This document shows positions 1 through 34,845 of a DNA stretch of 34,845 bases, in pieces (position 1 is the first letter of the stretch; the number at the start of each line of letters is the position of its first letter). Origin of the DNA: Nitrospirota bacterium (GTDB taxonomy: Bacteria > Nitrospirota > Thermodesulfovibrionia > Thermodesulfovibrionales > SM23-35); the NCBI GenBank assembly GCA_014859105.1, contig JACUUX010000027.1, forward strand, positions 1 to 34,845. Reading direction: 5' to 3'. Made by a program: the position numbers and the translations under genes. The notes beneath the pieces are model-generated. The model saw nothing but the letters and a program-made list of their open reading frames with translations, did no database searches and had not been told where the DNA came from.

Positions 1-41
1 TCAAGTGAAACCTGCAATTCAGGAAATTTTGAAAAGCCTGA

Positions 42-170
42 AATCGAACTGACATATCATTTGCAGTTGACGAACCAATTCTTAACAATCCTTTTGAAGA
101 ACCCAGGGAATACTGGGTTTATGAAGAAGAGCAACCTACAGACACAACTCATTGTAATATTCTACCTTAA
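42..170 (+). pseudogene. Remnant of a restriction/helicase (type III Res-like) N-terminal region
   Basis: Frame 3 is open from 42 to a TAA at 168-170 and reads AVDEPILNNPFEEPREYWVY followed by an acidic stretch. The pattern P-I-L-N-x-P-[FY]-E-E-P-x-x-Y/W resembles the conserved start of large DEAD/DEAH restriction-type helicases (type III Res / BPTD_3080-like). It is closed upstream by a TGA at 39-41 and stops after 42 codons, whereas the family runs to many hundreds of residues, so this is at most a decayed fragment. Frame 2 from base 2 to 52 is also open and could be a shifted continuation. No start codon or RBS is visible. Family assignment is from memory of the motif and should be treated as tentative. 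Confidence 0.4.
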
Positions 171-184
171 CCCAGATTATTTAT

Positions 185-208
185 AAAATTTATGAATTAA
201 AAGGGTTA
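185..208 (+). repeat. 24-nt end of a dispersed repeat
   Basis: AAAATTTATGAATTAAAAGG followed by GTTA is identical to the reverse complement of 34709-34732 at the far end of the window. The inner part recurs at 24206-24220 and, with one change, at 3037-3053. It is therefore the boundary of a repeat family. Bases 171-304 otherwise contain only AT-rich leader sequence of miaA. Confidence 0.6.
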
Positions 209-304
209 AAAGAAATCATATTTAAGTCATTTCTATTGAATAAAGGATAATACAAAAAAGCTTAAGTATTGTTCTATGATATTACTTACATTAATATGGG
301 AAAA

Positions 305-1219
305 ATGAATAAAGTCATTATCCTCCTTGGCCCTACGGGCGTTGGAAAGACAGGCGTTTCTATTCTCCTTGCAAAAGCACTGGATACCGAAATTATAAGT
401 GCAGATTCAATGCAGATTTATAGACATATGGACATCGGGACAGCCAAGCCGTCCCCGGAAGAAAGGTCTATAGTTAAACATCACATGATAGATATAGTTA
501 ATCCATGTGAGTCATACAGCACAGGCAAATATATCGCAATGATAACTCCTATCATTGAAAATCTTCACAAGAAGGGGAAAATACCCATCGTTGTTGGGGG
601 AACTGGCCTCTATATAAAAGCAATGACAAGGGGCATCTTCAGCGGCCCATCTGCTGACTGGTCATTGCGTGAAGAGCTTCTTTCTATGGAAAGGGAAGAA
701 AATGGATTTTTATATAATTACTTAAACGAGCTTGACCCCGAGGCAGCACAGAGAATAACTGCGAATGATACACGGCGGATTATCAGGGCATTGGAAGTTT
801 GTTTAAAAAGTAATACGAATATTTCAGAGATGCAAAAGAAATTTACACAGCCACTGCCCTATGATTTCATAAAGATAGGACTTATGAGAGAAAGAAAAGA
901 GCTTTACCGAATAATCGAAAAAAGGGTCGACATAATGATAGAATCAGGTCTTGTGGAAGAGGTAAAAACCATCTTAAAGATAAATCCTGACAGAACACCC
1001 CTTCAGGCCATTGGATACAAAGAGAGCATTATGTATCTTGAAGGAAAGATAGAATTAGAAGAGGCTATTAAACTTATAAAAAGGGCGACGAAAAGGTTTG
1101 CAAAAAGACAGTTCACATGGTTTAAAAAAGAAGACATCCACTGGGTTGACTTGACGGGCATTTATGATAGCAGAGAATCTTTCGGGCGGGTTATGGATGC
1201 ACTAAATAGCATCTCTTAG
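305..1219 (+). CDS. miaA: tRNA dimethylallyltransferase MiaA
   Basis: MiaA transfers a dimethylallyl group to N6 of A37 in tRNAs that read UNN codons. The P-loop GPTGVGKT lies near the N terminus, followed by the ISADSMQIYR segment, the GGTGLY motif and C-terminal KRATKRFAKRQFTWF typical of the family. The length of about 304 residues is normal. The frame is open from a TTG at 269, with ATGs at 296 and 305. I chose 305 because family members begin just before the VIILLGPTG strand, but none of the three has a strong Shine-Dalgarno. Hfq follows 71 bp downstream, an order found in many bacteria, and the two may be cotranscribed. Confidence 0.95.
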   Translation: MNKVIILLGPTGVGKTGVSILLAKALDTEIISADSMQIYRHMDIGTAKPSPEERSIVKHHMIDIVNPCESYSTGKYIAMITPIIENLHKKGKIPIVVGGTGLYIKAMTRGIFSGPSADWSLREELLSMEREENGFLYNYLNELDPEAAQRITANDTRRIIRALEVCLKSNTNISEMQKKFTQPLPYDFIKIGLMRERKELYRIIEKRVDIMIESGLVEEVKTILKINPDRTPLQAIGYKESIMYLEGKIELEEAIKLIKRATKRFAKRQFTWFKKEDIHWVDLTGIYDSRESFGRVMDALNSIS

Positions 1220-1290
1220 CATAAAAATTAATCCTTGCAATAAAAACATATACTTTATGTTAAAATGAAAATGTAGAAGGCGAAAAGATA

Positions 1291-1530
1291 ATGAGCAATT
1301 CAAGCAGGAGTCTGAATATTCAGGACACATATTTGAATCAACTCAGGAAGGATAAAATTCCTGTGGTCATATACCTTACTAACGGAGTAAGGTTGAAAGG
1401 ATTTATAAAGGGATTTGACAACTTCGTCGTTCTTTTGAAAGAAAATACCCACTCATTAATTTATAAGCATGCTATATCAACAATAGTACCTGAGAAAGAG
1501 ATAGAAATCAGATTTGAAGAGCAGCAATAA
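1291..1530 (+). CDS. hfq: RNA chaperone Hfq
   Basis: A 79-residue Sm-like protein. The Sm1 region ([31 protein letters not shown]) and the Sm2 motif around YKHAIST are both present, with the phenylalanine and histidine that shape the RNA-binding face. Hfq forms a hexamer that pairs small RNAs with mRNAs. It lies directly downstream of miaA, the commonest bacterial arrangement. Its stop overlaps the start of the Nudix gene. The C-terminal tail is short, as is usual outside gammaproteobacteria. Confidence 0.96.
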
Positions 1531-1921
1531 ACCACGAAACCCTGTTCCCACTGTAGACATAATTATAGAATCAAACGATGGTATTGTTCTCATTAAAAGA
1601 AAGAATCCTCCTCAAGGATGGGCTCTGCCGGGTGGCTTTGTAGATTACGGTGAAAGCATTGAGTCTGCCGCTATCCGGGAAGCAAAAGAGGAGACAGGTC
1701 TTGATATAGAATTACTCAGGCAATTCCATACTTATTCTGACCCTGAAAGAGACCCGAGACACCACACAATAACAACAGTTTTTACAGCAAAAGCTAAAGG
1801 AAAAGTTCGGGCAGGAGACGATGCTAAGGAAGTTGCAATTTTCAGTAAAGATAATCTACCTGAGCAGATTGCATTCGACCACAGGTATATCATTCATGAT
1901 TACTTTACGGGGAGGTATTAA
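1514..1921 (+). CDS. Nudix hydrolase (ADP-ribose / NTP pyrophosphatase-like)
   Basis: This 135-residue protein carries a complete Nudix box: [20 protein letters not shown] followed by TGL, which fits G-x5-E-x7-R-E-U-x-E-E-x-G-U. The box binds Mg2+ and cleaves a nucleoside diphosphate linked to another group X. The [10 protein letters not shown] segment just before the box and its small size resemble ADP-ribose pyrophosphatases, but substrate cannot be fixed from sequence alone. No ATG is available before the first strand, so the start is taken as the TTG at 1514, which overlaps the end of hfq by 17 nt and implies translational coupling. The next gene begins 3 nt after its stop. Confidence 0.88.
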
Positions 1922-1924
1922 AAA

Positions 1925-2599
1925 ATGCTCAAGGCGCTACGGAAGCATGCAAAATATTTCTATGTTCTGTTCTTTATTGTCATATTGACTTTTATTTTCT
2001 GGGGCGTAGGCACAGTTGATAGAACAGACGAAAGGGAATTTATAGCAGAAGTTGGAAAATATAAGATAAGTGCTGAGGAGTACTGGAGGACTTACGATAA
2101 TGCATACCGTTTTTATAGAGAGATTTATAAAGACAGATTTGACGGGGAGATGGAAAAAGAGCTGAATCTGAAAGAAAATGTACTTGAATCCATGATAAAC
2201 GAAAAAGTACTTTTAATTGCCGCTAAAGAAATAGGACTCAATGTTAGCGACGAAGAATTACAGGAGTCAATTTCCCGCGAACCTGCTTTCACAAGAAATG
2301 GTGTTTTTAGCGAAGAAATATACCTTAACAGGTTGAGATTGAGCAGGATAACCCCCGAGACATATGAGAGGGCAAAACGCCAGGAACTAATTCTCATGAA
2401 AATGAGCCGACTGGTAGAATTGTCTGTTGATGTATCAGATATCGATTTCAAATTGCCTCAGAATACAGAGAACGAACAGATGATTGAGATGCTCGGTCAG
2501 GTTATGCTTAATAATCTTAAGGAAAAGGCAGTTAAATCTTATGTCGAAGGATTAAAAAAACAGATCAAAATGAAAGTGAATCAGGAACTTATTTCATAA
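1925..2599 (+). CDS. SurA-N/PpiD-like membrane-anchored periplasmic chaperone
   Basis: The 224-residue protein has a short basic N terminus, one membrane segment at about residues 13-28 (YVLFFIVILTFIFWGVG), then a helical SurA_N_3-type domain with the ESMINEKVLLIAAKEIGL signature. PpiD and related trigger-factor-like chaperones share this layout, facing the periplasm and binding unfolded outer-membrane proteins. No parvulin PPIase domain follows, so it is a chaperone-only form or a shortened PpiD. It begins 3 nt after the Nudix gene, preceded by GGGGAGG (1910-1916), and is probably the last gene of the miaA-hfq run. It could equally be annotated as a hypothetical SurA N-terminal domain protein. 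Confidence 0.8.
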   Translation: MLKALRKHAKYFYVLFFIVILTFIFWGVGTVDRTDEREFIAEVGKYKISAEEYWRTYDNAYRFYREIYKDRFDGEMEKELNLKENVLESMINEKVLLIAAKEIGLNVSDEELQESISREPAFTRNGVFSEEIYLNRLRLSRITPETYERAKRQELILMKMSRLVELSVDVSDIDFKLPQNTENEQMIEMLGQVMLNNLKEKAVKSYVEGLKKQIKMKVNQELIS

Positions 2600-2659
2600 T
2601 ATATAAGATTCTGTAATGTATTGAAAACCCAAAGTTTTTTATAGTAGCATATTAATCGT

Positions 2660-2745
2660 GCCGAAGTGGTGGAATCTGGTAGACACGCACGTTTGAGGGG
2701 CGTGTGGGGTAACCCGTGCGGGTTCAAATCCCGCCTTCGGCACCA
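2660..2745 (+). tRNA. tRNA-Leu (anticodon GAG)
   Basis: The acceptor stem GCCGAAG at 2660-2666 pairs with CTTCGGC at 2735-2741, followed by discriminator A and an encoded CCA (2743-2745). The anticodon stem CACGT/GCGTG encloses the loop TTGAGGG, giving anticodon GAG, which reads CUC/CUU. The long variable arm and the TTCAAAT T-loop fit a class II leucine tRNA. An apparent minus-strand ORF across it is a shadow of the tRNA. Confidence 0.97.
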
Positions 2746-2785
2746 TGTTACCTTCGATTGAAATAAAACCCTGTTTAATTTTTTA

Positions 2786-2861
2786 TTTACCTCTGAAGCC
2801 CCGATCATATCGGGGCTAAGAATGAGCGAAAATATCTGCCAATTTATATGTGCAGAATTTA
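2786..2861. repeat. Dispersed hairpin repeat, inverted partner of the window-end element
   Basis: TTTACCTCTGAAGCCCC, a short palindrome (GCCCCGAT..ATCGGGGC), then AGAATGAGCGAAAATA and ATCTGCCAAT match the reverse complement of about 34728-34797, with a few gaps and changes. The partner has an extra CTGT, so this copy lacks the second half of the terminal inverted repeat. Confidence 0.6.
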
Positions 2862-2909
2862 CGCTATTAATCTTCAAAAATCTTAAAAAATATTTAAGAT
2901 TTCAATTCT

Positions 2910-3053
2910 GTCATTCTGGCTTGTCCAGAATCTTTCTTTGAACAACACCCTAACCCCCTTTACTAAGGGGGATTCAGAAGGATTCCCGACAAGCGGGAAT
3001 GACGGCTTAACGTATCAACTATTCGAACAGAGTTCGTTAAGAATTAAAAGGGT
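2910..3053 (+). repeat. Composite GTCATTC / CCCCCTTTACTAAGGGGG repeat, copy 1
   Basis: The block opens with GTCATTCTGGCTTGTCCAGA, contains the palindrome CCCCCTTTACTAAGGGGG and GATTCCCGACAAGCGGGAAT, and ends AGAATTAAAAGGGT. Positions 2951-3018 (68 nt) are identical to 24118-24185. No ORF is credible here, so 2746-3084 is intergenic repeat territory between tRNA-Leu and the small gene at 3085. Confidence 0.85.
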
Positions 3054-3084
3054 TTGATTTCTAAAGTATTTAAGTTTTTTTAAA

Positions 3085-3195
3085 TTATTTTTTCTTGTGG
3101 ACTGAACAGAATTTAGATTTGCCCGACGTAGGATTTTTGCATTTTCCCCCTTTTCTTGTCTTCGCTGCACATGTTGCCTTTTTTACTTTAGCCAT
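3085..3195 (-). CDS. 36-residue basic, cysteine-containing small protein (DUF5763-like)
   Basis: Starting at the ATG at 3195-3193, the minus strand encodes 36 residues ending in a TAA at 3087-3085. The protein is lysine-rich, with the pattern C-A-A-x-T-x-K-G-G-x-C-x-N-x(9)-C-x-x-H near its middle and end, four ligands that fit a tiny zinc site. Short proteins of this pattern (DUF5763-like, C-x-A-x-T-x-x-G-x-x-C ... C-x-x-H) are widespread. An AAGGAGG sits 6 nt before the ATG, which is strong support for translation of so short a gene. Function is unknown. The positive charge suggests nucleic-acid contact, which is inference. Confidence 0.72.
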   Translation of the reverse strand: MAKVKKATCAAKTRKGGKCKNPTSGKSKFCSVHKKK

Positions 3196-3292
3196 TTTCC
3201 CCTCCTTGTTTTGATTTAATTAATAAATCCATTCACACTAAGTATAGCACAAATAATATTTAAATCTAAGCTTTTTTCCTATAAACAGTTTA

Positions 3293-3634
3293 TTATCCCG
3301 GCGGCCAGTGCATCCAGCGACCTCCGAGAATATGCAGGTGTACGTGATATATTGTCTGACCTGATTCAGGATTACAGTTTATTACGAGCCTGAACCCACG
3401 TCCTGAGACCCCTTTATCTTTCGCGATTTTATTTGCTATCTGGAATAAATAACCTAAAAGGACTTTATCTTCATCTTTTATGTCAAGGAGAGTTGGAATA
3501 TGTTTCTTCGGGATTACAAGGACGTGAACTGGTGCCTGTGGATTCATGTCATTAAATGCGACTACAAGTTCATCTTCATAAATTATTTTAGCAGGTCTTT
3601 TCTTTTGTATAATTTCACAGAATATACAGGTCAT
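3293..3634 (-). CDS. HIT-family protein (histidine triad nucleotide-binding, HinT-like)
   Basis: 113 residues with the histidine triad HVHLHILGG near the C terminus, the CIFCEII N terminus and the NPQAPVHVLVIPKKH strand-loop typical of HinT/PKCI proteins. These act as purine nucleoside phosphoramidases, hydrolysing AMP-lysine or aminoacyl-AMP type compounds through the central histidine. The N-terminal C-x-x-C is the metal-binding variant. It stands alone, divergent from tusA; 3635-3841 is an AT-rich spacer holding the tusA promoter. Confidence 0.93.
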   Translation of the reverse strand: MTCIFCEIIQKKRPAKIIYEDELVVAFNDMNPQAPVHVLVIPKKHIPTLLDIKDEDKVLLGYLFQIANKIAKDKGVSGRGFRLVINCNPESGQTIYHVHLHILGGRWMHWPPG

Positions 3635-3737
3635 GAAAATTTTCCATTTTGATGTATTTAAAAGATATTTTGAGAATTTTTTTGTTCCATTATATCATAT
3701 GAAATTAATTTATTATCAAGACATTAATATTTTTATA

Positions 3738-3767
3738 TTGACGAATGCACTGGGAAACATGTATAAA
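3738..3767 (+). promoter_or_regulatory. Candidate sigma70 promoter of tusA
   Basis: TTGACG (3738-3743) and TATAAA (3762-3767) are separated by 18 nt, about 75 nt upstream of the tusA ATG. Both hexamers are close to consensus. The call rests on pattern only. Confidence 0.5.
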
Positions 3768-3841
3768 TTTTGAAATCTATCCGTAAATATCTTTTAAAAT
3801 ATTCTTAATAATGTTTTAATCCTGATAAAGGAGACTTTAAA

Positions 3842-4093
3842 ATGTCTGATTTAAAGTCAAAGACACCAAAAGAAATCCTCGATGTCCTTGGAAGAGTCTG
3901 CCCCTATCCGATTGTTCTCATTAAAAAGGAAATGGAAAAATTGCAAAGCGGAGAAATACTGAAAATACTTTCTGATTCTTTAGCTTCTGTTGAAGACTCC
4001 ATTCCTCGCTACTGTGAAAAAAATGGATATCCTATTGAAATAGTTAAACTTGAAGATAAAGGTTACTGGGAGCTGTATATTCAGAAGACTTAA
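3842..4093 (+). CDS. tusA: TusA-family sulfurtransferase
   Basis: 83 residues with the hallmark C-P-x-P motif (GRVCPYPIVLIKKEM) after the first strand. The cysteine carries persulfide sulfur between proteins. TusA feeds MnmA in tRNA thiolation and, in sulfur-metabolising organisms, passes sulfur toward DsrC and related carriers. A GGAG-containing Shine-Dalgarno (AAAGGAGAC) precedes the ATG. Both mnmA and dsrC lie in this window, so either role is possible; with a reductive Dsr set the tRNA role is the safer guess. Confidence 0.88.
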   Translation: MSDLKSKTPKEILDVLGRVCPYPIVLIKKEMEKLQSGEILKILSDSLASVEDSIPRYCEKNGYPIEIVKLEDKGYWELYIQKT

Positions 4094-4107
4094 AAGAAGG
4101 AAGTTAA

Positions 4108-4159
4108 GAAGATGGGAGAGGAGGTTATTAACTTCATAACTTCTCACCTTCTCATCTTC
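4108..4159. repeat. Imperfect inverted repeat after tusA
   Basis: GAAGATGGGAGAGGAGGTT and AACTTCTCACCTTCTCATCTTC can fold into an imperfect hairpin around TATTAACTTCAT. The left part follows the tusA stop. The right part supplies the last few codons of the downstream dedA remnant read on the minus strand. It may serve as a factor-independent or processing terminator, but there is no clean T-run. Confidence 0.35.
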
Positions 4160-4722
4160 ATCTCTTCGGTGTTTCGCCTTTTTCTCACGTACCTTATAAA
4201 CCAGATTATAAATCCTGCAGCGAGAAGGCCTATTGCAATATATTAGTCATATCTTTTTATATCGCCGAGGATGTTTTGAAGAGTCGCCCCAAAAAAATAG
4301 CCTACATAAGTACATATCGTTGCCCATAACAGGCAACTTATAAGTAAAAAGGAAAAATATTTTTTCGCCCCCATACCGGAAAGTCCCAGTACTGCAGCAC
4401 TCAGAAGTCTGAATCCATAAAGCCATTGACTGATGAATATAGATGCAACACCATATTTTGCCATCAAATATTCAAGCCTTGTAAGGTCAACTTTTATCAG
4501 CTTCTGTATAGTTTTGATAAATGCTTCTCTTCTGTATAAAGCAATAAGAAAAAATGTCCCGTGGCCTATATAGGAGGCAAAAACCGATACAACCACAACC
4601 ACGTTTCCGTTAAGATATCCGTTATAAGAGAGAAATCCGGCTGCTATGAGTACACTCTCACCCTCGAAAAATGTCAGTATAAAAATGGCGATATAGCCGT
4701 ATTGTGATATTAAATCTTCCAG
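4144..4722 (-). pseudogene. DedA/SNARE-associated family membrane protein, broken (no standard start, in-frame TAA)
   Basis: The minus strand reads a DedA-like protein: GYIAIFILTFFEGESVLIAA near the N terminus, a charged loop, then the FISQWLYGFRLLSAAVLGLSG motif, LLWATICTYVGYFFG and, past a stop, a last helix (YIAIGLLAAGFIIWFIRYVR). Two defects are visible. Between the in-frame TGA at 4737-4735 and residue L-I-S-Q there is no ATG, GTG or TTG; the only near-cognate start is CTG at 4722. A TAA at 4245-4243 separates helix-rich residues 1-159 from the final 32 codons, where homologs carry E/K-Y. DedA proteins are flippase-like lipid transporters. This copy is either a recent pseudogene or contains sequencing errors. 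The usual ATG-based ORF covers only 4243-4602. Confidence 0.72.
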
Positions 4723-4768
4723 AAGACACCTGTATCAAAAATTTCATACATCATAAAGCGTAAAGACA

Positions 4769-4807
4769 GAAAAGGGGGATGCCGGATTATCCGGCATCCC
4801 CCTTTTC
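4769..4807 (-). terminator. Strong bidirectional intrinsic terminator after dsrP
   Basis: A perfect 17-bp stem (GAAAAGGGGGATGCCGG pairing with CCGGCATCCCCCTTTTC) encloses the 5-nt loop ATTAT. Flanking bases give T-rich tails in both directions (TTTTTATT on plus; CTGTCTTT on minus). It lies about 100 nt beyond dsrP and would end the dsrMKJOP transcript before dedA. 4808-4909 shows only a weak CCTGTT/AACAGG hairpin. Confidence 0.85.
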
Positions 4808-4909
4808 TTTTTATTCAAAACAACTTCTACGGCTCTTTTAAAACTCCCACTACAATTCCACCTCGACTAATAATAATTTCCTGTTTAAATTCCTTAACAG
4901 GATAAAATT

Positions 4910-6106
4910 TTATATCTTATCAGTTATAATCTGCTTTTCACCATATTTGTCAAAGACTGCCTCTTCCTTAACTGAGATAGCCACTTTATATAGAATGGTG
5001 AGTACAAAAAACCCAATTCCCCATACACCGAGGGTAATTAATACCTCGGGTATCGTAGGCCAGTACTCAAATACCCTTTCAAAGGGATTGGGTACAAATC
5101 CTCCTACAACGAGACTGATGCCCTTTTCAAGCCATAAGGAGATAAATGTTGCAACTGCTGCAACAGCGAGAGTACTTTCCTTCTTCCTCGTCTTTGGATT
5201 AATAAAAAGTATTAGAGCTAATGCAGCAAGGGCAACACAGGTCCACATTACAGGGACAAGTTTTGTATGTCCATCGATACCAACAAAGAGGTATTTAATG
5301 GGATGCATGTGTCCGGGTATTTGGCTGTAAAAGGCGGTAAAGACCTCAAAGCCGTAGAAGGCCACGGTCACTATTAAAAAGTAAGTGGCTGTTTTCGCCA
5401 TTGTCTGGATGGCCTCCCAACCGGGGTCGAATTTTGTAAATTTTCTTAAGATTAAAGAAATAACTATCAGAAGGGATGGCCCTGCTGCAAAGGCTGAAGA
5501 AAGAAACTTCGCTGCCATAATGGCTGTCAGCCAGTAGTGCCTTCCAGGAAGCCCCTGATAAAGGAATGCTGTAACAATATGAATGGAGGGGGCCCAGCAG
5601 ATCGCAAGAATTATGAATGGCTTTATCCAGGCTGAAGGCGGCACTCCCTTCCGCTCAGCTCCCAATACATACCAGCCGCATAAGATATTAAGCATGAGAT
5701 AACCAGCAAGGACGACCATATCAAAAAACATTACCGAATTGGGAGTCGGGTGTAAAAGGACATTCAGCACCCGGAGCGGTTGACCCAGATCAACAAAAAT
5801 AAAAAGCATACACATTATTACACTGGCAACGGCAACGAATTCACCTAAGATGGCAATCCTGCCGTATTTCTTGAAGTTATGAAGATAGTAAGGCAGGACT
5901 ATTGTAACCGCAGAAGCAGCAACGCCAACAAGATAGGTAAACTGACCTATATAAAGTCCCCATGAGACATCCCTGCTCATGCCTGTTATTCCCAAACCTA
6001 CACTAAACTGGTAAAGGTAAGAAATAAACCCTGCGCCGATGACGCCGAGCAAAAAAATTACCCAAATCCAGTATGTTCGACTTCCTTTTAGCGCTGTTTC
6101 AAGCAT
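4910..6106 (-). CDS. dsrP: DsrP, NrfD-like quinone-interacting membrane subunit of DsrMKJOP
   Basis: 398 residues with about ten hydrophobic segments and no cofactor ligands, the layout of NrfD/HmeB (PF03916-type) quinol-oxidising subunits. DsrP pairs with the ferredoxin-like DsrO in the cytoplasmic membrane and exchanges electrons with menaquinone. Its ATG lies inside the last codons of dsrO (8-nt overlap). It is the last gene of the run dsrM-K-J-O-P and is followed by a strong terminator. Conserved features include YLYQFSVGLGITGMSRDVSW near the N terminus and the GLPGRHYWLTAIMAAKFLSS region. Confidence 0.95.
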   Translation of the reverse strand: MLETALKGSRTYWIWVIFLLGVIGAGFISYLYQFSVGLGITGMSRDVSWGLYIGQFTYLVGVAASAVTIVLPYYLHNFKKYGRIAILGEFVAVASVIMCMLFIFVDLGQPLRVLNVLLHPTPNSVMFFDMVVLAGYLMLNILCGWYVLGAERKGVPPSAWIKPFIILAICWAPSIHIVTAFLYQGLPGRHYWLTAIMAAKFLSSAFAAGPSLLIVISLILRKFTKFDPGWEAIQTMAKTATYFLIVTVAFYGFEVFTAFYSQIPGHMHPIKYLFVGIDGHTKLVPVMWTCVALAALALILFINPKTRKKESTLAVAAVATFISLWLEKGISLVVGGFVPNPFERVFEYWPTIPEVLITLGVWGIGFFVLTILYKVAISVKEEAVFDKYGEKQIITDKI

Positions 6107-6896
6107 ACTCGATACCTCCTACATTTATGTAATAAACACTGGGTAGTGTCCCAAGCTCAGGCTTACGACGTATGCTGTAGCGTGAGCCAAGAATCTTCCT
6201 GACCTCAGAATTTGGGTCCTCAAGGTCTCCAAATACCAGTGCACCATCTGACGCCTCTACGCAGGCCGGTTCGCGGCCTTTGTCAAGCCTTTCATAGCAT
6301 AAGGTACATTTTTCCACAACCCCTTTCATCCTTGTTGGAAATTCCTTATTTTCCTCTTTAATAAGGGGGCGCGGGTCTCTCCAGTTGAAACTTCTTGCTC
6401 CGTAGGGACATGCTGCCATGCAGAATCTGCATCCAATACAGCGATGCATATCCATCATAACAATCCCATCTTTTCTTTTAAATGTGGCCTTTGTTGGACA
6501 TACTCTTACGCAGGGCGGGTTATCACAGTGGTTGCAAAGCACAAGAAGCGGCATGTGCTTTATCTCTTCTGCAAGATATTTGTCTTCAGTTTCAGGAAAT
6601 GAATGCTCAAATGTCTCTTTCCATATCCATTTGATTTCTTCTTTCGGATTTTCTATAAAAGGAACATTATGTTCCCGGTGACATGCATCCATGCACTTTT
6701 TCATAGTCTCTACATTTAGTTTACTGACATCCACAACTATGCCCCACCTTTTTCCTGTTAGAGCCTTAGGATCCCGTAAAACTGCTGAGGCTTCAGCTCT
6801 TCCCCTCTCTAAAACCTTAAAAGCTGAAATGCCTCCGAATCCCAGTAAAGCAGCCCCTCCCGCTGTTTTTAAGAATTCTCTCCTCTTGATTCTCAT
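6099..6896 (-). CDS. dsrO: DsrO, periplasmic Fe-S subunit of DsrMKJOP with Tat signal
   Basis: From the ATG at 6896 the protein has 265 residues. It starts with a twin-arginine signal (KRREFLKTAGGAALLGFGG), so it folds with its clusters before export. Cysteine groups follow the HmeA/NrfC pattern: CNHCDNPPCVRVCP, CIGCRFCMAACPYGA and a third pair CTLCYERL...ACVEA, enough for several [4Fe-4S] clusters. It links the triheme DsrJ to the quinone-reactive DsrP. The ORF can be extended to 6965, but GGAGG 8 nt before 6896 and the ATGA overlap with the dsrJ stop decide this start. Confidence 0.95.
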   Translation of the reverse strand: MRIKRREFLKTAGGAALLGFGGISAFKVLERGRAEASAVLRDPKALTGKRWGIVVDVSKLNVETMKKCMDACHREHNVPFIENPKEEIKWIWKETFEHSFPETEDKYLAEEIKHMPLLVLCNHCDNPPCVRVCPTKATFKRKDGIVMMDMHRCIGCRFCMAACPYGARSFNWRDPRPLIKEENKEFPTRMKGVVEKCTLCYERLDKGREPACVEASDGALVFGDLEDPNSEVRKILGSRYSIRRKPELGTLPSVYYINVGGIEYA

Positions 6897-7300
6897 ATCT
6901 CTTCCTCCTTCGGCTCTATGTGGCAATCCCAGCAGTATGGGTTTACGGCTGTATAATTGTGGCACTCATCACAAAATTCCTTCTTGTTTGAATGACATTT
7001 CATGCATGTGTTCTGAAGACTTATGTCATACTGTTCCCCCGTTGCAGCACTTGTATAAATAGTATTTCCGTCGCGGACAGCCCAGTCTCTCCAATCGTTC
7101 AATACTTTCATATGCTCTCTTTTCATGTAGTCCTTTGATTCTACACACTTTCTTTCGGCCTCGGGCAGTTTCATTATCTCAGGCGTATCAAGCTTAGGGT
7201 CAGGCTTTGCGGTAGCTTTCTCCCCGGCAAAGAAAAAAGGTACTGTCAGTAAACCAAGAAAAATGACAATCCCGATAATTATTTTCCATCCGTCATACAT
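6893..7300 (-). CDS. dsrJ: DsrJ, triheme cytochrome c subunit of DsrMKJOP
   Basis: 135 residues from the ATG at 7300. An uncleaved N-terminal anchor (IIIGIVIFLGLLTVPFFFAG) is followed by a periplasmic domain with three C-x-x-C-H heme-binding motifs near residues 99, 110 and 123 (CMKCH, CDECH, CWDCH), the number expected for DsrJ. A GGAGGG precedes the ATG by about 8 nt, which supports this start over the longer reading to 7333. It overlaps the end of dsrK by 8 nt and the start of dsrO by 4 nt, so translation is coupled. The role of the periplasmic hemes in sulfate reducers is still unsettled. Confidence 0.95.
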   Translation of the reverse strand: MYDGWKIIIGIVIFLGLLTVPFFFAGEKATAKPDPKLDTPEIMKLPEAERKCVESKDYMKREHMKVLNDWRDWAVRDGNTIYTSAATGEQYDISLQNTCMKCHSNKKEFCDECHNYTAVNPYCWDCHIEPKEEEI

Positions 7301-8906
7301 TTTCTTCACCCTCCATTCCCGGAAGTGGTTCATTACGCAGGTTCGTAGTTCGTTTCTTCTCCCCTTTACATATCAGAGCATTCGCTACCAATTCATGAAT
7401 ACCGCACACCTCTACTCCCGGCACCCAGTAATCCATTAGAGGTGGCAGGACAGCCCTGTCTATTGCGCACATGCATGCCAGCATGTTCACGCCATGTTTT
7501 TTGTGTACATGCCTTACTGCATTTGCCCTTGGCAAACCACCCCTCAACCTTAACTCCATATCTTCACCGGCATTTAAACCTGAACCGCTTCCACAGCAGA
7601 AAGTCTGTTCCCTTATGGTATTTGACGGCATTTCATAAAAGTTATTGCAGACGCTTTTTATAATATATCTCGGCTCTTCAAGAATCCCCATGGCTCTTGC
7701 GGGATTACATGAGTCATGAAAAGTCACTATGTAGTTATCATTTCTTTTGGGATCCAGGTTTAGTTTTCCATTTCTGATTAAATCTGAAGTAAATTCACAG
7801 ATATGTACCGTCTTGTTGGATATTGTATTTTCAAATTTTGTACCGGTAATAGGAGAAACAGGTTCTTCAAGGAAATCCATGGGCCCATACCATGTATTGT
7901 GGTACTGATGCCATACCCTCCACATATGACCGCATTCTCCGCCCATAACCCATTTTACTTTTAATCTTTTTGCTTCATTATAAATCTTGGCATGAAGCCT
8001 TTTTGCCATCTCATTCGAGGTAAAGAAACCAAAATCTCCACCTTCTGATGCAAAGGTACTCCATGTATAGTCGAGACCCAGTTCATGGAACAATAAAAGT
8101 TCACCCATTACAGTGAATGTGCCCGGGTCTGCAAATAAACTTCCTGAGGGGACAATAAAAAGAATCTCTGCGCCTTTTCTGTTAAATGTAGGCGTGACTT
8201 TTATTCCTGTAGCTCTCTCTAAATCTTTTACATATACGTCAAACATATCTACTATGGTATGTGGCTGGAGACCCATATGATTTCCCGTCCTGTAACAATT
8301 TGCGACAGGCCCTGCAATCCAATCGATATTCAATCCAAGCAGATTCAGTAATTCCCTCGCTAATATTGTAATTTCTGCTGTATCAATACCGTAAGGACAG
8401 AAAACTGAACAGCGCCGACATTCAGAACATTGAAAAGCATAGTACCATAACTCTTTTAGTACATTTATGTTTAGATCGCGTGCTCCGGCAATCTTTCCCA
8501 TGATTTTTCCTGATGTGGTGCAATATTTTCTATATAGAGATCTCAGAAGCTCTGCCCTCAATACAGGCATATTCTTAGGGTCTCCACTCCCGATAAAATA
8601 ATGACACTTGTCTGCACATGCACCGCACCGCACACAAATATCAAGGAAGAGCCTGAATGAACGGTATTTGTCAACCCGCTCCCTCAAACCTTCGATAAAT
8701 ATCTCCTGCCAGTTTTCAGGCAGTTTCCAATCTTCGTCTGTTACTAACCATGACCTCGGGTTTGGAAAATCAACATATTTAAGGTTTTTTGGCTTTCCAG
8801 CGTAACAATACATGCCTGGTCTGATTACAGTTGGGGTATCCATCCAGTTTGTTTTTGGAGTCGTGTAATGTATTTTTGCTAGTTCTTCTGGTTTTGGTGT
8901 CGCCAT
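7293..8906 (-). CDS. dsrK: DsrK, heterodisulfide-reductase-like catalytic subunit of DsrMKJOP
   Basis: 537 residues. Two ferredoxin-type [4Fe-4S] motifs (CVRCGACADKCHYF, CSECRRCSVFCPYG) are followed by two CCG-type domains related to HdrD, including CCGSGSGLNAGED near the C terminus, which hold the special catalytic [4Fe-4S] cluster. DsrK is the cytoplasmic subunit thought to reduce the DsrC trisulfide made by DsrAB, drawing electrons from DsrM. GTG at 8912 is possible, but AAAAGGAG five bases before the ATG at 8906 makes 8906 the better start. The dsrM stop lies at 8911-8909, just before it. Confidence 0.96.
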   Translation of the reverse strand: MATPKPEELAKIHYTTPKTNWMDTPTVIRPGMYCYAGKPKNLKYVDFPNPRSWLVTDEDWKLPENWQEIFIEGLRERVDKYRSFRLFLDICVRCGACADKCHYFIGSGDPKNMPVLRAELLRSLYRKYCTTSGKIMGKIAGARDLNINVLKELWYYAFQCSECRRCSVFCPYGIDTAEITILARELLNLLGLNIDWIAGPVANCYRTGNHMGLQPHTIVDMFDVYVKDLERATGIKVTPTFNRKGAEILFIVPSGSLFADPGTFTVMGELLLFHELGLDYTWSTFASEGGDFGFFTSNEMAKRLHAKIYNEAKRLKVKWVMGGECGHMWRVWHQYHNTWYGPMDFLEEPVSPITGTKFENTISNKTVHICEFTSDLIRNGKLNLDPKRNDNYIVTFHDSCNPARAMGILEEPRYIIKSVCNNFYEMPSNTIREQTFCCGSGSGLNAGEDMELRLRGGLPRANAVRHVHKKHGVNMLACMCAIDRAVLPPLMDYWVPGVEVCGIHELVANALICKGEKKRTTNLRNEPLPGMEGEENV

Positions 8907-8908
8907 AC

Positions 8909-9901
8909 TCACTCCTTTTCTAATGGTAATCCTGCTGATTTCATCTTGTCTCTAAACTCTTCTTCATATTCTTCATAGGTATGAATCTTCACAGGATAAT
9001 CCCATGGATTTACATGTCTTTTATAACGGTTATTATTTGCCAGATTCCTCGTGGGACTTAAAAATACACCCGCCATATGCATCAGCTTGCTCATCGGGAA
9101 ATATGCAAAGAGTACACTGATAAGGAATAAGTGAATATAAAAGATGATATCGATGCCTTGTGGCACAACAGGCTTCAGGGTAACCAGACCCATAGTCAAT
9201 TCCTTTACCCCTACAATATCTGTTTTGAAGAAATAGCGCATTAGAACCCCTGAAGCTCCTATAGCAAAAATCAGCAATAAGGGAAAATAATCAGCCGCAA
9301 GAGATATATAACGCATTTGCGGTATGATAACTCTCCTTAAAAAGAGGAATGTCACCGCAGCCAGAAAAATGATATTTGTAATATAGACGACAGGGGCACC
9401 AACCTGGAAAAATCCGTCAAGTGTCTCCAGAATTTCAATAAACCAGGGGACCGGCTCGAAGAACAGTCTCAAGTGTCTGGTAAGGATAATTAAAAAGGTC
9501 CAGTGAAATGCCAAACCGCCTAACCAGAGCCATTTCGTTGAACCATATGAGAGATGAGGTCCCTCATTCAATTCTGTTTTTGTATTCCTGAACAAAGAAC
9601 GGAATACCAGTACCTCAAGAGCCATTCTGATTAGTACACCAAGCCCGGTGAAAGGATTATCAGTCTTACTGTATTTAATCCAGGGCAGGGATTTCTGTTG
9701 TCCGGTAGTTGTTGGGATACGAAACGGGACAGGTATACGTCCCCATTTTATGACCCGGAAAACGATTCCTACAATAAAAGTAAGTAAAGCTGCATATGGA
9801 AATATAATTCCGAAAAGATAGTGGAGGTTAGCAGCTTGCACTCCAATGAATACGATTACAATAAGCGCTATAACCGTGAATAAGGAAAATAAAAGTCCCA
9901 T
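8909..9901 (-). CDS. dsrM: DsrM, NarI-like cytochrome b subunit of DsrMKJOP
   Basis: 330 residues with two N-terminal hydrophobic segments, then a NarI-type bundle. Membrane histidines suitable for heme b are visible (AFHWTFLIILTRHLRLF and the IYIHLFLISVLFAYFPMSKLMH region). DsrM oxidises or reduces menaquinone and passes electrons to DsrK. The C-terminal cytoplasmic tail (NRYKRHVNPWDYPVKIHTYE) is typical of DsrM/HmeC. It begins 4 nt after the RsbRD_N gene and is contiguous with dsrK. Confidence 0.96.
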   Translation of the reverse strand: MGLLFSLFTVIALIVIVFIGVQAANLHYLFGIIFPYAALLTFIVGIVFRVIKWGRIPVPFRIPTTTGQQKSLPWIKYSKTDNPFTGLGVLIRMALEVLVFRSLFRNTKTELNEGPHLSYGSTKWLWLGGLAFHWTFLIILTRHLRLFFEPVPWFIEILETLDGFFQVGAPVVYITNIIFLAAVTFLFLRRVIIPQMRYISLAADYFPLLLIFAIGASGVLMRYFFKTDIVGVKELTMGLVTLKPVVPQGIDIIFYIHLFLISVLFAYFPMSKLMHMAGVFLSPTRNLANNNRYKRHVNPWDYPVKIHTYEEYEEEFRDKMKSAGLPLEKE

Positions 9902-9905
9902 GTTG

Positions 9906-10469
9906 TTACCCCTTTATATTTTCTTTTTTAAAAATTTCTGGTTCGTTATCAGGTCTCTGCTCATCTATATCATAGACAAGATTTGCCATTTTCAAAAGCC
10001 TGTTCGTCATATTCCTAACTTCATTTACTCTGATTTCAAAAATTTTTTCGCGGCACTTCATATAGATATCGAATGATAGGAGTGCTATTCTGTCTATGTT
10101 GGATTCAAATGACTGAAATTCATCAGAGAGATGATTTTTCTTGATATCGTCTCCCATCTCCTCTCTGATAATTTTCTTCAAGAGAAAAATAAAAGAAACT
10201 GCCCGTGAAGGAGTAAAATCCTGGACTGCTTTGACCCTTATGATATCATCAAGCTTCGAGATACATTTGTCGGAATATATGTCATGAAGGAGTTCGTCAA
10301 ATAAATCCTCGATTCCCTGTGAAATGGTACATCCAACCGGATTGGCAAACCGATCTTTTTGCTTTTTTAAAAAGTTTGAAGAATCAGATGGATAATCCTC
10401 CACTATTTCTTCAAACCACCTTTTCAAAATAAAGGATTTCTTTTCTGAAAGGAGGTTCATTAGATCCAT
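9906..10469 (-). CDS. RsbRD_N-domain protein in the dsrMKJOP operon
   Basis: 187 residues, helical and soluble, starting MDLMNLLSEKKSFILKRWFE. The pattern (N-terminal L-x-x-K-x-x-x-I-x-x-R-W, then NPVGCTISQGIEDLFDELL and an FTPSRAVSFIFLLKKIIREE helix) matches the RsbRD N-terminal sensor domain (PF14361-type), often seen just upstream of dsrM in sulfate reducers. The STAS domain of the full RsbR is absent. It is separated from dsrM by only 4 nt, so it should be expressed with the complex. Its role is unknown; a redox or globin-like sensing or assembly role is inference. A TAG codon just before the ATG fixes the start. Confidence 0.75.
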   Translation of the reverse strand: MDLMNLLSEKKSFILKRWFEEIVEDYPSDSSNFLKKQKDRFANPVGCTISQGIEDLFDELLHDIYSDKCISKLDDIIRVKAVQDFTPSRAVSFIFLLKKIIREEMGDDIKKNHLSDEFQSFESNIDRIALLSFDIYMKCREKIFEIRVNEVRNMTNRLLKMANLVYDIDEQRPDNEPEIFKKENIKG

Positions 10470-10567
10470 AATCTAATATGCAAATCTCCTTTTGGTTTTA
10501 AATTATATTCCTCACTTGGTTAACTTGATTTTATATTCTTAAAAATAAAATCAAATTGAACATTATT

Positions 10568-10600
10568 GAGCAAGAAGTAAGAACATCTTATTTCTTGCTC
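10568..10600 (-). terminator. Hairpin between dsrC and the RsbRD_N gene
   Basis: GAGCAAGAAGTAAG pairs with CTTATTTCTTGCTC (one G-T) around a 5-nt loop AACAT. It lies 24 nt beyond the dsrC stop without a strict T-run. It could terminate part of the transcripts or protect the 3' end of an abundant dsrC mRNA, while some transcription continues into dsrMKJOP. Confidence 0.55.
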
Positions 10601-10623
10601 TTTCACTTTATAAACTTTATAAA

Positions 10624-10959
10624 TTATACGCAACCTGTTGGTTTTGGAAGACCGGCGTATCTACATGCCTGTACCGCAGGCCCGGCTGGGAAAAGCTTAT
10701 ACAGGTACTTCGTATTACCTTTTTCAGGGCCCATAACCTTACCAATTTCCTTAACAAGTATTTTTATCATGGGAGCAATCTGGAATTTAATGAAATATTC
10801 TCTCAAGAAATTAATAATATCCCAGTGTTCCTGTGTGAGCTCCACCCCGTCTTTTTCTGCCATCATCGTTGCCATTCCCGGCAGCCATCCCTCCCAGTCC
10901 ATAAGAAATCCATCCTCGTCCAAGTCATACTGTTTTCCTTCAAATTCCATCTGCGGCAT
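10624..10959 (-). CDS. dsrC: DsrC, sulfur-carrier substrate of DsrAB
   Basis: 111 residues of the DsrC/TusE family. The flexible C-terminal arm CRYAGLPKPTGCV has both redox cysteines, Cys99 and the penultimate Cys110, spaced 11 apart, so it is a functional DsrC and not a single-cysteine TusE. DsrAB loads sulfite-derived sulfur between these cysteines as a trisulfide, which DsrMKJOP then reduces to sulfide. GGAGG lies 9 nt before the ATG. It heads the run leading to the RsbRD_N gene and dsrMKJOP, separated from them by a hairpin. 10960-11250 holds only its leader and the dsrN terminator; I see no convincing promoter hexamers there. Confidence 0.96.
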   Translation of the reverse strand: MPQMEFEGKQYDLDEDGFLMDWEGWLPGMATMMAEKDGVELTQEHWDIINFLREYFIKFQIAPMIKILVKEIGKVMGPEKGNTKYLYKLFPAGPAVQACRYAGLPKPTGCV

Positions 10960-11115
10960 CTGACTACCTCCTTTGTTTTTTTGTTATTTAATTTTTTGAT
11001 AGAAGATATCTCCCATCAAACTAGGCCAAACATATTAACATGTAAATATAAATATTACAAATGCTTGCAAACAGGTTATAAAACCTAATACAAATATATA
11101 CTCATAGTCAAATAA

Positions 11116-11143
11116 AAAAAACTTATTAATAGATAAGTTTTTT
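11116..11143 (-). terminator. Intrinsic terminator of the YcaO-dsrN transcript
   Basis: On the minus strand AAAAAACTTAT pairs with ATAAGTTTTTT around CTATTA, and the T-run continues (TTATTTG). It lies about 110 nt downstream of the dsrN stop and upstream of dsrC. Confidence 0.6.
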
Positions 11144-11250
11144 AGAAAAATCCCATTTTTAGACAATTCATTTGTGAACATTTTAAATTTTGATGAATTT
11201 TTTGCTTTGTAATAAAACTCAGTCTACATTACATAAGCTATCTGTAAAAG

Positions 11251-12660
11251 TCAACCTAAAGTTATAATTTTATGTTTTTTATAAGTTTGTGTAGTATTAA
11301 TCATTCCATATGTCCATTCTTTTGTGCCCAGAGCGTGAAGATGTGTGTAAGTAGCAAGTACATTTTTATAACATAACCCGTCCATTTCATCCATAATTCC
11401 TGTTCCTTTCCTCATTCTGAAAGAAAAATACGTATCTGTCCGGCCTTTAATCTCGACCACATGTGAATAATGAAATTCATGGCCATTCATAACCTGACCG
11501 GTCTTAAAATAAGGATTAGGAGTATCTACTTCCACAATAGTATAACCATGACCCCGGGGTTTTTTACTCACAGCAATAATAATAGGAAGAACTCCAACCA
11601 TTGGATAATTTTTCCCATTCCAGATTAAGCCATCAGCAAGATACATAAGCCCTCCACATTCAGCGTATATAGGCAAACCATCTTCAGCAGCTTGCCTGAT
11701 AGCCCGTCTTAATTTTTCATTAGAGGATAGTATTTCAGCATGTGTTTCAGGAAACCCTCCTCCTATATAGAGGCCGTCGATATCAGACGGGAAATCGTCC
11801 TTTAAGGCACTGAATTCTGAGAGTTTTGCACCCGATCTTTTCAAAGCATCTAAATTTTCCTGATAGTAAAACTGGAAAGCTGAATCACGAATGACACCAA
11901 TCCTCACCCCCTCCCTTGCCCTCCCCCCTCGAGGGGGAGGGATGGGTGGGGGGGTGACTCCCAAAGGGGCTGCCTCATTAGCAATCTCCCACAATTTCTC
12001 CAGATCAAGATATTTTCTAACTATATGAGACGCTGTATTTATTGCCTCTTCAGCCACGGGATGTTCTTGAGGGGGTACTAAGCCCAGGTGTCTACCCGGA
12101 AATTGAACGTCCTTTAATCTCGGGATCGCACCAATTACTGGCAGGTGACAATAATTTTCTATGCTTTTGCGGATAATTGTCTCGTGTCTTAGACCGGCTA
12201 ATTTATTAAGTATTACACCTTCTATTAATACTTCAGGGTCAAGCATCTGACATCCGAGCACCAGCGCAGCTACTGTTCTGGTTACCTTTGTGCAATCAAC
12301 AACAAGGACGACCGGAGATTTTAAAACCTTTGCTATTTCCGCTGTACTCACACTCCCTGTTTCATCCATGCCGTCATAAAGACCACGATTACCTTCAATA
12401 ACTGCTATGTCTGAGTTTTTTGTATGATGGCTGAAAGAGGATAGCACCTGCTCTTTATTCATTAAAAAGAGGTCAATATTATAGCAGGGATGATTGGCTC
12501 CATAATTGAGCCAGGACATATCAATATAATCAGGTCCTTTTTTAAAGGGAGTGACTTTATATCCCTGTTTTTGCCAGAAATGGCAAAGGCCCACACTGAT
12601 TACGGTTTTTCCTGTATCACCACCAAGTCCTGCAATGGTAAGTCTGGGACAATCGATCAT
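11251..12660 (-). CDS. dsrN: DsrN-type siroheme amidase (CobB/CbiA family glutamine amidotransferase)
   Basis: 469 residues. The N-terminal ATP-dependent synthetase domain has the P-loop GLGGDTGKT and VIEGNRGLYDG, and the C-terminal class I glutaminase domain has the nucleophile in YAECGGLMYL and the histidine in THLHALG. CbiA amidates cobyrinate at a and c; the paralog DsrN in dsr clusters is assigned to siroheme amide formation for DsrAB. No cobalamin genes surround it and dsr genes lie on both sides, so DsrN is preferred. The linker between the domains carries an in-frame repeat (PPPIPPPRGGRAREG). The ATG overlaps the YcaO stop by 4 nt. A CbiA role cannot be excluded. Confidence 0.8.
   Translation of the reverse strand: MIDCPRLTIAGLGGDTGKTVISVGLCHFWQKQGYKVTPFKKGPDYIDMSWLNYGANHPCYNIDLFLMNKEQVLSSFSHHTKNSDIAVIEGNRGLYDGMDETGSVSTAEIAKVLKSPVVLVVDCTKVTRTVAALVLGCQMLDPEVLIEGVILNKLAGLRHETIIRKSIENYCHLPVIGAIPRLKDVQFPGRHLGLVPPQEHPVAEEAINTASHIVRKYLDLEKLWEIANEAAPLGVTPPPIPPPRGGRAREGVRIGVIRDSAFQFYYQENLDALKRSGAKLSEFSALKDDFPSDIDGLYIGGGFPETHAEILSSNEKLRRAIRQAAEDGLPIYAECGGLMYLADGLIWNGKNYPMVGVLPIIIAVSKKPRGHGYTIVEVDTPNPYFKTGQVMNGHEFHYSHVVEIKGRTDTYFSFRMRKGTGIMDEMDGLCYKNVLATYTHLHALGTKEWTYGMINTTQTYKKHKIITLG
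11905..11954 (-). repeat. 50-nt CCCTCC-palindrome inserted in frame in dsrN
   Basis: This 50-nt block, with a CCCTCCCCCTCGAGGGGGAGGG-type core, matches 32213-32262 inside mnmA at 48 of 50 positions. In dsrN it adds about 16 proline/arginine/glycine-rich residues between the two enzyme domains, in the frame TPPPIPPPRGG. No stop is created. Confidence 0.85.
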
Positions 12661-14387
12661 TTTTCGGGTGAGCCCGCATTCATAATTTTTAAATAATCCC
12701 TGAATTGTCTCTTACTAAAATTTGAGTACTTATCAAAATCAGGCAACATCTCCATTCCGGGTATTATCGCCCTAACAGCAGGAATGTCTAAGTCTTTTTT
12801 TGTCAGATTTACATAAATGGGATGCAAACCGTTCATCATTAATAACTTCTCTAATATCCATAAATCATTATTTACATTTCCTGAGGAATAGTTCGGAAGC
12901 TTCTCATACTTTACTGTACTCTGAATTTCTTCTGTTAAAGGTTTTGTTGAATAGTTGCCAGAGAGAAAGTAGGTAGATGTTAATTCGCATAATGCCCTGT
13001 TTATAGCAATCTTCCCATCCAGATGTGCACCCCATCCTCTCGAAAATCCACCTCTGGAATGGATAAAGAACGCCTTATAGCAGGGAACTCCAATCTCAGA
13101 CGTTAAATCTAAGAATTGTATGTGAACGCCTTTTTTCTTCCAGGTAGTCAGGGTGTTATTTAAAATGGGATCCTCTGCTTCTAATAGAAAGTACCTGTCT
13201 GGAGAGAAAAGCATAACCTTCTCTGAATCCCTTTCTATATATTCTAATAGAGCGCAAAGTTTGGCTTCTTCCATTGTATTCCCTGAAGCCAGGCCATTTG
13301 TTGTAGTACCCTGGCTGTAGAGGTCGATCTCATCAAAATTACCCGAAGAAATAAGAAAAGCAAATTGTGCTGGTATATAAATCTCTCTGGAACCACCTTC
13401 ATCAACTTCTTCAGCGATAATCCAGTATAATTCTTGATCTTCGTAGGGAACTTCGAGATTCATTTTGTTTGGGTCGAGAACATTTTGTCCTTTATCTCTC
13501 AGTTCGCTATCCCTCGATTTAATAAGACTGTATTCTCTCTTATATCCAATGGATTGATTGTTATAAAAATTTGCTAATGCTGAATATCTCTCTACTATCT
13601 CCATTAAGGCAGAGGCCCTTGCCTCATCTTCTGTCAGGCCTTTCCCATACTCTCGCAAAGCACCCTCAAGTACCCAGTTATTTCTTCCCACGGCTACCTC
13701 TATATGGACTTTCCATCTTCTTATAAAGGCATAAGGACTGACACTCCATTCTACCTTTATGTCGTCATCGTCAAGCAGCACGTCCTTGATTAGCGGATTA
13801 TTCAATATCTTATCTATAGTCTCCTTCGGCTCTATGACCCTTATCGAGGTCCCTGTATCAAAGGATTTATCATTCGATCCTGAATATACATCTCGTATAT
13901 GAATTATCCTGCCTTCAGCAAGGGAACCTGAATCAAAAGGAATGGGAAATGTAGTAGATTTAAAGGGTGATAAGTCCATGTGATAGTATTTATTCCTTGA
14001 AAACATATCCATCCAAAAAAGACGGGATTCGAGATTTCCATCCAGGGACCATCTTATATAAATCAATGGTGTATGCCCGGCTAATAGGTGTATATCTATA
14101 TCATTAAATTTTTCTTTAAGTCTATAAAATGTATTGTATGAAATGCATGTTTCGTAAAGACATGCTAATAATGAGAAATCATCTGCTTTTTTAGCTTTCT
14201 CTATTAATTCACCAAGTTCACTCTCATCGAATTCTTCTAACCGGCTTATTAGATACTTGTACATAAACTTATCGTTTGGACGGGACCGGAGATATTCAAT
14301 AATTTCCTCAACGGTCAACTCCTTAGCCGGTACGATAGAAAGGAGATCAAAAACTATACCTCGAATTAGCTCTATTGTATAAATCAT
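12657..14387 (-). CDS. YcaO-domain protein coupled to dsrN
   Basis: 576 residues. The YcaO core (about residues 210-490) shows the ATP-binding motifs GKGLTEDEARASALMEIVER near residue 248 and GLASGNTMEEAKLCALLEYI near residue 365, plus the conserved aromatic/glycine segment SRGGFSRGWGAHLD. YcaO enzymes use ATP to activate a peptide backbone amide, making azolines or, with a sulfur donor, thioamides. The first 200 residues form an additional helical domain I do not recognise. There is no proline-rich C terminus of the azoline cyclases, no TfuA and no precursor-peptide gene nearby. The stop overlaps the dsrN ATG by 4 nt, suggesting a joint role in the Dsr system; substrate unknown. Confidence 0.85.
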   Translation of the reverse strand: MIYTIELIRGIVFDLLSIVPAKELTVEEIIEYLRSRPNDKFMYKYLISRLEEFDESELGELIEKAKKADDFSLLACLYETCISYNTFYRLKEKFNDIDIHLLAGHTPLIYIRWSLDGNLESRLFWMDMFSRNKYYHMDLSPFKSTTFPIPFDSGSLAEGRIIHIRDVYSGSNDKSFDTGTSIRVIEPKETIDKILNNPLIKDVLLDDDDIKVEWSVSPYAFIRRWKVHIEVAVGRNNWVLEGALREYGKGLTEDEARASALMEIVERYSALANFYNNQSIGYKREYSLIKSRDSELRDKGQNVLDPNKMNLEVPYEDQELYWIIAEEVDEGGSREIYIPAQFAFLISSGNFDEIDLYSQGTTTNGLASGNTMEEAKLCALLEYIERDSEKVMLFSPDRYFLLEAEDPILNNTLTTWKKKGVHIQFLDLTSEIGVPCYKAFFIHSRGGFSRGWGAHLDGKIAINRALCELTSTYFLSGNYSTKPLTEEIQSTVKYEKLPNYSSGNVNNDLWILEKLLMMNGLHPIYVNLTKKDLDIPAVRAIIPGMEMLPDFDKYSNFSKRQFRDYLKIMNAGSPEK

Positions 14388-14442
14388 TAAGTCTGTTCCT
14401 TTATTATGTCGCCTTCAGCTTCTTAGCTATTATTTGTATAAT

Positions 14443-14551
14443 GTCATTCTCCCGCCTGTCGGGAATTTCCCCCTCTGTCATTGCTGCTTGTCGGCAATCC
14501 TTCCCGCTCAGTCGGGGATCGGAAAAAAGATTCCGCACAAGCCGGAATGAC
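14443..14551. repeat. Cluster of GTCATTCC-type palindromes
   Basis: Three imperfect palindromes follow one another: GTCATTCTCCCGCCTGTCGG, GTCATTGCTGCTTGTCGGCA, and GATTCCGCACAAGCCGGAAT ending in GAC. The 14388-14652 gap between the YcaO and FmdB genes contains these repeats and no credible gene; short plus-strand ORFs here are repeat readings. Confidence 0.75.
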
Positions 14552-14652
14552 ATCACCGGACAAAATCCCAAATGACGGTGTAATAGTATTAACTTTTTGC
14601 AACAGTCAGGTTTACTGCATCTCCGCCAAGGCTTGTAATGGCAAGCAGCAGA

Positions 14653-14889
14653 TCATCTTTTAGGTCCAGGCACCTCTATTGTAGTACAGGTACTATCACC
14701 GCATTCCCTGACTGTTCGGGTAGGCCCTCCACTGCGAGACTTAATAACTCCTATCCTGCTCAAGGCTCGCTCAACCTTTTTATGCCCGCATTTCGGGCAC
14801 TTCATCTCAACTTTTTCGCTCTCTTTTTTAAGATTTAAAATCTCGAAGATATGTCCACACTGGAGACAGCGAAATTCGTAAATAGGCAT
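14653..14889 (-). CDS. FmdB-family zinc ribbon protein
   Basis: 78 residues beginning MPIYEFRCLQCGHIFEI, with two C-x-x-C knuckles (CLQCGH and CPKCGH) that make one zinc ribbon, followed by an arginine/serine-rich tail with two extra cysteines. FmdB-type proteins are often annotated as regulators, but their biochemical role is mostly unknown. It lies in the dsr-associated run on the minus strand, upstream of the YcaO gene but separated by a repeat cluster, so cotranscription is uncertain. A +1 frame is open for a further 26 codons past its stop. Confidence 0.85.
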   Translation of the reverse strand: MPIYEFRCLQCGHIFEILNLKKESEKVEMKCPKCGHKKVERALSRIGVIKSRSGGPTRTVRECGDSTCTTIEVPGPKR

Positions 14890-14966
14890 AGAATTTTCCC
14901 CTTTTCAAAAATCCTGCAGTAAAAATTTATACTAAAAAAAATAATAACACGGTTTACACGACTTTG

Positions 14967-14992
14967 GTCATTCCTGCCTGCGCAGGAATGAC
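14967..14992. repeat. Perfect GTCATTCCTGC palindrome
   Basis: GTCATTCCTGC pairs with GCAGGAATGAC around CTGC (11-bp stem). It belongs to the same repeat family as 14443, 19575, 20176, 24065 and 29433, and sits between the FmdB and winged-helix genes, where it may also act as a transcript end. Confidence 0.8.
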
Positions 14993-15048
14993 ACTATTAA
15001 AACTGTCTCCACAATATCTTTACTTAATTGGGTTTAATTAATTCGTTT

Positions 15049-15258
15049 CTAAGATTTTAGCTTATATCCCCCTACCCCGGCAGCCCTGCCTGCACCCACA
15101 ATCTTCCCTTCAAGTTCCATTTCTTTGATACATTGCATTACTGTTTTAAAATCTAAACCTGTTCCTTTCTTGATCTCGGCTTGAGTCGCTACTCCTTTTT
15201 CACTTTCCTTAAAGCTCCCTAAAAAATCAAGAATCTTTTGCTTTGCCTCTTCGTTCAT
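15049..15258 (-). CDS. Small winged-helix protein next to dsr genes
   Basis: 69 residues: helix MNEEAKQKILDFLGSF, then a helix-turn-helix (TQAEIKKGTGLDFKTVMQCI), a third helix and a glycine-rich wing (GAGRAAGVGGYKL). Size and order match stand-alone winged-helix domains and recall DsrD, though the sequence is clearly different from the DsrD at 19814 and lacks its STGSTTMYGLKG segment. It could bind DNA as a local regulator or act as a protein-binding module. AGGGAGGAAAAA before the ATG gives a good ribosome-binding site. Confidence 0.75.
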   Translation of the reverse strand: MNEEAKQKILDFLGSFKESEKGVATQAEIKKGTGLDFKTVMQCIKEMELEGKIVGAGRAAGVGGYKLKS

Positions 15259-15506
15259 TTTTTCCTCCCTTTGAATTTGTAATATATATACTTTACCATA
15301 TCTATAAAAGTCAAGGATGCAAATTGCCTCATAAGAAAATTAAATGGAAAAGATCTCAGCTCAGCAAGATTCCTCATCTTATAAAAGTTTAGACATGCAA
15401 TGGTATGAAATAGAAGTAAATTTGCCTCTACCATATAGAAAATAGAAAATCGTTCGTACGGAAATCCGGCAAGGCAGTGAGCTACACTGAAGACAATATA
15501 TAGCAT
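15255..15506 (-). CDS. Doubtful 83-residue hypothetical ORF
   Basis: The ORF is open for 83 codons, rich in F/L/Y, and its TGA overlaps the ATG of the winged-helix gene. However it has no Shine-Dalgarno before its ATG, resembles nothing I know, and its last codons coincide with the strong ribosome-binding site of the next gene. I regard it as possible but weak. If it is not real, 15259-15590 is an AT-rich leader with no other visible content. Confidence 0.22.
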   Translation of the reverse strand: MLYIVFSVAHCLAGFPYERFSIFYMVEANLLLFHTIACLNFYKMRNLAELRSFPFNFLMRQFASLTFIDMVKYIYYKFKGRKK

Positions 15507-15590
15507 AATATAGCATAAAAATTATTGATTCCACTTTGACTTTTTTTGTTTTTTAATACAAAATTAGTGAACGACAAAAATTAATTTGCA

Positions 15591-15660
15591 TCCCCCTCAC
15601 CCTAACCCTCTCCCACCAGTGAAGAGGGCAAATCCCCTCTTGAGAGGGGTGCAGGGGTGT
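15591..15660. repeat. CCCTCAC / GAGAGGGG palindromic repeat block
   Basis: The block holds CCCCTCACCCTAACCCTCTC, AGTGAAGAGGG and the hairpin CCCCTCTTGAGAGGGG. It is the intergenic form of the repeats found inside the 448-residue gene, dsrN, mnmA and the DagK-like gene. It precedes the HEAT gene at 15750 by about 90 nt. Confidence 0.75.
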
Positions 15661-15749
15661 GTTGGCCTCCATTGACAGAAGGGGCTGTAGGGGAGATGAT
15701 GATTTATAACAACTTATCTAGTACGTTAACTGTAGTGAAGGAGTAAATA

Positions 15750-16826
15750 ATGAAAATTGGGATGTTATTTACAGAGACCCGCTGTCCATTCTGCGGGCAT
15801 GATATCGAGCAAAGTAAGGAACTGATGGAAAGAAAGCCTCGTGAGTTTCCCCTTGGTGTCTGTAACCATTGCGGAGCTGTCTATGCCTATGATGCTACAG
15901 GACACAACAGAGGGGCTGCCTTTGTTGAGGCCTTACTATTCGCCTGTAATTATGATGATTATCTTGCCTTTTCACTTACAGCAGGAGAGGACTATCTCGA
16001 TGCAATTGTAGAAAATTATGATCCTGTAACTCATAGTGTAATCCATAGAGGAGTTCTGGATGATAGAGCCATCAGAGGGATATTAATTTTTGTTAAACTT
16101 AACACAGAATTCCAGGAAGCCACCGGGGAAAAGGTTAAAGAAAAAATAAAGGTCGCACTTCCACTTTCTCTGCCTAAATTACGCTCGGAGAAGTTCTCCA
16201 GAGAAAAAGTACGTAAATATTTATCAGAAAACAGGTTTGAAGACATTATTGCCCTGTCAGAAGAAGACGCCCGGATAATTTCTGAACTTCATCGTATGCT
16301 TTATACCCCAGATATAAAGTTACGCTGGCGGATAATAGAACTATTAAGCGACGTGAGTGAAAAAATAGGAGAAAAAAGACCGGATGAAATAAGTAAGTTC
16401 TTGAATCGGTTATTAAACAATGCAGGAGATTCTGCTTCCTCAGCCTGGGGTGCCCTTGAGACTGTGGGAGCAATAATAAGCGCAAATCCAGATTTATTCG
16501 GTGAGTTTAGCCAACCCTTGATGTCCTTTTTTGCATACAAAAACTATTGGAATGAAGTCACATGGGCCATCGGGAAAATTGCAACAAAAAAACCGGATTT
16601 GGTTAAAAAAGCCTATCCCCTTCTTTGTTCTTTCATGAAAAATCCAGACCCTACTTTGCGAGGATATGCAGCATGGGCATTGGGTAATTTAGGGTATAAC
16701 GATGTAGCAGAAGAACTAAAAAAACTTGAATCAGATCATGAACAAATCCAGATTTTTAGAAATGGAAAATTAGAAAAGGTTACCGTTGCTCAATTGGCAA
16801 AAGAAGCAATTGAGAAGTTGAAATGA
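15750..16826 (+). CDS. Zinc-ribbon plus HEAT-repeat protein (DVU0298-like)
   Basis: 358 residues. The N terminus carries a two-knuckle zinc ribbon (CPFCGH near residue 13, CNHCG near residue 38). The C-terminal half, from about residue 150, is a HEAT-type helical array that aligns along its length with the 218-residue protein at 23261: KLRWRIIELL against KLRWPAIETF, AWGALETVGAII against WNAPQTIAEII, RGYAAWALGNLGY against LGLAAWAMGEVGY. Such proteins resemble the DVU0298 family of sulfate reducers. GGAG lies 9 nt before the ATG. It is transcribed opposite to the surrounding dsr genes, together with the 448-residue gene. Probably a scaffold or adaptor; function unknown. Confidence 0.75.
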   Translation: MKIGMLFTETRCPFCGHDIEQSKELMERKPREFPLGVCNHCGAVYAYDATGHNRGAAFVEALLFACNYDDYLAFSLTAGEDYLDAIVENYDPVTHSVIHRGVLDDRAIRGILIFVKLNTEFQEATGEKVKEKIKVALPLSLPKLRSEKFSREKVRKYLSENRFEDIIALSEEDARIISELHRMLYTPDIKLRWRIIELLSDVSEKIGEKRPDEISKFLNRLLNNAGDSASSAWGALETVGAIISANPDLFGEFSQPLMSFFAYKNYWNEVTWAIGKIATKKPDLVKKAYPLLCSFMKNPDPTLRGYAAWALGNLGYNDVAEELKKLESDHEQIQIFRNGKLEKVTVAQLAKEAIEKLK

Positions 16827-16863
16827 ATTGGACAACAAAGTACGCATTTGACCGACAGTTCAC

Positions 16864-18210
16864 ATGAAGCAGAACAGATCATTTATAAAATATCTTGTCT
16901 CATCTCCCTATGGTGATATCCCTGTAAATAAGAGGAAGTGGCATTTGCCATTAGAATACGATACTTTAAAGACTCCTTACAAAACATATTTCAACCTTAT
17001 AAGAGAATTCCTCGCCAGAGATGAATTAAAACTTCTCCTTGAAGCAGCCAGCAAAAAACTTGATCGGAAAATACATTTAAAGGAAGTTAATAAAATTAGC
17101 GTTCGCTCTGAAAAACACGGGTTTTTATACCATCCGGCAAGTATTGAAGTAATTCTCAAACAAGGTAAAGTAAACCCCGTTAGAAAGGGTCGGGCTTTAA
17201 ACGAGGTGGGGCTTTCTAACGGGGTAAAATTTGGTCTAAATGTGGCTATATCGGACGTTGGCAAGGATTGGTTAAGAGAAGAATCTTCTGTCCTCAAGCG
17301 TTTAAATACAAAATTTAACCTGCCATACTTACCAGAACCTTATCTTTTCAGCGAACTCAATAATATGTCATTCCTCCTCGAAGATTGGTTTGAGGGTTAC
17401 CATGAATTTCACATATCCAGAGACAAAGATGGTGCTCAAAGATTAAAACTCTGGGATTTTGATCATGGTTATAAATACCTCTCTTCTGAACAGAGCTTTG
17501 AACTATATAAACAGGCTTCTAAAATTTTAACCCTTTACTATAATTTTAAAGACTACAGTCAAATCCTCCACTGGCATCACGCAGCAGGGGATTTTGTAGT
17601 AAGAATGGGAGATGAAAATAATTCACCCTCCCCTAACCCCTCCCATCAAGGGAGGGGAAACAAAAGGGAGAACTCCTTTCGAGTTCGAGTGGTGGAAGAT
17701 AAAAGGGAAATTTTCCATCCAGGGAGAGGGCATCCAGCTTTAATTCCCTCTCCCCTTGCGGGAGAGGGCAAGGGTGAGGGGTATTTTCAAGATAAAATAG
17801 ACGTCCGCCTCACCACAGCGAGGCGGTATGAGCCACCGATGGTCTTTAGAAATAAAGACCCTGTCAATCCTTTCCTGGGACTATTCTCTTTCTTTTTAAA
17901 CTTGACCGTTAGAATGCGCATGGACAAACTAAATGGCACGGGTGAAGTGGCATGGGCAGACGATATCTGCCTTGAGGCTACCATAACAGGATTTCTCGAA
18001 GCACTGAAATTGAAGGAAGAATTAAAAAACTATATTGGTTCAGTAGAAGAGTTTTTGGGATTGTTAAAGTCCTTCGGAGAGGAAGAGCTTAAAATCACCT
18101 TTAACTCTATAATAGACTTATATACTGGAGAGGAATACTTTGCGGTATTAATAGAAAATTTAGAGGAACATGTAAGGAAACTATACGCTACTATCCAAAA
18201 TCTCCCTTAA
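16864..18210 (+). CDS. Unrecognised 448-residue protein with three in-frame repeat insertions
   Basis: I do not recognise a family with certainty. The pattern LPEPYLFSELN, FLLEDWFEGYHEFHIS, LWDFDHGY and ILHWHHAAGDFVVR recalls an aminoglycoside-phosphotransferase/kinase-like fold (hinge, then H-x-A-x-D catalytic loop), but this is weak. The C-terminal part (LGLFSFFLNLTVRMRMDKLNG) is well conserved-looking. Three repeats are built in at about residues 102-122 (NPVRKGRALNEVGLSNGVKF), 253-268 and 293-306, each reading through. There is no Shine-Dalgarno; instead a 14-codon mini-ORF (16823-16867) overlaps the HEAT gene stop and this ATG. The 3' end overlaps the convergent YkgJ-type gene by 20 nt. 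Removing the insertions leaves about 395 residues. Confidence 0.7.
   Translation: MKQNRSFIKYLVSSPYGDIPVNKRKWHLPLEYDTLKTPYKTYFNLIREFLARDELKLLLEAASKKLDRKIHLKEVNKISVRSEKHGFLYHPASIEVILKQGKVNPVRKGRALNEVGLSNGVKFGLNVAISDVGKDWLREESSVLKRLNTKFNLPYLPEPYLFSELNNMSFLLEDWFEGYHEFHISRDKDGAQRLKLWDFDHGYKYLSSEQSFELYKQASKILTLYYNFKDYSQILHWHHAAGDFVVRMGDENNSPSPNPSHQGRGNKRENSFRVRVVEDKREIFHPGRGHPALIPSPLAGEGKGEGYFQDKIDVRLTTARRYEPPMVFRNKDPVNPFLGLFSFFLNLTVRMRMDKLNGTGEVAWADDICLEATITGFLEALKLKEELKNYIGSVEEFLGLLKSFGEEELKITFNSIIDLYTGEEYFAVLIENLEEHVRKLYATIQNLP
17174..17225. repeat. 14-bp inverted repeat (ACCCCGTTAGAAAG) inside the 448-residue gene
   Basis: ACCCCGTTAGAAAG and CTTTCTAACGGGGT form a perfect 14-bp stem around a 24-nt loop. 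Read in frame it gives NPVRKGRALNEVGLSNGVKF. It looks like an inserted mobile palindrome. Confidence 0.85.
17622..17672. repeat. CCCCTCCC/GGGAGGGG repeat inside the 448-residue gene
   Basis: The core CCCCTCCCATCAAGGGAGGG plus G is a hairpin flanked by CCCTCCCCTAA. It reads in frame as SPSPNPSHQGRGNK. Confidence 0.75.
17743..17781. repeat. CCCTCTCCC/GGGAGAGGG repeat inside the 448-residue gene
   Basis: The hairpin CCCTCTCCCCTTGCGGGAGA plus GGG is followed by CAAGGGTGAGGGG. It reads in frame as IPSPLAGEGKGEG. Confidence 0.75.
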
Positions 18211-18838
18211 TAATTGCTTCAAAGGGCATTCTCAAAACCCTTGAGAGAGGCAACATGAGATTAGCTTTATTTAGTTTTACTATCGGCGTACCACCCACTG
18301 TCAAAAGCTCTCTGGAAAGCTTTACGAGCTCATTATACAATTTATCAAGCTTCACTGTTGGATAGGTTACTTTTTCCTGAAAACCAGAAACACCGCAGAC
18401 ATGGGATTTCTCCTTTTTCCCATCTTTCAGGCTGTAAGGTACTCCGTATATTCTACATATGATAGGGCGTTTTTCATAGAGAACACATTCTTTTCTATCC
18501 GTCAAAAAAGGACATCTTATCCTTTCTTTACCTAAACCATATACCTGCATCTGGGGTTTATTATCAAAAACCTGCAGCCTGTCTTTTGCTCTTAATATCT
18601 CATCATCTGCCTTTTCAGCCCTCCTCAGGACATCCCTCTTTATCTTTCTATCTAAATGGTTAAAATGATATCTCAAATGAGCTGCCTCTATAGGAAAAAC
18701 ACCAAAAACCGCATAGCAGCAATCGCAGCAACGGATTCTGCATTTAACGCTGAGGGGGTATTTTTCTGCGATTGATTTAAAAAGAATGTCAGCCTTCTGG
18801 GCAACAGTTGCATATTTAGAAAAAAGGTTATCGATCAT
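18191..18838 (-). CDS. YkgJ-family cysteine-cluster (Zn/Fe-binding) protein
   Basis: 215 residues with the family pattern: C-x3-C-C-x-C-C near residues 33-41 (CRIRCCDCCYAVFG), then CPFLTDRKECVLYEKRPIIC and RIYG. The cysteines could bind a metal or Fe-S centre. Related proteins sit near flagellar, methanogenesis and sulfur genes without a fixed function. It begins 3 nt beyond the TPR gene stop, so the two are probably cotranscribed downstream of dsrABD. Its 3' end overlaps the convergent 448-residue gene by 20 nt. Confidence 0.82.
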   Translation of the reverse strand: MIDNLFSKYATVAQKADILFKSIAEKYPLSVKCRIRCCDCCYAVFGVFPIEAAHLRYHFNHLDRKIKRDVLRRAEKADDEILRAKDRLQVFDNKPQMQVYGLGKERIRCPFLTDRKECVLYEKRPIICRIYGVPYSLKDGKKEKSHVCGVSGFQEKVTYPTVKLDKLYNELVKLSRELLTVGGTPIVKLNKANLMLPLSRVLRMPFEAIIKGDFG

Positions 18839-18841
18839 CCG

Positions 18842-19510
18842 CTACGTTTTTTCTCTCCCGACGTTTTTTGACAGTTTTTTCCTTACCTTTTTTCTGTGAG
18901 GTTCCAGAAGTTTTAAAAAATCGTGGTGTACTTCAAATCCTAATTCTACTGCCTTATCACAATATTGAACTGCCTTATAGAACTCTCCCTTTAAATAATA
19001 TACATTAGCAAGGTTATTGTAACCCAATGCAAAGTTTGGAGCAAATTCAATCATCTTTTTATTGATTTCGAGACTCTTTTCGATATCTCCTTTTTGAAGG
19101 TAGGCATTAGCAAGATTGCACATGGCCTGCACAATGTCTGGATTTAATTCTAACGACTTTTCGAGTGCATGGATGGCCTCTTCTGTCTTTCCCATTTGAA
19201 GATATGCAAACCCCAGATTTGAATACCCCCTCGCATATCTGGGTTCTATTTCTACAGCCCTCAGATTTGCTTTGACAACTTTTTCAAGATCACCTTCTTT
19301 GAAATAGATGTAACCCAGGTTAACAAAGGCCTCGAACATCCGTTCACCATCATCTATAGACTCTTCAAAGGCATCAATTGCCTCATCAAACCTTCCCTGA
19401 TTCATAAGAACAACCCCTAAGTTATATTTAGCGGTAGCACACCCTGGATTTTCAGCAAGCATTCGCTTCTGCTCATAGACAAATTGCTCAATATTTTTCG
19501 GCTCTTTCAC
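18842..19510 (-). CDS. TPR-repeat protein
   Basis: 222 residues made of about five to six tetratricopeptide repeats with regular W/L-G-Y/F-A-P positions (for example ATAKYNLGVVLMNQGRFDEA, ARGYSNLGFAYLQMGKTEEA, ALGYNNLANVYYLKGEFYKA). It is a protein-binding scaffold without signal peptide, thus cytoplasmic. It starts at GTG 19510 with GGGAGG upstream. It follows dsrD after about 300 nt that contain a hairpin and a repeat, and is followed at once by the YkgJ-type gene. Confidence 0.88.
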   Translation of the reverse strand: MKEPKNIEQFVYEQKRMLAENPGCATAKYNLGVVLMNQGRFDEAIDAFEESIDDGERMFEAFVNLGYIYFKEGDLEKVVKANLRAVEIEPRYARGYSNLGFAYLQMGKTEEAIHALEKSLELNPDIVQAMCNLANAYLQKGDIEKSLEINKKMIEFAPNFALGYNNLANVYYLKGEFYKAVQYCDKAVELGFEVHHDFLKLLEPHRKKVRKKLSKNVGREKT

Positions 19511-19574
19511 GAAAAATCCTCCCTCTCTTTTAACAGTTATTTTACTAATAAATTCATAAATAAGGCAACATGCA

Positions 19575-19611
19575 TGTCATTTCAGAAGGATTCTGGACGA
19601 GCCAGAATGAC
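19575..19611. repeat. GTCATTTCAGAAGGATTCTGG...CCAGAATGAC repeat
   Basis: A member of the GTCATTCC palindrome family in the 19511-19813 gap. Its right half ATTCTGGACGAGCCAGAATG is a clean inverted repeat. Confidence 0.75.
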
Positions 19612-19774
19612 AAAAAATTACAAAAGGTTGCAGACAGATCCCCAATAATCAAGGACAAGCCGCAATGAATGAAACGGATAAGGATGCCGTTTTACTTATG
19701 AACTCCTCAATAACAATCTATCAAGGAGGGGGTATAAAAAAGTGATATAGATTTTCTACAAATAATAGAATCAT

Positions 19775-19799
19775 GGTGGCTGTTTTTTTACCAGCCACC
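19775..19799. terminator. Hairpin after dsrD
   Basis: GGTGGCTG pairs with CAGCCACC around TTTTTTTAC. The T-run (GGATTTTTTATC) lies on the plus side and the A/T tract on the minus side. Its position 15 nt past the dsrD stop suggests transcript termination or 3'-end protection of dsrD. Confidence 0.6.
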
Positions 19800-19813
19800 G
19801 GATTTTTTATCAC

Positions 19814-20068
19814 TTATTCAGTCTGAGTTCCTGATTCTTCTGATGATATACCTCTTCCTTTTAACCCGTACATTGTGGTGCTACCAGTCGAGAAGTACTC
19901 TACGGCACCCTCGCTCACCAGTTCGGTTGCTGCCTTCTTCACCTCAGATCCTGTAGCATCTGGAATGGTCTTTTTCACACCAGAAACCATATCTTTGAAA
20001 TAGACCTTGGTCTTTGCACCCTTTGATAGATATTCAATTAAAGCCTTCTTAATTTCCTCCGTTCCCAT
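19814..20068 (-). CDS. dsrD: DsrD, winged-helix activator of DsrAB
   Basis: 84 residues with the DsrD signature: KTKVYFKDMVSG near the N terminus and VEYFSTGSTTMYGLKGRG in the wing. DsrD is known as a small winged-helix protein encoded after dsrAB in sulfite/sulfate reducers and has been reported to stimulate DsrAB activity. Its presence marks a reductive Dsr. AGGAGTGAG lies before the ATG. A strong hairpin and a repeat stand in the 265-nt gap from dsrB. Confidence 0.95.
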   Translation of the reverse strand: MGTEEIKKALIEYLSKGAKTKVYFKDMVSGVKKTIPDATGSEVKKAATELVSEGAVEYFSTGSTTMYGLKGRGISSEESGTQTE

Positions 20069-20175
20069 AGCTTCTCACTCCTTTCATGATCTACGATTCA
20101 TGATTTACGATTAATTTACAGTACAGTAGCATATCAAAAAATACTTGTCAATGGTGCGTAAAAAAAGAGATACTT

Positions 20176-20255
20176 CATCCCGACTCATGCCGGGATTCAT
20201 ATGACCGGCTGGAGATTTGTCATTATGAGCGTAGCAAAGAATCTCCTTTTGGAGA
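20176..20255. repeat. TCCCGACTCATGCCGGGA / GTCATTATGAGCG repeat
   Basis: An inverted repeat (TCCCGACTCATGCCGGGA) is followed by GGAGATTTGTCATTATGAGC and AAGAATCTCCTTTT, which form a second imperfect hairpin. It fills the dsrB-dsrD spacer with the hairpin at 20291. Confidence 0.7.
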
Positions 20256-20290
20256 ATCAGCAAAATATAGAAAGTGAATCAAATCAAAGT

Positions 20291-20319
20291 CCCGTCAGGT
20301 CTAAAGCCTGACGGGACAA
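20291..20319 (-). terminator. Strong hairpin between dsrB and dsrD
   Basis: GTCCCGTCAGG pairs perfectly with CCTGACGGGAC around a 7-nt loop, followed on the minus strand by TTTGATTTGATTC. It stands about 15 nt after the dsrB stop. It is a good intrinsic terminator or attenuator and would reduce read-through from dsrAB into dsrD. Confidence 0.75.
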
Positions 20320-20333
20320 GTGATTTTTATTTT

Positions 20334-21512
20334 TTATATACCATCTACCGCCCTGGATACTGCCCAGGCATGTTCTGTGAATTTAAATTGCATTGATGTC
20401 CGATAGGTATCATAAGCCAGACGATAGTCATCAAGCAGATGCCATGTGAAGGGAAGCTCCGTTTTCTCAAAGAATCTCTCCCAACCAATACGCGCGGCCC
20501 AGTCGCCTAACCTTTCATACTTATTTGCATCTTTTGCATAAACATCTACTATCTTCTTAACTACATCACAAACCTCTGGCCAGCGAGGAGTAGTATTGGG
20601 TAAGATGGGAACAACTATCTTTGAGAACTTTGGGTGTGTTACGCGACTTGATATTTTCCCACCAACGAGAATACTTACGCCATCTCCTTCTTTGTCTGCT
20701 AAGGGCACTGCCGCACACATGGTGTAACAGTTCCCGCAGAACATACACTTTTCCTCGTTGATTTTGACACTTCTTTTTCCTTCAGGCGAGGTTACAGGCT
20801 TTATTGCATATAGTGGACAGGCAGCAACTACGAGCGGGATTTCACACATCTTTCCTATATGATCATCATCAACAATTGGCGGTTTGCGGTGATAACCGAG
20901 AAGGGCAATATCAGAGCAGTGCACAGCCCCGCACATGTTGAGACAACATGCCATAGAGACCCTGAGTTTTGCCGGTAATTTCATTTCCTTAAAATGGTCG
21001 AAAAGAGCGTCAGCCACAGACTTCACTAATCCAGAGGCATCGGTAGCAGGGGTATGGCAGTGAAACCACCCCTGGGTGTGCACGATAGCGGTTATACCCA
21101 TCCCTGTACCGCCTGTAGGAAATCTATAAGAACCTCCGGAATGTTTCCTGCTATCTAAGTCCTTCTTTAATGCCTTCGCCTTTTCTTCACTGTCTGTTAT
21201 AAATTCAGCGTTATTTCTTGTTGTCCATCTCATATACCCACCGCAATACTTGTCAGCGATGTCACACATCTCACGAACATTCTCCACAGACACTAACCTC
21301 GGTTGACCAACTCTCACTGTATAGGCCTTATCACCCGTTTCTGAGACATGCATTATCAAACCGGGCTCCAAAATCCTGTGAGATGCCCACTTCCCGTAAT
21401 TCTTTCTGATAACGGGTGGTAAAAACTGCTGATAATTAGGTGGACCAATATCAGTAATCCTGTTCTCTTGCGGCTTTTTGGGGTCATAATAACCTAATCT
21501 AGCTCTCGACAT
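20334..21512 (-). CDS. dsrB: Dissimilatory sulfite reductase beta subunit
   Basis: 392 residues. The siroheme-[4Fe-4S] binding region ([12 protein letters not shown], then MACCLNMCG near residue 190) is followed by an inserted ferredoxin domain (ACPLYAI and [11 protein letters not shown] near residues 232 and 256-266) and the C-terminal sulfite-reductase half. With DsrA it forms the alpha2beta2 enzyme that reduces sulfite with DsrC as co-substrate. AAAGGAGGT precedes the ATG. dsrA ends 24 nt upstream. Confidence 0.97.
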
Positions 21513-21536
21513 AATATACCTCCTTTATAATATCTA

Positions 21537-22982
21537 TCATAGTGGATGCTTCTTCCTGTAGTCCTTGATATCCCTCTTCCATCCTCCGGGAACCTCAGAC
21601 TCTTTAAAGAACATGTACGGATTAGAACGAGGCTCTCTTATGCTCTGAGGCATAACAGGGATGCCGAGCACATCTGTAATAAAAGTCTTAAGACCAAATC
21701 TTTGAATGCACTCACCGAGACGTTCACGGTTTTTGCCTTCTTCCATCCACCAATCCTGGACCTTCCTTGTAACCTCTTTAAGGTTATCATAAGGCTTCTT
21801 TACATACATAAATGGTATGGTCACCAGTGACATCTGTGCACCTTCTAATATAGGCGCCTTTGCCCCGAAGAGGAGGGTAATACCTGTATCTACACCCGGC
21901 CTCAATGCCTCAGGCATGACATCAATACAGTGCATGCAACGGGTGCATTCAGGGTTGTTAATAGTGAGCTTATTTCCATCCCAGCGCATACACTGGGTGG
22001 GACAGAGATCGATAACTTCCTTCTGAATGTCGAAGGGTCCCCAATCCCTGCCTGCGAATGCACCTCCATCGGGTGGAATCTTACCAGCAACATACTCCTT
22101 TACAGCCTCCTGATCAATCCTGATATCATCCTTCCATGTGCCTATATGGGATTGATCGGCACGAGCTATAGCGGCAACACAGTCATTTGGGCATCCGGAA
22201 AATTTAAACTTGTATTTATATGGGAATGCAGGCCTGTGTAACTCATCCTGGAAGCTCATGGTCATGTCATAACACATATCAAGGGTATCGAAACAGGCCC
22301 ACTCACACCTTGCCATACCAAGGCAATCTGAAGGTGTACGGAGGTTGGAACCCGAGCCACCTATATCGCCACCCATGTCATGGGTCAGGTCAAAAAATAT
22401 AGGTTCCAATTGTTCTGTAAAAGTACCCAGAAAAATAGTGTCACCTGTTGAGCCATGCATGTTCATTATTCCACTTCCCCGGTATTCGCAAATATCACAT
22501 AATCCCCTGAGATAATCAGTGTTATAAAAATGGCCACCCGGCTGATTGATTCTTACAGTGTGGAAATGAGCAATGGACGGAAATTTGTCTTGCTGATCAG
22601 AATAACGGCCTATAACTCCACCTCCATAGCCAAGGACTCCAATAATGCCGCCATGTTTCCAGTGAGTTTCTTTATTTATGTAAGAGAGTTCAACCTGTCC
22701 TAAAAGGTCTTCGCAGCACTCCACAGGTAGCATCAAATTATCCTGCCCGAGCTTCTTCCTGTGTAGTGCCTCTCTTTTGACATCGCTAAAACAACTGGGC
22801 CACGGACCTTTTTCCAGTTCATCCATCTGCGGGGTAGCATGTTTGATTTTAAAGGCCTTCAGTTCTTCTTCAGTATAAGCAGCTTTTTTCAGCTCCTCTT
22901 CGGTAAAAATCCTTATGTCGTTGTAAGTCCTGTGCTCTTTCTCTTCCTTGTCCCATAAATGCTCTTGTCCTTCAGCTGCCAT
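21537..22982 (-). CDS. dsrA: Dissimilatory sulfite reductase alpha subunit
   Basis: 481 residues. The siroheme-[4Fe-4S] site C-x5-C (Cys220/Cys226, CLGMARC) and C-x3-C (Cys264/Cys268, SGCPNDC) is intact, followed by a ferredoxin domain (LCPTQC near residue 327, CTRCMHC near residue 346). The N-terminal extension of about 50 charged residues makes it longer than the typical 420-440. AAGGAGGTA lies before the ATG. It is the first gene of dsrABD, with a promoter 160-185 nt upstream. Confidence 0.97.
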   Translation of the reverse strand: MAAEGQEHLWDKEEKEHRTYNDIRIFTEEELKKAAYTEEELKAFKIKHATPQMDELEKGPWPSCFSDVKREALHRKKLGQDNLMLPVECCEDLLGQVELSYINKETHWKHGGIIGVLGYGGGVIGRYSDQQDKFPSIAHFHTVRINQPGGHFYNTDYLRGLCDICEYRGSGIMNMHGSTGDTIFLGTFTEQLEPIFFDLTHDMGGDIGGSGSNLRTPSDCLGMARCEWACFDTLDMCYDMTMSFQDELHRPAFPYKYKFKFSGCPNDCVAAIARADQSHIGTWKDDIRIDQEAVKEYVAGKIPPDGGAFAGRDWGPFDIQKEVIDLCPTQCMRWDGNKLTINNPECTRCMHCIDVMPEALRPGVDTGITLLFGAKAPILEGAQMSLVTIPFMYVKKPYDNLKEVTRKVQDWWMEEGKNRERLGECIQRFGLKTFITDVLGIPVMPQSIREPRSNPYMFFKESEVPGGWKRDIKDYRKKHPL

Positions 22983-23138
22983 TATCTTACCTCCTTTCTA
23001 AATCTTCTGTTATGCTTGTTAATGTTTACTTGCTACAGTAAGTCTATTTTTCACCCCCTTCCTCTATATTTGATTTTAATGAAAAAAAATGTTGAAAATA
23101 AACTGCTATTTTCAAAAAAATTCTTAGAAAAGTGTTTA

Positions 23139-23167
23139 ATAATAATCAACTCGTGTTCTTTTGTCAA
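23139..23167 (-). promoter_or_regulatory. dsrA: Candidate sigma70 promoter of dsrABD
   Basis: On the minus strand TTGACA (23167-23162) and TATTAT (23144-23139) are spaced by exactly 17 nt. Transcription would start near 23132 and give a leader of about 150 nt before dsrA. The stretch 22983-23260 contains no gene. Confidence 0.6.
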
Positions 23168-23260
23168 GTAGAGAATATTAATAAAAATATTAGATAAATT
23201 GATTGTTTTCTGATATATAAGAGAAATAAAATTTTAATTGTAAAGTAACTTAGTAATGCT

Positions 23261-23917
23261 TTAATTCTCTTTTATTGTAGAAATTGCATATTCTGCCCAT
23301 TGCTCTACAGATTTCCTCTGAAAATCGCTTTTAATATAAATACTTACATTTTCTTTATTGCCACGCAGTTTTTCCAAAAAAGGGACTGCAGGTTTATAAC
23401 CAACCTCTCCCATGGCCCATGCTGCTAAGCCGAGAATCTCTACATCGTCACTCTGGAAAACCGATAATAATTTTTCTTTGAAAAAATCCACTGATTCAGC
23501 CATCTTCTCTCCCAACCTTCCTATTCCCCACAGACAACCTTTAACAAGAGGGGGTTCTTCGATAGTATGTGCTATCATCATACTTCCATAAGGGTCAATT
23601 AAAACAGGTATATTTGCTATAATTTCTGCGATAGTTTGAGGGGCATTCCAGCCGATTCCACCTGATTCGTCATTTATAGACCAGAACAGGTTTCTTATAT
23701 ATTCCCGAACCTTTTTTTCACGTCCCGATTCCCACCATTTTTTCATGATTTTCGCAAAAGTTTCAATAGCCGGCCAGCGGAGCTTTTCATCAATTTCGTA
23801 AAGCCGGAACCGGACTTCTTTCCAGTAATTTCTGTCCGCCTCGCATAAATCAACAAGGCGATCATAATCTCTGTTTTCTAAAAGCTCTCTAATGTGTTTT
23901 CTTACAGATTTATCCAT
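23261..23917 (-). CDS. HEAT-repeat protein (DVU0298-like), second copy
   Basis: 218 residues from the ATG at 23917 (longer readings start at 23944). It is an all-helical HEAT array: KHIRELLENRDYDRLVDLCE, then EKLRWPAIETFAKI, GWNAPQTIAEIIANIP, GCLWGIGRLGEKMA and LAAWAMGEVGYKPAVPFLEK. It aligns along its whole length with the C-terminal half of the protein at 15750 but lacks the zinc ribbon. The two lie outside and inside the dsr cluster on opposite strands. A TATAAT lies 9 nt before the ATG at 23917 and no Shine-Dalgarno is visible, so the transcript may be leaderless. Function unknown. Confidence 0.75.
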   Translation of the reverse strand: MDKSVRKHIRELLENRDYDRLVDLCEADRNYWKEVRFRLYEIDEKLRWPAIETFAKIMKKWWESGREKKVREYIRNLFWSINDESGGIGWNAPQTIAEIIANIPVLIDPYGSMMIAHTIEEPPLVKGCLWGIGRLGEKMAESVDFFKEKLLSVFQSDDVEILGLAAWAMGEVGYKPAVPFLEKLRGNKENVSIYIKSDFQRKSVEQWAEYAISTIKEN

Positions 23918-24064
23918 GTTAAGTGTATTATACAGAAATTTCATTTATACAACTTTCGCAGTACAAGACGAAGGGCTCAGTGTGATCCCGAAGGCTTTCG
24001 GGGCTGTCCTTGATTTTTCAAAAGAATCGCTCAATTTACTCATAGCGGCCTCCGTTCCAATGGT

Positions 24065-24220
24065 TGTCATTATCCGGCTTGACCGGATAATCCAGAACCT
24101 TTCTCTGAACAACCCTCTAACCCCCTTTACTAAGGGGGATTCAGAAGGATTCCCGACAAGCGGGAATGACGGCTTAACGTATCAAACATTGGAACAGAGT
24201 TCGTTATGAATTAAAAGGGT
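24065..24220 (+). repeat. Composite GTCATT / CCCCCTTTACTAAGGGGG repeat, copy 2
   Basis: 24118-24185 is identical over 68 nt to 2951-3018, and the block ends TTATGAATTAAAAGGGT, the boundary also seen at 185-208 and, inverted, at 34709. The preceding GTCATTATCCGGCTTGACCG differs from copy 1 but has the same layout. An apparent plus-strand ORF over 23892-24209 comes from this repeat. Confidence 0.85.
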
Positions 24221-24246
24221 GAGGTTAAAAATTGTAATATTTTCTA

Positions 24247-24277
24247 TTTACATTTCTCCCTGAATGGGTGCTATACT
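24247..24277 (+). promoter_or_regulatory. bamA: Candidate promoter of the bamA-lpx operon
   Basis: TTTACA (24247) and TATACT (24272-24277) are 19 nt apart, just before bamA. The -10 box is good and the spacing is long. The ATG lies about 24 nt after the -10, so the leader would be short. Confidence 0.4.
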
Positions 24278-24300
24278 TACAGGGTTTATTTTATTAGAAT

Positions 24301-26550
24301 ATGGAAATGTCTCGATTAAGACTGGTACCTATTTTATTTATTTTATTTACACTTCTAACTTCAGCAACCCCATATGCTGAAGAATTCCCAATCATTAACT
24401 CAATAGAGATAAAAGGACTCAGAAGGATTGAGGAAAGTGCGGTAAAATCGAGGATTACCCAGAAAGTGGGCCAGCCGATATCTCAGGAAGATACAAGCGC
24501 GGATATTAAAGCTATATTTATGATGGGATATTTTGAGGATGTCAGGGCAGAGATTAAACCATTCGAGGGCGGGATAAGGTTAATTTATGTTGTTAAAGAA
24601 AAACCAACGATTGTAAAAATCGACCTGCAGGGCAACAAAGAGTTTGATGATTCAAAACTTAAAGAACAACTGGCTATTACATCCGGTGCGGTTGCTGATT
24701 CAGTTTTGATACAGGACAACGCAAATAAACTCAGGATGTTCTATGAAGAAGAAGGATATTATCTGTCCCGCATAGTGCCTGTTGTTAAAAAAATCAGTCC
24801 CGATGAGGTCGGCTTAACTTATCAGATTCATGAAGGTCCTAAGATAAAAATAAAAAAAATAAATATCGAGGGAAATAAGGCATTATCAGACAAAAAGATA
24901 AAAGGTGTTATGGAGACCAGGGAATGGTGGATTTTTTCATTCATTACTTCCTCAGGCTATTATAAAAAGGAACAAATGGAGTCTGATATAGAAAAAATAA
25001 GAGACCTTTATTTTAATAATGGATTTATCAAGGTAGCCGCTGGAGAACCACAGATTAAACTCATAGAAGATAGAATGTTTATTACGATAACCGTTTCAGA
25101 GGGTGATCAATACAATGTTTCATCAATAGAGATATCCGGCAATAAAGTCTTCAGCCTGGATGAAATAAGAAAAAGGATCACATTGACACCAGGTAAGCCA
25201 TTCAGCAAACAGACACTGGGAAAAGACATTTTTTCCATATCTGAACTCTATTCGGAAAATGGATACGCCCTCATTACAGTGACCCCCGACCTCGTACCCG
25301 AAGAAGATAAAAAACTTGTCAGAGTAATCCTTAATATTGATGAGGGTGAAAGATACAGGATAGGGAGGATTGAGATATCAGGAAACACTAAAACCAGGGA
25401 TAAGATTATCAGGAGAGAGGTCAGATTAGACGAGGGGGACATCTTTAATAGTTCTCTGCTGAGAAGAAGTTATGAAAGGATTAATAATCTTAACTTCTTC
25501 GAAACAGTAGATCTGGCTCCGAAACCTCAACCTGAAGAAAAACTTGTGGATATTGAAATCAAAGTGGAAGAGAGGCCAACAGGCTTTTTCAGCGTAGGCG
25601 GAGGTTACAGTTCTATAGAGAGATTCATTGCAATGGCTGAGTTAACACAGGGCAATTTGTTCGGTAAAGGACAGTTCATTAAAATAAGAGGAGAACTGGG
25701 CGGAAGAACCTCATACTATGACATCACTTTCAGGGAGCCCTGGTTTATGGATAAACCCATTTCATTTTCAACAAGTATTTATAAGACCACGAGAGAGTAC
25801 ATAGAATATCACAAAAAGGCAACAGGATCTGGTATCTCGTTCGGGACGATGCTTTCGGAATACTGGTGGGGCAATATCGCATATAATTTTGAAGATGCCG
25901 AGATATACAATGTTTCTGAAAAGGCTCCAAAAATAATACAAGACCAGAAAGGCAAAAGCGTTACCAGCAGTATTACCCCCTCCTTGGTAAGAGATTCGAG
26001 AGACAATTACCTCGATCCATCGAGGGGGTCGAGGAACTCTGTTTATGTCACATATGCAGGTATAGGAGGAACTAACAACTTTGTAAAGAGCGGGGTTGAT
26101 TCTGCATGGTATTTTCCAATTAAAAGCTCAACTGTCATGCTGAGAGGAAGGTTTGGTTACGCTGCAGGCATCGGTGGTAAAAAATTGCCATTATATGAGA
26201 GATTCTATGTAGGCGGTATATATACCATAAGAGGGCTGGGATTTGGTGAAGCAGGACCGAGGGATGAAGAGACGGGTGACGAAATAGGAGGGACAGAAGA
26301 ATTAATATTTAATCTGGAATATATATTCCCTCTTATCAGTGATATAAGGTTAAAGGGGTTAGTTTTCTTTGATGCAGGAAATGCCTATGATTCATTCCAA
26401 AATTTTGGGGTTTTAAGATATACTACTGGATTAGGTGTGAGATGGATTTCACCCATTGGCCCTGTAAGACTCGAATGGGGTTATAATATCGACAGAAAAC
26501 CAGGGGAAAAATCCGGCAGGTTTGAGTTTGCCTTTGGAACATTCTTCTAA
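24301..26550 (+). CDS. bamA: Outer-membrane assembly factor BamA
   Basis: 749 residues: a signal peptide (LVPILFILFTLLTSATPYAE), five POTRA domains (each near an I-x-I-x-G-N/L-x-x motif, such as INSIEIKGLRRIEES and INIEGNKALSDKKI), then a C-terminal 16-strand barrel ending GRFEFAFGTFF with the terminal phenylalanine used for recognition. The barrel carries FYVGGIYTIRGLGFGEAGPR with the conserved V-R-G-F/L turn. BamA inserts beta-barrel proteins into the outer membrane. The order bamA-skp-lpxD-fabZ-lpxA is the usual one. ATGs at 24301 and 24307 are both possible. Confidence 0.96.
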   Translation: MEMSRLRLVPILFILFTLLTSATPYAEEFPIINSIEIKGLRRIEESAVKSRITQKVGQPISQEDTSADIKAIFMMGYFEDVRAEIKPFEGGIRLIYVVKEKPTIVKIDLQGNKEFDDSKLKEQLAITSGAVADSVLIQDNANKLRMFYEEEGYYLSRIVPVVKKISPDEVGLTYQIHEGPKIKIKKINIEGNKALSDKKIKGVMETREWWIFSFITSSGYYKKEQMESDIEKIRDLYFNNGFIKVAAGEPQIKLIEDRMFITITVSEGDQYNVSSIEISGNKVFSLDEIRKRITLTPGKPFSKQTLGKDIFSISELYSENGYALITVTPDLVPEEDKKLVRVILNIDEGERYRIGRIEISGNTKTRDKIIRREVRLDEGDIFNSSLLRRSYERINNLNFFETVDLAPKPQPEEKLVDIEIKVEERPTGFFSVGGGYSSIERFIAMAELTQGNLFGKGQFIKIRGELGGRTSYYDITFREPWFMDKPISFSTSIYKTTREYIEYHKKATGSGISFGTMLSEYWWGNIAYNFEDAEIYNVSEKAPKIIQDQKGKSVTSSITPSLVRDSRDNYLDPSRGSRNSVYVTYAGIGGTNNFVKSGVDSAWYFPIKSSTVMLRGRFGYAAGIGGKKLPLYERFYVGGIYTIRGLGFGEAGPRDEETGDEIGGTEELIFNLEYIFPLISDIRLKGLVFFDAGNAYDSFQNFGVLRYTTGLGVRWISPIGPVRLEWGYNIDRKPGEKSGRFEFAFGTFF

Positions 26551-26581
26551 ATATTTATAAACAAACAAATAAGGAGGATAG

Positions 26582-27127
26582 ATGAAAAGATTCACATTTA
26601 AAAAAATATCCACTCTTTGCTCTTTGATCTTTGCTCTTTGCCTTTTTCCTGTTATCTCTTATGCGGCAGAACAGACAAAGATAGGGTTAATAGATGTTCA
26701 GAAGATTCTGAATGAATCTGATGCTGGTAAAAAAGCAAAAACTGATCTTGAGTCCATTATAAGATCGAAACAGTCAATCATCGATGAGAAAGGCAGGACG
26801 ATTGAGAAATTAAAAAGTGAATTGGAAAAACAGGCATCTGTCCTTTCAGCAGAAGCAAAAAAAACCAAAGAGGACGAATTAGAGAAGTTTATAAAAGAAT
26901 ATCAGCGGCTTGTTCAAGATTCTCAAGCAGAAGTCAAAAAGAAAGAAGCTGAACTGACTGATGCGATTTTAAAAGAAGTTCACGAAATCGTTAATAAAAT
27001 GGGAGAGGAGGAAGGTTACTCTATAATATTTGAGCACGGTATGGTCTTGTATTCAGACAAAGAAATGGATATTACAGATGCTGTTTTAAAAAAATATAAT
27101 GAGTCAAAAGTTGAAACGAAAAAATAG
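26582..27127 (+). CDS. skp: OmpH/Skp-family periplasmic chaperone
   Basis: 181 residues with a signal peptide ending near SYAAEQ and a long coiled-coil (residues about 50-135), the tentacles that hold unfolded outer-membrane proteins. The [20 protein letters not shown] start and the C-terminal strand [20 protein letters not shown] fit the family. AAGGAGG precedes the ATG. The signal peptide core is encoded by a tandem CTCTTTG repeat (26613-26642). Its stop overlaps the GTG of lpxD by one base. Confidence 0.9.
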
Positions 27128-28152
27128 TGAAGCTCAAGGAACTCGCATCTCTGATTAATGGTGAAATCATAGGCAATCATGATATCGAAATCACCGGGGT
27201 ATCAGGAATACATGAAGCACGAGAGGGATATATCACGTTTATCTCTTCTAAAAAATATTTAAAAGACCTCTCAAGTTGTAAAGCTTCGTGTGTAATTGTA
27301 AAAGAACCTGCATATGGATTAAATATTACCCAGCTAAAAGTATCAAACCCGTATCTGGCTTTTGCAAAACTGCTTGAACATTTCTACATAAAAAAGCGCG
27401 AACCTATTGGCATAAGCAGGGATTCCCTTATCTCAGATAAAGCACAGATAGCGGACAATGTATCGATTTTCCCGTTTTCTTATGTAGCAGATGACGCTTC
27501 AATTGGTAAAGGAACCGTAATATATCCTTTTGTATTTATAGGCGAAGACAGTTCAATTGGAGAAGGATGTATTATTTATCCCCATGTAACTATTAGGGAG
27601 AAAGTCAAAATAGGTAACGGTGTTATTATACATTCGGGTTCTGTAATTGGTTCTGATGGTTTTGGATATGTTTTTGAGGAAAACAGATACTACAAGATAC
27701 CACAGGTCGGCGGCGTGATAATTGAAGACAATGTTGAGATAGGTTCTAATGTATCTGTTGACAGGGCAACAACAGGGAATACGATAATAGGTAAAGGCAC
27801 CAAGATAGATAACCTTGTTCAGATAGCTCATAATGTCAAAATAGGCAGGAACTCAATAATTGTTGCACAGGTTGCAATCGGCGGCAGCACAGAAATAGGT
27901 GATTTTGTGACTCTGGCCGGTCAGGTAGGAGTCTCTGATCATGCAAAAATAGACTCTGCAACAACAATAGGAGCTCAATCAGGCGTGATGGGTCACCTTA
28001 CAAAAGGATCATATTCAGGTACTCCGGCCATTCCACATAGAGACTGGTTAAAAGCTGAGGCCTTATTTTCAAAACTGCCAGAACTTCATAAAAAAATAAG
28101 GGAAATGGAAGAAAAAATAAAGGAACTCGAAAGGAGGGTGCCGAATGATTGA
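27127..28152 (+). CDS. lpxD: UDP-3-O-acylglucosamine N-acyltransferase LpxD
   Basis: 341 residues beginning at a GTG that shares a base with the skp stop. An N-terminal uridine-binding domain is followed by left-handed beta-helix hexapeptide repeats (I-G-x-G-x-x-I pattern from about residue 105) and a C-terminal coiled helix. The catalytic histidine lies in [12 protein letters not shown], with [20 protein letters not shown] typical of LpxD. It adds the second acyl chain to lipid A precursors. The last 8 nt overlap fabZ. Confidence 0.96.
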
Positions 28153-28579
28153 CATAAAAGGGATACAGAAACTTTTGCCCCACAGATATCCTTTTCTAAT
28201 GGTAGACAGAATTCTTGAGATAAAAGCGGGCGTAGAAGCTATAGGGATAAAAAATGTCACAATTAATGAAGAATTTTTTCAGGGACATTTCCCCGGCCAC
28301 CCCATAATGCCAGGTGTTTTAATAATAGAGGCAATGGCTCAGGTAGCCGGAATACTTGCTTTCCGTTCAGATTCTTATGTTGGCAAATCTGTTTATTTTA
28401 TGAGTATAGAAAAAGCAAAATTCAGAAAACCTGTGGTCCCCGGAGATCAACTTAAATTTATAGTCAATGTACTCCAGCGGAGAGGTAATGTCTGGAAATT
28501 TTCTGGTACTGCATATGTTGATGAAAAGGTGGTCGCAGAGGCTGAATTTACAGCAATGGTAGCAGACAGCGAAATATAG
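28145..28579 (+). CDS. fabZ: 3-hydroxyacyl-ACP dehydratase FabZ
   Basis: 144 residues with the hot-dog fold motif [19 protein letters not shown], containing the catalytic histidine and glutamate. FabZ dehydrates 3-hydroxyacyl-ACP, and its place between lpxD and lpxA balances fatty acid and lipid A synthesis from a shared substrate. The overlap with lpxD and the 3-nt gap to lpxA imply one transcript. Confidence 0.96.
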
Positions 28580-28582
28580 GGC

Positions 28583-29362
28583 ATGGGTAAGGAAATTCAT
28601 CCAACAGCAATTATAGCTCCTGATGCAGAAATCGAAGGAGGAACTTATATCGGGCCCTTCTGCATCATAAATGAAGGAGTCCATATAAAAAAGGGAACCA
28701 GACTTATATCAAATGTAATCATAGAAGGCAAAAGTGAAATAGGGGAAAACTGCGTAATATACCCGTTTACCACCATTGGCCTTCCGCCTCAGGATCTTAA
28801 ATATAAGGGCGAAAAGACAGGAGTAAGGATAGGCAACAATAATATAATCCGTGAATACATAACTATACACAGGGCATCTGTCAGTGGAGACGGAGTAACC
28901 GAAATTGGAGATAATAATTTCCTTATGGCTTATGTGCATATTGCACACGACTGTAAAATCGGGAATTCTGTAATTATGGCAAACATTGCCACCCTGGCTG
29001 GTCATGTAATTGTAGAAGATTTTGCAGTAATTGGCGGCCTTGTGGCAGTGCATCAGTTTACGAGAATTGGAGCTTATTCAATGATTGGTGGATTTAGTGG
29101 AGTAGGGCAGGACATCCCTCCTTATATGATAGCTTCTGGAGCAAGGGCAAAGCTGTTCGGACTCAATACCATCGGTCTGAAACGGCACGGTTTCCCGGAT
29201 TCGACAATAAACGAACTTAAAAAGGCATATAAGATTCTATTCAGGGAAAAACATACAATGAAAGAAGCTATAAAGAAAATACAGGAAGAACTCCCTTATA
29301 CTGAACAGATAAAACATCTCATTGAGTTTATACAGAAAAATAAAAGAGGCATATGTAGATAA
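28583..29362 (+). CDS. lpxA: UDP-N-acetylglucosamine O-acyltransferase LpxA
   Basis: 259 residues: a hexapeptide-repeat beta-helix (IGPFCIINEGVHIKKGT onward) with the catalytic histidine in MAYVHIAHDCKIGNS, the HQFTRIGAYSMIGGFSGVGQ D/I segment and a C-terminal helical domain (GLKRHGFPDSTINELKKAYK). It carries out the first step of lipid A synthesis. 29363-29510 is a repeat-bearing gap before lpxI. Confidence 0.97.
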   Translation: MGKEIHPTAIIAPDAEIEGGTYIGPFCIINEGVHIKKGTRLISNVIIEGKSEIGENCVIYPFTTIGLPPQDLKYKGEKTGVRIGNNNIIREYITIHRASVSGDGVTEIGDNNFLMAYVHIAHDCKIGNSVIMANIATLAGHVIVEDFAVIGGLVAVHQFTRIGAYSMIGGFSGVGQDIPPYMIASGARAKLFGLNTIGLKRHGFPDSTINELKKAYKILFREKHTMKEAIKKIQEELPYTEQIKHLIEFIQKNKRGICR

Positions 29363-29432
29363 TGATTCAGTGCCCGTTCTAATAAACGCCTCTACAGAAC
29401 TGTTTTATCAGTCTATCAGACCTAAAATAAAT

Positions 29433-29493
29433 GTCATTCCAGCTTGTCTGGAATCTTTCTTAAAAAGAGGGATTCCGAACAAGTCGGAATGAC
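29433..29493. repeat. GTCATTCCAGCTTGTCTGGAAT repeat pair
   Basis: GTCATTCCAGCTTGTCTGGA plus AT is followed by GATTCCGAACAAGTCGGAAT plus GAC. Together they form a large inverted repeat with two internal palindromes, in the lpxA-lpxI gap. Confidence 0.8.
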
Positions 29494-29510
29494 CGGGAAA
29501 AGATATTTCC

Positions 29511-30335
29511 ATGACGAAAAAATTGGGCCTAATTGCAGGCACGGGCAAACTCCCGATGGCTATTGCAAGTGAGGCAAAGGCACAGGGCTATAAAGTTATA
29601 GCAATTGCACTTGATCCACTTGCTGATAAATCACTTTCTTCTTATGTGGATGATATCAAATGGGTAAATGTTGGCAAATTCGGTGAGATCATAAATTCTC
29701 TAAAAAAGAACGGAATTAAAGAAGCTGTGATGGCCGGGAAAGTATCAAAGTCACTGCTTTACAAAAGCAAAATAAAACCTGATTTAAGGGCAGTTAAACT
29801 CCTCTTTTCCCTTAAAGACAGAAGTGATGATTCGATCCTTTTAGCAATCACTAATGAGCTAAAAAAAGATGGCATTAAACTTTTCGATATAACTGTTTTC
29901 AGTTCAGATATTCTCACACCTGAAGGAGTACTTACAAAAACCAGCCCCACATCTGACGAGTGGAAAGACGTGGCATTCGGATGGAAGATTGCCAAAGATA
30001 TCGGCAGACTGGACATAGGACAAACTGTTGTGGTCAAAGACCGGGCTGTAATGGCCGTTGAAGCTATTGAGGGAACGGATGAGGCAATAAAAAGAGGAGG
30101 TGCCCTTGCCGGTGAAGGTGCGGTAATAGTGAAAGTCAGCAAACCGAATCAGGACATGAGATTTGATGTGCCTGTAGTGGGTCTGGACACCTTAAAATCA
30201 ATGATTGAAATTAAAGCAAGAGTTTTATGTGTAGAATCGCTAAAAAGCATAATCCTTGAAAAGGATAAAATAATTGAAGAATCAGATAATGCAGGCATAG
30301 CTGTTGTAGGATATACAGATCAAAAGGATAAATAG
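29511..30335 (+). CDS. lpxI: UDP-2,3-diacylglucosamine pyrophosphatase LpxI (DUF1009)
   Basis: 274 residues with LGLIAGTGKLPMAIASEAKA at the start and the C-terminal domain containing AVMAVEAIEGTDEAIKRGG and DVPVVGLDTLKSM, typical of LpxI. It hydrolyses UDP-2,3-diacylglucosamine to lipid X, replacing LpxH. Position just after lpxA is the normal one for LpxI in non-enteric Gram-negatives. Confidence 0.93.
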   Translation: MTKKLGLIAGTGKLPMAIASEAKAQGYKVIAIALDPLADKSLSSYVDDIKWVNVGKFGEIINSLKKNGIKEAVMAGKVSKSLLYKSKIKPDLRAVKLLFSLKDRSDDSILLAITNELKKDGIKLFDITVFSSDILTPEGVLTKTSPTSDEWKDVAFGWKIAKDIGRLDIGQTVVVKDRAVMAVEAIEGTDEAIKRGGALAGEGAVIVKVSKPNQDMRFDVPVVGLDTLKSMIEIKARVLCVESLKSIILEKDKIIEESDNAGIAVVGYTDQKDK

Positions 30336-30366
30336 CCATATCAACTGCCGATATAATCACTTTTGT

Positions 30367-31209
30367 ATGAAGAACCTCTGGAGCATAAGGATGAGGGCAT
30401 CAAAAGCAGTCCAAAGTCCGAGGTCCAAAGTCCAAAGTCCAAATAGAAAAATTCCTGAAATTCATATTTCAGGCGCAGAAGGTCTTTATGAAAAGTCAGA
30501 TATAGAAAGGATTTTGGAGAGATACATCAAGAGGGCATTCAAACACCCTAAAGGAACGGCTGATAAAGTTGTCATTACTATCGAAGATATAAAACAAATG
30601 CCGAGGATGATAAGGTCGTTACCTGTAAGTACCGTCAAATGCAGGACACCTGCTGAAGGGAAAGTTATAATAGCAAAGATTCTTCAATCAATAGGCATAC
30701 CAAACAGGTCTATTGAAATCGCTTTTGAAATAATAAAAGAAGGTAACATGAGAGGAGCGGCAATTATTACAGCAGAGAAAGGCGATCGGCTTGAGCCTGA
30801 CAGAGAAAGAGGAGTGAGGGTATCCCGGCTGGGGATAAATAAATCTGCATTGAAGGTGCTTTCATTAAGACTTTCAAAATATGGGATCGACAAAGATGTA
30901 GTGAAGGAGGCCGTTATCCTTGCATCAAAGGTCTTATCCTGCAAGAATATATTAGCCGAAGTATGTGTGTCTGATGACCCTTATTATACAACCGGTTATG
31001 TAGCATCTAAAAAGTTTGGTTATTTGAGGATACCCCATATCAAACACGAGGGAAGCAAAATTGGAGGGAGGGCGTTTTTTGTTAAGGAAGTGACTCATGT
31101 TGACGAGATAAAAGACTACCTTGAAAAAAAGGCTGTAATGATTGATAAAGTCGCTCCCTGTAAAGGTACAGTTTCGATCAATGAAATCCTCGGTAATAAT
31201 TATATATAA
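30367..31209 (+). CDS. bioW: 6-carboxyhexanoate-CoA ligase BioW (pimeloyl-CoA synthetase)
   Basis: 280 residues, with family signatures SIRMRASK at the N terminus, HISGAEGLYE, KVVITIEDI, RGVRVSRLGIN and DDPYYTTGYVASKKFGYLRI. BioW joins pimelate to CoA with ATP, starting one route to biotin. No other bio gene lies in the window. Between RASK and HISGAE, where family members are nearly contiguous, a tandem CCAAAGT repeat inserts about 17 residues (AVQSPRSKVQSPNRKIP). The end overlaps the DagK-like gene by 29 nt. Confidence 0.9.
   Translation: MKNLWSIRMRASKAVQSPRSKVQSPNRKIPEIHISGAEGLYEKSDIERILERYIKRAFKHPKGTADKVVITIEDIKQMPRMIRSLPVSTVKCRTPAEGKVIIAKILQSIGIPNRSIEIAFEIIKEGNMRGAAIITAEKGDRLEPDRERGVRVSRLGINKSALKVLSLRLSKYGIDKDVVKEAVILASKVLSCKNILAEVCVSDDPYYTTGYVASKKFGYLRIPHIKHEGSKIGGRAFFVKEVTHVDEIKDYLEKKAVMIDKVAPCKGTVSINEILGNNYI
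30408..30440 (+). repeat. Tandem AGTCCAAAGTCC repeat inside bioW
   Basis: The unit TCCAAAG appears four times with small changes (one as TCCGAGG). It reads in frame as QSPRSKVQSP near the N terminus of BioW and resembles a mobile tandem repeat. Confidence 0.75.
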
Positions 31210-32107
31210 CCCTGTAGCAAAAAGGGCCTCGCGGAAAAAAGTTGAACAAGCTCTCCATTATCTGAAATCAAAAGGATATGGAGTTGAAGTATTTTCAACT
31301 GAACGGAAAGGGCATGCAGAGTATCTTGCAGGAGAAGGAGTTAAAAAACTGCCTTCTTTAATTATAGCAGCAGGCGGCGATGGAACATTCAATGAGGTAG
31401 TAAACGGTATTGCAGGGTCAAAAGTGCCACTTGCTATAATGCCTCTCGGAACTACAAACGTACTCGCTAAAGAAATCGGTGCGCCCGAAAATGTGAAAGG
31501 TGCAATAGAATTCGCTTTGAGCAGAAATCCAAGAAATATTTCACTCGGAAAGATTGTTCTGAGTTCAGAGAAAAATGGAAATAATCCCCCCTCACCCCCC
31601 TTTAGTGAAGGGGGGCAGGGGGGATTTCGTTATTTTGTTTTAATGGCTGGTATAGGGTATGACGGTGAAACAGTCTTTGGCATTAATGAGAGGCTGAAAA
31701 GAATTTCGGGTAAAGGTTCATACATTTTTAGCGGGATAAAGACCCTAATTACATTTAATCCCGGGGAATTAATATTTGATATTAACGGCAAGACTTATTC
31801 CGGATATTCTGCAATAATAGGTAAGGCAGCAAAATATGGAGGTAATTTCAAGATTACACCTGATGCGAAACTTTCTGACCCGGCTTTTTATATATGTCTT
31901 TTTAAAGGTAAAAAACGTCTTGATATTATAAGGTATGTCATGGGGATCTTGACAGGAAGGCATTTGAGATTTAAAGATGTAGAATATTTACAGGCAAAAG
32001 CTGTAGAAGTTAAGGGCAAATCGCACATACAGATGGATGGCGACTATTTCGGGATGACACCTGCACAGATAGAAGTGGCACCTGATATGGTTAACCTGGT
32101 TTTTTAA
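31181..32107 (+). CDS. Diacylglycerol kinase / YegS-like lipid kinase family protein
   Basis: 308 residues from the ATG at 31181. A TTG-initiated reading from 31142 lies within bioW. The N-terminal kinase domain begins VIIIYNPVAKRASRKKVEQA, with the nucleotide motif AAGGDGTFNEVVNG and PLGTTNVLAKEIG. The C-terminal domain follows. Such enzymes phosphorylate diacylglycerol or related lipids. At about residues 135-148 an in-frame palindrome adds NPPSPPFSEGGQGGF. The 3' end overlaps the convergent mnmA by 17 nt. Confidence 0.9.
   Translation: MKSSVIIIYNPVAKRASRKKVEQALHYLKSKGYGVEVFSTERKGHAEYLAGEGVKKLPSLIIAAGGDGTFNEVVNGIAGSKVPLAIMPLGTTNVLAKEIGAPENVKGAIEFALSRNPRNISLGKIVLSSEKNGNNPPSPPFSEGGQGGFRYFVLMAGIGYDGETVFGINERLKRISGKGSYIFSGIKTLITFNPGELIFDINGKTYSGYSAIIGKAAKYGGNFKITPDAKLSDPAFYICLFKGKKRLDIIRYVMGILTGRHLRFKDVEYLQAKAVEVKGKSHIQMDGDYFGMTPAQIEVAPDMVNLVF
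31583..31625. repeat. CCCCCCTCACCCCCC / GGGGGG palindrome inside the DagK-like gene
   Basis: ATCCCCCCTCACCCCCCTTT pairs with AAGGGGGGCAGGGGGGAT around AGTG. It reads in frame as NPPSPPFSEGGQGG between kinase strands. Confidence 0.85.
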
Positions 32108-33299
32108 TTACTCCCCCGCCGATTAAAACATCCCCGCTATAGAATACGGCACTCTGTCCCGGGGCCGGAGACCATTGTGGTTCATCAAAAACAACACGAA
32201 CAATCTCACGGTCACCCCCTCCCTTGCCCTCCCCCCTCAAGGGGGAGGGGTGGGTGGGGGGGATTAAATATATTGTTGCAGGTTCATCTTTCATCGTTGA
32301 GCGAACTTTCACAGATGCCCTGAACTTTACCCCCTCTTTATCCCCCCTTGATAAGGGGGGAATTAGGGGGGTGGGAGGAATAAGCCAGTTAAGATTGCCA
32401 ACGAAAAATTCCTTTTTATTTGCAGCTTCCCGCGGCCCCACATATAAAGTATTTTTCGCAGCATCTATGCTTACCACGTAAAGAGGTTCTGGTGAAGAGA
32501 TGCCCAGTCCTTTTCTCTGGCCTATGGTATATCCATGTATTCCTTTATGCGTTCCTAACACCGTTCCGGTGTTTATATTAATAATAGGACCGGGTTTGCC
32601 TATGACATCTGAAAGCCTTTGAATAAATTTAAAATATTTTCTATCTTCAATAAAGCATATCTCCTGACTCTCTGACTTTATTGCCGGGAGAAGAATCTCA
32701 CGTGCCATTCTTCTGACTTCATCCTTCCTGTAATACCCGAGTGGCAGGAGCAGTCTTTTTAATTCTTTCTGACTCAAAATATAAAGGACATATGATTGGT
32801 CTTTCTTTGAATCAATCCCTTTTTTGAGTAAAAATTGTTTATCGGTCATTGGATTTTGGTCATTGGTCTTAACTAATGACTGATGACTATTGACTGTTGA
32901 CTTCTCCTGTTCAACCCTCGCATAGTGCCCTGTGGCAATATATTCAGCCCCCCTTTTTTCCGCCTCTTTTAAAAGAAAAGGGATTTTTATGAATCTGTTA
33001 CACATTATACACGGATTAGGAGTCAAGCCCTTGAAATAGGAACTTACAAAAGGTCTGACGATTTTCTCTGAAAAATCATTTCGTACATCGATTATACAGT
33101 GTGGTATTTTTAATTTACCGGCGTTTTCAGATGCCTCTTTTATTGACTGGGAGGAACAGCATATTTTTGCATTTTTCAGGCTTTCTTCATTCCAGAGAAT
33201 AAAGGATACTCCTTCCACATCATATCCCTGCTCCTTCAGAAGATATGCTGTGACAGAAGAGTCGACCCCACCGCTTATTCCTACAATAACCCTTGGCAT
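32091..33299 (-). CDS. mnmA: tRNA-specific 2-thiouridylase MnmA with three in-frame repeat insertions
   Basis: 402 residues. The PP-loop GISGGVDSSVTA is near the N terminus, the catalytic cysteines are in PCIMCNRFIK and SQEICFI, and GTHKGIHGYTIGQRKGLGIS and GPREAANKKEF are family signatures. MnmA thiolates U34 of Lys, Glu and Gln tRNAs using sulfur relayed by TusA. It is about 40 residues longer than usual because three repeats are read through: STVNSHQSLVKTNDQNPMTD after GHYARVEQ, PPTPLIPPLSRGDKEGVKF, and PPTHPSPLRGEGKGGG near the C terminus. No clear Shine-Dalgarno precedes the ATG. It converges on the DagK-like gene. Confidence 0.93.
   Translation of the reverse strand: MPRVIVGISGGVDSSVTAYLLKEQGYDVEGVSFILWNEESLKNAKICCSSQSIKEASENAGKLKIPHCIIDVRNDFSEKIVRPFVSSYFKGLTPNPCIMCNRFIKIPFLLKEAEKRGAEYIATGHYARVEQEKSTVNSHQSLVKTNDQNPMTDKQFLLKKGIDSKKDQSYVLYILSQKELKRLLLPLGYYRKDEVRRMAREILLPAIKSESQEICFIEDRKYFKFIQRLSDVIGKPGPIININTGTVLGTHKGIHGYTIGQRKGLGISSPEPLYVVSIDAAKNTLYVGPREAANKKEFFVGNLNWLIPPTPLIPPLSRGDKEGVKFRASVKVRSTMKDEPATIYLIPPTHPSPLRGEGKGGGDREIVRVVFDEPQWSPAPGQSAVFYSGDVLIGGGVIKKPG
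32213..32262 (-). repeat. 50-nt CCCTCC palindrome inside mnmA
   Basis: Nearly identical (48 of 50) to 11905-11954 in dsrN. The core is CCCTCCCCCCTCAAGGGGGA. In mnmA it is read in the frame PPTHPSPLRGEGKGGG, different from the frame used in dsrN. Confidence 0.85.
32328..32371 (-). repeat. CCCCCCTTGATAAGGGGGG palindrome inside mnmA
   Basis: TCCCCCCTTGATAAGGGGGG plus A is a clean hairpin with outer arms CCCCCT / AGGGGGG. It is read as TPLIPPLSRGDKEGV in MnmA. Confidence 0.8.
32845..32904 (-). repeat. TGACTGATGACTATTGACTG-type repeat inside mnmA
   Basis: GTCATTGGATTTTGGTCATT followed by several ATGACT/TTGACT units is a low-complexity dispersed-repeat type. It adds about 20 residues between GHYARVEQ and FLLKKGIDSKKDQSYVLY, two blocks normally close together in MnmA. 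Confidence 0.7.
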
Positions 33300-33316
33300 A
33301 ATTAAAATATAACACG

Positions 33317-33348
33317 TTGACCTTGCGTCCTGTAACTACTACAATATC
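33317..33348. repeat. Left direct repeat flanking the toxin-antitoxin pair
   Basis: TTGACCTTGCGTCCTGTAAC through CTACTACAATATC aligns with 34114-34150 (TTGAACTTATGTTCTGTAAC then CTACTACACTGCAATATC). Both carry a TTGAxC...TACAxT pair with 17-nt spacing, so both could be promoters. Confidence 0.7.
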
Positions 33349-33386
33349 TTATTATATTCATAGACAATCCCATTATTGTCCGGCCA

Positions 33387-33415
33387 TTGACTTATCCATA
33401 ATCAACACGTATACT
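33387..33415 (+). promoter_or_regulatory. Promoter of the toxin-antitoxin operon
   Basis: TTGACT (33387-33392) and TATACT (33410-33415) are spaced by exactly 17 nt. The -10 lies inside the proposed operator. Confidence 0.65.
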
Positions 33416-33424
33416 ACACGTATA
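33405..33424 (+). promoter_or_regulatory. Operator-like direct repeats (ACACGTATA x2)
   Basis: ACACGTATA occurs at 33405-33413 and 33416-33424, 11 bp (one helical turn) apart and covering the -10. This is a good candidate for autorepression by the antitoxin. Confidence 0.6.
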
Positions 33425-33441
33425 TAGAAAGGAGGATTTCA

Positions 33442-33672
33442 ATGCAAAAAAAGTTGACTATAACCATAGATGAGGAAGTTTATGAAGGTCTTCATAAGAC
33501 TATCGGCCCCCGCAAGATCAGTAAATTTGTTGAGGAATTGGTTCGCCCGCACGTAGTTCGCCCAAATCTGGAATTGGCATACTCCCAAATGTCAAAAGAC
33601 AAAAAAAGAGAAGCAGAAGCCTTGGATTGGGCAGAAACAACTTTTAAGGACATATCGCATGAAAAGAGGTGA
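33442..33672 (+). CDS. Antitoxin of a MazEF-type pair (ribbon-helix-helix-like)
   Basis: 76 residues starting [20 protein letters not shown], an N-terminal strand and helix typical of ribbon-helix-helix antitoxins, with an acidic, disordered tail ([18 protein letters not shown]) that would wrap the toxin. The AAAGGAGG site is strong. Its end overlaps the toxin start by 14 nt, and the operator lies over its promoter. Confidence 0.8.
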
Positions 33673-33982
33673 GGTCTGGTGGGTTAATTTTGATCCCTCA
33701 GTCGGCGGGGAGATCAGGAAAAAACGTCCTGCCGTGATAGTTAGCAATGATGCATCAAACAAGTTCCTCAATCGAGTTCAGGTTGTTCCTCTAACCAGTA
33801 AGACAGATCGTCTGTATCCTAGCGAAGCGCTTGTCATATTTAACGGCAAGGAAAGCAAGGCCATGGCTGATCAACTGGCTACTATAAGCAAGTTAAGACT
33901 TTTTAAACGTACCGGTGTACTTTCAGAAGAAGATATGCTCCGGATCGGCGAGGCCATCAAAATACAATTAGATATTTATTGA
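33659..33982 (+). CDS. MazF/PemK-family toxin (mRNA interferase)
   Basis: 107 residues beginning [20 protein letters not shown], followed by [15 protein letters not shown] and [10 protein letters not shown], all MazF/PemK signatures. The conserved basic and serine/threonine residues of the cleavage site (R29 region, T-S-K) are intact. The toxin cleaves single-stranded mRNA unless bound by the antitoxin. Its ATG lies within the antitoxin gene, giving coupled translation. Confidence 0.92.
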
Positions 33983-34113
33983 AAGAGGGCTGACAAATTC
34001 TGACACAATTTACAATTCAGCAAAATTTAATTTTCAATTATAGTATACATGTTGATCAATTAAGGAATAAAATGGTTTAGAGAAAATGAAAAGAAATTTA
34101 AAATATCCAAAGA

Positions 34114-34150
34114 TTGAACTTATGTTCTGTAACTACTACACTGCAATATC
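34114..34150. repeat. Right direct repeat flanking the toxin-antitoxin pair; likely aroK promoter
   Basis: See 33317-33348. Here TTGAAC and TACACT with 17-nt spacing (34114-34142) lie 37 nt before the aroK ATG and are a good candidate for its promoter. 33983-34113 is an AT-rich spacer with nothing else visible. Confidence 0.6.
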
Positions 34151-34178
34151 GTGTGAAAATGCAGGATAGTGATATTTT

Positions 34179-34691
34179 ATGATGAAAAATATAATTCTGA
34201 CAGGGTTTATGGGAACAGGAAAGACAGCGGTCGGGAAGGAACTATCACGCCTTCTCAATATGAAGTTAATTGATGTCGATTCAGAGATAGAAAAATCTGA
34301 AAAAATGACAATCAATGAAATATTCACACATTTCGGAGAGGCGCGGTTCAGAGAAATTGAAACAGAGATGGTTAAAAAGATCTCTCAAAGTAAAAATGTT
34401 ATTATCTCTACCGGTGGCGGTGTTGTATTGAAACAGGAAAATATAGACATCCTCAAAAAAAACGGGGTTATTTTTTGGCTGACAGCATCCCCTGAGACAA
34501 TTCTGAATAGAACAGGAAATAGCAATAAAAGGCCATTGCTTCAGGCAGAGAACCCCCTTACCCGGATAAAAGAGCTTCTAAGTTTCAGGAAACCTTTCTA
34601 TGAAAAAGCTGATATTATGATAGATACGGAAGGGAAAAGCCCTTTGCAGATTGCAGAGGAGATAATACAACGGGTGAAGGATGAATTTTGA
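34179..34691 (+). CDS. aroK: Shikimate kinase AroK
   Basis: 170 residues. P-loop GFMGTGKTAVGKEL, substrate-binding DVDSEIE, FGEARFREIE, the STGGGVV motif and RPLL in the lid are all in place. It phosphorylates shikimate in chorismate synthesis. No other aro gene lies in the window, which ends 154 nt later in a repeat. Confidence 0.96.
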   Translation: MMKNIILTGFMGTGKTAVGKELSRLLNMKLIDVDSEIEKSEKMTINEIFTHFGEARFREIETEMVKKISQSKNVIISTGGGVVLKQENIDILKKNGVIFWLTASPETILNRTGNSNKRPLLQAENPLTRIKELLSFRKPFYEKADIMIDTEGKSPLQIAEEIIQRVKDEF

Positions 34692-34708
34692 TTTATCTCC
34701 CTCAAGAC

Positions 34709-34845
34709 TAACCCTTTTAATTCATAAATTTTGCATATATTGGCAGATACAGTATTTTCGCTCATTCTCAGCCCCGATAAGACAGGGGCTTCCGAGGTAA
34801 ATTCTTTCTTCGAAAGAATTTAAACCCGCTTAAATACTGTATCTG
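34709..34845 (-). repeat. MITE-like hairpin element with 14-bp terminal inverted repeats
   Basis: The boundary TAACCCTTTTAATTCATAAA is shared, inverted, with 185-208 and 24206-24220. CAGATACAGTATTT at 34744 is repeated inverted as AAATACTGTATCTG at the very end of the window (34832-34845). Inside lie AGCCCCGATAAGACAGGGGC and AAATTCTTTCTTCGAAAGAA plus TTT, two nested hairpins. A partial inverted copy lies at 2786-2861. No transposase is present. Confidence 0.65.

Follow-up and report, generated by a model that had tools for sequence, protein, structure and literature searches.

Palindromic, mobile-element-like repeats in frame within surface turns of a predicted kinase-like gene in a Nitrospirota sulfite reductase cluster

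How does one gene come to carry several strong DNA hairpins and still read through to a normal stop? The question is raised by the ORF at 16864-18210 (forward strand, 448 aa) of contig JACUUX010000027.1, from the genome of an uncultured Nitrospirota bacterium (assembly GCA_014859105.1), of which the whole analysed stretch of 34,845 nt is referred to here as the window. A sequence-only reading had described three separate palindromic insertions in an unknown gene and offered loose constraint or a hotspot as the cause. The coordinates and the folding of its three hairpin blocks were confirmed: blocks A (17174-17225), B (17622-17672) and C (17743-17781) are stop-free and in frame, and gave folding energies of −27.0, −24.3 and −23.2 kcal/mol, with z-scores against dinucleotide shuffles of −4.6, −3.0 and −2.4, respectively. 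The most stable 55-nt segments of the gene, which has a median of −7.2, are those over A, B and C, and the GC content of the inserts is 54-56%, compared with 37% for the gene. We consider the blocks repeats rather than chance palindromes because the core of C has 18 exact pattern matches in the source genome and recurs exactly in 49 of 198 Nitrospirota genomes, with a reversed control pattern giving 0 matches in every genome, and because element A has several relatives elsewhere in the source genome (G000). A fourth hairpin, CCGCCTC...GAGGCGG at 17803-17828 (forward strand), was rejected as an element; it is native coding sequence, and the residues that it encodes, RLTTAR, are conserved in orthologs.

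The hairpins thus proved real, but their count as insertions did not hold. The element A copy (AGTAAACCCCGTTAGAAAG...CTTTCTAACGGGGTAAA; 17169-17228, forward strand) is a 54-nt in-frame insertion at residues ~103-120, which also occurs in the sister genome G011 (L003/L037) but in none of the other Nitrospirota orthologs seen. B and C, in turn, are diverged inverted units that form the two hairpin ends (CACCCTCCCCTAACCCCTCCCATCAAGGGAGGGGAAA, 17624-17660, and CCCTCTCCCCTTGCGGGAGAGGGCAAGGGTGAGGGG, 17744-17781, both on the forward strand) of one insertion, which with its flanks occupies 17615-17798 (forward strand; residues ~252-309). We treat them as one composite, and reject three independent insertions, because 9 of 12 B units in a 0.71-Mb sample are accompanied by a C unit no more than 130 nt away, with order and strand unchanged, and because alignment of the gene with the ortholog of G011, which has A without B...C, revealed a single extra segment of about 177 nt that spans both. 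Peptide sequences of the host protein that are related to the inserts are NPVRKGRALNEVGLSNGVK and IPSPLAGEGKGEGYFQDK.

The ends of the composite resemble those of a mobile element. Candidate terminal repeats lie at 17614-17622 on the left (GAAAATA(AT), with GGAGAT just before it) and at 17782-17793 on the right (TATTTTC, with AAGAT just after it), both on the forward strand. The same GAAAATA/TATTTTC ends recur in other copies of this B...C subfamily, and the AGAT/AAGAT that borders the insertion in the host gene is a possible target-site duplication of 4-5 bp. Signs of terminal repeats and target duplications stand out only in this subfamily and are weak elsewhere; element E is a 42-44 bp inverted repeat for which target duplication was not evident at the copies inspected. 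Two element-end sequences of interest are GAAAATA...CACCC and AATCCCCCC.

The possibility that the gene is decaying, so that insertions pile up because it is no longer needed, would fit two insertions in one gene and the low complexity of the added peptides. Absence of orthologs together with a high dN/dS would have pointed that way; orthologs were found in 15 of 61 genomes, and dN/dS was 0.24 (window/G011), 0.14 (G017/G008) and 0.16 (L008/L010), indicating that the gene is under purifying selection. The raw ortholog tally was 16, but G048 matches through repeats alone and was left out. Invariant residues are retained, synteny is conserved and the predicted fold is confident, which, with the dN/dS values, led us to reject decay as scarcely credible. 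The remainder of the protein is conserved, as had been supposed: orthologs without inserts align gap-free on either side of A and of B...C, so that they represent empty sites.

All 15 orthologs belong to the family of the source genome, in which 20 genomes were compared, and the gene is also present in many Desulfobacterota; named relatives of the protein come from Thermodesulfovibrionales and other Nitrospirota MAGs. Within the order the gene was found in this family alone, yet dsrA scored over the cut-off in 52 of the 61 genomes. The gene lies in the dsr (sulfite reductase) cluster, a large cluster (4910-22982) that is syntenic with several relatives and contains dsrMKJOP-like, cobB-like, YcaO, DVU0298-family, CxxCxxCC protein, TPR, dsrD-like and dsrAB genes. 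Two DVU0298-family HEAT-repeat proteins are encoded near the cluster, at 15750-16826 and 23261-23944.

Structure prediction makes the gene less than wholly unknown. The AlphaFold model of an insert-free ortholog, built from an alignment of 55 sequences, had a mean pLDDT of 91.2, and Foldseek returned 109 PDB chains at E<=1e-3 (best E 3.3e-5), with kinases throughout among the matches listed. Structural matches included PsiK (Z 13.1, rmsd 5.4, 258 aligned) and Bud32 (Z 12.7, rmsd 4.1, 216 aligned), and the protein is accordingly modelled as having a bilobal protein-kinase-like fold. By motif reading, the conserved WHHAAGDF and RLTTAR appear to stand where the kinase HxD and DFG aspartates are expected, suggesting that both catalytic aspartates are replaced and that the protein may be pseudokinase-like. 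Membership in DUF1722 was rejected, as the Pfam match scored 17.5 bits, below the cut-off of 22.5.

The models place both insertions in surface loops. In the window protein, pLDDT falls below 50 at residues 1-4, 104-116 (A) and 252-309 (B...C) and is mostly above 90 elsewhere; the inserts are flanked by predicted strands 90-98/120-128 and 244-248/312-316, respectively. In the insert-free ortholog the same sites are predicted as tight beta-hairpin turns between strands 88-96/99-108 and 224-229/232-237, which by kinase topology would correspond to the turns that join beta2 to beta3 and beta7 to beta8. Loose constraint and hotspot therefore both apply, although to loops and not to the whole gene, since two turns tolerate insertion and one of these loops has been struck repeatedly across genera.

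We regard it as very probable that A and B...C are selfish REP/MITE-like palindromic mobile elements that are translated with the rest of the gene, their presence being tolerated at permissive surface turns. Copies of dispersed elements would have inserted into the coding region, and the reading frame would survive as each insertion is a multiple of three, stop-free and placed in a two-residue surface beta-hairpin turn. The ribosome would read through, so that the protein would gain disordered stretches of about 18 and 60 residues while, judging from structure and selection, its kinase-like fold would be preserved. Purifying selection presumably purges frame-breaking or core-disrupting copies, so that surviving intragenic copies would pile up in a few permissive turns, where palindrome families would replace one another as insertion and loss continue across the family. 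Strong hairpins in the mRNA could instead be cut out or skipped by the ribosome, leaving a protein without them. This is very improbable: it would make in-frame, stop-free insertion needless, yet the intragenic copies found keep frame (in an ORF-based census), and split genes are absent at the sites tested.

A census in a sample of 0.71 Mb (34 stretches plus the window) indicated that the host gene is not an isolated case. Members of five palindrome families, A-E, are scattered through the genome. The sample contained 65 copies or composites, 27 of them in frame within ORFs, 8 at the edges of ORFs and 30 in intergenic regions; the rates are upper estimates because the contigs were partly picked for holding hits, and the ORF-based approach favours intragenic copies that keep frame. 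An unrelated G repeat (ATTCCCGACAAGCGGGAAT) was inside ORFs in only 4 of 51 cases, compared with 27 of 65 for A-E (Fisher P = 4e-5). At the intergenic sites checked no split genes were found, the flanking ORFs being distinct genes. Each element leaves several of the six frames open (E, 3; D, 6; C, 5 or 3 by variant; B, 3; A, 2), making in-frame survival likely.

Genes carrying inserts in the sample include those for RpoD, TopA, IspD, LpxK, CobD, FabF (two) and a NuoG-like protein, as well as family-4 UDG, Nnr, GspK, a heptosyltransferase and mnmA. RpoD, TopA, IspD, LpxK and FabF are expected to be products of essential genes. In the in-frame carriers, profile matches were found on both sides of the insertion site or across it. 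Genes with at least two insertions numbered 3 against 0.98 expected (P = 0.06), a mild excess, and a significant excess of multi-hit genes is unsupported. In rpoD, encoding the housekeeping sigma factor, the insert is a fragment of element A (RVNPVRNSLK; L163:16028-16053). A Mur-ligase-like ORF, Mpl/MurC by eye (L225:285-1868, G004:C93), carries an in-frame B...C-type composite in the opposite orientation.

Further copies lie in the window itself. Element D is in frame in the interdomain linker of a CobB-like cobyrinate a,c-diamide synthase (11904-11957, reverse strand) and in a loop of MnmA, encoded at 32091-33299 (32212-32262, reverse strand), a second loop of which holds element E (32327-32377, reverse strand). 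Another E copy is in frame in a loop of a diacylglycerol-kinase-like gene at 31142-32107 (31583-31626, forward strand), and an intergenic copy of element C lies at 15593-15628 (reverse strand). The contents of these loops also differ between relatives: the CobB linker, filled by D in the window, has E in both G011 and G004; across several genera the two MnmA loops hold D, E or repeats of other types; and where the loop of the diacylglycerol-kinase-like gene has E in the window, that of G011 has a different palindrome. The pattern shared by these three genes indicates that loop turnover is family-wide and not peculiar to the host gene. In other genera (L201, L202), MnmA loop 1 contains a different repeat type, RSQKSEVRSQKS.

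Within the host gene, the B...C loop has been filled in different ways. B...C is present in the window and in G017 (L002/L046), with a remnant in L041; type E (NPPSPPFTKGG...GDLGGF) occupies the loop in L006/L043, L008/L050 and L010/L039; L004/L051 has a degenerate low-complexity stretch; and the loop is short in most other orthologs. L008 and L010 have an additional E insert in a third loop, and a C-like palindrome occupies the A loop of L079, a Desulfobacterota relative. B...C is absent from G008, the congener of G017, with the pair 91-93% identical in DNA.

Two histories other than repeated insertion could account for this distribution. A single ancient insertion in the ancestor of the family, followed by vertical descent and many losses by deletion, would be consistent with L041, whose loop equals that of the window minus 141 nt, an in-frame deletion, and with a possible E scar in L012. 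It is improbable, however, given that insert DNA is 90-100% identical while the gene body is far more diverged, that in the gene tree each carrier of B...C neighbours a sister without it (G011, G008, L038), and that E and B...C types alternate. Alternatively, short palindrome-bearing loop patches may have been swapped between genera by homologous recombination, so that the same-loop pattern is partly horizontal transfer. Several similarities point in this direction: the L041 loop is identical to that of the window at 45 of 45 nt; the window and G017 share 90% identity in the loop but mostly 53-78% in its flanks; GTGAGGGGTATTTTCAAGATAAAAT has exact matches only in the host genes of G000 and G017 among the 61 genomes, with one looser match in G004; and G017 departs from G008 beyond the insert, with 68% identity for about 100 nt and then 89-95% further out. 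Judged from these comparisons, a near-identical loop in three distant genera appears to exceed what plain independent insertion would be expected to give. On the other hand, TATTTTC is the natural element end, occurring in other copies, which reduces the shared flank to AAGAT plus native codons and weakens the argument from the 3' adapter for horizontal transfer; the genomes compared are MAGs; and alternation of E and B...C at one site still requires insertion or replacement. We therefore hold patch exchange to be possible without favouring it. A broader proposal, that the element pool drives ongoing loop diversification, with the same turns in housekeeping and sulfur-metabolism proteins gaining, losing and exchanging inserts of different types, partly by inter-genus patch exchange or target-preferring insertion, seems to us rather unlikely in that full form.

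Returning to insertion of selfish palindromic elements, their dispersal, palindromy, in-frame copies, presence or absence in close relatives and placement in turns were all observed, and their mobilisation would presumably occur in trans. Among the Y1_Tnp genes searched in the source genome, none of five loci was flanked by A-E, and mobilisation by that genome's own RAYT/IS200 transposases was rejected on this basis. One RAYT-like gene (L119:939-1496, G000:C113) is flanked by its own GTAG-type palindrome, GTAGGACAGGCG...CGCCTGTCCTAC, a copy of which also lies within the N-terminal coding region of the gene. A second RAYT-like gene (L120:4376-5005, G000:C40) is interrupted in frame by a palindromic sequence (GTAGGGGCAGGCCCCTGTGCCTGCCC...).

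The elements resemble several known systems. Rickettsia palindromic elements (RPEs; Ogata et al. 2000, 2002) are described in a review (PMC10969869) as inserting in frame into unrelated protein-coding genes. By that description (PMC10969869), A-E are similar in being dispersed multicopy palindromes, in frame in unrelated genes whose orthologs lack them, and apparently compatible with protein structure, but they differ in belonging to another phylum, in the coexistence of several GC-rich families within one AT-rich lineage and in the reuse of the same turn by different families across genera. GTAG/CGTC REPs in coding regions are often dimers that encode 20-30 aa, sometimes two per gene, and in Xanthomonas recB different REPs occupy about the same site in two genes (Di Nocera et al. 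2013, PMC3733652); that study makes no mention of Nitrospira. A-E share with these REPs (PMC3733652) the intragenic in-frame copies, although the copies inspected by eye have no GTAG or CGTC foot and A-E do not adjoin RAYT genes in the source genome. Like MITEs they are short, non-autonomous and dispersed with terminal inverted repeats, but no parental transposon was found among the Y1_Tnp genes searched and target duplications are unclear in most copies. PARCELs are likewise protein-coding palindromic DNA that moves between genomes (PMC2996958); they consist of 25-residue units in tandem, frequently within membrane or surface proteins, whereas A-E occur singly or in pairs as inserts in housekeeping proteins.

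The kind of element is thus known from Rickettsia and other bacteria and is unusually common here. Our literature search returned no protein-coding palindromic elements of Nitrospirota and, as far as we found, what is new is the families themselves, their occurrence in this phylum and the way in which different families occupy the same turns again and again. These results extend such elements, at a high load, to an uncultured sulfite-reductase-bearing Nitrospirota lineage that offers natural pairs of empty and filled sites in many genes. The question posed by RPEs, whether new protein segments originate from selfish palindromes, becomes directly testable with orthologs that have none, A, B...C or E in one loop. 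In such genomes the repeats also inflate protein lengths and give false similarity hits, as in G048.

The window also contains a 130-nt repeat pair (2924-3053 and 24091-24220; 94% identical), which includes the palindrome GATTCCCGACAAGCGGGAAT, nearly always intergenic in the source genome.
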